From: Blakeslea trispora
Taxonomy: Eukaryota; Mucoromycota; Mucoromycetes; Mucorales; Choanephoraceae
Reading direction: 5' to 3'
NCBI GenBank assembly: GCA_025331445.1
Contig: JAIWNE010000115.1
Location: 1-64,000 of the forward strand
DNA length: 64,000 nucleotides
Shown: positions 1-64,000 of the stretch, one piece after another
How the letters are laid out: each line of letters starts with the position of its first letter
Position numbering within the stretch: position 1 is the first letter of the stretch
Notes under the pieces: model-generated
Told to the model about the DNA's origin: nothing
The model's database searches: none
What the model saw: the letters and a program-made list of their open reading frames with translations, nothing else
Program-made: the position numbers and the translations under genes

Positions 1-1139
1 TTATTTGGAAAGTGCAATATTCATTTTATTGGCACATTCTTGTCATTCGCTCCTTGAAACAAGCTGATCGATAGATCAATTATCAGATTTGCAGAAACCA
101 GATATTTCTCTCTCTCTCTCTCTCTCTTTCTCTTTTTTTTTTATTTTTCTGCATAGAGACCCCCCAAAAAGAAGATGGATGTTTCACCTAAAATATAGCA
201 CCCAAGTAAGCTTGTTTCTGACCCATTCTATACAATACAAGCACAACCTATTTTAATACTACATGAAAGACAAACACAATGAATGGCTTAGTTCTATTCT
301 CCCCCTTTTTCTTTCTCTCTTTGATTGCCAGATATTTTTCCTAAATATTCAAAGACATGATATAGACTATCTGTTATTCAACCTTTGCAAATATTCAGTT
401 TAATCATGAATAGATGGCCATTACAAAATTACTGTTTGTTAACGCTACATTAAAATGGAGTTCTATATTCCAGCTAACATAATTGATTCAAAGTTGTCAG
501 TACACTTTATCGAAATACAAAACAAGAGTTTAGTACAGAATCAGATTATTAGAGAAGATCGGTTCAAAGATAGCAGTGAGCTATAATAGGAGGCTTATTT
601 TAAACAGAGTTCCTTAGATTAACGGATAGGATGGCATACACAAAAGAGAGAGAAAAGATGTATCACAAGGAAATTAACAGGGAACATTGAACATGAAATG
701 CTAAACTGTTCAGATTGGCTAACAACAACAATCAAAGAAGTGAGGGCAAAAGGGACAGACATTTGAAGGTGTAATCTCTAGTGTGCAAAAAAAAAAAGAA
801 AACTAGAAAAATTAGTGGTAGCATTCAAGGCAGTTTCAGCAATCAGTAGAGCAGTGTTAGTGTTATGAGTGTTGGCAATGAGTGAAGCTACAGAATCAGC
901 ATCAATTTGACCTCTCTCTCTCTCTCTCGTCAATAGGTTTAACGCCAACATCAACAAGCATATGATCAGTTTCATCACTACTTTGACCACTTATATCATA
1001 TAGGTAGATATGTTGAGTTGGACTGTATTATGTGAAATTTGCGCTAGATTATGATATACACTGTTATAACCATCATCATCAACAGCAACATATTCCTTTA
1101 AGTTTTCTTCTTTTTTTTTGTTATAATTCTTCTCTGCAG
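1..1139. other. Gene-free flank with CT microsatellites
   Basis: No coding region is supported here. The stretch is AT-rich with two pure CT microsatellites, about 109-127 and 911-928. It may contain the promoter and first exon of the SND2-like gene downstream, but no start codon can be assigned with confidence. Confidence 0.5.
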
Positions 1140-2593
1140 TTATTGCCAGAGCAGCCGGATACAGTGGAAGGGGCCTAAAGATGCTGAAGCTGTAAGTAGC
1201 AAATCATCCAATACTCAATATTCATCACTCAATTCTTTCTTTCCTTTTGTATATATTTTCTCTTTTGGCTAATTTATCATTGGATACATGTAACTACTTA
1301 CTCTTGTTTTTGAACCAATTTTTTCTAGTATTCTGATGGATTTGGATTCTTCGATTTATGAACTATTCTATATGTCATTTGCTGTTTACTCTTGGATTGA
1401 TTTCATTTCCCCCAAAAACTTTCGAATAAAGTGTAGAAAAATTGAGAAACTACATTTTTGAAAGCATCTGAACCAGTTGATTTAATGGGCTTGGAAGGCC
1501 CTGAAGAAAGCACAAAGTACTTGGTTTTCTAATTATAAGCTTAGGTAATCTGAAGACCTTTGATTTACCAATGCAAAAGTTAGTTTGGACCGAAATACAA
1601 AGCTTTCAAATTCATTCAGCTACTCTTATTGTAGACGTACCCTAGCTTTGGGCAATTCTAGCATCTGTCTCTTTTTAAAGGGCTTAAAAGAAGTAAATGA
1701 TGGGAACAAGCTGATTTGAATTACATGGAACACCAAAAAAATAATCATAAATTAAAGAAATCCATTTTCCTTTCCTTTCCTTTCCTCTTTTTTTTTTTCG
1801 CTTAAATTCACTTCATTTTCAAGTATGGTAAAGTTGAACAGCAAGTATCTCATTTGCTTAACTGACTTGTCCTTTTTTTTTAACCTTTAGGCTAATGCTT
1901 CTTCCAAGAAGATTGCTTCTCAAAACAAGCAAACACTTGCTAATCTTCAAAAGGGCTTCTTGACTGTTAATGTAAGGCATGTCTCTGATTTCCTCTGCTC
2001 TACTCATTTATTCAGTCAATTGTAAGGTTGTTTATTTCTTATGGCGTATAGTTTATCACTGGAGCTCGTTTAGTCTGGGTCAATGTGTGCTCTATATAAC
2101 CACCATGGGCTTGAGTGTGTTATTGTACCGTGTCTTGATCTCTTCGGGAAGTCCAGTTTATGCTAGTGATGGCAGTTTGATTCAAAGCGGTGACGACCTT
2201 AACTCGGAAGGATTGACAGCGTAAGTCATTATGAATAAGTGTTTATCTCTACTTTAGCTAAAAGAAAGAAAATAGTTATATGTTTGATATTATCTATGTT
2301 ACTTGGTTTGTACATATCACTACTGCTTTCATCTCAAACAAGTTTTGGTATGCCTATCTTGTGGTAAAGATCGCACAGTTCCTAACAAATACTCTGAATG
2401 TGGTATTAATTCCTTTATTCTATAGATCCCTAGCTACGCAGCCTATAAGCTTGTGCCAATGATTATGTCTTATTTGGGTAAAGGACAAACTTCAGTAGAC
2501 GAAACAGACTCAAACAATGGTAAATCGAAACGACAAATTAAAATGGAAAAAAGAGCCAACAAAGGTGGCCAAGTGAAGTATACTACACGCTAA
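1140..2593 (+). CDS. SND2: SND2/TMEM208-like ER membrane protein
   Basis: Likely homologue of TMEM208/yeast Snd2, an ER membrane protein of the SRP-independent targeting route. Exons seen: about 1140-1191, 1891-1971, 2027-2220, 2276-2363 and 2426-2593, all with GT-AG borders and compatible phases. The joined product starts with a KGPKDAEA-type basic N-terminus, followed by SSKKIASQNKQTL, which matches the family's short charged head. Hydrophobic segments around VVYFLWRIVYHW and YITTMGLSVLLY follow, then the family-typical loop GSLIQSGDDLNSEGL, further hydrophobic segments and a basic tail ending KYTTR. The initiator codon is not resolved: no in-frame ATG sits in the first exon, so a further upstream exon is probable. 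Intron 1 (699 nt) is long for this genome. It converges on the CstF-64 gene with about 50 bp between the stops. Confidence 0.8.
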
Positions 2594-2643
2594 AGAAAAA
2601 AAAAGACATACACAATATATATAAACGTTTTTTTATTGCAATT

Positions 2644-4044
2644 TTATGCCTGTTGCTGCATTGTTAATTGATTTTTCTATCACATAAAAAAGAACAAGTT
2701 AAATATATATGTATGAAAGAAGAAGAAGAAGCGAAAGTCACTTACCAACTGTCTGATTTGATCCCGAGTCTGAGGAGGAAGGGCATTGATCTGGTCATCA
2801 GTCAACTGCAACACCTTCATCAACAAAGCTTTTTGTTGTTCAGTTTCATCCTCTTGTGGCGGTAATGGTGTATTGGATAAAGGCATTTGTGGTGGTACAG
2901 CCATAGGTGGAGGTGGCATTTGATGAGCAATAGGTGGAGTGGAGTTTATTTGTTGTTGTTGTTGTTGTCGAATAGGTTGAGGCTGCATCATGGGGGCTAC
3001 TACAGGAGGTGTCATTGCTACTGGGGGTACAGGTGGAGCAACAGGAGCTGTGCCAGTAGGAGCAGCAGCAGCAGTTGTCATGATACGCTAAACCAACTCA
3101 ATACCAAGTCTAATAAGCATATAGATATACATATAAAAGTACTCACTGTAATTATATTGGGATCCACAATATTCATCATAATCATAGCCTGAAATAAAGC
3201 ATATGCTACTTGTGGGTTTGTAGTCAAAAATTCTCTGGTGAAATCAGATCTTTCAAAAGACATTTGCTAAAGTATTGTGAATGAGTTATTCTGTCGACTT
3301 GGACATTCCCTTTTTTTTGTATATGCCTTACTTTCATCTGACTCATCAACGTAAAGAGATCTTGTGAATTCATAGAAGCAAGTACTTTTGAAATCTCGTC
3401 TACAGAAGACAAGTTTCCAGAAGGTACTGCAGTCAAGTGTGTTTGTGCAGGTGGTGGCTGAGTTGGCAGATTAGGTTGGATGTTCTGCTGAGGTGCCATG
3501 ACAGGTGGAGGTGGAGGTGCTGACTGAACAGGTGGTTGTGATTGGGCATGGTGATTACCACCTCTATTTTGGTTGTACCCTCCTCCTCCTTGATGATTGG
3601 GTCTGGCTCCCTGATTGTCATCCATAGCAGCATAATCCACACGCAACTGACGCCCACCAATCTCATAATCGTTCAGATTTCTAACAGCACTTGCAGCAGT
3701 CTCAGCATCTGTAGATACATATTAACTCATGTTTACCAAATATCACACGAGGACTCACCAAGAAATTCACAAAAACCATAACCTTTTGGTCTACCTGTAT
3801 CACGATCGAAAAGAAGACTAGGTGGATGATTAGCGAGCTGTTGGAGATATGTAACAGTAAAAAGGGGATCTACCGAAAAGAGGCAACAGGGCCAACTTCT
3901 TTAAATACTTCAATCAACTGCTCTTCTGAAAGCTCAAAGGGAATGTTGCCCACTACATTTAACTCTTTAAAATTTGAGGCTAAAACAAAAAAGAGAGCTT
4001 TCCATACCAAATACAACGCGTGATCCTCTAGAAGCTTGATTCAT
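2644..4044 (-). CDS. RNA15: Cleavage stimulation factor subunit 2 (CstF-64/Rna15)
   Basis: RNA-binding subunit of the 3'-end mRNA cleavage and polyadenylation machinery in the nucleus. Seven exons join in phase: 4044-4008, 3952-3874, 3817-3759, 3708-3332, 3266-3147, 3087-2746 and 2676-2644, giving about 348 residues. An N-terminal RRM is clear: RNP2-like VVFVGNIPF just after the start and RNP1-like RPKGYGFCEF, ending in RQLRVDYA. A Gly/Gln/Pro-rich linker follows, then the CSTF2 hinge (the region around LASMNSQDLFTLMSQMK and REFLTTNPQVAYALFQAM), a Pro/Gln-rich stretch, and the C-terminal helical bundle (KVLQLTDDQINALPPQTRDQ). The last exon has only 11 codons including the stop. The ATG at 4044 is the only start that opens directly into the RRM. 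Domain order matches the family. Confidence 0.93.
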
Positions 4045-4152
4045 TAAAGACTAAAGAGTAAAATATGTGTAAAAAAGAATAAAAAATAAAAAGAGAATAA
4101 TTTCACTCTAAATAAAATCATCATAAAGCATAACATTAAAAAACTAAAATTT

Positions 4153-4224
4153 CTCTCCGGCGGGGAATTGAACCCCGGTCTCCCGCGTGACAGGCGGGGA
4201 TACTCACCACTATACTACCGAAGA
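4153..4224 (-). tRNA. tRNA-Asp (GTC)
   Basis: A 72-nt tRNA folds on the minus strand. The acceptor arms TCTTCGG and CCGGAGA pair over 7 bp with one G-T wobble, the anticodon loop reads CTGTCAC (anticodon GTC, Asp), and the T-arm contains GGTTCAATTCC, which serves as the B box. There is no intron. Discriminator base is G at 4153. Its first 15 nt (4224-4210) form the target-site duplication of the LINE next to it, so the gene is whole but its native 5' flank now lies beyond 9590. Internal A and B boxes are unaffected, so transcription is probably retained. Confidence 0.95.
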
Positions 4225-4594
4225 GCCTTTCTTTCTCCTTTCGATCACTTTTTTTCAATTCAAACTCCGTTTTCGAAAAAAGCTCGACTTCCTCCTTATT
4301 AACCAGCGTATTTCTTTGTCAATTATTATTCCCCAATCTCGTCCGCACATTTTGGTACCCAAAGTGTCCCAATCCGACAACTCTAGCACATTCATCAACG
4401 CGATTCACGACATTTCGACATCTTCAACTAAAGATCTCGACTTCGAAGCCTCATCTACAAAGAACCTAGCATCAGAACCAGCTGAAACTTTGTCAGAATT
4501 TATCTCTGTATTAGAAACATCACCTATTAAAGTTTCAAGTCTCTCCGGTAAGCGCTTGCATAGTTCACTTTCGCCGCCTTTGATCCCTGCCGAC
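4225..4594 (+). promoter_or_regulatory. LINE 5' untranslated/leader region
   Basis: About 370 nt between the tRNA-side border and the first in-frame ATG (4595). The reading frame is open through the whole leader, and even through the tRNA sequence from 4187, so translation could also begin at a non-ATG codon. An internal promoter would be expected here, as in other LINEs, but no motif can be assigned. Confidence 0.4.
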
Positions 4595-5704
4595 ATGACG
4601 CGTACCTTGCCGAGATCTCGAGTTGATGACGTCAGCATCTCTTCGACATCTGCTCCACTTGAGCTGAACAAAGACGTTGTCTTTGACTTTGGTCTCTCTG
4701 TTGCTCCTTCTCTCTCTGGTGCTGATTCTTTGCCAGAGGTAAGTAATGTTTCTTTGCTCTCGTCGGTCTCTTCCTCTTCCTCTGCTCCTCCTGCTTGGTT
4801 TGCTGCTTTTCAGGCCAAGTTTGAAAAGTATGAAGAGCGTCTCTCTCAGTTGGAGTCTCTTGTTGCTGAGAACTCGGCACTCAAGAAAGAGCTTGCCGCT
4901 GCTCGTGCCAAGATCTTGGAACTTGAGAACAAGTCTGGTCCTTCTCTCTCTTTGTCCCCGTCTGTTGATGTAGCAATGGATGATGACTTGCTTCCTTCTT
5001 CCTTGCCTGCTCCTTCTGTCTCTCCTTCGGCCGCCGTGTCTAAATGGGCTCATGTTGCTGCTGCTGCTCCTACACCTGCTGAGGCCTATGGTAAGTCCAA
5101 CAAGTCGGTTTCCTCTTTGGCTGTTCAGGCCAAGCCCAAGAAAAAGATCACGCCTCGCCAACGTAAGGCCGCTGCTCGTATCTTTCTTGTTTCTTCTCCG
5201 GCTGGCTCTTCAGTAGACTCACCTCTCTTTGAGTATGTTTACTTGCCAAACAAGTATCGGGACCGTCTCTCTGCTTTCCGTCATAAGCTGCGACTAATCG
5301 GATTGGATAACAGCCGTGTCCTTGATGTGCACTACCCAGCTCGTAACGTTGTAGCTTTGCTCATTCACACTGCCTACAAGGCTGATCTTCTCAAGGTCAT
5401 GGACAAGTATTCTCTCCCGGTCTTGACAGACTTTGATCCTGCTTTTGCCTCTCTGGATGCCGGTGCTCTCACTGCCAAGGCTCGTGAACTGCAACAAGCT
5501 CGTCTTCTTCGTGCTCTTGGCTATGTTCGTGAACAAACGCGTAGACTGGTGGCCTACGACTTTGTCCGTCAAGGTTGGTTGTCAAAGGAACAGGCTGGTA
5601 CTGTAGTTGGTCCTCTCTCTTCTGTAGTTGGTGTTGACTCTGCTCCCTCTACTGATATGGAAATTGCCTTGGCCGGTGATGGTGAACCGGTCTCATCCTC
5701 TTAA
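4595..5704 (+). CDS. LINE ORF1 protein (coiled-coil, putative RNA-binding)
   Basis: First protein of the tRNA-linked LINE, 369 residues from the ATG at 4595. In other LINEs ORF1 is an RNA chaperone that packages the transcript; that role is inferred here. The N-terminal part is Ser/Pro-rich and low in complexity. A clear heptad region follows, from FQAKFEKYEERLSQLE through AENSALKKELAAARAKILEL (roughly residues 70-115), which is probably a trimerising or dimerising coiled coil. A basic segment (KPKKKITPRQRKAAAR) leads into a folded C-terminal domain of about 180 residues containing YLPNKYRDRLSAFRHKLRLI and REQTRRLVAYDFVRQGWL. No CCHC zinc knuckle is seen. The stop overlaps the ORF2 start by one base (TAATG at 5702-5706), which suggests reinitiation. 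Confidence 0.75.
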   Translation: MTRTLPRSRVDDVSISSTSAPLELNKDVVFDFGLSVAPSLSGADSLPEVSNVSLLSSVSSSSSAPPAWFAAFQAKFEKYEERLSQLESLVAENSALKKELAAARAKILELENKSGPSLSLSPSVDVAMDDDLLPSSLPAPSVSPSAAVSKWAHVAAAAPTPAEAYGKSNKSVSSLAVQAKPKKKITPRQRKAAARIFLVSSPAGSSVDSPLFEYVYLPNKYRDRLSAFRHKLRLIGLDNSRVLDVHYPARNVVALLIHTAYKADLLKVMDKYSLPVLTDFDPAFASLDAGALTAKARELQQARLLRALGYVREQTRRLVAYDFVRQGWLSKEQAGTVVGPLSSVVGVDSAPSTDMEIALAGDGEPVSSS

Positions 5705-8700
5705 TGAGTACCAATCCTATGCCTTCTTATGAACCTATGCCCCCTTCCTCTCCTTCTACCTATGACTTTACTATGACTATATGGAATGCTAATGGTATTG
5801 CTCGTCAAGCCATTAGTACTGTTACTGACTATCTTTATGACTCTTCCCTCATCTTCATCACCGAGACTTGGCTACTCTCTCCTCTTCGTTTTCCCACCTC
5901 TTGGCAACAGTATCATACCTATGGTCAACCTGTTGCTGACTCTTTCCGTGGCAAGATGGGTATCTCTCTTTTGGTCAATCCTACTTGTCCTTACCCAGTT
6001 ACTCCTCTCCTTTCTTCCTCTCCTTATGTCTTTTCTTGTCAAGTCTCTACCTTTCTCATTCATTGTGTCTATGCCCCTCCTTCTCTGTCCGATGATGAGT
6101 TTATGTCTCTCATTATGTCTCTCCCTTCTCGTACTCATGCCTCTCAGACCAACGCATTCATCTGTGGCGATTTGAATGCGCGTAGTGTTCCTCTTCTTGG
6201 TGACTCTCGAAGTAACACTCGTGGTACTCGTCTGGCCGAATGGGTTGAGGAAGCTGGTCTTTTCTGTTGGAACTCTCTCTTGGCAAAAGGTGTTCCAACT
6301 CTGTTCTCTCAAAGTCGCATGGCTAACTCTCAGCCTGGTCACTCCAGTTGGAGTAGCGTAATTGATCTCTTTATCAGCTTTGATGATCTGGTTGCTCCTT
6401 CTCTTGTTGTCCGTGATGCCGGCCTTGGTTCTGACCATGTTCCTGTCTCTCTGTCTTGTTCTCTGTCTTCTCTGCCTCCTGCTCCAGTTGCTCATCCGCG
6501 TCTTTTATGAAAACTGTCTTGTCTGGATGATCACAAGAGTGTAGAGCTGTATCAGTCTCTTTTCAGGTTGCATAGCGCACCTATCAAAAATACACTCTTG
6601 GCAGAAGTTAAGTATTCTATTTGTCAAGCCTTCGGGCAACATAGCAGTCGTACCTCTACTCACGCAACTCTCCCAACTGAAAGGGTTATCCCTGATGTTG
6701 ATTCTATTGCTAGTAGCCTCACTGATACCATCCACCGTTGCCTCGATGAGTCTGTTGGTCGCAAACAGCCACGACCTCCTGGTAACACCTGGTTCTGGAC
6801 TTGCTCTCTGCAGTCTCTTGTGGATGCTCGTGAGGACGCCCGAAGAGCTTGGCGACGAGCTTCTGACGGCGTTGGTAAGGCTGTTCTGTGGCGTGCGTAT
6901 CTCTCTTCTTGTGACCGGTTCAATGCTGAGCTCAAGCGTCGTAGGCGTGAAACATGGAAGCAGTCCTGTGACAAGCTCTCTTCTGGTCCTTTCTCTGACA
7001 CTACTGCCACCATCAAGCGGTTACGGCGTGGTCGTACTACCTCTCCTGGGTTCTCGCATCCTGAAGGTCCTGCTGTTGCTGCTACGGTGATGTCAAGTCA
7101 TCTTCGGTCTGTCTTTGCTGGTGATCACCTGCCTGCTCTCCGGCCTACTGCTCCCCCTTTGCCTTCTGGTCCTTGTGTCTCGGTTGATACTGCTAGGTAT
7201 CTTCAGAACCAGTTTGGTCTTGACTTGTCTTTCTCCCTTCCTGTTGGTGCTACTACTGCTGCTGATAAGGACTGTCCCTTTACGGTCGAGTTAGTGTCTG
7301 ACACTCTCTTGAAGAAGCTCTCTCGTCGTAAAGCTCCGGGTGTTGATCATCTGAGAACCGAGATGCTATTGCCCATTGTCGATGACTTGTCTCCTCTCTT
7401 GGTCTTGCTCTTTTCTCTTTGCTGGTTCTGGTCTCGAATCCCTCGCGATTGGTGTACTGCCCAGGTCGTGCCCATTTACAAGAAGGGCGATCCTCTGAGT
7501 GCAGCCAACTACCGGCCCATTAGCTTGACTTCGGTCATGCGTAAGTTGCTGGAGTTGTGCGTGTATCCTGAGCTCTTGGAATCTGGACCTCCTCTGGATA
7601 TCGTTCAAGGTGGCTTTCGCGCTCATCGTGGTACTCTTGACCAGGCTCTGTCTTTGCATGAGTTGTGTCGTCAGCACGCTGATGATCACTTTGGTGAACC
7701 TCCTGTCCTTTGTTTCTTGGATATTAAGCAAGCATACGATAGTGTTGATCGTAACATTGTCTGGCGTGCTCTTGAGACTTATGTCTCTGATCCTCTTCTT
7801 GGCCTGCTGCGTTGTCTTTTTGACAATGTGCAAGTTGAGGTACTGGTCTCTGGTGCTCGTTCTCCTTCTTTCTGGCCTGGTACTGGTGTCTTGCAAGGTT
7901 CGATCTTGTCTCCCTACTTGTACTCTGTGTACATTAACTCGTTCCCTGCCGTCCTGCGGTCCATCTCAATGCCTCGCTCTCGTGTGTTTGGATCCATGCC
8001 TCAACGTCTGTATGATGGCCTCTGGATCAACTCACTGCTCTATGCTGACGATGTTGTTTTGATCGGTACTGCTGAGACCATGCCCCGCTTGTTGAAGAAA
8101 GCTGAAGAACACTCTCTGTCTCTTGGGTATCGGTGGAACCCGGCCAAGTGTGTGGTGGTAAACCCACCGCTGTATACTGGTCGTACTACTCCTTTACGCC
8201 TGTATGGTACTGCTCTTCCTGTTGCCGAGTCTTTTGACTATTTGGGCTTGCCCTTTAATAGCAAAGCTCAACTGGATGCTACTCTCCTTGTCCAGCGCAA
8301 CGCTCGTTCTGCCTTGGTGGCCATGCGCTCTGGTCTTCAACCTTTGGGTGTTCACTCGACTGGCTTCTCTCGTCTGACCTCTGCTCGGCTGTATGCCACC
8401 TTCATCCGGCCCAAGCTAGAATATGGTCTTGCTATCTCTTCTCTCTTAGTTCGTGACCTTCGGGTTATTGAGCGTGCTCAAGATCAGTGTCTTCGTCTTG
8501 CTTTTGGTGGACACTCTAAGGCTTCAACAGTGGTGTTTAAACACCTGACCCACTTGCCTTGCATGAAGGAGCGTGTCTCCATTCTGGGGTTTAAAATGTT
8601 GGTGCGTATGCAACAGCTTCCTGCTGATACTTTGCTCGCTGTCTTGCTTGCCCACATTGCCTCTGCCTCTGTTTCTCCTCGTTTCCGTTGGCCAAAGCTG

Positions 8701-9378
8701 TTAAAGAACAACTCCCTGTGGAAACTGGTCTGTCACTCTTTTGTCTCTCCCTCTATGCCTCGCTTCTCTTCCTTGCAGCAGTGGATTGCTACCTCTGGTG
8801 GTGATCCCAAGCCTGTCATTAGGCGTTATCGTCGTGCTTACCTGGCTGGCCTTTTGGCCAAACCTGATGGTCTGGTTCTCTTGCGTGCTTGTCGTCCTGT
8901 GCTGGGTGTTGATCCCACCCTGGTGCTGCCAATGTCCGTTTGGGAACGTAGTCGTCTTCTTCGTTGGAAGATGGGTTGGTTACCTGCTCGCCCTGTTCCC
9001 TGTCGTTGTGGTCATCCACATGCCTCACGGAACCATTTGCTCTCTTGTCTCTCTGTTGCTTCTCGTCTTGGTGTTGCTGTTGATGCTCAGCCAAATCCTT
9101 TGGATTTTGTGCTGAACCAACTCCCTCGACTTCCCTCCGCTCCTTCTCCCAATGGCCAGCGTCATTCTGTCTCTCTTTTGCGTTGGTCCACTTGGTGGCC
9201 TACCATCTGCTCAATTATGCTGGACATGGACATGATCTGCCTACCCGATGTCGAGTTCAGTCCCTGTTCTCAGGATATCCGTGGTCTCACTCTCTTGGAA
9301 TGGTTGCTTCCTGTCTTTTACAAACAAGTTGCTCCTCCTGTTACTTCTACTCTTTACAACTACCTTAGTGTAGTCTGA
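5704..9378 (+). pseudogene. LINE ORF2: AP endonuclease-reverse transcriptase, one in-frame stop
   Basis: Catalytic protein for target-primed reverse transcription. The frame runs 5704-9378 in one phase, broken only by TGA at 6508-6510. Upstream of the stop is the AP-endonuclease domain: WNANGIARQ, FITETWLL, FICGDLNAR and GLGSDHVPVSL give the Asn, Glu, Asp-Asn and SDH catalytic motifs in order. Downstream is the RT domain: KAPGVDHLRTEML, VVPIYKKGDPLSAANYRPIS, QGGFRAHRGTLDQAL, LDIKQAYDSVDR, VLQGSILSPYLY and the LLYADDVVLIG active site. The C-terminus has a CRCGHPHASRNHLLSC Cys/His motif typical of LINE ORF2. The stop falls in the linker between endonuclease and RT; the context is consistent with TGG to TGA. 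It is either a recent inactivating mutation or a site of readthrough. Confidence 0.88.
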
Positions 9379-9575
9379 TTCCCTTTTTTGCTCTCTCTCT
9401 ATTTATTTTTTATTGTCTCTCTTGGTTTCTTTTTCCTTTTTTTCTATTCTGCTAGTTTATTTTTTTGTTCCTTTTGATCCAGTTAGAATAATCCTTATTT
9501 TAGCTTGCCCTTATGATTAGACACTTGCCCCATAGGGATCAGTCTTACAAGTCATTATTAAATAAACTCTTTTGC

Positions 9576-9590
9576 CTATACTACCGAAGA
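9576..9590 (+). repeat. Right copy of the LINE target-site duplication
   Basis: Exact 15-bp copy of 4210-4224, i.e. nucleotides 1-15 of tRNA-Asp read from the opposite strand. It marks the 3' border of the LINE and identifies the sequence from 9591 onwards as the original upstream flank of the tRNA gene. Confidence 0.93.
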
Positions 9591-10483
9591 ATTATATGTA
9601 TTGTCGTCTTGTTTTTTTTCTTGTTTTGCAAATGCAGTCACGTGACTAAAGTAGAGCTTTTGAGCCAATAAGATCACTGGAAAAGCTTGACGTAGACAAC
9701 TGTATTTTGATAATAAGTCTTTGATCTTTATTTATTTTCTTATTTATCGTTTACCTGTATTTTGATAATAAGTCTTTGATAAAGAGCTTACAATTATCCA
9801 AAATACGGTCTTTTATACTTTTCTATTCTATACTAAATATCTATACTATTTCAAATAAAGTAGGAAGTAATTATATACTTCCATCCGATTGATTTTTATG
9901 TCTCGACGAATACAATTGTACTTTGTGTTTTCCTAAAGGCAACTTCCTTATACGAATCAAGTTCAGCCTAGTCTTCTTTCTTCTTTTGTTAAGTATCTGA
10001 GGTTTAAACCTTTTCTTATTTGGATTATGCAAATAAGGAAGGTTATACTCAACCTCAATTGGCTGCTTGCGCTCAGAACTGCTAACGTCTACGACAGTAT
10101 GATACATAGCGTAAAAAATTGAAAATTACATCACTAAATTTTTGCCGGACTCCTCGGATTGTGCCGATCCGAACATGAATTCTGAGCTTGTATTTGTTGA
10201 GTGGGGTGCACCTAAGTCAGAGGAACTATTATATATTTTACCTTATTTTCTATGTTATTACATCTTTATCCTTTTTATCGCTTATTATTATTTTATTAAA
10301 ATTGACATTTGACATTTGCAAACTGAAATCATTGAAAACTGAAAGAAGAATTGATAACAGGAAGAATAGAAAATTGAAACAGATACAGAATCAGGTCGTC
10401 AATACCAATAAACCAAATAATCAGCAATTCAATCAACAGAAATACCAGTCTCGGCTATTACTCTTAATTGAACATATAATCAG
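9591..10483. other. Gene-free stretch with a 26-bp tandem repeat
   Basis: Original 5' flank of tRNA-Asp, then AT-rich DNA. A 26-bp direct repeat beginning CTGTATTTTGATAATAAG lies at 9700-9725 and 9755-9780 (55-bp period). Short ORFs at 9871-10107 (-) and 10188-10499 (+) have no recognisable motif and are not called as genes. Confidence 0.5.
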
Positions 10484-11076
10484 TGTTGTGAACATTTAGA
10501 ATCTATATACTGATTACAAAATAAATGATACAAAGTATTATTATACATGCTATATCTGGACATAGAGTTTAGAATAGAACTAGAGTAACTGTAATAGATC
10601 AATGTCTACTTCATCTATCTATCCTTTAGAGATCGATTCTAATATGATGCTAACTTGAGAGACAAATTGGATCATATATCAAATAGACCAATTGGCTCTC
10701 GGGACTCAGGCCTTATCGATGTGGATAAACTATTGATATCAGCTATACCGAATCAGAATTGATGTGACAATGAAAATGACAAGATGGTGCTAAAGATTTT
10801 ATTAAAACAATTTTTTCTATCTTACCATCTCAGATCAGCTATGACCTGAGAGCTGAGTAGACTGAATATCTGAGACATGGTCAATGATATAGTGTTCCGT
10901 ATCCTCGATATTAAAATAGAATCCCTGATCATCTCTAGATGATAGAATCAGTTTATCCGACCTAAAAGATATAAATACCTAGATATTCCATAGCTATAAA
11001 CGACATCTGATTTTTCTTTAATAAACCTATACGAGTTCTAAAGGATTTCTCTGTTTCTACTCTGACACTCACAACA
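10484..11076 (+). mobile_element. Probable solo LTR
   Basis: A 593-bp segment begins TGTTGTGA and ends TCACAACA, an 8-bp perfect terminal inversion of the kind bounding LTRs. Near its right end it has a TATA-like GATATAAATACC followed by AATAAA, in the order expected for U3-R-U5 on the plus strand. Its last 75 bases recur at 12735-12815. The flanking 5-mers (ATCAG and CATAT) do not match, so the target duplication has decayed or the insertion was rearranged. Confidence 0.6.
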
Positions 11077-11510
11077 CATATGATGCAGCAGTGAGAATAT
11101 TTGAATCATGGGCATCTGTGCAATTTGTTCTTACATAATTATTATTAGCATTTTCTCTTGATACATTTAACTTTTATACAAATTGTTTGATAGTAGCTGG
11201 CTTTATATTTGAGCATTGATCGCTCATCGCTTAAAAAAATAACTTTCCAAATAAGATTACAATTGTGATAAATCGCATAACCTTTACTCTTTTTCATTGT
11301 AGGCTTGAGTTGTTAGATTTTCGGTAGTTCCGCGTTTTATGAAGGTAGGATCATCGTATTATTGATATTGCAAGTAAATAATGAGAAGAAAACCAATATG
11401 ACCAAAACGATAGATGTAATGTAAGAAAAGGAGTTTTTTTAATCGAAAGCAAAATCAAGCTCTATACTACTTCTACAGTAACACTAAAGTAAACCCGAAT
11501 ACCTTAACCC

Positions 11511-11606
11511 GTCGGGTACCCGGCGGGTGACTCGACTCGACTTTAGATTTTTGGCAAACCCGACTTTTTGTAAGTCGAGTCGAGTCAAACTCGACCCGTA
11601 CCCGAC
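11511..11606. repeat. GC-rich long inverted repeat (CGACTCGAC type)
   Basis: Arms 11511-11543 and 11572-11606 are mutually inverted; the inner 13 bp (CTCGACTCGACTT and AAGTCGAGTCGAG, 11531-11543 and 11572-11584) are perfect. The outer parts share GGGTAC/GTACCC and CGGGT/ACCCG blocks. The segment stands out from AT-rich surroundings and could be a MITE or the end of a DNA transposon. No protein is encoded. Confidence 0.6.
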
Positions 11607-11645
11607 AGATTGCGATTCCTACTTAAACGTAATAAATGTTTGCTA

Positions 11646-11924
11646 GTTTGAAGCATTTTGCAATCTAAACCTCCATTGCGGTAATAAAATTAGCACCTCC
11701 GCTGCGCTTTGGTTAATTTTCTTTACCTTCATTATGGTTTAGAACGCTTCGCTTTGAAACATGCTCGTGCTGCCGCAAGCCAACTAATCCGATGAGAATA
11801 TCAATGTGGGGGCCCCACCCATATTATTTTTGAACCTTCGCTATGGTATAAAATAACCCCTTCGCTGCGCTTCGTGTATTTTAAACCGTCGCTTTGGTAA
11901 AAAAAACATGTGTCCCGGGGCAGC
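11646..11924 (-). repeat. Helitron-associated GC-punctuated end repeat, copy B
   Basis: About 280 bp of AT-rich sequence punctuated by motifs such as CGCTGCGCTTCG and GGGGGCCCCACCC, with CCCGGGGCAGC at the right end. Read on the minus strand it matches 59290-59575, which directly follows a Helitron helicase 3' end. It is therefore probably the 3' portion of a Helitron or a non-autonomous derivative. No coding capacity. Confidence 0.6.
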
Positions 11925-12474
11925 GAAAAAGACTTGAGCTTATCCTAATAATTAGTTCATAACTAAGTCAGATGGGATCAAATATGAGTGAGTCTTTCAA
12001 AAGCAACAATCCATGCTTGCTTTCAAAAATAAAAACTCATCTAAACTTAAGACTCGAATTATCTAAGGAAATAGCAGATCAATCGAATGATATGGACTGT
12101 CCTGATTTTGGAAAGTGTAGGAACCAATTTAATTAATAGCAAAGTACGATCAAGGTTTGCAATAACTGAAGTGAAGCTCAAATATTAAATGTAAGTTCCA
12201 ATACACTTTGAAACTCTTTGGAAGGGTTAGCGCTCGCCTAAGAAGATTTGCAAGATATAATGGTTCTAGTTGCAAAGGACTTAAAATTGACTTATCCTTA
12301 CAATAACACAGTTTAGGTTTTAATACTGCCAAAAAATCTTCCCCTAATCCACATCAAAGCAACACAATGATAGCAAATACATCTCATTTAACCGCAATCA
12401 TTCCTCATAGAAGATTCATTACTCAATTTTCTTGCGATGTTTCTAGTATACTGAGTGTTGAGAGGATCATACTC

Positions 12475-12594
12475 GCTTCGCGTGAGGGGGAGGGACAACC
12501 CTCCCCCTTAAACCCCCTCCCAGATGGCTAAGGCTTACTCTACTGATCCTGACTAATGATGGCTTCGCGTTTGGGGGAGGGACGACCCTCCTCC
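12475..12594. repeat. Pair of G-rich hairpin repeats
   Basis: Two direct copies of a GCTTCGCGTnnGGGGGAGGGACnACCCTCC-like unit, 12475-12508 and 12562-12594. Each can fold into a hairpin (GGGGGAGGG against CCCTCCCCC in the first copy). They look like mobile or Helitron-derived debris; function unknown. Confidence 0.5.
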
Positions 12595-12734
12595 AGCAGG
12601 TTTAACGCTCGTAAGTTGTTGCTGTCTAAGGCTAATCAGTTTTCTGAGATTCAAATTTAATTTGTGACTGAGAAATTAGAAAGCGTGTAAAAAAAGTTAC
12701 AAACGACTCTATGTTTTTAATTATATAGAAGATA

Positions 12735-12815
12735 GATAAACGACATCTTATCTTTCTCTAATAAACCATACGAGTTCTAAAGGACTTCTCTGTTTCTACT
12801 CTGACACTCACAACA
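12735..12815 (+). repeat. LTR fragment related to 10484-11076
   Basis: About 80 bp matching the right end of the LTR at 10484-11076 with a few substitutions (from ATAAACGACATCT to CTGACACTCACAACA). Only the R-U5-like end is recognisable; the left part is lost or diverged. Confidence 0.6.
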
Positions 12816-13098
12816 GATAAAACCTACTTTCCGAAACCAGTCAACCAATACTACATATGCGTGAAAGATTCTAGCCATTAGACTGCTACAGTCTCTTTGT
12901 AATAAGAGAGAGAAAGAGAGAAAAGGTTAGAATCTGTTACTTGATTCAATTTGATTTAGCCATACTCGAGGCATTAGTTTTTGTTCATCTTTATTTGATT
13001 GGTATACAGGAGAGTTAAAGTGTCTTTTTTTCTGCTGCTCCTTTCTTGACATTTTTGCTCATAAAATAAAAATTCACGATATATTACAATCACCAGAG
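12816..13098. other. Intergenic
   Basis: AT-rich with a short GA-rich run near 12905-12925. This is the 3' flank of the RING gene. No feature supported. Confidence 0.4.
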
Positions 13099-14615
13099 TC
13101 ATGGCTCTTCATCACTACCTTCTTCATCAACATAATCTTTGCCTCGAAAGTCACGTTTACATAAGGGGCATTTTGAGTTAAGTCCTAACCATTCATGTAC
13201 ACAATCTTTATGATATTGATGATTGCACCTTGAAGAAGAAGAAAAAAAGAGAGTTTGTCATGTGTACACTCTAAAAGAAATACCATTTCTTACCATAATT
13301 TACAAACGAATTCTTCATTCTCATATTCACATAAACAGATAGAACACACTGCATCTTCAGATTGTGGCAGAGTCAAATACTGATATGTCTGTTGATCCTG
13401 TGTAGATTTACTTTTATGATGACGCTGCATAAATTGACGTATCCAATTGTGTCGCTTTGAACTGACGACTGATTTGATTGACTTGTTGGTGTGATCGTTG
13501 GCTAAAGAGTGAGCTTGAGCTTCCTCTGTTTCTTGTGCTGGCTCGGCTCTTTTGTATCGAAAAACTGGTATCTTGGCAATTTCTTCCTTTGAACCACCCA
13601 TCATGATGTTTGCAATATTGATGTTGAATGCTCTAAGTGCCACTGTGGAACAATACATAAATAATGTGTCTACCAAACTTCTTTATTCTTACCCAAGACA
13701 CAAGGCAAACAAAAGACAATCGAGGCACATGCTAAGAGTGGTACAAGCAGTATCATGTATCCAAACAAGACCCAAGTCAAGACTGTATAGTAATACAAGT
13801 CTGCATGTCGTAAACAGTCTGAAGGAGAAAACAAGAGATAATTTCCAACAATAAACCAGAGAATAGCAAACAAATCCAATAGAGATTTTAGCCTATTGTT
13901 TTAGAAATAAGTCAGTTCTACAGTAAATCTTGCTCTTCTTCTTTGCACATATTATGTGTAAAAAAAAAACATTACTTGTCTACCCATCCAGTAACCAAGT
14001 TATGTGAGCCTTCATATGAGTGTTGTTCTTCGTTAGCCTCTTGAGATATATGCGTATTCGTACTAGATTCTGCTTGTTCAGAATTGCTTTGCGTGGAAGG
14101 CTGTCTAGTTCTCCTTCCATTTTGATTAGGTGGTTGTCCTACACCTCTTCTTCCTCTTGGCGTGAATAAGAGCTGATATACAGAAAGAGGCAGTGAAACA
14201 CCCACTCGAACAACTAGAATGATCAGATAGAGTTGAAATGGCTTATCGCATGATAATTCTCGTTTGCTTCCAATTGCAAGTACAGTGGCGGTAGTTGCTA
14301 TCTGTTATTGTATTCAAGTACATGTAAATATGTAAATAAGCAAGACATCTTTCCTTTCCTTCCCAAAATGAGAAAGAGAAAGAAAAGATCTCTAGCTTAA
14401 ACATAGATGCATATACAGAATGAATAGAATCAATTGCTTGTGACAAATCCAATCTATCTTTTATTATTTTATACCTGAACAATAGCCACTATAAACGACA
14501 CAACTAGTAAAAGTTTGCTTGAACTAGAAATCTGATTCCATGAATATCTCAACCAGTTTGTTCGAACTGTACGGGGCGGTGAATGATTATGGTCGGAAGT
14601 GGGTGCTGTCTCCAT
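13099..14615 (-). CDS. RING-H2 membrane E3 ubiquitin ligase
   Basis: Probable membrane-anchored E3 ubiquitin ligase. Five exons join in phase: 14615-14475, 14301-13976, 13892-13693, 13642-13294 and 13228-13099, giving about 381 residues. Hydrophobic segments are visible at KLLLVVSFIVAIVQ, QLYLIILVVRVGVSL, LLDLFAILWFIVGNYLL and YMILLVPLLACASIVFCLPCV, so four membrane passes are likely. A hydrophilic Gln/Ser/Asn-rich loop lies between the second and third. The C-terminal RING-H2 is complete: CSICLCEY, CNHQYHKDC and CPLC supply the C-C-C-H-H-C-C-C ligands, and the last intron splits the finger just before its third cysteine. An acidic tail ends in DEEGSDEEP. Substrate and compartment are unknown; an endomembrane location is inferred from the topology. 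Confidence 0.85.
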
Positions 14616-15245
14616 TTAATAGAAATTAAAACAAAAGGAAAGAAAGAAAATATATACAATAATGTGGGGAAACATTTAAAACAAAAAAAGAATCTGACTT
14701 TTTTTTCTTCTTCTTTTCTCGCTAGCTTTTTCAGTCCACTGCATAAACCACGATGTCGACATTGACAATAGTAATCTCGAGAAATAAGATAAATGGACAT
14801 CAGCTTTAGATAACATCAAGAGTGTAATAACAACAAAATGGCAACACTAATAAGTTGTTTAGCCCTTTATTTCTTTTTCTGTTACAAAAACTAATTCTTA
14901 TGACTACATTAAGCATAATAATGTCAGAAAAACATTTTTCATAGCTGTGGTTGTATTTTCAGCCCAAAAAGAAAAGGAAAAACCCGATTCTCAGTGGTCT
15001 TTTGTACTACTGATCTGTTAGGATCTCTCAAATGCTATAGATTAAAATCACTAGAATGTTCCTCTGGTATGTAATTTATCCAACTCGTTGATTTGTTAAT
15101 TACAATTTTATTATCAGACTTTAGAAGGGGGGGGGGATATTTGAACAAGTTATTTCTTACTTATTCTTCGTGTATGAAAATGTATTACAAATGAAATGAA
15201 CAGAAAGAAAAAATATATGTATGTAAAGAATTATAAAACTCTTCT
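14616..15245. other. Intergenic (RING gene promoter side)
   Basis: AT-rich space of 630 nt between the start of the RING-H2 gene and the calreticulin stop. A run of ten Gs occurs near 15127. No gene or RNA recognised. Confidence 0.4.
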
Positions 15246-16610
15246 TTACAATTCATCCTTGACAGGTCTCTTGTCTTCATCCTTAATGGCTTCGAGAATC
15301 TCTTCTTCCTTGGCCTTTTCAGCTTCATCAGCGAGAATATCATCAACATTAAGCTCAATCTTGTTGTCTTCTTCTTCACCGAGAATACCCTCAGCTTCGT
15401 TCTTGGCCTTGGTTTCGGCAGCCAACTTTTCCTTATAATCAGACAAAGCTTTTTCTTCATCAGCACGAGCAGCCTTAGATTCTTCGCGCACCTTCTTGGC
15501 TTCTTCAATATCATCCGTGATCAAGATGTTATCAAAGAGAGTACCAGACTTGACTTGCCAGATGTCAATACCTACGTGACCAAAGTCATAAGCATAGATG
15601 TCATTGTCAACCTTGTATTCGGGGTTATCGATCTCGGGATGCTCCCATTCGCCCTTATAGAGAGGGTTTGTCACCTTCTTTGGTGACCAAGGACCCTTAT
15701 AATCAGGATTGGCAATGGATGGAGGTTCCCATTCACCATCCATATCATCATCCCAGTCTTCAGGCTTCTTAGCATCTTGATCGGGAATGAATTCAGGGAT
15801 ATCATCATAACCTTCAGGCTTTACATCGTTCACATCATCAATATATTCTTCATCCACCCAATCCTCAGGCTTAGAGGCATTAGGATCCTTTATCTTTTTG
15901 GGAGGCAAGAAGTCCCAATCTTCCAAAAGGCTTCCAGAAGCTTCTTCCTTGCCATCAACCAAGATTTCATAGGTTTGATCAGGCTTTACTGTCAAGGTAT
16001 AGGTGTGTGTCAAAGTATCCTTAGGAGCAGAAACAGTCTTTTTCAAGTCATAGTTGGTGCCATTGTAGTTGAAAATAGCATGTACCATAGCCTTAGGACC
16101 ACAGATATCAGGACCAAACATGATGTTGTATTGACTGTCACCATTGAATGACTTTTGATCAAGATCGTTGTTAAAGATCTGATGTCAAAGAATAATAAAG
16201 CACATTAATACACGTCACTTGTTATTTCAACAGAACGCGTCTTTCTTGTTGTCATCTTTCTCTCGCTTTAAACGTACCTTAAGGTAACTACCGCCACAAT
16301 CAATATCTTGCTCGTTCTTCACATCGTATTGGATAACGAGGTTCTTATCCTTGTTATTGAATGGCTTGGGAATCTTGGTAGAAAGAGCATAGAAACGGTA
16401 GTCTTCGGTGGTTCTAAGACCAGACTGAGCAGCTTCATTGACGAACCATTTTCCAGAAGACACTTCAAGTTGACCAAGGTCTTCACGATAGGTAGAAGGA
16501 ACCCAACGATCCTTCCAGTTTTCTCCGTCAGAGAAAGTCTCGTGAAGGAATAATTCAGCAGAAGCTACGGTAGCAAGACCAAGAATAGCGGTAATAGTGG
16601 GAATCTTCAT
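15246..16610 (-). CDS. CRT1: Calreticulin
   Basis: ER-lumenal Ca2+-binding lectin chaperone for monoglucosylated glycoproteins. Two exons, 16610-16278 and 16178-15246, encode 421 residues. The ATG at 16610 is chosen because it opens straight into a signal peptide (MKIPTITAILGLATVASA); the longer upstream frame places the signal internally. The N-domain has the family signatures around DCGGSYLKV and YNIMFGPDICG. The proline-rich P-domain carries repeated KPEDW units, then GEWEPPSIANPDYKG, NPLYKGEWEHPEIDNPEYK and similar units; the second type-1 repeat is degenerate (KPEGYDDIPEF). An acidic/Lys-rich C-domain ends in KDEL, so this is soluble calreticulin and not calnexin. Length is as usual for the family. 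Confidence 0.96.
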
Positions 16611-16665
16611 TTCAGATATGGGTAAAGAGGGAAGAAAAATAAAGAGAAAAGAAATGTACCTTTCA

Positions 16666-16673
16666 TTTTTATA
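16666..16673 (-). promoter_or_regulatory. TATA-like element upstream of calreticulin
   Basis: TATAAAAA on the minus strand, 55-65 nt upstream of the calreticulin ATG, a plausible core promoter. A CCAAT on the plus strand lies about 15 nt further upstream. Assignment rests on position and sequence only. Confidence 0.35.
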
Positions 16674-16679
16674 CATCTA

Positions 16680-17576
16680 TTTTAGCCAATAATAGATTTT
16701 ATTAAGCGGCTGAATTGATGGCAATTTATGATTGGATAAAATGATCAGCTTTGGAAATCTTCTGGAAAGAAATAAGGCATAAAAGGTTTTTTTTTATTAT
16801 TTTCTTCTTATTCTGACTGAATTTGCGCACCAAGATTATTTTTATCCCTTTCTTTAACTTTCAATCTGAACAATCAGTCTATTTTCAAGCTTAAACAGCA
16901 CTTTAGATGCTGTATGAAATCTCTGTTGAAACAATAGCTAAAGTAATAAAACTCATTATTCAAAAGGATATCTTTCGAAAACATCGTTTTCATGTTTCTC
17001 GTTATATTGGCCTTTGCCAGAGCGAATGATGTTGCTTACTTCTTGGTTCAGCTCTCTGGATTAGCAGCATTGTTGATACTACAATAAGATTAAATTTATT
17101 GTTATTACTATGACTAGTTTTGCTGCTTACTGTAAAAAAAAAAAGCAAGACATACAAGTCATGTTAGCATAACAGCATAGGATTTTGCCCTCGACTCGTA
17201 AAGAGAACACACCAGGCCTAATCGGATTGAGGTTGCGTTATCTAGTTAGATGGATATTGTTTATTGATCTTGTTTACAAGCAATCTATTTCTTTAATGCA
17301 CATAACTTCATACAACTGCAATTGAGTCTCTTAACCCCAAGCAAACTAAACAAGAACAGAATAACATTTGTTTTTTTTAAAACAAAAGCAATAGGGCTTC
17401 TCCCTTATAAAACGCCCTTATGTATAGAAGACAACAACAACAACAACAAAAAACAGAATATATATGAAGCATAGAAAGGTGTGAAAATAATACATAGTGT
17501 TGTATAAATATATGTATATATTCATATGTTTATATTTTGTCTGCCTTTTTCCTTTCTGCATCTATAGATCTGCTCT
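16680..17576. other. Intergenic
   Basis: About 900 nt of AT-rich DNA between calreticulin and the NDUFV2 stop, with an ACA triplet run near 17430-17448 and several A or T tracts. No gene seen. Confidence 0.4.
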
Positions 17577-18511
17577 TTACAAATCTTCGCGAACCTTGAA
17601 ACCAGGACCATAAGGTTCAGAGTTCAATGAAGTGTAAACACCAGGAGCATATTCACAAGTGTGACGTCCACTTTGAGGACCAGGTGTAATGGCCTTATCA
17701 GCCTTCAAATTATCCAAAAGTTTTGTGGTTGTCTCGGGTGTCAAATCTTCCTATAAATCATTCAAGCAATATCAACCATGCTGATCTGTCTGTACTAAAG
17801 TATGCCTAAAAGAAGTACTTACATAGTAATCATCATTGATGGCCATGACAGGAGCATTGACACATGCACCAGCACATTCAACCTCGACCAAAGTGAATTT
17901 ACCATCCTTGGTAGTCTCACCAACTTCAATACCAAGGTTTTCCTTGATAGTCTTCAGGATCTTGGTAGAACCGCAACCACCCAATTGACAAGGAGTTGTT
18001 GTACAGAGTTGAAGAAAGTATTTGCCAACAGGTTGACGGTTGTACATGGTGTAGAAGGTGGCAACTTCATAGACACGCATGGGAGGAACTTCCAAAACAC
18101 GAGCAACTTCGTTCATGACGGAGATAGAGGTGAATCCATTTTGTCTTTGGCCAAGATCCAAAAGAGGCATGATAGCACCCTTCTTGTATTGTTCAGGATA
18201 CTTCTTTAAGATTTCGCTAATGCGCTTCTTGTTGTCGGCGTTGAATTCAAAAGGAATGTTGGCGTTGTTATCGGCTGTATCACGGTGCTGTTGATAGTCA
18301 AGCATTGAATTGTATAAATGAACAGTAACGAGAAAATGTCATGATTTCTTTAGTTTAGTTACTTGTCATTTCTTTTGTATATAGTTTTTGGGCTTACAAG
18401 AAAAATGGCATCTGAACGAGAAACAGAGGATGCAAAGATAGTACGCTTAGCTAAGGCATTTCGTGCAAGAGGCTTAGCAGCCTGACGAACAAGAGAACGC
18501 ATAGAGTTCAT
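17577..18511 (-). CDS. NDUFV2: NADH:ubiquinone oxidoreductase 24 kDa subunit (NDUFV2)
   Basis: Mitochondrial complex I subunit of the NADH-dehydrogenase module, binding the [2Fe-2S] cluster N1a. Exons 18511-18398, 18287-17823 and 17750-17577 join in phase 0 to about 250 residues. The N-terminus ([20 protein letters not shown]) is Arg/Ala/Ser-rich without acidic residues, as expected for a matrix-targeting presequence. The thioredoxin-like domain carries the four cluster cysteines in [12 protein letters not shown] and [11 protein letters not shown]. Preceding helices include [20 protein letters not shown] and [16 protein letters not shown], both characteristic of the family. The C-terminus ends [12 protein letters not shown]. 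Intact. Confidence 0.96.
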
Positions 18512-19210
18512 GATTGACTTTTATATTAAAAGAAGAGAGAAGGGGGGGTTAAGGGTTTATACGTTAATGGAAACAAGAAAAGAAAAGAAAAAGAAAATCC
18601 ATTGATTTTCGCTACCCCCTCCTAAAATCTAACCCCACTCGCTTTAAGCTTGGTCAGATTACAGAGACGCATGCTGCGAAAAAAAAAAAAAAAAAAAAAA
18701 AAAATTGTGTCCGGTCTATAGAGAAATATAAATCCAAACAAAATACTAAAAAAAAAAAAGATGACGTTGTTACGCGGGGTGTTTATATCAAAGGCTTAGC
18801 ACTAATATCAATGGTGAATGGTATAACTATAATAGCATCTCGAATCAACAAGGAAGGAGTCGTGCTCTCTAAACTAAAGATTAGCTGAAAAAAGCTTTTC
18901 GCAGTCGATTGTTTCTTTTATCCTATTTTCTTCAAGGAGAGAGGGAGAAAAATGTTCAATGGCCAAAAACACTAAATCTCTATGGAAAAAAGAAGAAAAG
19001 TAACTATACTTTGAGATAAATATGATTCACATGAGAGGTGCGAGATTCTGCTGTCCTTATAAAACCAGTCGCAGAATGAGTGTACACTATGCTGTTGGCT
19101 TTTGATGTTTATTTTTGAACTATAGTTTGCCCGCTTCACTGTTAAAATTGGTTCGCACTTTGCAGTGAGCTGTTTTGAGCTAATTTAAATAGTAGGATAA
19201 TGTAGGAGCC
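18512..19210. other. Intergenic with a long A-tract
   Basis: Contains a 26-nt A run (about 18679-18704). No coding region. The A-tract may be a nucleosome-excluding promoter element of the NDUFV2 gene or a retroposition scar; neither can be shown. Confidence 0.4.
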
Positions 19211-21560
19211 TCATCCAAACCCGATAAGTTTGTTCAACATCAAGTGAAATAGATACTTGAGATTAAAGATACAAGACCCTATAAGTAAGAAGATAGTATG
19301 AGATGTAATAAAAGGTTTAAATGAAGATTTGTTTTTTTTTATAAAAGACATTTCTTGTACAGCTTGTAGATGAGTTATGGGGTAACAAAGCAAGTTTTCC
19401 TGATAAAACTTCAATTGAGTCATGCTCTTCGACTCTTATTAAAGCTGCATATAACTGTCCATGACTGAATACAGATCTCAGCAAGTACAGTCCAACTTTG
19501 TTCAGAGTTTGGCCTTGCGCTTTATGAATTGTCAAGGTAAAGACAAGACGTACAGGGGGTTGAACACAACTGAATTGAATGGAACCTTGATAGTCAGCTA
19601 CAAATTCAATACTCGGAATACAGACAACTGAGCTAGCAAATGATCCTGTTGCTATAGCTGCTTCAATCATATAATGATTTGACAATCCATCCAGTTCCAT
19701 TACATAAGCCTCTTTCTCAAGACCTTATAGGTGCTACTATATTCAGTTTCAATTCATGTGGTAGCAGTGACCCAGTTTTAACCTGGTTGAGTAATTCAAC
19801 AGGAAATTCCATTGCTTGTTCATTGCTGGCAATTGTGTCAGCACTGTAGTCAATCTTTGAATCTTCAGGATATTTTTCAATCATTCATTTATTAATATCT
19901 ACAACAAAAGCATTGGTTGATGCAAGAATAACAGAACCGTTCATGCATTTATTGTTGATGATGAAACCTGAGCAAAGTTCAAAGATGTCAGGGATAGCTG
20001 GTTGAGAAAGGGTTTGAGAGATGGTCCCCGAGAATGAGGATTGAATCAGGGAGCTTGATAAAATCAATATTCGTAATTCGATCGCTGGTATAAATGGGCA
20101 TTTGAATTGTTTCAACAGTACCATTACCAATGCCTAACAGAAAGTAGGCAAATTGCTGTATTTGATTTGAGAGGGCTATGTTGTTACCACTTTGAGCTTG
20201 AGCTCTTATCATAGCAAAAGACGACTAAATAAACGATTGATTGATACACTGATTTACATTGTCTGATCGACTGCCTTTTTTTTTTTTTTTTTTTTTTACG
20301 ACTGGAAGTATTTGTCTAAATTCACTATTAAAGAGTGTTAACTGTCTAGAGCACAAGTAGAAATTGTGTGGTACAATCCGGCGATGATCTACGTTGTATG
20401 TATGTCTATTGGTCGTCTTGAGGATGGACAGTCCATTGATTTGCCTTCTATAGATAGGGCATCTCTCATTCGAGCTAACATTTGCTTCCTCAGTAATAGA
20501 CTTTGGATATTTTTGGGTAAACCCTTTGATCGAATCCATACAAAAAGCACTGGGATTGAGAACCCCACATGGTCCATGAGCCATAGTTCTCACTACTGTC
20601 TCGTGAGCCAAGGGATAAGCGACGGGATTTAGTATTTCAGCAGATACAACTTTACCAAAGTCTGTAATAGGTTGAGGTTTGTCTGTAGGATCGACAATGA
20701 GCAAGACATGAGCATGAGGAAGACCTCGTTTCCGAAACTCAATGGTATAGACAAAAGCAGCAGCTTTGACCAAAATAGGTTTTTTTTAAAGTCATTCAGA
20801 AGCTCATAAAGCTTAGGGTTGAAAACTCTGGCACAGAGATCAGGTCTATATAAATCTTTTTTGGTCGTAGAGAAGCTCTCTTTATATCTCTGGCCACTTA
20901 GGATTGCAAGTGAAAGTTATAAAGTAATTCGGCTTACTGAATCTTCTTACCACACTCAAAGCGTCTTGATATAGCTAAATCATATGTCGGGGACCACCAA
21001 TAAAGGTGAAAGACGATATGATCTTTCTGCCAATGCTTGCTAAACTTTAGAGATCATTTGCATTCGCATGATCGTTGGCATGAGCTGCATTTTATAAGCC
21101 CTGATATACTTCGAATCTGATTTTTTTTTGAATTATGACGAATGCAGTTGAGTCTGTTTTCTTCCATCTTTGCATAGTTGTCGACAATGTATTGTTGAAA
21201 TAGATTGGCAGATTAATGCATAAGATGGACATCGGTTAATCTATACATCAATCTATAGCTGCAAAACTCCATGGATGTTGCTTTGCAATTGCCTGATACA
21301 TCTCTAGTCTCAATGCTCCATTCACGTTTACCAAACGGAAAAGAAGAACATAGTGGAGTGAATCATAGTACTGATTTGACGTGCTTATCTTAGCGAATGA
21401 GCTGCTCTGATACTGAAAAACAACATCTCTTGCATCTGAAGTATCATCACTTTCACTGCCGGCAATAGTTATATCCATCTCAGATCCATGAGTTGGACGG
21501 TTGTAGCGCCTACGGTCAAATACACCTTCGGCTTTAAAAAACCAACTTCACGTCTAGAGC
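19211..21560 (-). pseudogene. Decayed Helitron (Rep/helicase)
   Basis: Remains of a rolling-circle transposon on the minus strand, in pieces and several frames. Nearest 21.5 kb is the RRYNRPTHGSE motif of the Helitron-like N-terminal region. Around 20.75-20.9 kb, RPDLCARVFNPKLYELL leads into the Rep (HUH) domain, YTIEFRKRGLPHAHVLLI, where HAH is the metal-binding HUH motif. Further down is a PIF1-type helicase end: LVFTLTIHKAQGQTLNKVGLYL and SHGQLYAALIR. Many stops and frameshifts separate the pieces. A long T run at about 20278-20298 interrupts the Rep region. The helicase core between Rep and C-terminus is largely lost. Dead copy. Confidence 0.85.
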
Positions 21561-21890
21561 CGCTATACTCGCTTCTTGGTTTTTAGGTACCCAAAGCACT
21601 TGTTTGCCTACTAACAATTTAGATCATGTCTTTATAGATGGTTACAAAAGGATTCAAAGCTTCGACGCCACTTATACTTTTTTTTTTTTTGGTATGGACG
21701 GTTTTCTTGATAAATCTAAGACGCCTTCAGTGCCACCAAACAAAAGCTTGTTAGCTTTGACCTGGGTAGATGATGTTATATTCGTATTTACTAAGAAAGC
21801 GACCAATTGATGGCGGAAGGACAGTACTTTGAAATTGTCCAAAAGAGAAAAAAAAAACCCTTTTTTTCTTTTTATAAAAATCACTTGGAG
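21561..21890. other. Helitron/DTWD1 boundary, no gene
   Basis: 330 nt between the Helitron remnant and the DTW gene. It holds two homopolymer T runs and some purine tracts. The open frame that reaches into it from the DTW gene does not look like protein-coding sequence. Confidence 0.4.
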
Positions 21891-22830
21891 ATGTCAAACA
21901 AATACAATCTCGATGATGTAGCTGAAGTCAAAGAAAAATCACCTCTTAAACATTTGAAAATTCAAGATGACACTGTTCTCTATCAGAATGCAGAAAGGAA
22001 TAAGTGCGAAGGCTGCGGCAAACAAGTAAAGCATTATTGTTACTACTGCTACCAAGTATTGGGCATGGACAGATCTTCGGTACCCAACATCAGTTTACCG
22101 GTACATCTCGACATGTAAACATCACTTAGGATCTTTGTCTTTGCTAGCAAACTAACGATCTTTCTTTCTCTTACAAAAAAAAAAAAAAACAGCATCAAGC
22201 ATGAAGGTGAAACAGACGGCAAGACAACAGCTATTCACGCTAAAGTATTAGCTTACGATGATGTTAGCATATATAACTGGAAACAGATGCCACAATATGA
22301 GCAACCAGAACGAGTACTAATGCTCTATCCAGGACCAGTAAATATCTATATTTGTAAAAAAAAAGTGGCCTTTCTCAAACAAAGATTTCTCTCATTAGGA
22401 TGCTAAAAAATTAAGCGAAATTTCAAGAGAATCGTTTGACCATTTGATTGTCATTGATGGTACTTGGAAACAAGCAAATAAGATTGTAAGAAATACTCCA
22501 CAACTACAGAAGGTACAAAAGGTCACAATTGAACCACGATCCACTTTCTTTTGGCGATACCAAGATATCAGTGTGAATTATCTGTCAACAATTGAAGCTA
22601 TCTATTATCTCTATGTCGAATACACACAAGCTTATTCAAAAGTCGAATATGATGGACAATTTGATAATCTGTTGTTCTACTACAAGTACATGTATGATCT
22701 GATACAGTATACTTATCTTAAGGGAGAGAAAAGAGGCAAAGAGTATTGCTGGAGACACAAATCCAACTACATTAAAGATAGAGATCAAATACCTGTGAAA
22801 AGGGATGCTTCGGGCAAATTTATAGAATAA
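21891..22830 (+). CDS. DTWD1: DTW-domain tRNA-uridine aminocarboxypropyltransferase
   Basis: Homologue of DTWD1, which makes acp3U in tRNA from S-adenosylmethionine (TDD/SPOUT-like superfamily). Exons 21891-22114, 22193-22337 and 22399-22830 give 266 residues. The ATG at 21891 (MSNKYNLDDVAE) is chosen; the frame open upstream is low-complexity. Near the N-terminus is a zinc-binding Cys pattern, CEGCGKQVKHYCYYC. The signature DGTW (the DTW motif region) sits in LIVIDGTWKQANKIV, and LMLYPGP with EPRSTFFWRYQ are the other conserved blocks. The C-terminal part is basic (RHKSNYIKDRDQ). No disruption seen. Confidence 0.9.
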
Positions 22831-23511
22831 ATACAAAGGGAGATGTTTAAGCGAGTAAACTATACGCCAAGTTCATACCATTGCATTCATAAAAGAGATT
22901 TTATATTCAATCAATTCAGCTCTATAGACTCTCTCAGTTCTCTTGATGGACACACTTTAATGATAAATACAGTAAGAGGCGAAGGAAAGGTGAAGATGCC
23001 GAAATAGTGTGGAGATAGTAATAAGACAACATTGCTATCTTTACTGCTATATGTCTGCTTTTTGGGAGGTACTTATGAATGGCTAGAATATATTTAGATG
23101 AGATATTTGGCATATGTATGACATATTCTGGATGTGCCAATATTCATTGATGCTCCAATTTCTCACTAAAATCATACCGTCTTGCAAAATAAATAAATAA
23201 TAATAACAAAAAAAAAAGAACAACATATTCAAAGCAAGCTTTCTTCAAGCAGACATACATTAACCTTCGCAAAGTATCTTCCAGAAAAGGATACTAAATA
23301 CAAACGTGTGTGTGTGTGTGTGTGTGAAAAAAAAAAATGTCCATATTGAAGATTTGTAACCAACTTTTCGCGCAAAGGCCACTGAGAGAATGAAAATACA
23401 GGAAGAACTATTTTACCGCAATAAGTTTTATCTTTTTTTCTTCTCTCTTTCTTTACCCCTTTTTTTTTCGCTTTTTCCCATATACTACTCATCTCTCAGA
23501 TCAATTCACTC
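22831..23511. other. Intergenic with a TG microsatellite
   Basis: 680 nt, AT-rich, with a pure (GT)n run at 23306-23326 and pyrimidine tracts just before the next start codon, typical of a fungal promoter. No gene seen. Confidence 0.4.
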
Positions 23512-25080
23512 ATGAAAGACACTCTAATAAATGGATATTTTGGAACGCAAACTGGGGTACATATACAAGATAATACATTAATCGCTTCAGAATCCATAAA
23601 GCCTGGTACTACTCTTCTTGTTGAACAACCTCTTGCATCCGTTCCATTACCCTCAAAACGCCACCAAAGATGTAACTATTGTTTGCAAAAAGCTCAGCTT
23701 CAATGCTGTTCACGATGTCATTCAGCCTATTTCTGCAGCAATGAGTGCTTTAGAAGCGCTTGGCTCCATTTTCATCGAGTACTTTGTGAGCCTCAAGTAA
23801 CTGATATATATAAAGATGTAGATGCAGACCGATGGCTGCTAGAACGAACAGCTCTGACACTATACAGTCACAATCGTCTCAATAAGCAAGAATCCCATTC
23901 TCCACCCTACCTTCCCTTTGCTGTTCATGCTCTCAATCAACTACATGTTTCGCAGAGTAATACAACCCCGGCTCAAACAGTACACAATGTAGCCCAGTTC
24001 TTATCTTCCTTCGACAGTGAGCTAGCTAATCAAGATCTAAACAGTTTGTGGCTTCGTATCCAAAACTGCTCCTTTCCTATAGAGGATACTGAACACTACC
24101 TCGATCAAATAGCATTAGGTGTATATCCCATCACTGCTTTGTTAGTCAGACACTCATGTCGTCCTAATGCTGCTTTGATCTACAAGCAAGACACACAACA
24201 TATCATCGCTTTGGAAGACATATTGCCTGGAGAACCTGTCACTATTTCCTACGTTAATCTAGTTAGCACAAAGTCACAAAGAGCAACAGAGCTCAAACAG
24301 CGGTTTGGACAGGACTATCAATGTCATTGTATACGATGTGAGGGAGACCTTGTTTCTCTCGATAAGGCGCTTGATAAAGGTGAACTATTGGCCCTGTCAG
24401 AACAGGGCGCGCTTGCGATGGTAGAAGAACAAATCAAGCAATGGTCAGTTCTAGAGATGATGCGTAGTGCAGAACAAAGAGAGAAAGACAGCTGGTCACC
24501 TCTTAAGGTGCTGAAACTGCCTGAATTCGCTCACTTTGTAAGTCGAATTGGCGCACCTGATATTTATTATGCTTCCATCGGAAGCAAGAAGAATCCACTT
24601 CCTGACAACATATACAAACAATTCATAAAAGAAGATAGAATCAATTTGACGCAGCGCATACCATTAGCAGCTATGGCTATCCTTAACGTCCCGAAAGTAC
24701 CTGCATTCACTGTAGCTGCCATTCAAGCAGCCGAGAAAGTATTGAAGCATCGAATTATGGGGGGCCGCTGGGTCGAAGCATCACGGTGTGCTCTGTATCT
24801 CTATGTGGCCTACCGTTTGCTCTATCCCCTCTTACACCCAAAATTAGCTTATCATACACTTGTCTTGGCAAGATCAGGATGGAATGCGCTTGTTGAAATG
24901 GAACTTGTTGGCGTTGAGCGTAAGTTAGAACGTATTTATGCGAACGGTGCTCGTACTTGGATCGAATTAGCTAAATTTGCTGTCAGCACCACCTTTGGAA
25001 GCAGCAGCAATTTATGGAGAGATGTTGTTGAGCTCCAATGGGTTTATGACCGTGAGCGCAAAGTAAAAAGTAATCATTAA
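23512..25080 (+). CDS. SET and MYND domain protein (SMYD-like)
   Basis: Putative protein lysine methyltransferase, intronless, 522 residues. The split SET domain starts near residue 15 (HIQDNTLIASESIKPGTTLL). It is interrupted by a complete MYND zinc finger at about residues 54-93: CNYC, CCSRC, CSNEC, then H and C in FHRVLC. SET resumes with the motif LVRHSCRPNAALIY (normally NHSCxPN, here RHSCRPN) and GEPVTISYVNL, which holds the catalytic-tyrosine region. It ends in a Cys-rich post-SET segment, CHCIRCEGD. The remaining 200 residues are helical, without Cys clusters, as in SMYD proteins with TPR-like C-termini. Substrate unknown. Confidence 0.9.
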   Translation: MKDTLINGYFGTQTGVHIQDNTLIASESIKPGTTLLVEQPLASVPLPSKRHQRCNYCLQKAQLQCCSRCHSAYFCSNECFRSAWLHFHRVLCEPQVTDIYKDVDADRWLLERTALTLYSHNRLNKQESHSPPYLPFAVHALNQLHVSQSNTTPAQTVHNVAQFLSSFDSELANQDLNSLWLRIQNCSFPIEDTEHYLDQIALGVYPITALLVRHSCRPNAALIYKQDTQHIIALEDILPGEPVTISYVNLVSTKSQRATELKQRFGQDYQCHCIRCEGDLVSLDKALDKGELLALSEQGALAMVEEQIKQWSVLEMMRSAEQREKDSWSPLKVLKLPEFAHFVSRIGAPDIYYASIGSKKNPLPDNIYKQFIKEDRINLTQRIPLAAMAILNVPKVPAFTVAAIQAAEKVLKHRIMGGRWVEASRCALYLYVAYRLLYPLLHPKLAYHTLVLARSGWNALVEMELVGVERKLERIYANGARTWIELAKFAVSTTFGSSSNLWRDVVELQWVYDRERKVKSNH

Positions 25081-25205
25081 ATTTATCTTCATAATCCAGT
25101 CTTCCCCTCTTCTTCTTTTTAAAGGAGAAGAGAAAATACCAAAACAACAACAACAACAGAAAATGTCATGCAGCCTATAATGATTATTACAGTTTGTTTA
25201 TTCCT

Positions 25206-27076
25206 TTACAAAAAGCCTGTTCTTTTGCCTATAGCAACCATAACTACTACGTAGATCAACATACCCATCACAATCCAATAAAACCAAACTAAGTCTTTCT
25301 TGTCCTGACCAGGTACATAAACATTCATACCAAAGAGACCACCAATCAAATTCTATCCAATAATGTCGTCAGCTAGGGTTTCCTTTTAATGCATCGATTG
25401 AATCTTACCAAAGGTACAATGATAGTAGCAAAAAACGTTAGACGATTGATGACTTCGTTTGTGGTGTTACCAGCTTGAGAAAGTTCAATAGAGATCTGGC
25501 CAATGTAATTTCGATGTGCACGACCAAGAATCAAATCATAATGAGTGACATTTTGTAACATAGTCAGAATATGGTCTATCGAACAAGATAGAGTCAGGGT
25601 TTAATTGCAAAAAAAGACACACGCACACACTTTCTTTTACCTTGAATATCTCCTAGATAAAGTGTCACTTCATGTTGCAATTTGGATTCATCTTGTTCTT
25701 GTTCATGTACTACTGCATTTGTGTTATTGGTGGCAGCGTTGAGATTGGCCATTGAGTGAGACTCTCGCAGCTTTAGGGTATTGTAGCTAGTTTCCTTCGC
25801 TTTATCGTCATAGCGTTTGATTAAACTTCTCACAACATCGGCTTTTGGGCCTAGTAAACGAACCAACTGCATTACTGTCTTTCGACAACTACCAATGCGT
25901 CGCAACATATCGTTCTGTTCAGATCCGTTGAGAACAAGCACAAGATCATCAATTGAATCTACTTCCAGTTCAGTATGTTGAATGAGCGGCGCAAAGCTGT
26001 CTGTGATATTATCTATTAAGGCATAATTGATCCACTCAGGTGTTACATGGATGAAGTCTTTTAGTTGATGAATTCGACGTCGTACATTGGCAGGATGAGG
26101 CAAATCTTGAAACCGGAACTTGAAGAAAATCAATTATAATTTGTACAAATAAAGCACTTTTTTTTTTACTTACAGTTAAAACACCGTCCTTAAAGATAAT
26201 GATATAAAAGCTGACAGCTTCAAGGTAATCAGGACTATGAAAGTCATGGTTGAAGCTTCTAAAACTGATAAACATGTAGTTTTGAAATATCTCGCATTTC
26301 TCTCGAGATTCTTGTGCCTGAATATCTTCGGTTGTCAAAGGGTGAATTCGAAAGATCTAAAAACTTGTTTAAAAAAAATGTCTTGATTTTTTTTTTTTTT
26401 TTTTTTACCTTACTGATATTTCTCATTTCTTCATTAGTAGGTGCAAATATATCAACCCACCAGCCAGTCGTCTCTATCAAAAGTTCAGCTACTGTTTTGA
26501 CTTCCTTTTCATTGCCAGGATATTGAGTGTTTAATAGCTGGCGGAAAGAACGACTCTTGAGCGACCCGAGTGCGGCGGAATAGAAAGTATAGCGATCAAT
26601 ATTCTTGTTGACTTCAGATGGATCCTATTGGATACAATTAGCACGTTTTTTTTTTAACAGATACATTTAAAAGCTATACATAGAAACTCGTTTACCCGAA
26701 TATTGTCACCATACATACTGAATCTTCGGCCCATCGTTGGCTTTTCATTACTTGACTCAAGTAAGTCATCCAGTCGAGCTGTCAACTGATGGTCGTCTTG
26801 TTCCTCTTTAGTGGTTGTATTATTAGGCTTCATGTATGACTTTAGTAAGTCCACTTCAACTGTTGTATGATGGTCAGTCTGGTGAAAGGGATAGCATACT
26901 TCGACCTCGTCTACTCTCTTTCCTTCAGGCTTCTGTTCGGCTGCCTGAAGAGTAGGTCCGGATGAAGAAGAAGGGGGAGTGGAATCGATAGAGTTGACAG
27001 AATCCATCTGCAAAACACACTCTTGGCTGACAGTAGGTTGTAAAAGAGATCTTGCTTGGAAGGCTTTGTCCTCCAT
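25206..27076 (-). CDS. ALR1: CorA-type Mg2+ transporter (Alr/Mnr-like)
   Basis: Divalent cation channel of the CorA-MIT superfamily. Six exons read from the ATG at 27076. The first encodes a Ser/Thr/acidic cytosolic head. Later exons give the conserved soluble funnel: DIFAPTNEEMRNISK, IHPLTTEDIQAQESREK and NYMFISFRSF. They are followed by the long helix with KADVVRSLIKRYDDK and YLGDIQDHI. The last two exons hold TM1 (NRLTFFATIIVPLNLIGGLFG) with the pore signature GMN, and TM2 (WFYWIVMGMLIYVVVMVAI), ending GKRTGFL. Domain order fits fungal plasma-membrane Alr or vacuolar Mnr proteins; the sequence does not separate the two. No disruption noticed. Confidence 0.9.
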
Positions 27077-27441
27077 GTTGTCTATGCTAGGATTAGAAAA
27101 AGATATTCAAAAGAGCTGACATAAAGAGAAAAAAAAAATATTCAAACTAAAAAAAAAAAGAAAGGCAAAGAGTAAAAAGACAGGATTTTCGATCAGAAAT
27201 GACTGTCGGAGTTCAAGACTAATTGCAAGTTGATTATATGATAATTTCGGCTTTGCTAGAGAAATTCTTTGAGTTTTATGTTTTGTTTCTGCCCAACATT
27301 CCTTACGTGGGAAGCATAAGAAGACATGTAGTTTGCTTGCCTAATGTAGACCATTCAGATAATATCAGGTAGGCAATAAGATGGCTTTTAATGAGTAAGT
27401 GAAGACCCAAAAATTGTTTTATTTGAATATTTTATTCTAAA
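27077..27441. other. Intergenic
   Basis: 365 nt between the Mg2+ transporter start and the NmrA-like stop. A-tracts near 27128 and 27151; no gene. Confidence 0.4.
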
Positions 27442-28329
27442 CTATTGAACTAGAGTTTTGTTTCGTTCAATAAATTCTCTAAATGTTTCAGGCTTCCTGT
27501 TTAATAAAATTTCAGTCACAGGCGTGACTCTTTGCAAGTCAGTGTAATCGAGTGGGTCAGCAAGTGATACAGCAAATTCGAATGGAAGACCAATTTGGAT
27601 CAACTCCTCACATCTTTTAGCAGCAGGGACTTCCTCGAAACTAATATCTTGACCAAGTATCTCAGAAAACACAGCAGCTCTTTCTCGGTTAGAGATGACA
27701 TCGCCAATTAAGGTGTAGACTGGTTCACCATGCTTTTGGATATCATCTTGAAGAATATTAGCAACGATGGCACCAATATCATCTGTTGAGATGTAATCTT
27801 GACGAAAATCAGGTTCAATGGCATCTCGTAAAACGCCGTTTTTCTTGACATTATCAAGCCAAAACGCATTGGACATCAAACGGCTTGGACGCAGAATCAC
27901 TACTTTTCCACTTCGTTTAGGGTGCTCATAGAACGCTTTTTCTCCATAATAATGAGCAGATCCGGATAGAGATGTACGATAGCCTGAATTGACAGCAGCA
28001 GAAGAAAGATCAACTATCTGTTGGATGCCGGCTTCATAAGCATAATCAGCAATGGTCTGTTTAATTTCCACAAACTTTTGCGTTTTGCCTAGCACCACAA
28101 AAAGACGAGTATGACCTTTCAAACCTTCTTTCAGAGGGCTCATATCATCATAGTCGCCTTCAACAATATCAATGAGGTGGCTCTTGCCTGAGAAAATCAA
28201 TTTCACTTTTTCTTGGTTTCGAGTGAACAATGTCACTCTAACATTGTTGGCAAGAAGATCTTGTACTGCTTTGGAGCCGATATTGCCGGTGGCACCAATA
28301 ATAAAGATACGTTCGTTAGAGGAGACCAT
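27442..28329 (-). CDS. NmrA-like NAD(P)-binding oxidoreductase
   Basis: Intronless, 295 residues, starting MVSSNERIFIIGATGNIGS. The Rossmann nucleotide-binding loop GATGNIG is at residues 12-18, and the strand following (RVTLFTRN, with Arg/Asn at its end) favours NADP(H). IVDLSSAAVNSG and RPSRLMSNAFWLDN correspond to the structural core of atypical short-chain dehydrogenases of the NmrA/QOR2 type. The catalytic Tyr-x-x-x-Lys is present as YYGEK. The C-terminal half (DYISTDDIGAIVANIL, YTLIGDVISNRERAAVFSEILG) is typical of NmrA-like enzymes, which either reduce quinones/isoflavones or act as redox sensors. Substrate not predictable. Confidence 0.88.
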   Translation of the reverse strand: MVSSNERIFIIGATGNIGSKAVQDLLANNVRVTLFTRNQEKVKLIFSGKSHLIDIVEGDYDDMSPLKEGLKGHTRLFVVLGKTQKFVEIKQTIADYAYEAGIQQIVDLSSAAVNSGYRTSLSGSAHYYGEKAFYEHPKRSGKVVILRPSRLMSNAFWLDNVKKNGVLRDAIEPDFRQDYISTDDIGAIVANILQDDIQKHGEPVYTLIGDVISNRERAAVFSEILGQDISFEEVPAAKRCEELIQIGLPFEFAVSLADPLDYTDLQRVTPVTEILLNRKPETFREFIERNKTLVQ

Positions 28330-28763
28330 TGGATATGAGATTTAGATTGTTTAGTTGAGAAATCAAGTATGTATAAAAATGTTAAAGAAAAAAAGGGGGG
28401 ATAAACATGGACATGTATTTATATTACTGCTCATCAATAAAGTCAAAATAAACCGGATAAAATACATCCGCTTCTTTCTTCTTTGAGAAAAACGCAAATT
28501 CCCATATGAGCATGATACAAACCAGCCGCATTATGTTTATAGTGTTATTTTTCCTTTTTTACCTTTGTTTGTACATCTTGCTTTAGTTATTCTCGGATTC
28601 TTGATAATCCGTGTTTCAGCAAATGGTAATTGAGGCTCATTTTTTTTTTAAAAAAAAGGCGAATACCATTATAATTCATAAGCATGGCTGATAGTTGAGA
28701 GAGTTTTCTTGTATTTTATTAATTTTGCTTTATCTCAAAAATCAAGTTAGCTTGATCTATCTA
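28330..28763. other. Intergenic
   Basis: 434 nt, AT-rich, holding the NmrA-like gene promoter and the Spf1 3' flank. No gene recognised. Confidence 0.4.
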
Positions 28764-31700
28764 TTAATCTCTTCTCGCAATAGCTTTAGCACGATTGTCG
28801 GCAAACAAGGATTTGGTCACCTTTTCGATAGCATAAGCAATACCAAAATCAAGGATCATACACAAAGTCAATTTATAGCGGAACTAAAATAAAAAAGGAG
28901 GCGATGAGAAACAGGCTCTAAGACAATGAAGATGAAAGAGAACTTACAGTGCCAGGAAATCGAACAAGTTTAAGTTGGTCGTTCACTTCAGGCCAAAGTT
29001 CAGTAGCGCCAGCCAAAGCAATACCACCAACAGACATCAAGCCATAATACAAGGCCTTGTTGTCTTGAATGCGCTCACGGAATGGATAACCCTATTATTT
29101 GTGCATGAGTTTAATTTGAGACTATCTTAAAAACAAAAGGCTTACCTGATAGTTGATAGCAAAAGTAGAAACTTGCATAGACAATTGGATGAGGTAAACA
29201 GCACTGTTCAACAAGCTTGGTTCGAATTCACCCTCTAAATCAACTTCCTTTGGTCTAAGATGCATAAGGTTGATTAGTCTAGATTTCTTTCAACGAAAAA
29301 TTCGACTCACGGTTCAAGAGATTTAGCAAGGGCATTGATGTATACAAGCGAAATAATATGAATAGCAAATTGACCCAAGACAGACAAAATAATGTAAGGG
29401 TTGAAGATGTTGGGTTGAGGACGCTCTTTAGATAATCTTTGCAAGGGCTTGCCTCGAGAAATACATAAGAAACAGACAGCCATGAGCATACCAGAGATAG
29501 TAACTTGAAGATCACCGAACTTGATGCCATCCAGGTACAAGACAGACAAACTATAAGCAGAAATCAAACAATTCAAAGCCAAAATCTTGTACATTTGAAT
29601 AGTGGCCACAAGGGTACAACGGCCTTGACGGATGATGTTGTTGATTGAAGTTACATTACGAAGCTTGGAAGTGAAAGGTGCAGCTACGGAAGCATCGCCA
29701 AATTTGATAGTAGGAGGCTCTTCTATATCCATGCCTTCCATAATCTTTTGAGTAGCCTCTTCAATCTTCTTCTTTTGTTCTAATTGGCGTTGCTGAGCGG
29801 GTGTCAAGTTTTGTGCTTGCTGGCGATTTAATTGAGCAGTATGTTCAGGATAAAGATGGGCAATAGCAGGGGGAGGAGGAGGAGGAGGTTGGTTAAAGCG
29901 AGCAGAAATGCTCTTTTGCTGTTCATACATGGCCTTCATACGCTCAATGCGTTGACGTTCAGCAATCTTTTGAAGGTCTTCAGGCGTACCATCTAAAAGA
30001 GCTACACCAATATGTGCTTGCTTCAAAGCGCCTACATCGTTTGTACCATCACCAGCCATCAAGGTAGTATAGCCAAGATCTTTTAATCCTGTCAATAGAT
30101 ATTCTTTTTGAGAAGGAGACACACGGGCATATACCCAAGTGTGTTCCAAAATGACATTCATATTGTCCTTCTGAAGCATAAACTGTGACATTGCTGAACC
30201 TGTCAAACAAAGGTCGTGTTTCTTCAAAAGATCCTTGTCCAATGGTTCAGAAGGATCAACTTCAACACGATAGCTTTCATCAATGGAGTGAAATATAACC
30301 TTGTTGTCCTTGCGACCTTCATCACGGTCAACAATCAAAACATCTCGTTCAACGATAGCTACTTCACGGGCAACAGCACATGCAGTCAGTGGGTTGTCAC
30401 CAGTAATCATAATACAGCGGTGAGACGATTCGTTCAACTCCTTCAATGCTTCAATAGCATCTTCCTTTAAGGGACAAGTGAAAACAATAAAGCCAGCAAA
30501 AATCAAGTCAGATTCAACTGATTCTCGAGAGAGGTCGTTGATTTGAGCAGCAGAGAGTGTACGATCCAATATCTTGTAGCCAAGAGCCAACACTCTGCTA
30601 CCCTTGCGAGTGAAGTGGCGATAAGTGTCTACATATCCTTCAGGAATGGACTTGTACATGGCCTTTAATGTTTCAGGAGCGCCCTTAACAGCTATGAAAG
30701 TTTGTTGACCTTGACCGCTAGATTGGCTCAAGGTAGAAACTGAAGATTGACGCTTTAAAGCAGAACTAAACTGGTAGCGACGACAGATTTGCAAGCTTGA
30801 TGTCTGGTTGGTCTTTGGCTTAACAACATCATTAGCACCCAACTCCCATTCTAGAGCTTTCAATGTTTCCTTTTCCATAGGGTCACCAACAATGCCATCT
30901 TCTAATTGTACTAATGCATGTGCACTAGCCAATACCCATCGTGTAGTATCAGGTACCTCAGTAGCCTTGGCTAACTCAGTAGCAGATCTGGAACGGCTAT
31001 ATATCAAGAAGAAAAAAGTGTTAAGCCTCGTTTTTTTTTCACTAGTTTTTTATATTCAATCCAGCTTACTCAGAGAAGGCGACACCTTCGAATACAAGAT
31101 CTTCACCAGTCAATGTACCTGTCTTGTCAAAACAGCAAACATCAACACGACCAGCATAAGGAATACGAAAAGGCTCAGTACAGAAGATGGCAAACTTTGA
31201 GAGAGCAACCAAACTGCTATTTACTGCCAAACTCAATTCCATAGGTAATTCAGGGGGAACAACAGAGGTGATAATAAGGATACAGTCAAGTAAAAGCTTA
31301 GATCGTTTACGGTCATTTTTGATGCCTTCTGTCCAAACATAGCCTGAAGCAGCAATAGCAAATATAAGCAAGAAGAGGATGAAGAGCAAGGCTTCAAAGT
31401 TGTTGGCAGAGACACGTTCGGTAGAGAAGATCATAGTACGCACAAGCTCACCTTGGGAAGTACCAAAACCAGTACGAGCAGCAACACAAACACAGCCATC
31501 ATCTGGTGGCGTGTCTGTTTTGGATGTAGTCACTTGAAGTACCTTGGTTCCACCAAAAAGAACATTCAATTTGTCTGCCACATTCATATCAAATTCATCG
31601 TTGGGATCTTTTAAAGCAACAGATTCCTACAAGTAAAAATAAAAATTAAGGCTTCCGGAGCTCCCTCAAGATTGATACTAATTTTACCTTTAGTAAGGGC

Positions 31701-32824
31701 GTTGACTCGCCAGAAAGCATGGCTTCATTGACGATACAAGAACCATCGGCAATCACCAAATCACAAGGAACACCCTGATCTTCCTTTGTACGTACAATCG
31801 AAACAACGTCGCCAGGTAACAGCTCGTCACTCTGAATCTGGATCCATTTTTTCTCGCGCTTTACATACACAGGATAAGGCTTCTGATTCATGCCACGGAA
31901 TTCACCGATGGTGCGAAGACGTTGATAGACAACAGTGCACTCAAAGACAACCAACATTAAAAGAGTAAAAAGAGAATAATACCAGTATTCATCCAGGCAC
32001 CAAAGGCCTACACAGAAAATTTGGAATACAAAGAAAGGTGCAACAGCATGTTCTTTAAACAACTCTGTAAACGTTGGTAAAGGAATTTCGAATCTATTAC
32101 AGAAAAAAAACATGTGAATACCATACAATTTTCTTTCCAAAGTGGACTTACTTGTTAAGCCCGTAAGAATGAGTAAGAGAATCGATCTCTTTTTTGGTAG
32201 TTAAGCCTTTTGTGCTTTGGTAAGATTTGACAGTGTGGTTTAAATCAGCAGGGTAGAGAAGTGTCTGAAACCGCTTCTTGTCAGTATTGTAAATGAACTT
32301 CTTTTGTTGAAACAGGAAAGAGATTTCATGTTCACCAGTGACAATTGACTTTAAATGGGTTTAGTTCGTCTTTATTATCTTCTTATCTGTATGTTGGTAG
32401 TTTACCTTGCTATGTTCAAGTGGTACAAGAGATCCTTTACCTTGATAACGGAAGGGCACAATCTTGATGATGGTAGCCTTTTTGGGATCAGATTCCTAGA
32501 AAAAAAAAGGAGGAATAAGTTTAAACAGAACTAAACTCTCCTTTTCTTTACAAAAAGCGTTCATACCTTCACACAAGTGAAAAGAGCCTTCAGGCCCACA
32601 CTCCATTGACAGACCAAGAATGTCATTGCATGTAAAGTGATGATGCTACCCAAGGCAACAAATGTCCATTCTTCAGAACCGAGATATGTATCGTACTGCG
32701 TAAAATATACGTAGCCAAATACAGGATAAAACATGCTTACAAACGGCCAAATGTACAAGTGCCAGTGTCTAGGCAGCGGCCTGTAAAGGGCAGCCGAAGC
32801 TACTCTTTCAGACTGAACAAGCAT
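28764..32824 (-). CDS. SPF1: P5A-type ATPase Spf1 (ER transmembrane helix dislocase)
   Basis: ER P-type ATPase that extracts misinserted or mistargeted tail-anchored helices. Multi-exon; the main exons cover 32831-32569, about 32140-31690, 31587-31070, 31007-29310 and short C-terminal exons to 28764. Order of motifs: N-terminal [18 protein letters not shown]; actuator motif [29 protein letters not shown], the P5A-specific M4 sequence; phosphorylation site [18 protein letters not shown]; nucleotide domain [24 protein letters not shown]; hinge [16 protein letters not shown]; and C-terminal membrane helices ending in [14 protein letters not shown] poly-Pro loop follows the P-domain, as in fungal Spf1. 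The start is ATG 32824; alternatively a split ATG (AT at 32882-32881 plus G at 32831) adds two residues. Confidence 0.95.
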
Positions 32825-32882
32825 TTGCGTCCTAAGCATAATTAGACAAGGCCACATGTAACCAGTAACTAAACACTTACAT

Positions 32883-33713
32883 CTTGCAAAGACTTGGATT
32901 GTCTATATGAAAAAAAAAAAGAAAGAAAAAATTAGACACCACGTCAATCGCATCAATCTGAGTGTGAAATGTTAGGTCTGCCACAGGCACAATAAATAAG
33001 CTACTAGCAAAGAAAAGCATTGACACGCAAGGAAATTGTACTTTTTAGCTATACGGCTTATACGCAACGTCATTTACAAATCTTTTAGAGAAAAGGGAAC
33101 GTCATTCATTCATGTAAAAGTGAAACAAAATAGTCTATCGTGATGATGATCCTTTTGTTTTTACCAAACCCTAAGGGCAAAATTCTGTTATAAAGGAAAA
33201 CATTCATGACTCAATGCTTCAAAGTATGGGTGCTCTAGGATATTATAAACAGTGTCATTCTATCATCCTTCAGCCAATTATTTATTTTAAAATGAATAGC
33301 AATTTAACATAAACAGACGAGGAAAATTTAAGGAGCAGTACAATACCTTTGAAATAGGTGAAATTCCCCACTCTCAAATTTGGTAATTTTTTTCACAACA
33401 CTAAAATGGAAGTTACATTGCTCCTTGGTAAAACCTAATAGAAGTTTTTGAGCTGACAAAAAGCAAAGCCCGCAAAGTTGGGAAAACTTTTTTGAACTTG
33501 ACGATTTATCTTGGGAAACATTTTCAAAGTTTCCCTTGTTCTGATTTTAAAACAGCTTTTAAATAGAGTCACTTTTTTTTTTTTTGAATAACAATAATGA
33601 TGATAACAATGCATCTACTAAGCTTTTAGATACAACTTTATATTTCTAGTTAACACTACAAGAAGCAAGCTACTCGAGCTGCGAGTCTAATTGTTTTATT
33701 TATTGAATATCTT
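32883..33713. other. Intergenic between Spf1 and the KDZ gene
   Basis: 830 nt without coding signal. It includes a short palindrome, GGGAAAC...GTTTCCC, near 33515-33535 and T/A tracts. This may contain one end of the KDZ transposon, but no terminal repeat could be paired with the other side. Confidence 0.4.
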
Positions 33714-36700
33714 CTAATCGATATTCAACGCGGAAATAAGCGGAGCGAGATCATCTTCATTGTCTTCGTTAGAGCTGATTTCGCCTCCATCTACAATATC
33801 ATCGCTTTCATTAAGAATTGCTTCTGATATAGAGACTTCATCGGCTGAAGGCTCGGAAGGAGCAACGAGAGAAGGAGAAGCAGAAGGAGAGAGAGGAGAG
33901 GACAAAGAAGAAGGTGTGGATGGGGGCATGCCGAGGAAGGTATGGGTCAACCTCTCCAGCAAAAGTAATTGGCGCTTTCGTCTTTCTAATAGAAGATGCT
34001 CGGGTTGAGCAGACTGGATTCCGAGATTGATGGAGAAAAGTCTTGTCTCAACATTCTGCACAAATCGCATTTCTTCTTCCTATTATAAAGGCTTAATAAA
34101 CCATAAACGATAAAAGGCTTACAAGTATAGAATACGTACTTTCGGCAATTGCAATTCTTCTTCAGCACGACACATCTTGTGCCATATCATGACATCTTGA
34201 GGCAAAGCTAAGGAGCTTTCCTTGGGAAACTTTTTTACAGCCGCCTCAAGACTGTCAATTCTGTGTTGCTCTTGCTGTTGTTGATCTAATTGGACATTGA
34301 CATGTTATCTATATGCTCGATTGTATATAATCGCCATAAACTTACTGCAGTTCTGCAACAAATGCTCGTTGAAAAAAGAAATAATCTTTTTTGCGTTTAA
34401 AGCAATATGCTTGAGAGCCAAGACAAGCTTTGTAGCCTTTTTTGCGCCTACAATGTAACCAGACAATAATGTTTAAAATTGCAAGTGATCGATATATCAA
34501 AAAGAACGTACCAATTTTCCCGTTTCCAGATAATTGTCTTTCTTTGAAAGACAAAGCAAAAACATAGTTCTTAACAAGTATGACAAAGACGTTAGTGACT
34601 TGGGCGTTGATTTGATCGGTGAGATGAGCTATGCACTCATCCTCAAAGCTTTCGACTGGCTTGAAGTAGGATTCTCTTGATACAAAGACTTCAAAACAAG
34701 CAATTTCTTGTCTGAGTCTTTCGATTCGCTTCTTCGTCATGCGATCGGGATTTTGTCTAAAGAGACAGTAAATACAATGATCATATATTTGAAAGACAAA
34801 AACTTACATCTGTTGAAGATAATACATTAGCTTTTTAGCAGCTAAGTATTCCATGAAGGGCTTGCTGTTGATAATGTTCTTTTCAGTTTCTTTGTAAAGA
34901 ATGTTCTTTACAAACTTTTTACTGATCTTCATGGATAACAAATCTTTGGCCTTTTGCCATTCTTCTAAAATTTTTTCGGTGTTAACACCTTCTAATTGTT
35001 TTTTGTATTTTTCAAGATTTTTTTGGTTTTTTTCTTTTTTTGTTTTGATTTGCTTGGCTATGAAGAATTGTTAAATCTGAAATAAAAAGATGTCAGACTG
35101 TACATGTAGTAAACTTACGCAGTTCAAGCATTTTGTTATATGCGAAATGATCCACTGCATCTGTGACCAACAGTTGTCGATTTCTCTTCGACATACTTCT
35201 GGTCATCGACACAAATCCATCTAAATAGGACCAGAAACGCTCACACCCTTCACCGTCGGTATATCCAAAGTTTTGGATATACCTAAGGTTGTAACTGACT
35301 TGACAAGCCATATTATGAGCATAAGCATGGAATGCTGTTAATCCATACCAGGTGCCATTCATCATCAAGTCTGGGAATGTACGCTATCAATTGAATCAAT
35401 TAAGTTATCAACGCATAGGTCAATCTAGACTCATGATTCCTTACTTCCAAATTGCTTTTTACTAAGCAAATGATATCGTACATGATACCATACTTGGTTC
35501 CTTCGCTCTTTTGTTGCTTCAACATATGGCCAACGCAAGCCAAGGCATATTTGTGGCTAATTGATGACGAGGTTAGAATCTAGTTAGAAAACAAATTACT
35601 TGGAACTTACCCTTCCCCACCGTAGATATTGAGCATGCGCTCAGGCACGCCATGTCTAGCACATGACAAAGAAAAAATACCGTTCTCATCGTAACGGCCT
35701 GTCGAATTGTTTCGATTGTTCTCGCCGTTGGCCTTGAAGACACTGTCTTCGACGGGATCAAGGAAACACTATGTAGATATAAGTTGCAATTCAGATCAGA
35801 GCAATGATCTCAACAACTTACATTGTCACTAGTATCTTTCTTTTCTGTGGCAAATTTGTCCACTTCTTCTTTTGTGCCCCAGAGAGCTTCTTCACCAATC
35901 GAAAGGGCAAAAAAGCCTCCTTCAGCAGCTTCATTAAGGCCGGCAATTCTTCTTCTCTTCATCTGGAAGTTGCCGTCCATCGATACAAGCTTTCGGTTGC
36001 CACCCTGTTAAATTTGTCATATGTTAATGATTGCAACAATTATATTCGTGATGCATAAAAAATTACCTCACATCCCAAACAGATGCTCATACTCTCTAGA
36101 CCATAGCTTAAATCTACATGGTCTTGGGCATAGCGAGCAAGTTTTCTGTAGAGAAAGTATGCCGAGTTGAGCACATCATTCGTCATGAGAGCAGTCTAGA
36201 TAAGCAAAGTGAAAGTGGATTGTTAAGTACTGTCTTAAATCATGTTGTACTGACTTACTCTGGAGCTCAAACCAGGCATTCCTTGATAGACGTCATTACA
36301 AATATTTACAAAGCAATGGTTTGAGATATAACCTCTCATCTTGAAGATGTGCAAATAGTCCAACAAGGCAAAATAGATAGCACGGCGAGGTGATTTGGTC
36401 TTGTTGGGCATCATCTGGTTTTCCAAAAGCTGCTTCAACAAGGGATTGCAGCTGCAATGCATAACTTCTACTTCTTGAATTGCTATAAAACAATAACCAC
36501 ATTAGAAATGAAAGGATTCAACCAGCTCATGTTACTTGGTATACCATTCAAGAAATAAAGAGTCATTTTCACAACGCCTCTATGGTTGCAAGAGCAATCG
36601 TATGACTCGAAGTGAACTGACTTCTTCGAGAGGTCAGGCTCACCATGCAAAAGAAAGGAATTCAAATACCAATCTCTCACCTTCTTGGCATGTTCAACCC

Positions 36701-37049
36701 AGCTTTGAGCATGGCTGCTGATTTCAGGGGCAGTAAAATCATCATGATCCATGAATGACCCAGAGTAGTCATTCACGAAATCATTCATTTCGCCAGCAGC
36801 AATTTGCAACATTCTTTGCTGGTGAGCCTTTTCATCTTCGATACGTTGCTGTTGCAACTTTTCTTCTTCGAAGCGCTTTTCTTCTTCTTGTTGTTGATGG
36901 ACCTTGATCATACGCTGTTGTATTTCATCAAGATCATCCTCGTTTTCCTTTTCGTGTTGGCTAACACTTTTTTTACTGATTCTTTGTCTTTTAGGGTTTG
37001 TAATTTTGATTTTGTTGTAACCTTCACGTTTCATTAATCTCTTCATCAT
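33714..37049 (-). CDS. KDZ (Kyakuja-Dileera-Zisupton) family transposase
   Basis: Large multi-exon transposase gene on the minus strand. It starts at MMKRLMKREGYNKIK and goes through a Gln/Glu-rich coiled-coil region (DLDEIQQRMIKVHQQQEEEK). A CxC-type Cys motif follows (HFESYDCSCNHRG), then CSCNPLLKQLLENQ. The core has the KDZ signatures: YGLESMSICLGCE, SMDGNFQMKRRR, ARHGVPERMLNIYG, FHAYAHNMACQVSYN and GYTDGEGCERFWSYLDGFVSMTRSM. The C-terminal part (RLRQEIACFEVFVSRESYF) matches the family too, and the acidic tail ends LISALNID. About ten short introns are inferred; several were checked at their borders but not all. No disabling stop was found. Terminal inverted repeats and target duplication were not identified, so the element's limits are unknown. 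Confidence 0.85.
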
Positions 37050-37177
37050 TGTTTTGTGTTTGGTTTTTTTCGAAAAAGAGTCAAAAAAGTAAAACTATTT
37101 TCGCTTTTTATTTCCATTAATTGAGCTTGTGACTGACTTGTAATTTATGGGAGGAAACTTTATTTAGAAAAATGAAA

Positions 37178-37425
37178 CCTGACAGTTGCCGAAGCGAAGA
37201 CTGAAAATGTGGTACTAGGCTTTCTAGCCACGCTTTATTTTCAATATAATAATAGTAATAATATTTAGACTTCATTCTTTACATCTTTCTAGCAAGCTAG
37301 TGTATCTATCTATATCTTTTTTTTTTCATTTGTCTTTGGGAGGTGTGCCTAATAGCCAATCAATCCATGATTGTTGTTGAGTGGGTCGTATCACATTTGA
37401 AGTCTTCGCTTCGGCAACTGTCAGG
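37178..37425. repeat. 25-bp inverted repeat at the DIRS 3' end
   Basis: CCTGACAGTTGCCGAAGCGA... at 37178-37202 is the perfect reverse complement of 37401-37425. The inner copy lies inside the recombinase C-terminal coding sequence (encoding NLTVAEAK), the outer copy near the element end. Flanking CACATTT blocks extend the symmetry imperfectly. DIRS elements carry terminal and internal complementary regions used for circularisation, which is a reasonable reading of this pair. Confidence 0.7.
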
Positions 37426-39173
37426 TTGCTCGTCGTTCCTAAACCAACCCTTGTTGCCTCCGCTCCGACTTCAAATGTGGTACTGTTCTCCGTATTATCT
37501 TGTAGAATAGATTGAGCGATTGCTGTGCTATTTGTGGTTGCCTTGATCGGTTTGTAGTAGTGTTTCTCGAACACGTTGGATCTTTGGCTCCAATTGCCGT
37601 GTGTTTTGATTGCCTGTATGGAGTGACCATTCTCCACTGCCTTTGTGCTCGCTGCTGCACGAATCGAATGCGCCTTGTAAACAGACGTATCAACACCAGC
37701 TTCTTCCATGTGTTCCTTGATCCAATTGGCAACTGTTGCTGGCTTAATCGAACTAATCTTGTCTTCTTCATCAATATAGGCCAGGAAAAAAGTATGATCC
37801 TGGGGAAGTCTTGATCGAAGAGAAAGTGTTTTCTGATGAAATAGGTGAGCTGTCTATGCATTGTAATTGTACAGTCTTGATGGGTGCCTCCTTCACCTTT
37901 TGAAAGTGCATTGTCAGTCTTGTAGCTCTTCCATCTTCTAAATCAAATAAGACGTGTGATGTTTTGGGGTTGTAGTGATATAAAAGAAAAATAGAGTAAG
38001 ACAAAGAAAGTACTTTGAGAATGTTTGTAGTGTTTTATTTCTTGTTAAGACTGGAAGAAGAGTTTCATAAGTTATCACTACAACTACTATTTATACATGT
38101 CACAGTTATTTATAGCTTGTACTAAATTAGTGTACTTAGTCTATATGGTTACATCACTCTCATCATTTACTTGTCTTTATATGACTTAATTAGATGAATG
38201 AAGTTATGGAGTGATTGAGTCGGATTCTGTATATTGAGAACCTTATTGACTTTACTTCAGATGCTTTATTTAGTAAGGATTTACAGGGATTGATTTCATT
38301 ATGTCTGATGTTATTATCCTTATGACTTATTTGGTTTACATGTTATCTTATTGTCATTGTTGAGACTTAAATGTGCTCAGATCACCACAAGACGTCTTTG
38401 AATTTCAGTTTCCCCAATTCCGAACGTGGTCTAGCTAGAGTTGCTAGTTCTATCACTAGTAGCGTCTTTCGTTGTAATAGGTGTAAGTTTAGATCTTGAA
38501 TGCAATTTTTTCTTGATCAAGGTAGTTAATAGATTGGTGTCCCAAGTCTTTGATTGATGTTCTTTTGGGATTCGAATATCTGTGTTCCGTTTTGTCTTGA
38601 AAAATTGAGCTATGATAGTTTCGTCAGCGAGATCTCCTTTATTCGGGTGTACTATCTTCCACACCGAAGAAATTGATGCTCTCATAGTCTTAAGTTGAGA
38701 ATGTGAATAGTGCTTGTTCTCCAGAAAGTAGTTGAGGGCTGCTATCGGCATGTATTGAGTAGGATCTATTGGGGTGTTTGTTTTTTACACCACTCTACAT
38801 ATTTCTTCCAGCTTCTATCATAATTGTCATTGGTGGAACTTCTATTTGCTTTGGATAAGTATTCAATAGCGTCAATACTTAGGCCCTCCTCCTGTTTCGT
38901 TCTCCTGATAATTTCCATGCGACTAAGGTCCACTGGTTCAGTTGGAACGTGAATGGCTTTGCTAATTTCTTCATTTTCATCAACATTGGCCACCAATGTT
39001 GTGATGTCCAGTGGGGTGTGATCAACACGATTTTCGGTGTCTTGTCTATGTTTATCTTGTGTAGAACATGTGGGATCAGTTTCCATGGTGGGAAGCAGTA
39101 TAGGTCTGATCTCTGCCACGATTGTTGGAATGCATCCGTTGATTGGGCATTCGGATCCGCTCGGAAGCTCCAA
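37326..39173 (-). pseudogene. DIRS tyrosine recombinase, interrupted
   Basis: Site-specific recombinase that would integrate the circular DNA of the DIRS element. The N-terminal SAM-like part begins in the frame ending WKKYVEWCKKQTPQ and continues, one frame off, at PIAALNYFLENKHYSHSQLK; an A6 run at the shift suggests a single-base indel. A second frame change precedes LLVIELATLARPRSELG, which carries the first catalytic Arg region. After a 435-bp LTR insertion (37955-38389) the frame resumes with VLFDLEDGRATRL. The C-terminal catalytic block is present: HSIRAAASTKAVENG (H-x-x-R), then HGNWSQRSNVFEKHYYKP (H/W and the nucleophile Tyr). The tail ends GTPPKDK. Confidence 0.85.
37955..38389 (-). 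mobile_element. Solo LTR in the DIRS recombinase (TSD AGACG)
   Basis: 435-bp insertion starting TGTGATG and ending ATCACCACA, with 5-bp target duplications AGACG at 37950-37954 and 38390-38394. Removing insert and one copy restores the recombinase context around the word encoding KDV. The ends resemble the LTR at 49083-49548 (both end in ATCACCACA), so the two belong to related families. Orientation is inferred as minus from TATAAATA-like sequence followed by AATAAA on that strand. Confidence 0.85.
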
Positions 39174-39385
39174 TAGGTTTGTAGCTGGTGGTTTTCTCTG
39201 GCCGCAAACGCGTCAACTCTCAATTGTCCCCAATTGTTCTGAATCTTCCTTGGGATCACCGCTTCGTACAATGGATTCATTGTCCGTCTGCTCAGCTTGT
39301 CCGCATCTATATTCTTTATACCTGCAATGTGTTGATATTGTACTTGTAGTCGGTGTTTGTTGCAGATTTCTTGAATCTGGACTGC
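38879..39385 (-). pseudogene. DIRS RNase H C-terminal part and downstream conserved region
   Basis: Continuation of the RNase H domain interrupted at 39386-45191 by a MULE, a Tc1 and a short DIRS island (43639-43656). It encodes LAVQIQEICNKHRLQVQYQ, then HIAGIKNIDADKLSR (RNase H end motif) and the conserved DIRS region GQLRVDAFAARENHQLQTYW and SDLYCFPPWKLIPHVL. Joined to 44996-45191 across the insertions, the frame is continuous. Confidence 0.8.
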
Positions 39386-39734
39386 TAGATCTTGGTGAAT
39401 ACTTGGCGCACTCCGGTAGAACACTCCGGTGGCTTAGATATTATAGGTAGTGGCTTATGAGGACGTCCTCATTCTTAGTTATGCTAGTAATAAAATATGT
39501 GTGTAACACTCCACTAGACATTGTTGCATAATTATTATGGATTGAAAATCCGAAGACAAAGTAGCTTGTTTGAATTCGATTGAAAGTGTGTTGTTAATTT
39601 ATATGAATAATTATGAGTTAATAAAATAAAGAACAAAAAAAAAGTAAAAGAGAAAGGGTTTGTCTAATCTAGAAAAAGTACTTCACTATTGCCATTATCT
39701 GTCATGAAAATTAATAAAAGGAACTTGCAGTTAT

Positions 39735-40634
39735 TCAATGTAATCTTACCTGGTTTTTTTCTCTGCTTTGAAAGAACAAATAATGATTCCAGAAGGTGCG
39801 CTTGAAATTAGGAGAAATAGCAAGAGACTCACATGCACTTTCATACAGACTGGGTTGTGGCAATGGCCAAGTTGGTTTGATTGCTCTTTTCATGCTTAGA
39901 GTAATGAAATGATTGTCATTAACTCTTTGCATAAGCAGAGGCATCTCTTTCTTCTTCTTGGTTTCTTGCTTGACAATCAGGGGCACAAAAGTACATGGTG
40001 GCGTGTTCATGTACTTTTTCTCTGCATAGGTAGCCACTAACCTTTGGAATGTGTCAGCGGCTAACTGTGCACATCCTGGTAAGGTAAACCAGTAGTCTTG
40101 GCCTGCATAAGTAAGCGATTTGTCGACCTTTTGGCAACCAACTGTGGCTTGCAAACCAAAACAAACGATCAACTTCAGCTCTTGGTAATCTATGAACCCC
40201 TTCAGGTGCTTCTTGTAAAAGCCTGTGCTTTCATCTTTGCCCTCATCCATCGTCAAGAGAAAGTCTCTCATCATCATCTTCACCTCCCAAAACTTCTCTT
40301 CATCGCCGTACAACTGCACTGCTAAAGCTCTAAAGCCACAGAATCCGTCAGCACGTACATTGATAGCAGCAGTGTACCAATTCTTTTCTATAGATGGATG
40401 TATCTGCTCGATAAGAGACAGATACTCCATTTCTTCTTCTTTCAACAACTCATCATCACTCTGGCTTTTTTCGACTTCTTTTCTTTCTAATTTTACTGAA
40501 GATACAAGTTTTAGATGCGAGTTAATAGAAGCCAGAGTATTAGTGAGTAACATACCTTTTATCTTTTCATTGTCGCTTGTCTTCTGTTTTTTATCCTTTT
40601 CTGCCTTTTCTGCCTTTTCTGCCTTCTCATCCAT
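39735..40634 (-). CDS. OTU-like cysteine protease domain of the MULE
   Basis: Predicted deubiquitinase-type domain at the C-terminal end of the MULE protein. The catalytic Cys box is INVRADGFCGFRALAVQLYG (Asp-Gly-x-Cys), and the matching His box is RVNDNHFITL near the C-terminus, the spacing expected of OTU domains. The intervening sequence has MMRDFLL and the YYxP-like region seen in transposon-borne OTUs. A 60-nt intron-like segment (GTATGT...CAG, about 40500-40560) lies before the domain. The coding frame upstream (40559-41023) meets this frame with a one-base shift near 40625, so either a splice junction or a small frameshift joins OTU to the transposase. Stop at 39735. Whether the OTU is a separate polypeptide is undecided. 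Confidence 0.8.
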   Translation of the reverse strand: MDEKAEKAEKAEKDKKQKTSDNEKIKGMLLTNTLASINSHLKLVSSVKLERKEVEKSQSDDELLKEEEMEYLSLIEQIHPSIEKNWYTAAINVRADGFCGFRALAVQLYGDEEKFWEVKMMMRDFLLTMDEGKDESTGFYKKHLKGFIDYQELKLIVCFGLQATVGCQKVDKSLTYAGQDYWFTLPGCAQLAADTFQRLVATYAEKKYMNTPPCTFVPLIVKQETKKKKEMPLLMQRVNDNHFITLSMKRAIKPTWPLPQPSLYESACESLAISPNFKRTFWNHYLFFQSREKNQVRLH

Positions 40635-43437
40635 CTTCTCTTCTTTCCTCTTTCTTTATCAGCCTCCTTCAATTTTTCTTTGGTAATCTCAATACCAATT
40701 TTGTTTCTCTTTGAAAGTTTTGGCCTTCCTTTGTGAACACTAGCCAGAGTAGGTGCTTTCACACTACTGATATCGTTTGGAGCTAATCTTTCAATAAGCT
40801 CCTCCATACTATCAAGAATGTCTTGTTTGTCTTGGTATGTCTTGCTATTCAAGAAAACTTCGTCTAATTGGTTTCGCAAGTGTTCGTACTCAATAGAAAA
40901 TTCTTTTTGAACTACATCTTGATATTTTGTTGAGACAATCCCTTCAGTAATTGCTCTAGTTTCAGGATGACCAACTTTTTGAACTAAAAAAATTGTTAGT
41001 CCATAGTCGCGATTCATAAACATTTATTTATCATTATTATCGTACCGTCTTCGTTCATGAAAAAGATGTGCCATCTAGGATGAACCAAGTCAAGCTTGAC
41101 TTGTCCGTGTTCTTCGACACATTTGACCAGCTCGTGTCGGCAAGGCAATTTCCATACCTTGACAAAGCAAGAGCAGACAGGACTCAATATGCCTTCTTGC
41201 TTCTCTTTTAGTCCTTTGACTAATTGATTCTTTACTTTGATTAATGCGAATTTAGTGATAGCTCTGTATATAGGCTTGAGCATATCACTAACTTCACTAG
41301 TAAGAAGAGAGACAGGGATAGACATACTTTCTCTCTCCATTTGAGACTTCAGGTAGTCCTCCTTCAGACTTGAAATTAGCAATTGTTGAAAATTATAAAC
41401 ATGTAGTAAAATTTACCCTTATCTTGTACCATTCATCAATTTTGTCAGTCACTGGACCCAGCTTGCCTTTTGACGAGCCAATATAGCCTTTCATTGCTGA
41501 ATGGGTTCCCTCTACTCTGTTTGTAGACCTGTTGTTCATATGAGGATGCTTGTTTGCATAATAGCTTCCCCATTGAACTTCTACTTTCATCATCCTTCAT
41601 GTAAAATAGAAACAAATTATTGAGATTATTTCTGAATTGAATATGAACAGCACAACTTACAAATCGAAGTATTCTAGGCATGTGTTTTTGTTGATCAAAA
41701 GCCCCTCCTGGTTCAAAAAATTCACGTATGCTTTTTTGGCTTCTTCATAGCCTTCTTTCGTGGTACAACCACGAGCAATTGCAAAAAGCAAGTTTCTGTG
41801 CTCTGCCTCATAATTGTCACGAATATCCACTAAGCAATGACAAGATATTCAGATTTTGGTTTAGATTTCATTAAAGTATCAATTGATTATTTCGCTTACC
41901 AGTAAAATTGGGGTTAATTTCCTTCAAAAACTTATCTCTGAAATGTCGTTCTATATGAATGTAGCAGAGCAATTGAGAAGACTCAGGAAATACATCACTT
42001 AAAGCCCCTTTTAAAGCAGCGTCATTGTCAGTTACAAAGACACTAGGCAAGTCGAACTGCTCAGCTGCTGGTCCAGATGGCCAAACAATTTCTCTCAATT
42101 GTTCTAAAGCCCACTTGTAGTTGGACTTCGTCTCTCTTTCCATCCAAGCGGCAGCCACAGGAATAGTTGCCAATTGCTGTGGTCTTTCTCTACTAGCAAC
42201 CGTTCCAGCAATGACAAAATTGACAAGAGCATACAAATGACAGTTGCTCTTGTAAGTGGCATCTACAACGACAGACTCGGGAAGCTTGCGCAATTCTTTA
42301 ATTGCACTGTCTCTAATAAAGAAAACAGCCGTGATTCTGTTTTCTGAATTGGTAGTGTAACGAACATTGTATTGTTTGCGTTGCAAATCAGTAACAAACG
42401 AAGTCATATCAGAACCAGAGCGGAATTGCTGTTGCATGTTTTCCAAATCCTTCTTTTTCATATAGTTGATGTTTTTGACTTGAAGCATCTTTTTTTAAGT
42501 GTCACATTAGTCAAGCTATTTTTCATTCTAGTAATAGTTCCCAAGAATATACCTCTTGAACAACAGAAGGTTTGTTTTTTTGCAATAGCAAAATTGCCTC
42601 TTCAAAAATATCAGCATCAAGCTTTCGATGCAAGTGATAGGTGAGAGGATCGTTCACAATACGATGATTATGACTGCCATCAACACTTCTCACAGTGACA
42701 ACTTTTCTAACAGGGCATAGTCTAGCCTCAATAACACAAGGACAATTGAACTTGAGGCTTTCTTTCTTGTATTCTTTGGACTTTGAATTTTTGTTACTGT
42801 TGACAAGATCAACATCAGTAACTTTCTTGGAGCGTCTGTAGTCCTTTCCATGTCTACAAATCATTCTAATTCTTTGCTCTTTTTGACTTGATTTGTCAGT
42901 TGTGATTGGGCAATTATATTTTTTGCCGAATTCTTGAGCACGGATACGTAATTCATCAATATCCGAAAATTCTGTGCCGACAGAAAACAATTTCTCCATT
43001 TCTTCTTTCATCAATGCATAGACCTGCAAGTCCTTATCCGTGCAATGAAGGAAACTTTCCTTACTGGTCTTTCCTTCATACTCTTCCTCATCGGTTGAAT
43101 AATCTTCCAAGTTGCTTTCATACTCGACACGTTTACTGACAAGTAGCTCTAATATTTATTTTTTATTTTAAACACAACAGGCAACTTCATATTCCAGAGA
43201 ATCTAACATAAAGTGCTATTACACACCTTCAGACTGAATTTCAGATATATCTTCAACATCGACTTCAGAATCAGAAGTGTCAATAGTGATGACTTCTTCT
43301 TGAATCTCGAGATGACAACTCGTCTCAACTTTGACTTGCTCGTTATCAAAAGGTTTGATGTCGATACCAGCACTACAGATAGATATTTCATCGTCCGAGG
43401 CTTCAATATCAATATAAAGCAAACTGTCTTGATTCAT
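40635..43437 (-). CDS. MULE transposase (FAR1-like, DDE, SWIM finger)
   Basis: Mutator-type transposase in several exons from ATG 43437. Exon 1 (43437-43228) is acidic; exon 2 starts at 43148. The N-terminal FAR1/WRKY-GCM1-like zinc region includes RIRMICRHGKDYRRS, FNCPCVIEARLCP and SVDGSHNHRIV. The catalytic core follows: ESVVVDATYKSNCHLYAL (first Asp), SVFVTDNDAALKGAL (second Asp), CYIHIERHFRDKF and NRSTNRVEGTHSAMKGY (Glu). A SWIM zinc finger (CSCFVKVWKLPCRHELVKC) comes next, then PRWHIFF. The remaining part is basic and leads to the OTU domain. Short GT-AG introns separate the blocks at about 42500, 41850, 41600, 41400 and 41020. No in-frame stop seen in the core. The protein should bind the 115-bp TIRs. 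Confidence 0.85.
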
Positions 43438-43658
43438 TTATAAAATTATTAAATAAGTGTTGACAAAGGGCTTTCCAGGGCCCATTGCTTCATTGACTTG
43501 ATCTTTTCAGGTACATGTTACACACATATTTTATTACTAGCATAACTAAGAATGAGGACGTCCTCATAAGCCACTACCTATAATATCTAAGCCACCGGAG
43601 TGTTCTACCGGAGTGCGCCAAGTATTCACCTAGATCTTGTAGTATGGTGGAGCTTGTA

Positions 43659-44993
43659 CAGTCAGAACGAAAAAAAAGGTTAATTTTTTTGAATTCCGAC
43701 AAGGTCATCATGAGGGATGAGGACCATTTTACTTGTTGTTCAGTCAATACTTCTTAGTTAATCGAGCTTTCTTTTTTCGGATCATACACTTTTAAATGTC
43801 TAATTAATAAAATTATAAAAGAATTGGGGCAAAAGATATGTTTTATTTTTGGATTGCTTGCCTAGGAGTCAATTGAGCCTCCTTTGGCAGCAATCACTTT
43901 TTTCATGCGTGATGGCATGCTTGAAACAGTTTTGTCGAGGTATTCGACAGTGATACTGTTCCAAGCATCCACCAGCATCTCCTCATTGGTTTTTTGGCCC
44001 TTAAGTCTGGACCAGTCTTGATGGAAGCGTCGCTTCATTTCACTCCAGACGTTCTCAATGGGGTTGAGATCAGGCGATTGAGCAGGCCACTCTATTTTCT
44101 CAACCCCATTGAGATCCCTCCACTCCTTGGCAGCTTTGGCTGTGTGGATGCTGGCGTTATCTTCCATCAAGACCGATCCGGGATTGCTCTGGAGAAAGCC
44201 CAGAAGAACAGGCTTGTAGACAAGGTCTACAAAGTCCTGGCTTGTTCTTCTGTCCTTTGGCAGGAACACCAACTCGGACTTGTTGCGACCACATATGGCC
44301 CCCCAAACCATAAAGCTGGTTCGGCCACTCTTGAAAGAAGGCTTCAGGCAGTCCTTGTCGTATTTTTCCTGTGGCAATCTCCAGACTTTTTTTTGCAAGA
44401 TGTCCTTGCCGATTTCCACGCTGGATTCATCTGTCCAGACGACTTGCTTCCATTGCTCTATTGTCCAGTTTCGGTGAGCTTTGGCAAATTGAAGCCTCTT
44501 CTCCATATGGGCTTCCTTTAGAAAAGGCTTCTTTGCCGCAACTCTCTTGTTGTAACCCAGACCATGCAACTCCTTTGCGATGGTTTGGGTGTGCACCTTT
44601 ACTGGCAGCTCTTGCTGCAAAGAAGCAAGCGTGACAGATCTGTCCTTTTGGATGGCTCTCTTCAGAACTCTCTTGCTACGTTCGTCAAGAGATTTGGGTC
44701 TTCCAGAGCCCGCAGCTCTTTCAACGGTACCTCTGGCTTGAAATCTCTTGATGGTCCTGTTAACAGTGACTGGGTTAATTCCAAGTTCTTGGGCAATTTC
44801 GATCTGTGGTTGGTTTCTTTGCCAACGATCAACGATGATAGCTTTGAGTTCAGTGGATAATTGAGACATATTGTGAGTTTCAAGGAATTTTATTAAGAAA
44901 GAGAGGTAGAATGATAGGAATGTAAGACGTGTCATACATTTACCCTTCTTTTACGGAGTCTAAAAAAATTAACCTTTTTTTTCGTTCTGACTG
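43659..44993 (-). mobile_element. Tc1-like transposon, TA target duplication
   Basis: 1335-bp element in the DIRS RNase H, 28 bp from the MULE. It is flanked by TA at 43657-43658 and 44994-44995. Terminal inverted repeats of about 33 bp begin CAGTCAGAACGAAAAAAAAG and match by eye without a mismatch. It contains one intact transposase gene. A potentially autonomous copy. Confidence 0.94.
43862..44935 (-). CDS. Tc1/mariner transposase (DD34E), apparently intact
   Basis: Cut-and-paste transposase of 357 residues from ATG 44935; an alternative ATG at 44869 (MSQLSTELKAII) removes a hydrophobic 22-residue head and is probably the true start. The N-terminal bipartite helix-turn-helix domain is clear: QPQIEIAQELGINPVTVNRT, then the GRP-type linker GSGRPKSLDERSKR and second HTH. 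Catalytic motifs: VVWTDESSVEIG (D), SVLMEDNASIHTAK (D) and SPDLNPIENVWSEMKRR (E), with 34 residues between the last two acids, i.e. DD34E as in Tc1. Uninterrupted and with paired TIRs. Confidence 0.95.
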   Translation of the reverse strand: MTRLTFLSFYLSFLIKFLETHNMSQLSTELKAIIVDRWQRNQPQIEIAQELGINPVTVNRTIKRFQARGTVERAAGSGRPKSLDERSKRVLKRAIQKDRSVTLASLQQELPVKVHTQTIAKELHGLGYNKRVAAKKPFLKEAHMEKRLQFAKAHRNWTIEQWKQVVWTDESSVEIGKDILQKKVWRLPQEKYDKDCLKPSFKSGRTSFMVWGAICGRNKSELVFLPKDRRTSQDFVDLVYKPVLLGFLQSNPGSVLMEDNASIHTAKAAKEWRDLNGVEKIEWPAQSPDLNPIENVWSEMKRRFHQDWSRLKGQKTNEEMLVDAWNSITVEYLDKTVSSMPSRMKKVIAAKGGSIDS

Positions 44994-44995
44994 TA

Positions 44996-45191
44996 CCTCC
45001 TGACTTCGTTGTGTATTTTATCGCCGTTATGTTGTCGCACATAATCTTGATCTTCTTCCCTTCGAATTCTTTTGCGTGTAACTGGAGAGCAAAGAGAATT
45101 GTCTTCAACTCCCGTACATTGATCGAATGTTCGCTTTCTTGTGTTGTCCAGTGGCCTGTTGTCTGTAGCATCGGCGATGATACTCCCCATT
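44996..45191 (-). pseudogene. DIRS RNase H N-terminal part
   Basis: A 196-bp DIRS island between the Tc1 and the 45197 LTR. It encodes WGVSSPMLQTTGHWTTQESE, NVRELKTILFALQLH and IMCDNITAIKYTTKSGGT, the RNase H Glu and Asp-Asn motifs. The frame continues from the RT piece (...HVDASQVE) across the LTR, and into the 43639-43656 island across the Tc1. Confidence 0.8.
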
Positions 45192-45196
45192 CTACC

Positions 45197-46073
45197 TGTC
45201 GTATTTTGGCATATATAGAAGCCAGAACGACTTATAATCGGAAATTCAATTAATCATCATCAAAGGTTATTTTGACAGATAATGTCAAAATAACAATAAA
45301 TCAAATAATGTTCGCAAAGTTGGAAAACTAAAATCATTTCAGATATTACCAGAGGTAATTCTGAAATCAAACATCTAACAAGCATTGGTAAAAAGCGATG
45401 ATATGATATATAAAGCGTTCAATGTGCCTAGCTAACACATTGAAAGCATGATCAGATTTATAGTCATTGACTCTCTTCTCATCAATACTTGAAATAGCTA
45501 TATGACATGACACATGTGATAGCAGGATGGTTGCATAGGCCTTATAATACCAAGGTAGCAGCATCTAACAAAACAAGCAATGATTCTAGAGATTTCGTTA
45601 TAAGAAAAGACTAAATCATTACTTGGATAAAGATAGTTCTGAGACATAATTACAAAGGGCTTGTCTATCGTTATCACCTAATCTAAACTGATCTTAACAT
45701 CCAACGAAACAAGTGAACAAGTATGAAACAGTTATGCCTGATATATTGAAACACTAATCATGATTAAACATATCTTGTCGAGCATAATTATTATCTCTCC
45801 AAGATATAAATCAAGTAAACAATATATCTCCACCTTATTCAAGGCGGGGGATGAAATCTGGCTACAGCCATCTTTCCATTAAGGTGACCAGTCATCCTAG
45901 TAGGAAAACTGCTCAAACAGATAAAATTATAACGGAGTGATTGATTGAAACCGAGATAGAAATAATATATAAACACAACATGGACTTGCAGTAGAATTAG
46001 TTCCCTCTCTTTCTTTTGAATAAAAAAATCGAGTTCCCTCTCATTAAATCTATCTGAGACTGCAAATATCACA
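45197..46073. mobile_element. LTR-like insertion in DIRS (TSD CTACC)
   Basis: 877-bp segment beginning TGTCGTATTT and ending AATATCACA on the plus strand, with 5-bp duplications CTACC at 45192-45196 and 46074-46078. Removing it and one copy joins the DIRS frame perfectly (DASQV to EWGVSS). TG...CA ends and a 5-bp duplication point to a solo LTR, although it is longer than the others here and has no clear TATA/AATAAA order. No coding content. Confidence 0.8.
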
Positions 46074-46078
46074 CTACC

Positions 46079-47786
46079 TGTGATGCATCTACGTGTGTCA
46101 GGATGTCCTGTTTGAATTCTGTTATCTGCCTGATATGAAGACCGTTCTTTGTTGTCACAAACTGATGCCACCATTGTAGTTCTTGTAGGCTTGTAGAGGA
46201 CAAGGGACATGGGTTTTCCCAATTCTGCTTGTGTATATGGAGATTCTTGGCTAGATCTCGTTGTAGATATCGTATGTGGAGAAGAGCTTCTCCTATCGCT
46301 GGTATCAGTGCTGTCATCTTCCCCAATAAATTGGCAATCCATCTACAACTCCTTTGATAGGGATTTTGAACAGCTTGTTTGATTCGTTGGATCAACTTCA
46401 ATATCTTTTGTTGTGGTGCTAAAATCTTCATTTGTTGTGTGTCGAAAGTAAATCCGAGGAAATCCTGTGTCTTCAATGGGGTTAGAGAGCTTTTCTGAAA
46501 ATTTATGAGAAAACCTAAGTCTTGTAAGTGTTGAATCACTTGTTCTGTAGCCTGTAATGTTTCTTCTTTTGTTTTGCCAAGGATGCAATGATCGTCCAAG
46601 TAGTATACCAATCTTATGCCTTTCTTTCTTAAATACTCGACAGCGAAGCGCATGATCTTTGAGAAAACTAGTGGTGCGGAACTGATTCCAAATGCTAATG
46701 TCTTGTAGTTGTAAATTACGTTTTTGTGTTCGAATGTCAAATATTTTCTTTATGCGGGATGGATTGGGACTGTACTGTTTGACAGCTAAAAAAAATAATA
46801 AAAAAAACACAAGTAGATTTAAAGGGGTTTATTCCAATACAAAAGTAAACTGAATCTTATCTAATCCTACTTCTAAATTATCTCTCTATTTATACTTTTC
46901 GAAAGTTAGGATGATTTATAATATCTAGTTTGCTGTTGATCGTATATTAACATGATTCCTTCGATGTCGATATCCAGAATCTATGATAGTTCAAAGTACG
47001 CATCTAAGGTGTGGCGAGAATACTAACTTGGATAGCCTTTCGATGTCAGACTCGAAATTGGAAGCGTAAAGAATAATTATCATTATATTGAAATAGAAGG
47101 ATTTGATTGGCTGATTTAAGAATATAGGTATCTATAGTTGTGTAGTTCACTACAGGGACTACCGCATAGGCGTCCTTTAAATCCAGTTTGCAGATATAAT
47201 CGTTGTGTTCTATTATATCTCGCAAAGCTGGTATTCCTTCCATCTTGAAATGTTGGCATTGTAGAAATTGGTTTAGCTTTCTGCAATCCAAAATTGGTCT
47301 TCTTTTGGTTGCCTCTTGGATGGTGAAAAGATTGAAAAGAAAGTCTCGATTTTGAGTTTCTGATATTTCTATCATGCCTGCCTTGAGAAATTTGTTGACA
47401 GCTTCGTCTTTTGCCTGAAGATCGGATTGGCTTAGTTTTAATGGATATGATTTCCAGGGAATTGGTTTGGTTGTAAATTGAAGTTTATACCCTTGGGATA
47501 TGACTGAGAGAGGCCATTTGTGATTGGTTATGTTCTTCCAGTTCTGTAAAAACATTTTCAGACGACCGCCTGGCAGGAAGCCATCGTCTGGTATTAAATA
47601 ATTGATATTTTTTGTTGGTTTTATATTTTCTATTGTTTTTGTTAGTTTTGTATTTTCTACTGTTTTTTGATTTAATAATTTTATTGAGTCTGATGGTTGG
47701 AATCTTTGTTGTTGTATTGGATGGTTGATTGGTGGTTGTAATTGTTGTAGTTGTTGGAAGGACCGCCACCTCGGCCCCTGTTCCAA
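46079..47786 (-). pseudogene. DIRS reverse transcriptase, interrupted
   Basis: RT of the DIRS element in two pieces around a 384-bp LTR. Piece 1 (47155-47786) encodes DGFLPGGRLKMFLQNWKNI, FTIQEATKRRPILDCRKLN and YICKLDLKDAYAVVPV (first catalytic Asp). Piece 2 (46079-46765) gives the HP block, RKYLTFEHKNVIYNYKTLAF and YYLDDHCILGKT (YLDD active site), then thumb sequence DLGFLINFQKSSL. One TAA, just downstream of the VPIHPA motif, interrupts piece 2 where a serine is usual. The start overlaps the end of the gag-like frame by about 100 nt, as DIRS ORFs often do. Confidence 0.87.
46771..47154 (-). mobile_element. Solo LTR in DIRS RT (TSD GGGAC)
   Basis: 384-bp insertion. Plus-strand ends TGTACTG and CACTACA, flanked by GGGAC at 46766-46770 and 47155-47159. 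On the minus strand it shows TATAAATAGAG followed by AATAAA about 60 nt later, i.e. U3-R-U5 order, so the LTR is on the minus strand. Excision restores the RT sequence. Confidence 0.9.
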
Positions 47787-48505
47787 AAATTTCCTCCTCC
47801 TCTGAATCCTCGATGGGCATTTCCTCTGCCATTGAAGAATCCACGGGTACGGAATCCACCTCTGGTTGGGCTGTTGTTGGGACTGACTGCTGCTTGAACG
47901 ATTGATCGTTGGTAAGTGGCTTCATTGTATGCATGGACAAATTCTGCATCAAAGGTATCTCTCTTGTTGGTGTTGTCATTTTTCGCTCCGAGATGCTTAA
48001 TGCTGTTTGGCAGATGTAATGCGTCAACGGCAAATTCCCTGGCTTCATCATCTTGGAGTGAAGCTTCTGTCCACGAGAAAACGGAGAGATTGTGGGAAAT
48101 CTTAATTGCTTCGTTGAGCAATTGATTGATAGTGGATTTGTTCAAGCTGTCTTGTTGTTGCTTGATAAATTCAAGTCTGTTGTAGAGATCTGTTGCTCCT
48201 CTTGCAGCTGCTCTTGTGTTATCTACAATTTTGTAAAGGCAATTAATGGACTTGATAGTTTCTGTTTTGTGATTTTTACATCTTTGGATGTAATTCTTGT
48301 TGAGTTGTTCTCCAACGGTGATATACTCGTGTTGGAATTTTGGTTGTTTCTTCTTAATCCGCTTGACAAAGTCGATTCTGTCTGCCCTTGAGAGTTCGTT
48401 ACAGCTCTCAGCAATCTCCAGTGGCAAGTCATGGGTTGCATAGAGATCTTCTGTGGCTTGCTTTTCTTCGTTTCTAAGTTGGTTACAGTGCTACCAAACT
48501 TAAAG
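47681..48505 (-). pseudogene. DIRS gag-like protein
   Basis: First protein of the DIRS element, recognised by position and composition rather than by a strong motif. The frame is open from about 48427 (LEIAESCNELSRADRIDFV) to 47681. It includes a helical region (LYNRLEFIKQQQDSLNKS) and an Arg/Gly-rich nucleic-acid-binding tail (RGGFRTRGFFNGRGNAHRGF). No ATG is found in frame at the start, and a frame change near 48500 (MKNFKVLTK... reading on in another phase) suggests an upstream disruption. It overlaps the RT frame. Confidence 0.65.
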
Positions 48506-49082
48506 CTCCTACATTTTGTCAAAACTTTGAAGTTTTTCACAGCATCCCAAACTAAATAAAATACAATTCTAAAGCGATAACATTGTTCGTTGATCTTTTC
48601 TGAACTAGTTTATCGCCTCAGTTTTTTTTTTCCTCTGCAAAACTTTTGTGCAGTAAGGTCTCAAAGTTTGGCGGTTTTTAAATTTTCTGGCTGAGGTATA
48701 GTGGGGAGAGGTCAATATTGAAAAGAGCAGGCATACCTATAAAAAAAATCAAGTACCGCTATTCGGGGATTCAAATAATAGCCAGCCAATTAGAAAGCTA
48801 GGCTATTTTTATATCGCGTTCGTGTAAGTATTAATTCGCGTCTGTTCGCGTTTGAGAAACCGCCTTTTGTTTACATTTACTATTATTAACTATGCCTCGA
48901 TTAAGCAAAAGAGCTCAACATTTCAAATCCCAAAAGAAAGACGAAAAAGGAAAACTTGTGAAGAGAGATGAAATTTCTGTTGAAACTTCAACAGTTGATA
49001 ATGTCGAAGATTGTCAACTTTGGAAAACTACCGTGAGCACCTCGTGCCTTGACCGCTTGCGAGACAACAACAGCAGCATCAG

Positions 49083-49548
49083 TGTAGAGATTGGAGTAAG
49101 TTGAGAATAAAAAGACAAGAAGCAAGTACTTTGATAATCCTTTTATTCTGATAAAGAGAGATGATTTTCTATCTAGTAAAATTACAACGACTATTTATAC
49201 AAATTGAGTGAGGATTGGTTTATCCGATTATTTAAGCTGAGAGTAGATACGATAGAGGATGAGTAAGTCTTGATGACTTGCTTTTGATATAAGAATAGTT
49301 ATTGTTATTGATGTCTGACTAGTTTGGAATAAGTAAGGCAGCTTGATTGGATCAATCAGGGAATTGATCTCCGCTGTCATTTATATTTTTGTAGGTAATA
49401 TATTTGAGTCTGAATATATGTGCGTTTCAAGTTGAATCCCTGAATCTGTTTCAATTCAGCTCAGGGTATTTCTTTATATGGAATACTTCTTTTATCAAGA
49501 TCTTTTTATAGAACTTCTTTATGATTTAAATATGGTGCAATCACCACA
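49083..49548 (-). mobile_element. Solo LTR in the DDE transposase (TSD ATCAG)
   Basis: 466-bp insertion, TGTAGAGATT...ATCACCACA, flanked by ATCAG at 49078-49082 and 49549-49553. Removing it restores the frame (DNNSSI to RKRKGHY). TATAAATAG and AATAAA in the right order are on the minus strand. Its first 316 bp (plus strand) recur almost unchanged at 60335-60651. Confidence 0.93.
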
Positions 49549-49828
49549 ATCAGAAAAAGAAAAGGCCATTATATGAAGAACTCCACTACCACTAAGTGGA
49601 GAAAAACCAAGGAAGCTCAAAAGGTAGATCCCCGAGCAACGCTCTTCAACTTTGGGATTACCTTAGAGGAAAAACCACTTCCTGTTGCCGAGGTAGAGAT
49701 GAGTGCCTCTCAAAAGGAGTTGGTCTTGATTGAGAAGTCTTTGGATTCCATCAAAAAGATCAACAAGCCCGTTATGAACAAGAAGAATGACGGAAGCTCT
49801 TTAGAATCATACAATTTTTTTCGTTATA

Positions 49829-50780
49829 CAGTTGCTGGAACCTGAAATTCGATCACTTTTTAAAATCGAAACTCAGTGTTAAAGATGCATAAAATAAAAG
49901 ACATGTTAGTGATTCAAGACGATGTCCAATTAAGCTCTATTTATTGTCATACTACCTTTAGCATCTATGACGGCTTGACAGAGTTCCTTCGTGTTGTCCA
50001 CCAAGCAAACAAGTAAGTCGCTGCTGATCTTACTCCACTATTCCAGCAGCAATTCCTTCAATTCTGTAGTGTTATGAACAGCATGGCGCCTGCTTGCTAT
50101 GCGCTTCTCAAGAGCCCACCCCAAATCCTCAATGGGGTTTAAATCTGAACTTTGGGCAGGCCAGTACTCAAGCCTCTTCATCAAATGACGGCTCTTCCAA
50201 AGACACGCAGAAGCTTCTGTATGACACGTAGCCCCATCTTCTTGTAACAAGAAGCGTCTGTCCTTCTATGCTTGGGATTTCTAAGTACCAGGGTTGAAGC
50301 TCTGTTGTTCAATCGACATGTTCCTTGGCCCTATTCGAGTCGAAACTCCTTGTGCTTCTTCATCAAGGCAGGCTTGTGAGATGCGCAGTAAGATTTGAAG
50401 CCTAGCTGACGAAAACAGCTGACGACAGTCTTTCTACAGACTGTAACTTTTAATTTCTCCAGCTCGTGTTTGATGCCATCAATGCTAAAGAAAGTATTGT
50501 TTGTTACAATTCAATCGAGCGTGTCTCATTGTTTTCTCATTAACTTTTGGGGTTGAGCCAGGACGAAACGCTGGACAGAAGTGTGCCTTTTTTCACGATG
50601 TTGTTTACAGTCGCGTAAGAGAACACCATTATGCGTGAAATCTCTCTCAAGGAATGCTAGCGCGATTCAACCAACACACTCCTCAATAAGTTTTCTCTTC
50701 ACTCTTGTTGTATTTTTCACGGCTGCTTGTATATCAATAGTAGATATATTTGAACTGAATTGTTTTTTGTAAAAGAATGA
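49829..50780 (-). pseudogene. Tc1-like relic
   Basis: Decayed transposase on the minus strand. QEDGATCHTEASACLWKS and WPAQSSDLNPIEDLGWALEK carry the second D and the E of the Tc1 triad; the rest is frameshifted. The left border is at TA 49827-49828 followed by CAGTTGCTGGAACC; a matching right end is not found. It separates the head and body of the DDE transposase above. Confidence 0.75.
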
Positions 50781-52681
50781 AATATTGATTGTGGTCATTA
50801 TCATGCCAGATATGCCTTATGTAAGGCCCGATCGAATTTCTTTTTCCAGTGACTGTATGTCTGTTCAAGCATATTTCGAAAACAGGCTTGCAGGATTGAA
50901 GAAGGGCAAAGCGTCAGAAGAAGTTGCCAGGCATTTATGGCCTCACAACAACGAGGAATATCGTACTAAATGCATTGTAAAATGGGCAAAGGAATTCTTG
51001 GAAGCAGGTGAGCTTTCAGATCACTCTCAGGACGCTCACATCAAGCGTGAGTCGTTCTTGAGTGACAACGATGTCAAAATGATGTCGTTACAAAAGTTTT
51101 AAGAGATGAAGCCAGCTGAGCGTACTGTTTTGGCTTTAAAGCAGTACATCGAAGACGAAGTTGCTCCCTCTGTTCTTGGTGTTAGAGGCACAGTTTCCGA
51201 GTCTACTGTGGCCAAGTACCTCTATAAATGGGGGTACAGCTACAGCAAGAACCAAAAGACGATATTCTTCGATGGCCATGAGCGTCAAGACGTCGTAGAA
51301 TATCGCAACTCCTGGACCAAAAGAATAATGGAGTATGCCACCAAGTCGGAATTCTATGATGGTGAAAATCAGGAGGAGATCTTGGAGCCTAACTTGGAGG
51401 AAGGTGAGAAAAAATTGGTCTTTGTGACTCAAGACGAGTCCACATTCTATGCCAATGACGGCAAGGATACCCTCTGGATGTCAAAGGATGAAAACTACAT
51501 CCGAAAGAAAGGGCCTGGCTTCTCCATCATGGTTAGCGAGTTTCAGTGCCCTTGTCATGGAACAATGAGAATTCGTGGTTGGAGCTCTAGAAAGCTGTTT
51601 AAAGCTGGGGAGAGCAGAGATGGTTGGTGGACAAGTAAGGATATGGTCGCTCAGTTAAAGGATCATGTCATTGGGCTGTTTGAAAGCTTGCACTCAGATT
51701 GCCGAGCTGTATTCCTCTTTGATAACAGCTCAAATCATGGGGCTTACAGCGAAGACGCACTGGTTGCAAGTCGAATGACGCTCAATGAGAAACCATGGCC
51801 TTTAACTGAGCGATATCAGTTCAAGGATACAACCATTGAACTCTCTTCTGGTCAGCTTTTGAAGCAATCGTTTTTCTCTGACAAGGAGATTTCATCCCAT
51901 GACTCCATGGGTAGACCTAAAGTAAAGCATGTCAGATACTTCAAAGGTAAGAAAAGTTTAAGTACTCTTATTATAATGTAACTTAGTCTGACTCATTGGT
52001 TTAAAGGTATCAAAAGAATTTTGGAAGAACGTGGACAATGGCTTTGCGACTTGAACGGAAAGACTTGGAAGATGCGCTGTGGTAGTCCCGAGCCCGGAGT
52101 CAAGTCGATGTGTTGTGCATTGCATTTTCTCGAAAGCAGACTAGACTTTCTGGCACAAAAAACTGCATTGCAAGAAGTTGTAGAAGATGCTGGCCACATC
52201 TTCGAGCTATACCCCAAGTATCACTGCGAGTGTAATTGGATAGAAATGTATTGGGGTATGGCTAAAAGAGAGGCCCGACTTAGATGTGATTACACATTTA
52301 AGTCGTTAGAAAAGAATATTCCCCCGTTCTTGGATAAAGCTGGAAATATCGCTCAAATCAGGATGTATTTTCAGCGCTGTATGAACTATATCGAAGCATA
52401 CAGCAAGCAAGAACGCGGGAGAGAAGTGGCAGCTGATGTCAAGAAGTTTGTTGAGAAGAGATACCTTTCTCATAGAAAGGTAAAAATACCCAAAGACCTT
52501 GAGTAAGCTCCTTTTTTTTTTAATAAAATTACTAGTAAAAATATCTAGGACATGAGTTCAATCCCTGTAGAGTGCGATTTTTTGGGAGGTCAATATTGAA
52601 AAGATTTTAAAGTTTGGGAGGTTTAAGCTCAGTGGCACGTTAATAATTTGCTTAAGCTCTGTTTCGGTATAGAGTCTTGGT

Positions 52682-52969
52682 TGTTGTGGGTGTGATATTC
52701 ACGGTACAATTGATAACAACAATAAATTAATCAGACCCAAAAGAAAGTTGTCTTTATTCAATATACATTTTCTAGCTCTATTTATACTAATGATGGATCC
52801 CGCATCTTAACTGAGTGTTTACCTTACGTTGGATCACAACGTACTTTCTGTTTATTTGTATAAGAACGTATCTCACCGTTAATCAACATGTCCATATATG
52901 TTAACGACGTGATGGCTAATCTGACTTTATAATTTGTTATTGTTCCTAAAAAGGACAATGTATACAACA
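52682..52969 (-). mobile_element. Candidate solo LTR
   Basis: 288-bp segment with TGTTGTGG at the left and ATACAACA at the right (6-bp inverted ends). The minus strand has TATAAATAGAGC then GAATAAAG, as in the other LTRs. The flanking 5-mers (TTGGT and GTTGG) do not match exactly, so the call is tentative. Confidence 0.55.
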
Positions 52970-53027
52970 GTTGGGAGTCATTGCTCATGTCACCAGTCAT
53001 AGTTTATCCACGATGCGCGGCTTAGAA

Positions 53028-53099
53028 AGATGCAAAGAATGGAGTTTAAATTGTATTACTATTATTATATTGAAAATAAAGCGTGGCTAGAAAGCCTAG
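53028..53099 (+). repeat. Inverted copy of the DIRS terminal sequence
   Basis: About 72 bp matching 37210-37285 in opposite orientation with about six differences, including 40 identical bases ending in GCGTGGCTAGAAAGCCTAG. It is the expected inverted terminal repeat of the DIRS element. The chromovirus LTR starts at the very next base. Confidence 0.8.
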
Positions 53100-53261
53100 T
53101 GATGTTTCGTAAGCTAGATGCATCATTAAATCAAGACATTTATTTAAGACACAATCCTACTTTGTGTCACCAAGCTCAATTTATATTGACAATCTCATTC
53201 TACACTGAATAAAACCCTCTCTTAATCTTGTTTAACTCATCTTGACTTAACAGATAAATTA
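53100..53261 (+). repeat. 5' LTR of the chromovirus
   Basis: 162 bp, with AATAAAACCC near the right end as a likely polyadenylation signal. It directly follows the DIRS terminal repeat copy. Confidence 0.8.
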
Positions 53262-53301
53262 TTTTTTTTAAACACGCAAAAGTTTATTCAGTATTAAGAA
53301 A

Positions 53302-56300
53302 ATGTCCAACAACAACAACAACAACAACAACACCAAGAAGGCTAATGATGCTCATCGCGTCAACAACGACCCTAGTAGTCATCGTGCCCCTGTCACTACT
53401 AGCATCGACTACTCTCTTAATGAGTTTCCTCCTTTGCCTCCTGCTTCTCCTCGTCGCGATCCTATCGCTGCCACGAACATCAGAAACAGTGGTAATGCTT
53501 ATGGACAAGAAAAGCCCAGCGAGTCCATGGATATTGACACATATACTGGCAATGCCCTGTCATCTCACGATGTCGCAGGAAGAACTTCCCCTCCGTCTGT
53601 CGAGGATGAAATGTTTGAAGATCTCGGTGACAATGATCTGATAACTGAGAAGTCTTTCAGAGAGACTATCTCTGATTTAAAAAAGAAGTTGACAAAGCTT
53701 TCTTTCGTTCTAGCTAACGCTAAGAAAAGCTCAGACATTGATCGCTTGAGAGCTGAAAAGGATTTCGTTAAGCAACGTTATCTGCAAGCCCTTGAAGATT
53801 TTAAGGATCTTTTTGGAGACAATGAATCTACAATGTCGGCATTGACTCCCTCTACTGGAAGCAATGTTCCTGTGAACCCTGTCGTTCATCAAACAATGAG
53901 TTTAGTTCCCTCTAATCTCCCATACTTTCAGTGGACTGGCTTCATCACTGATACCAGTCGTCAGTCTTACAAAACACCTAAAAAGTGTTTTAATGCATTT
54001 GAAAATGTATTGAATTCCCACTCTTTGTCTGTGGAGGCCAATTGGCAAAGACTTCTTCTCGTTTCGGCCCCCGATAATCTTATCGAGTGGGTTAAAGACT
54101 ACTCACAGTCTCATCCCAACACATCCTGGAGTGCAATCAAAAATGCTATAGCAATCAAATTTGGGACCAGTCCTGAAAGATTGCGACAATTAGCCACGGA
54201 CAGACTTTATCGTCTTGAGTTTCGTAGATACGAGACAATGTCACAATACGTGGCAAGATTCCGTGAAATTGCTCAAGAAGCGATGATCACTGAAGAAAGT
54301 ATGTTGAAGCATTGTATCATGCAACCAGTTCCTCGAGAATATCACATAGAGGTATTGAGAACTATAAAGATCACCAAAGATCCTAATGCTCAGTCATTGG
54401 ACTTTACCATCCAAGCGTTGCTGGATGCGTATGATATCCTCAACGACCTTGACGTCAAAAAGAAGTTGCCTACTTCTCATAAAATAGTGCACTCCAAAAA
54501 GGCTCAGCCTTCCACACCTTACTCTTCCTCTCGTCCGAGCAAATTCCGCTCTGAAACCTCTTCCTCTCGCCATAAGCCTAGTCCTTATTGCAGCTATCAT
54601 AACTCTCACGAGCATGATACCGCTGATTGCCGAGCAAAACAAAAGAGAGCTGAACGAAAGCTGCATTTCCAGCAGTTCAAATCTAAAGGTAAGAAACGTA
54701 CATGTTTCACCTGCAAAGGCCCATGGAAGCATGGTCATGTCTGCAAAGGCATGAGTAAAGGTAAACCCTCCAAGACCTCCAACAACAAAGACCCTGTGCC
54801 AAGACCTACTCAATCGGATGATGAAGGGGATGTCTTCATGGATGAAGGCTCCTCTGATAATGAAGACCACAATCTTCAATTCGCTGCCGCTGACTTTGAC
54901 CCCAAGGGCAAAGGCAAAGCTGACTGTAAGTACACTGTCACCACAGATGACTACTTTGCACAATCGCCAAAAGGCCTGTTAGCTGATAAGTTTATATATC
55001 TTCCGTTGTCAATAGAGAATGTGAAAACTTGGGCATTGCTAGATTCAGGCTGCTCTTTTTCTTCTATCTCTCCTTCTCTGGCAAAACACTTAAATTTAGA
55101 AATAAATAAAAGTGAAGGAAATATTAAACTTATCAATAGCAACACGGTTAAACGTCTAGGACATACGTCAGACAAATTAGAGGTCACATACAATTCCAAA
55201 ACAATTCATTCACGGTTTGAAGTATATAATCTGTTTAATAACATACATGTGTGCATTGGCATGGATTTGATATATCTTTTGGGTATTGAAATCTCCAATA
55301 TCGCCATGGATTGGGAAAACAAGGTTGGTCCTGTTCTACCTCCTATTGATCCAAACCCATCTACACCCAACAATGATCCTTTTGGTACACAGACCGAGCG
55401 TAAGCAAATGATGGATCAAATCGAACCATTTATACAAGCCAACAGAAATATCCCTGTTGCAAACTACTGTAATATACCAGGAAGTGAAATACGCCTTCCT
55501 CTGAAAAAGGGTATTACATCAGCTTATCGTAGACAATATGCAATCAAAGAATGTCATTTAGAAGCTGTTGAAAAACAAGTACAAGAATGGATTTCGGGCA
55601 ATGTCATTGAACGCGCACCTCCAAACAATCCTTTCAATTCCAGTTTACTCACTGTGTTAAAGCGATCCCCTGTAACAGGTGAATTAGATCCAAAAAAGGT
55701 ACGTACTGTACTTGATTGTCGTCTTGTAAATCAAAGCCTTGATCCCGCACAAATGGATAAATTTCCATTACCCTTGATCAGCACTTTGCATCGTAAATTG
55801 AGCAAATTCTCGCTCTTCACTACCATCGACCTTAGTGCATGCTTTCACAGTTTTCGCATCCGTCGATGTGATAGACCTGTTACTTCATTCACGGCTCCTA
55901 GCGGCCTGCAATATCAATTCAAACGAGCTCCATTTGAATTGCTCAACGTATCCTCAGTGGTACAACGAAGCATCACCAGTCTCTTTGCTGACTTGGATTA
56001 TTGTGTTCATTACATTGACGACATCTACGTTGCTACCGATGATAGTATCGACAACCATGTTCGTTGTCTACAAACAGTCTTATCTCGACTCACTCGATCC
56101 AATCTTCGCATCAATCATGAAAAACTCAATCTCATGCAGAAATCAATCTTTGTTCTAGGATTTCGACTTTCTCATGATGCACTTACTCTGGATATGCGCA
56201 AGGTTACCAACGTATTATCTTGGCCTGAAACGGTCCAAAACTCGAAAGAGTTAGGTCATCGACTTGGTGTGATCAATTACTTTCGTGAGCATGTACCTCG

Positions 56301-58419
56301 CATTTCCACCTTGATGGCTCCTCTGAACAAACTCAAAAATCATCCCAATATCAAGGAAGTATGGACTGCAGAGCATTCCAAAGCTATGCGTACATTGCAG
56401 CTCGTACTCGCTGATACTCCTGTACTCAGTTGTCCTAACCTCAAATATCCTTTGCATCTCGTGACTGATGCTAGTGCTTATGGTATTGGTGGTTGTTTGT
56501 ATCAGGTAATCGATAACCATATTCGTTATATCGGCTTTGTTGCACGCACTTTATCAAAAGCAGAGCGCAACTATGGATCCTCTCGACATGAGATCCTAGC
56601 GTTTCTCTATTGCACTACCAAGTGGAAACAGTGGTTGTCTGGTCAACGCTTTCATTACTATACCGATAACAAAGGTATACTGTATCTGCACTCTCAACCA
56701 AAAATCAATCGAATCATTGAAAATTACTACGAGATGATCTACGAGTTTGACTTTCACATCACCTTCTGTGCCGGAGTACGCAACATCTTGGCTGATCACT
56801 TATCGCGTTTGCTTTATCCAGACGACGCTGATCAAACGCTGGAGAGGGGTGAGCAAGTAATTGATACGCAAGTTGAGACGAAAGCAGCCTCCAAAACAGC
56901 AAAAGAAAACCGTGACAATTCGCCTCACGTAACCTCAGAAACAAATTCTGAAAACAGTAACACAATAGATAAAATGACCTCACAAATGGAAATAACAAAA
57001 TTGAATAACGTTACTGACCAAATCATTGCTGCTAGTCGTATAGACAAATACACACAACCTCAAAATGAAGAGGAAAAACAAAATATCATTTCGCAATGTC
57101 ATCTTGCTGGACACTATGGAATCAACAGTGTCGAACGTATGATAAAACAAGAACATGGCATGAACTGGAAACACTTGCGCGAAGATGTAACAAAATACAT
57201 CAAGAACTGTACAAAGTGCGCTCGATTCAATCTAGCAAAACATGTTTTCCACCCTCCAAAGAGTGATGCGCCCAACAATACATGGGACAAAGTCGCTATT
57301 GATCTAGGCACATTCGATGTTACAACTCCTAGAGGCAATAACTACCTATTAGTGTGCGTTGACATCTTTAGTAGGTTTGTGATTCTCAGAGCAATCAAAT
57401 CCAAAACAGCCCTAGATGTTGCCAAGGAGTTGATACAGATATTTTCCATTATGGGATATCCTAAAGTACTTCAACATGACAGAGGACTAGAATTCTATAA
57501 CAAATTGATCAAAAGTCTACGTCAACATATGGGCATTGAATCTGCTCTCTCATTACCTTACACTCCAGCTGGCAACTTGGAAACTCATGTAAAGACTGCT
57601 AAATCTATCATCCTCAAAATGCTGGATGGATATGAAGAATCATGGGATTTGTATGTCGAAGGTACCATGTATCTGATGAACCAACATATATCAAGACTAC
57701 ACAATCATACTCCATTCCAAGTGATGTTCAATCGCCAAGCAAATGATCTCAAAGGTTATACAAAAGCTCTATCGAAAATGAATATCTCTGACGATATGAT
57801 AGACACAGATAAGTTAAAGAAAGAAATCGAAAGACTCAATAACTATACCATTCCTGAAATTAGGAATCAGATCATTAAGACTCAAGAAAAAGATAATGAG
57901 CACTTTGAAAGAAAGCATCGGATACTCAAAGATCCATTTCCCATAGGTGCTAAAGTTATGATCAAAAACATAGAAAACAAGCGTCGGAAAACAGATGCCA
58001 AGTATGAAGGTCCATTTTATGTACATGGTTATACAACCAATGGAAGCTACATCTTGACCAATCGCACAGGCTCCATTCTATCCAGAAACATCCCTACTTC
58101 GCAAATTAAATTAATCGCAAATGAAACGAACAAGTCTGATGAAAACAAAGACATTTATGAAGTTCAAGCCGTGATCAATCACAGGGAAGTAGAACCAAAT
58201 GGTATCGAGTATTTAACTACTTGGGTAGGATATCCGGACGAGCAAACATGGCAAAAGCCCGAAGACTTTGACAGTCCAGAAACTATTAAAGAGTACTGGA
58301 AACGACGTAACGCTAACATGCCTACCAAGTCTGGTCAAGTCAAAAGAATCAAAGGATCACGCAAGCGCAAGACTCCTTTCAAGGAATCGGACGTCAACAA
58401 GAAGTCCAGATCAAACTAG
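53302..58419 (+). CDS. Chromovirus Gag-Pol polyprotein
   Basis: Single 1705-residue frame. Gag: low-complexity start, then a capsid-like region (NWQRLLLVSAPDNLIEWVKD, SQYVARFREIAQEAM) and a Cys/His knuckle, CFTCKGPWKHGHVC, about residue 470. Protease ALLDSGCSFSSIS about 580. RT: RTVLDCRLVNQSLDP, TIDLSACFHSFRI and HYIDDIYVATDD (YIDD about 903); the motif usually FGLxNAP reads FELLNVSS. RNase H: LVTDASAYGIGGCLYQ about 1054. Integrase: H-H-C-C finger (HLAGHYGINSVERM, CTKCARF) about 1270, then Asp in VAIDLGTFD, Asp in LQHDRGLEFYN and Glu in GNLETHVKT. A C-terminal chromodomain (YEVQAVINHREVEPNGIEY, WVGYPDEQTW) about 1618-1660 would direct insertion to marked chromatin. No frameshift between gag and pol. 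Confidence 0.93.
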   Translation: MSNNNNNNNNTKKANDAHRVNNDPSSHRAPVTTSIDYSLNEFPPLPPASPRRDPIAATNIRNSGNAYGQEKPSESMDIDTYTGNALSSHDVAGRTSPPSVEDEMFEDLGDNDLITEKSFRETISDLKKKLTKLSFVLANAKKSSDIDRLRAEKDFVKQRYLQALEDFKDLFGDNESTMSALTPSTGSNVPVNPVVHQTMSLVPSNLPYFQWTGFITDTSRQSYKTPKKCFNAFENVLNSHSLSVEANWQRLLLVSAPDNLIEWVKDYSQSHPNTSWSAIKNAIAIKFGTSPERLRQLATDRLYRLEFRRYETMSQYVARFREIAQEAMITEESMLKHCIMQPVPREYHIEVLRTIKITKDPNAQSLDFTIQALLDAYDILNDLDVKKKLPTSHKIVHSKKAQPSTPYSSSRPSKFRSETSSSRHKPSPYCSYHNSHEHDTADCRAKQKRAERKLHFQQFKSKGKKRTCFTCKGPWKHGHVCKGMSKGKPSKTSNNKDPVPRPTQSDDEGDVFMDEGSSDNEDHNLQFAAADFDPKGKGKADCKYTVTTDDYFAQSPKGLLADKFIYLPLSIENVKTWALLDSGCSFSSISPSLAKHLNLEINKSEGNIKLINSNTVKRLGHTSDKLEVTYNSKTIHSRFEVYNLFNNIHVCIGMDLIYLLGIEISNIAMDWENKVGPVLPPIDPNPSTPNNDPFGTQTERKQMMDQIEPFIQANRNIPVANYCNIPGSEIRLPLKKGITSAYRRQYAIKECHLEAVEKQVQEWISGNVIERAPPNNPFNSSLLTVLKRSPVTGELDPKKVRTVLDCRLVNQSLDPAQMDKFPLPLISTLHRKLSKFSLFTTIDLSACFHSFRIRRCDRPVTSFTAPSGLQYQFKRAPFELLNVSSVVQRSITSLFADLDYCVHYIDDIYVATDDSIDNHVRCLQTVLSRLTRSNLRINHEKLNLMQKSIFVLGFRLSHDALTLDMRKVTNVLSWPETVQNSKELGHRLGVINYFREHVPRISTLMAPLNKLKNHPNIKEVWTAEHSKAMRTLQLVLADTPVLSCPNLKYPLHLVTDASAYGIGGCLYQVIDNHIRYIGFVARTLSKAERNYGSSRHEILAFLYCTTKWKQWLSGQRFHYYTDNKGILYLHSQPKINRIIENYYEMIYEFDFHITFCAGVRNILADHLSRLLYPDDADQTLERGEQVIDTQVETKAASKTAKENRDNSPHVTSETNSENSNTIDKMTSQMEITKLNNVTDQIIAASRIDKYTQPQNEEEKQNIISQCHLAGHYGINSVERMIKQEHGMNWKHLREDVTKYIKNCTKCARFNLAKHVFHPPKSDAPNNTWDKVAIDLGTFDVTTPRGNNYLLVCVDIFSRFVILRAIKSKTALDVAKELIQIFSIMGYPKVLQHDRGLEFYNKLIKSLRQHMGIESALSLPYTPAGNLETHVKTAKSIILKMLDGYEESWDLYVEGTMYLMNQHISRLHNHTPFQVMFNRQANDLKGYTKALSKMNISDDMIDTDKLKKEIERLNNYTIPEIRNQIIKTQEKDNEHFERKHRILKDPFPIGAKVMIKNIENKRRKTDAKYEGPFYVHGYTTNGSYILTNRTGSILSRNIPTSQIKLIANETNKSDENKDIYEVQAVINHREVEPNGIEYLTTWVGYPDEQTWQKPEDFDSPETIKEYWKRRNANMPTKSGQVKRIKGSRKRKTPFKESDVNKKSRSN

Positions 58420-58704
58420 ACATCTGTGAATTAAGCGCAATCAGTACGGAGAACCTTTTTTACCCAGCTTCATCTTTTTTCCTCACGAAAGGTTTTTGAT
58501 GAAATGGTTTTTTTTAATGGGCAATTCCAACGTACATACATGCAAAGAACAAAGCATACAATTTAACAACTATCTAATTCGCATAAGCATTCACATATTA
58601 TTCAAGAGCGATTTATCTGACTTCAAGAATCCAACACTCAATCAAGGTCCATCTAAATGTTATTCAAATCTTAACTAAACGGTTTTTAAGGTGGTCCAGG
58701 GTGA

Positions 58705-58866
58705 TGATGTATCGTAAGCTAGATGCATCATTAAATCAAGACATTTATTTAAGACACAATCCTACTTTGTGTCACCAAGCTCAATTTATATTGACAATCT
58801 CATTCTACACTGAATAAAACCCTCTCTTAATCTTGTTTAACTCATCTTGACTTAACAGATAAATTA
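58705..58866 (+). repeat. 3' LTR of the chromovirus
   Basis: 162 bp, nearly identical to 53100-53261. Preceded by a purine-containing stretch (AAGGTGGTCCAGGG) that may be the polypurine tract. Confidence 0.8.
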
Positions 58867-59196
58867 ATAGCCACCGGAAGCAAAGGAGGTGATATAGTAG
58901 CAATTCCTAGAATTCCTATCGAATCTTAGCCTGAGCAAATTGGCATTCACTTTCAACGTCTTCAATTTCCTGTGCGATTGGCCTTTGCCATGACAATTAA
59001 CAAATCCCAAGGTCAGATTTTAAATTTTGTAGGGCTATACCTGCCTTCTCCTGTTTTTTCACATGGACAACTCTACGTAGCAATGTCCCGTATTCGAAGC
59101 CCCAACTCCATCAAAATAATGATTGATCATGAATACAGAAGAAAAATAACAAATGCAACAAGCAACATCGTCTACAAAGAAGTCTTTGACTATTGA
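58867..59196 (+). pseudogene. Helitron helicase C-terminal fragment
   Basis: Last part of a PIF1-like Helitron helicase: [20 protein letters not shown] (motif V/VI region), then [20 protein letters not shown] and a tail ending YKEVFDY. An in-frame TAG interrupts the piece upstream (ES*PEQ region, 58928). The left end is cut off by the chromovirus. Better preserved than the Helitron at 19-21.5 kb. Confidence 0.85.
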
Positions 59197-59289
59197 TAAT
59201 TTCCCCCCAATAAATATATATCTTATCAAATTGAGCTCATACATGTAACCCTTAAGTCAACACCATCGTATTAGATTAAATCTTAGAAG

Positions 59290-59575
59290 CTGCCCCGGGA
59301 CCCGTGTTATTTTTACCAAAGCAAAGGTTTAAAATACACGAAGCGCAGCGTAGGGGATACTTTATACCGTCGCGAAGGTCCAAAAAAAATTTGGGTGGGG
59401 CCCCCACGTTGTCATGCTATTCCGATTAGCCAAAACAGCCCACTGCGAAGTGCAAGCCGGTTTCAACAGCGAAGCGGGCAAACCTTAGTGAAGGTCGATA
59501 AAATCTACCATAGCGCAGCGAAGGTCAAAATTTTATCACCGCAACGGCGGTTTGACTTGAAACAGGCTTGTTATT
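59290..59575 (+). repeat. Helitron-associated GC-punctuated end repeat, copy A
   Basis: Follows the helicase stop by about 95 bp and matches 11646-11924 in inverted orientation: CTGCCCCGGGAC, ACGAAGCGCAGCG, GGTGGGGCCCCCAC and others. Near its right end is ACCGCAACGGCGGT, a small hairpin. Position and repetition suggest the 3' end of the Helitron; a CTRR end was not located with confidence. Confidence 0.65.
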
Positions 59576-59584
59576 AGTTAAATT

Positions 59585-60334
59585 CATCACTTCGAATTCG
59601 CGCTGAATAGTCTGATTATTACAAGTCACACTCAATTTACAAGTACCAATTCTCTTCACAAAAGAAGTACTATCAGCCAAACGAATAAAAAACTTATGAA
59701 AATTACTCTTATTCACTAAATTTTTATTGATGTGCTCAATATAACTAATCCCTATCTTATTCTTCGAACAAAACTTTACATCCACAGAACTAAAGGTGGC
59801 ACCACAGTCCAACAAGGAGTATGTTCTAATAGAATTGTTTACAAGAATAGGAAAACCAATATTAGTGCTTACTTCTTTAAAGTCTCTCTTGATGACTACA
59901 TCTTTTTGATTAGACTTACACTTCAAAGCAATGTTGGCCAAAGCACTAGTATTCTCATCGTTACATGATGCCCACTTGGAGGCACTAGCCCCAGACTCGG
60001 AGTCAGAAACACCAGAACGGACAGCCATTCTTGAAACCTCTTCTTGAGCGTTTCTTTCTCTAACTGGACAGTTATGGCCAGGGACCCAAGGAGCATGGCA
60101 GGCATAACACTGCTTCTACTTCAACGCCTGGTTGAAAGTTCAAGACTTCTTAGACTTTCCTCTATCTTCACCAACCGAAGCACGCTTCTTTCCTTTTCTG
60201 TCACCAGAGAACTCACTAGCAACAGCAGCAGACTTCGACTCACCAGGGTTCGTCAACAAAGAGGAAGAATCACGAGTGGTAGCACTCACCAAGTCAATAA
60301 TGTCTTCTATCTTAGAAGGCAGTTTCGTACCATA
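59585..60334 (-). pseudogene. Ty3 gag-protease relic
   Basis: Fragment of another LTR retrotransposon on the minus strand. It shows a Lys/Ser-rich gag tail (SGDRKGKKRASVGEDRGKSK), a knuckle CYACHAPWVPGHNC, and a protease region with SLLDCGATFSSVDVKFC (Asp then Cys-Gly, where DSGA/DTGA is usual) and QREFEVMNLTNNK. The knuckle and protease resemble those of the chromovirus at 53.3 kb. It is truncated on both sides: by the Helitron end (59575) and by an LTR (60335). One frame change lies between gag and protease. Confidence 0.75.
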
Positions 60335-60651
60335 TGTAGAGATTGGAGTAAGTTGAGAATAAAAAGGCAAGAAGCAAGTACTTTGATAATCCTTTTATTC
60401 TGATAAAGAGAGATGATTTTCTATCTAGTAAAATTACAACGACTATTTATACAAATTGAGTGAGGATTGGTTTATCCGATTATTTAAGCTGAGAGTAGAT
60501 ACGATAGAGGATGAGTAAGTCTTGATGACTTGCTTTTGATATAAGAATAGTTATTGTTATTGATGTCTGACTAGTTTGGAATAAGTAAGGCAGCTTGATT
60601 GGATCAATCAGGGAATTGATCTCCGCTGTCATTTATATTTTTGTATGTAAT
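60335..60651 (-). repeat. Truncated LTR, same family as 49083-49548
   Basis: 316 bp almost identical to the left two thirds of the LTR at 49083-49548, starting TGTAGAGATTGG. Similarity stops at GTAAT, where the next element starts; the rest of this LTR probably lies beyond that element, outside the window. Confidence 0.85.
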
Positions 60652-60746
60652 GTCTGATTATTTCTATTTCTATTGTCTGAAGTTAAATCTGAATAAAATC
60701 ATCTTTCTTTCTCCTATTAAATATATCTCTCCCGTCAGATAATACA

Positions 60747-60764
60747 TGGTGAGGCTACCAACTC
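60747..60764 (+). promoter_or_regulatory. Candidate primer-binding site
   Basis: TGGTGAGGCTACCAACTC directly after the CA of the LTR-like segment. It starts with TGG, complementary to the CCA end of a tRNA, as for tRNA-primed retrotransposons. The tRNA species cannot be named from here. Confidence 0.55.
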
Positions 60765-60779
60765 GCACCAGAAAGATCA

Positions 60780-63700
60780 ATGACAACACACTCTTCCGAC
60801 ACTAACCTCGCAGAGGTTGTCCAGGACATGGACCAAAACACTCATGACGACAGACTTGCTCGATACTTAGATCGGCAAGCAATCAAAGACATCGTGATGA
60901 CTCCCTTTACATTTGGGAACAGCATGCGGATGTGGTTGATTGAATTCGAACAACAAGCTGATTTTGCCGGTGTAGAAAACCTGATTGATTGTATTAGAAT
61001 TATAGGGCAATACATGCCACCTACCATCCGGCGATGGTTACCAACCGTACCAACAACCGTCAAGCAATCATGGCCACTATTCAAAGAGGCGTTAAACACA
61101 CAATTTGGAATCGATTCATCAACGGAAATCCGTGAAATCAAAACAAAGCTCAAAAAACTGAAACAGAAAAAAGACGAATCAATTCAATTACATAGTGCCA
61201 ACTGGAAACATCTTATATCTCTTCTTCCTAAGGATGCTCTAGATAAATCTACACAACGGCTGATGTATATCCAATCGCTATATCATGATAGCGTGCGTAA
61301 CATTTTAGCAAGTGTACCCAGCTTAGAAATTGAAGCACTTATTCAACAATCCATCAACATTACGGCAGATTCTGGTGTGGAACAAAAGTCTGGATATAAG
61401 ACCTACAGCTCGCAAACAGACACAGCAGAGGCTCGTGAGGATGATCCGATGGATATCGACTTCGTAGGAAAGCACCACTCTCAGAAAAAATGGAACAATC
61501 GACGTTTCCATCAAAACAAACATTCAACTACGAAGCCGAATCCAACACAGCCACCTCGACTATACAACAAACAAGGGAAACCAGTTTGCGGATACTGCCA
61601 GCAACTTCATCGCAATGTTGATTGTAAACAACACAAAGATGTTAGGAAAAGATCACATCAGGTCAATCAAATACAATAAACTCAACATGAGGATGAAGTT
61701 GATTTAGATCAACCTACAACCCACCACATTGATACCTTGGAAGCAAAAAACATATACAGCCTGCAAATGTATCAATCCGATGACAATACAACTCCTGTTT
61801 CAGACTTGGTCTGCAATGGGCGTAAGGTAACGGTGTTGTGGGACACAGGCGCCCAATTAGATTGCATGTCGTTAGCATTGGCAGCCTCGTGGCAGTTGTC
61901 GATTAACAAAAACGAGAAAATGGCGTATCGTAATGTAGATAAAGTCGATAATCTCACGGTTGGAACCGTAAAGCTGAAACTGTTAGGAGTGATCGTAACT
62001 TTTCATGTGTTAGAGAAGATGTCATGTCCAATTCTGATAGGCTCTAGAACCATGCACAACTGGCAAACTGAATGGAACTTCAAGAACTTTACGATGACTT
62101 GTACTATCAACAAAGAAAAATTCATCATTAAGTATTGATTTCCTTCGTCTGCCGGTAGCCATATCAATCTCATCAATATCAAGCCTCAGATTGATCAACT
62201 ATTAACAAAATACCAAGCGGTAATTGCTAGTAATAACAACCAGCCGTCCATTACACACCTAATGGAATTCTCTATCGACACTGGAGATCATCCACCTATC
62301 TACACTCCACCACGACAACATCATCCACAAATACAAAAACAGATTGACGACAAGTTCGAAGAACTTGAAAAGAACGGTATAGTCACCAAAATTACCCACA
62401 CAGAATGGGGTTCACCAGTAACAGCCGTACTCAAACCGGATAAATCACTAAGAGTCTGTGGACAATACATTAAACTCAATGCTATCACAGTAACAGTCAA
62501 ATACCCTTTTGTAAATCTTCATTTTGCATTGCAGTCACTTGGAAAAGCAATTATATTCTCAAAAATAGATCTCGCATCTGGTTACTATTAAATGAGAATC
62601 AAAGAAGAAGACAAGCAAAAGACTGCGTTAGTTACAACCACGGGTACTTATGTATTTAATGTGATGAGCTTTGGCCTGAAAAACGCTCCAGCATTCTTTC
62701 AGAGTTTGATGGATAAAGTCCTTGGTACATTGCGAAATAAGTGTGCAATTGCCTACTTAGACAATATTATCATTTTTTCTACAGCTGCAGCACAACACGT
62801 GAAGGATGTGGAAAAGGTGCTGAAAGCGCTGAAGTCAGCCAATCTATCGAACAACCTGAAAAAATCGCAGTTTGGCTTGCCACAAGTGAACTATTTGGGA
62901 TGCATTGTCTCTGAAGAAGGTCTGCTGCCAGATCAAGAAAAAATCAAGCCAATTTTGAACATGAAAGAGCCAACCAACATCAAAGAGTTGGAACAAGTTC
63001 TTGGGGTTTTCGGAGTTTACCAACGCTTTATCAGTCAGTATTAAATACTGATAGAACCGTTACGAAGACTAAAGAAGAAGAATACCACATACACTTGGGA
63101 TTCTGAGCAAGGACAGGCATTTGAGAACTTGAAAAACAAACTAGCAAACTTACCTTCTCTAAGACAACCTGACTTTAACAGACAATTTGAGATACACGTA
63201 GATGGTGCTGCGACTGCTGGTATTGGAGTTGTCTTATGCTAAAGATATGAAGGTCAACCGTACCCGCTTTCTTTTGCCTCACGATCGCTGAATATACATG
63301 AGCAAAGATATTCTATTCGTGAACTGGAAGCTCTGAGCATAGTACGGGGAATCAAGAAGCACAGAGTGTATCTTGAAGCAGGACATTTCTTAGTCTACAC
63401 AGATCATTCGTCATTGCAGTGGTTGATGAAGACTTCGGAAGACAAGCAACCTAGGCTCTGGAGATGGTGTTTATTCCTACAATCATATGACTTTGAAGTT
63501 CGATACACACCAGGCAAGTTGAATGTGGTGGCGGACATGCTGTCTAGACAAGTCGTCAATATGGTCAATACAGATTCTTTTGCGTACAAACCCAACGCAT
63601 GGTGGCAACAAGAACAGGAAAAGGACCATGCTTTACAAGTTCAGGCTGAAGAAAAAGGCTCCAACATGATTCGCAAAGATGGAATCGTATGGCGAGTGAG

Positions 63701-64000
63701 TGTTAGGCAACGAACACTAAGCAAAAACAACACTTATAAATGTGTTCCACAACATCGGGAACAAGAAGCCATCAAATACTATCACGAATCAAAATTCGCC
63801 GGGCACACAGGAGCAAACAAGACCAAGAAGAGAATGCTACAAGCAGGACTGTGGTTTCCAGAAATGGACAGGAAAATTACCAAGGTGACCAGGGCCTGTC
63901 AAATCTGTCAACAGCTCAAAGGAGACAGGACGAAGCAAACCTAATTGGTAAACACAGCCAGTGAAGTGCCATTCAAGAAAGTAGCAATTGACTTCTTTGG
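60780..64000 (+). pseudogene. Ty3 Gag-Pol in one frame with six in-frame stops (partial)
   Basis: One reading frame from ATG 60780 to the window end, interrupted only by stops at 61677, 62136, 62589, 63042, 63240 and 63942 and without a frameshift. Gag: MTPFTFGNSMRMWLIEFEQQ, LFKEALNTQFGI and a knuckle CGYCQQLHRNVDC. Protease: VLWDTGAQLDCMS. RT: FSKIDLASGYY(stop)MRIKEED, MSFGLKNAPAFFQSLMDKVL and AYLDNIIIF (the second catalytic Asp of YLDD is Asn). RNase H: IHVDGAATAGIGVVLC(stop), SIRELEALSIVRGIKKHRVY and VYTDHSSLQWL, then RYTPGKLNVVADMLSRQ. Integrase finger: HESKFAGHTGANKTKKRM, ACQICQQ, then VAIDFFG. Five stops are TAA and one is TGA. With the YLDN change, the copy is dead unless the stops are read through. 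Confidence 0.88.

What the first reader, a model, noticed from the sequence alone, without database searches (positions are those of the whole stretch)
37178..48540. A DIRS retrotransposon dissected by five insertions, each with its target duplication
LTR (AGACG), MULE (TAGATCTT), Tc1 (TA), LTR (CTACC) and LTR (GGGAC) all sit in one DIRS coding region, and its frames rejoin when they are removed. This gives an ordered record of transposition in one locus and independent checks on the ends of five families. The MULE and Tc1 lie 28 bp apart, which suggests a preferred region.
Basis: seen in the sequence. Interest (0 to 1): 0.75.

Follow-up and report, generated by a model that had tools for sequence, protein, structure and literature searches.

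The report
DIRS element split by seven insertions
An old, broken DIRS retrotransposon in what looks like a Mucorales-type fungus was cut up by at least seven later transposon insertions, a well-preserved but ordinary example of mobile elements piling up on top of each other.

Summary
A minus-strand DIRS is interrupted by a solo LTR (37955-38389, AGACG), a MULE (39394-43630, TAGATCTT), a Tc1 (43659-44993, TA) and two more solo LTRs (45197-46073, CTACC; 46771-47154, GGGAC). Each family has full-length copies elsewhere in this genome ending on the same bases, with their own target duplications; other DIRS copies lack the inserts. The sixth insert carries a nested solo LTR and a Tc1 relic. Two interpretations fail: none of the five nests in another, so they are no ordered record (private substitutions only separate LTR1 from MULE and Tc1 clearly), and the 28-bp spacing is within chance (14-22%). 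The DIRS is also broken by a stop and a 26-bp deletion. Its closest copy (contig C85) has three insertions at other sites; about 70 kb of other DIRS sequence shows one clear case. Best reading: an old dead copy in a transposon cluster. Ordinary.

The parts
37178..37954 (-). DIRS, 3' part: left terminal repeat and C-terminal half of the tyrosine recombinase
   Evidence: Phage_integrase PF00589 E=2e-4, below the curated cut-off; 92-94% identical to contig C85; 26-bp deletion relative to C85
37955..38389 (-). Insert 1: solo LTR of a chromodomain Ty3/gypsy family, 435 bp, TSD AGACG
   Evidence: empty site in C85
38390..39393 (-). DIRS: first part of the recombinase frame and end of the RT/RNase H frame (TSDs included)
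   Evidence: 94-95% identical to C85
39394..43630 (-). Insert 2: MULE DNA transposon, 4237 bp, 115-bp TIRs, 8-bp TSD TAGATCTT
   Evidence: PF10551 MULE E=6e-16; copies with identical ends; 8-bp TSD in 5 of 5 fetched copies
43631..43658 (-). DIRS: 28 bp between MULE and Tc1 (TSDs included)
43659..44993 (-). Insert 3: Tc1 transposon, 1335 bp, open transposase frame 43862-44950, TA
   Evidence: PF01498, PF13358; nine other copies at 99-100% over 1-1335; TA/TA in 5 of 5 fetched copies
44994..45196 (-). DIRS: RNase H region (domain named by eye; no Pfam match)
45197..46073 (.). Insert 4: solo LTR, 877 bp, TSD CTACC
46074..46770 (-). DIRS: second half of reverse transcriptase; one in-frame stop
   Evidence: RVT_1 E=5e-14
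46771..47154 (-). Insert 5: solo LTR, 384 bp, TSD GGGAC
47155..48485 (-). DIRS: first half of reverse transcriptase and most of gag
48486..52640 (+).
   Evidence: weak DDE_3 E=0.007
49083..49548 (.). Solo LTR nested in insert 6, TSD ATCAG
49829..50855 (.). Tc1-type relic nested in insert 6, TA on both sides, inverted ends 83% complementary over 29 nt (transposase relic named by eye)
52641..52690 (-). DIRS: gag codons near the start of gag, between inserts 6 and 7 (TA and flank included)
52691..52969 (.). Insert 7 (missed): solo LTR, 279 bp, flanks GTGGG/GTTGG (4 of 5 match)
52970..53099 (-). DIRS: start of gag and right inverted terminal repeat (from 53023)
   Evidence: 94% reverse complement of 37214-37291
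53100..58866 (+). Complete chromodomain Ty3/gypsy element, 162-bp LTRs, adjoining the cut right end of the DIRS; flanks CCTAG/ATAGC do not match

Best explanation
A DIRS retrotransposon (4.2 kb recovered, 37178-53099, minus strand) at the edge of a transposon-rich stretch lost function through a stop and a deletion and was hit independently by seven elements of seven families: four LTR elements later reduced to solo LTRs by LTR-LTR recombination, one MULE, one Tc1 and one DDE transposon with a TA target. The DDE element then received a further LTR element and a Tc1. A complete gypsy copy now forms the right border, probably after recombination between two gypsy copies, because its ends are complete but its target duplications differ. 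Shown: borders, target duplications, family ends, empty sites and an open frame at each junction. Inferred: that the DIRS was dead before most insertions, the solo-LTR route, the gypsy-gypsy recombination, and relaxed selection in a transposon-rich place as the cause.
For: Borders and TSDs. Full-length copies with identical ends for inserts 1-5; exact TSDs in 8 of the 11 other (best-scoring) copies fetched for each of the three LTR families, 5 of 5 for MULE and 5 of 5 for Tc1. Insert 6: TA/TA in 6 of 7 fetched pairs. Empty sites among 34 other fetched DIRS loci, some overlapping: insert 1, 1 spans, 1 gap-free; inserts 2+3 together, 20 span, 13 gap-free; insert 4, 7 and 5; insert 5, 18 and 9. 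The gag start split by inserts 6 and 7 aligns without a gap to gag starts of other copies, weakly (L035, 30% identity, E=0.006). Nested LTR absent at 12 other places of insert 6, 7 with an overlap of exactly 5 bases at the site. Private substitutions 6/408, 4/844, 2/341, 2/1329, 3/4201 for LTR1, LTR4, LTR5, Tc1, MULE against about 5-8% difference between the two DIRS sisters. Three insertions at other sites in the C85 sister, TSDs GATCC, GGAAC, GATGT.
Against: Insert 7 has only a 4 of 5 target match. The gypsy border has no match, though 1 of 8 other gypsy copies also has none and 1 has 4 of 5, so the lack is not unique. The empty-site evidence for inserts 6 and 7 rests on weak protein alignments, for insert 1 on one sister copy. 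Of the loci spanning the junctions, 7 of 20, 2 of 7 and 9 of 18 have a gap near the junction, as expected of 66-73% identical copies. Ages rest on few substitutions, and the MULE value on only two other copies. Contig C85 begins one base past the MULE target in the equivalent DIRS position, an unexplained coincidence that could mean the sister is interrupted there too.
Confidence: 0.94

Rival explanations
1. This DIRS subfamily, or its chromatin, is a preferred landing site. Chromodomain gypsy integrases (LTR1 family and the 53100-58866 element) and other elements home to it, so insertions cluster beyond what age explains.
For: Seven direct insertions in 4.2 kb here and three in about 1.7 kb of the C85 sister, against one clear net insertion (L015, 603 bp) in about 70 kb of other DIRS spans. 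Two of the gypsy families encode a chromodomain.
Against: The two loaded copies belong to a diverged subfamily, while groups of unloaded loci give identical scores (such as L010/L011 and L020-L022) and so look like young copies (not aligned with each other), so age can explain the contrast. No insertion site is shared between the sisters. The 28-bp spacing is within chance. Most loci were fetched with only 1.5-kb flanks, so long inserts elsewhere could be missed.
Confidence: 0.12
2. Part of the arrangement is an assembly artefact: repeats joined wrongly by the assembler.
For: The genome is in 285 contigs. Another Tc1 copy (C248) sits in the middle of a perfect palindrome with arms of at least 600 bp, which may be an assembly fault. 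The gypsy border has mismatched flanks.
Against: Matched target duplications at inserts 1-6 and frames that continue across them are not expected from misjoins.
Confidence: 0.04
3. The segments are integral parts of a composite DIRS family rather than insertions.
For: None found.
Against: 1, 20, 7 and 18 of 34 fetched DIRS loci span the sites of inserts 1, 2+3, 4 and 5 without them. The segments occur on their own elsewhere.
Confidence: 0.01

Closest known systems
Fungal DIRS retrotransposons of Mucoromycotina (PMC3783388: abstract and passages seen)
   Same: Reverse transcriptase, recombinase-like frame and inverted terminal repeats. That survey found tyrosine-recombinase elements in all four Mucoromycotina genomes it examined and states that most elements found are incomplete.
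   Different: This copy is dissected by seven insertions; in the searches made, only one other close copy (C85) appeared in this genome.
Nested transposon clusters, with REANNOTATE as a tool to order them (PMC2672092: passages seen)
   Same: Older elements split by younger ones; order is read from nesting.
   Different: Here most insertions lie side by side in one host element, so little order follows.
MULE DNA transposons
   Same: MULE transposase domain, long TIRs, target duplication of fixed length.
   Different: 8-bp rather than the commonly quoted 9-bp duplication (recalled), and a C-terminal frame with a weak OTU-protease resemblance.
Tc1/mariner transposons
   Same: Insert 3: Tc3-type HTH, DDE_3, TA target. 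Insert 6: TA target.
   Different: Insert 6 has imperfect ends and only weak DDE_3 similarity.

Membership tests
DIRS retrotransposon | Reverse transcriptase | tested here: met
   RVT_1 E=5e-14, above cut-off
DIRS retrotransposon | Tyrosine recombinase instead of DDE integrase | tested here: inconclusive
   Phage_integrase E=2e-4, below the curated cut-off, C-terminal part only
DIRS retrotransposon | Inverted terminal repeats and a complementary internal repeat | tested here: met
   37214-37291 against 53023-53100 at 94%; 37176-37215 repeated in inverse at 37388-37427, 93%
DIRS retrotransposon | Methyltransferase domain found in many DIRS | tested here: inconclusive
   No Pfam match for 38766-39212
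MULE | MULE transposase domain | tested here: met
   PF10551 E=6e-16
MULE | Long TIRs and target duplication of about 8-10 bp | tested here: met
   115-bp TIRs; 8 bp at the window copy and 5 of 5 other fetched copies
Tc1 (insert 3) | Tc1-type transposase, TIRs, TA target | tested here: met
Tc1/mariner (insert 6) | DDE_3 transposase, TIRs, TA target | tested here: inconclusive
   TA/TA in 6 of 7 fetched pairs, TIR match 73% over 30 nt; DDE_3 E=0.007, below cut-off; no Pfam match for 51103-51981
Ty3/gypsy solo LTR (insert 1) | TG..CA ends, 5-bp TSD, full-length relatives with gypsy proteins | tested here: met
   Ends and TSDs; integrase and chromodomain beside this LTR in C26
Ty3/gypsy solo LTR (inserts 4, 5, 7) | TG..CA ends, 5-bp TSD, full-length relatives with gypsy proteins | tested here: inconclusive
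   Ends and TSDs met for 4 and 5; gypsy assignment rests on one flank each with sub-threshold Pfam scores. Insert 7: ends met, TSD 4 of 5, internal region not examined

The most novel reading that the evidence does not exclude
This relict DIRS subfamily acts as an insertion sink: elements of several unrelated classes are drawn to it, for example through heterochromatin marks read by gypsy chromodomains, so that both known copies are shredded while other DIRS copies in the genome stay whole.
Probability: 0.08. Interest if true: 0.45.

Novelty: new member of a known kind. Interest (0 to 1): 0.2.

Why it matters
It gives exact ends and target sizes for about eight transposon families of an unnamed, probably Mucorales, fungus from one locus, checked against other copies. 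That is useful for annotation. It does not open a new mechanism.

Tried and rejected
Preferred-region claim: simulated and not supported. Time order from nesting: not available for the five listed inserts; by private substitutions LTR1 is older than MULE (Fisher p=3e-5) and Tc1 (p=0.003), LTR4 and LTR5 are older than MULE only weakly (p=0.02, 0.05, no correction for ten comparisons), the rest unresolved. Gypsy 53100-58866 as an ordinary eighth insertion: not supported, flanks do not match and the right flank is not DIRS (by eye). OTU domain in the MULE: only a lead; Pfam E=0.02 and 0.17, PDB OTUD5 E=0.15, and the structure model is too poor (pLDDT 39.5), so no fold search was run. Literature: one search listed one paper (the REANNOTATE paper, passages then read), one unrelated paper, five papers (listing only); MULE with OTU gave no paper and one on Ginger transposons (passages). 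I make no claim that this is absent from print. Insertion density: 33 of 34 loci gave rows, spans 75,185 in all, about 70 kb without the three C85 loci. The script counted 13 positive jumps. I took 5 rows as real: L015 (603 bp) and in C85 6242, 360 and 349 bp, the last reported twice (L002, L039) and confirmed by a TSD. I took the other 8 as register shifts because each comes with an opposite jump of similar size; this is a judgement, not a test. In one search a test of insert 3 alone (20 bp on one side) gave 22 hits and 0 spanning, too short to be useful. In one search the C248 frame was read in the wrong orientation and is ignored.

Full report
What was checked. The window lies on contig C19 (positions 1-64000 of 106403) of a 37.2-Mb genome in 285 contigs. 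Of seven protein relatives found for a frame of the MULE, the named ones are from Choanephora, Rhizopus and Gigaspora, so a Mucoromycota fungus, probably of the Mucorales, is likely (inference). Left of 33 kb the ten frames scanned include host-type genes (calreticulin, a 2Fe-2S thioredoxin-like protein, SET/MYND, NmrA, P-type ATPase pieces) and two transposon frames; from about 35 kb on the frames that got a significant Pfam name belong to mobile elements.

The five inserts. Each insert was searched in the same genome (lists capped at 40 scored candidates). LTR1 (435 bp), LTR4 (877 bp) and LTR5 (384 bp) have many copies ending on the same bases. Of the 11 other, best-scoring, copies fetched for each family, 8 carry an exact 5-bp duplication of their own directly at the LTR, so they are solo LTRs. 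For LTR1 two further rows are the two LTRs of one full element at C26:55679-61380 with outer flanks TCAGC/TCAGC, and the protein beside its LTR has an integrase and a chromodomain. The Tc1 has nine other copies at 99-100% over all 1335 bp; 5 of 5 fetched are flanked by TA. The MULE has a copy rounded to 100% at C266 and one at 99% at C73; 5 of 5 fetched copies have 8-bp duplications.

The host element. The pieces between the inserts are a DIRS on the minus strand: RVT_1 is clear, Phage_integrase is below its cut-off, and inverted repeats are present. Joining at most 120 bp on either side, a reading frame runs through every junction. The RT frame nevertheless has an in-frame stop near insert 5, and the recombinase frame has a 26-bp deletion relative to the C85 copy, so the element is broken apart from the insertions. 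Of 34 other fetched DIRS loci (some overlapping), 1, 20, 7 and 18 span the sites of inserts 1, 2+3, 4 and 5 without them; 1, 13, 5 and 9 of these are gap-free within 12 bases of the junction.

At 48486 a sixth element begins. It ends at 52640, with TA on both sides in 6 of 7 fetched pairs of other copies. Inside it lie a solo LTR (49083-49548, ATCAG) and a Tc1-type relic (49829-50855, TA). Without these it is 2655 bp; eight other copies measure 2636-2669 bp by their coordinates. The LTR site is empty at 12 other places, 7 of them with an overlap of exactly 5 bases. A seventh insert, a 279-bp solo LTR at 52691-52969, has well-defined ends in most of the 39 other places listed but only a 4 of 5 match in its flanks. 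Between and beyond these two lie the first codons of gag. They align without a gap, though weakly, to gag starts of other DIRS copies (L035, 30% identity, E=0.006). The right terminal repeat follows, to 53099.

The right border. At 53100 a complete gypsy element starts (LTRs 162 bp, 1 difference). Its LTR ends are those of the family. Six of eight other copies have exact 5-bp duplications, one has 4 of 5, one has none; the window copy has CCTAG/ATAGC. Its right flank is not DIRS; by eye it resembles a Helitron helicase. Recombination between two gypsy copies would explain complete ends with unequal flanks (inference).

Order and age. Only the nest inside insert 6 gives a strict order. Private substitutions of the window copy were 6/408 (LTR1), 4/844 (LTR4), 2/341 (LTR5), 2/1329 (Tc1, against three copies) and 3/4201 (MULE, against two copies, plus 2 gap positions). 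LTR1 is older than Tc1 and MULE (p=0.003, 3e-5); other contrasts are weak or absent. The DIRS differs from its sister in C85 by 5-6% in three stretches and 8% in one with gaps counted, so it is probably older than its inserts.

Is it a preferred site? The 28-bp spacing is expected in 14-22% of random placements. The C85 sister has three insertions of its own with TSDs GATCC, GGAAC and GATGT, none at a site used here, in about 1.7 kb of DIRS. In about 70 kb of other DIRS spans only one clear net insertion was seen (L015); 8 further jumps were judged to be alignment shifts. Groups of those loci give identical scores and look young, and the loaded pair is a diverged subfamily, so age is the simpler explanation.

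Verdict. The finding is real and careful, and it understates the number of insertions. It is an ordinary nested transposon cluster.

Noticed in passing
C19:66701-67577 and 68029-68905 (loci L056, L057): Two LTR4 copies in opposite orientation, 451 bp apart, have exchanged target duplications (ATTTA/GATAT and GATAT/ATTTA), the mark expected of an inversion by recombination between the two LTRs.
   Followed up: partly
C248:36059-38593 (L135, L114, L136): A Tc1 copy sits at the exact centre of a perfect palindrome with arms of at least 600 bp: an assembly fault or a recent inverted duplication.
   Followed up: partly
window 39735-41023; L117:400-1632: The MULE has a C-terminal frame with a DGxCGFRALA motif and a later NH, weakly like OTU proteases (Pfam E=0.02 and 0.17, PDB OTUD5 E=0.15). 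In the window copy this frame is split, in C266 it is 411 aa.
   Followed up: partly
L039:1 (C85:1): The C85 contig begins one base past the position equivalent to the MULE target duplication.
   Followed up: no
window 35093-35383: KDZ transposase fragment (PF18758 E=3e-20) near the left end of the DIRS; whether the DIRS inserted into a KDZ element was not tested.
   Followed up: no
window 60335-60651: The first 317 bp of the LTR nested in insert 6 recur at 99.4% and then diverge, beside a frame with a sub-threshold Ty3_capsid match: perhaps a variant or recombinant LTR.
   Followed up: no
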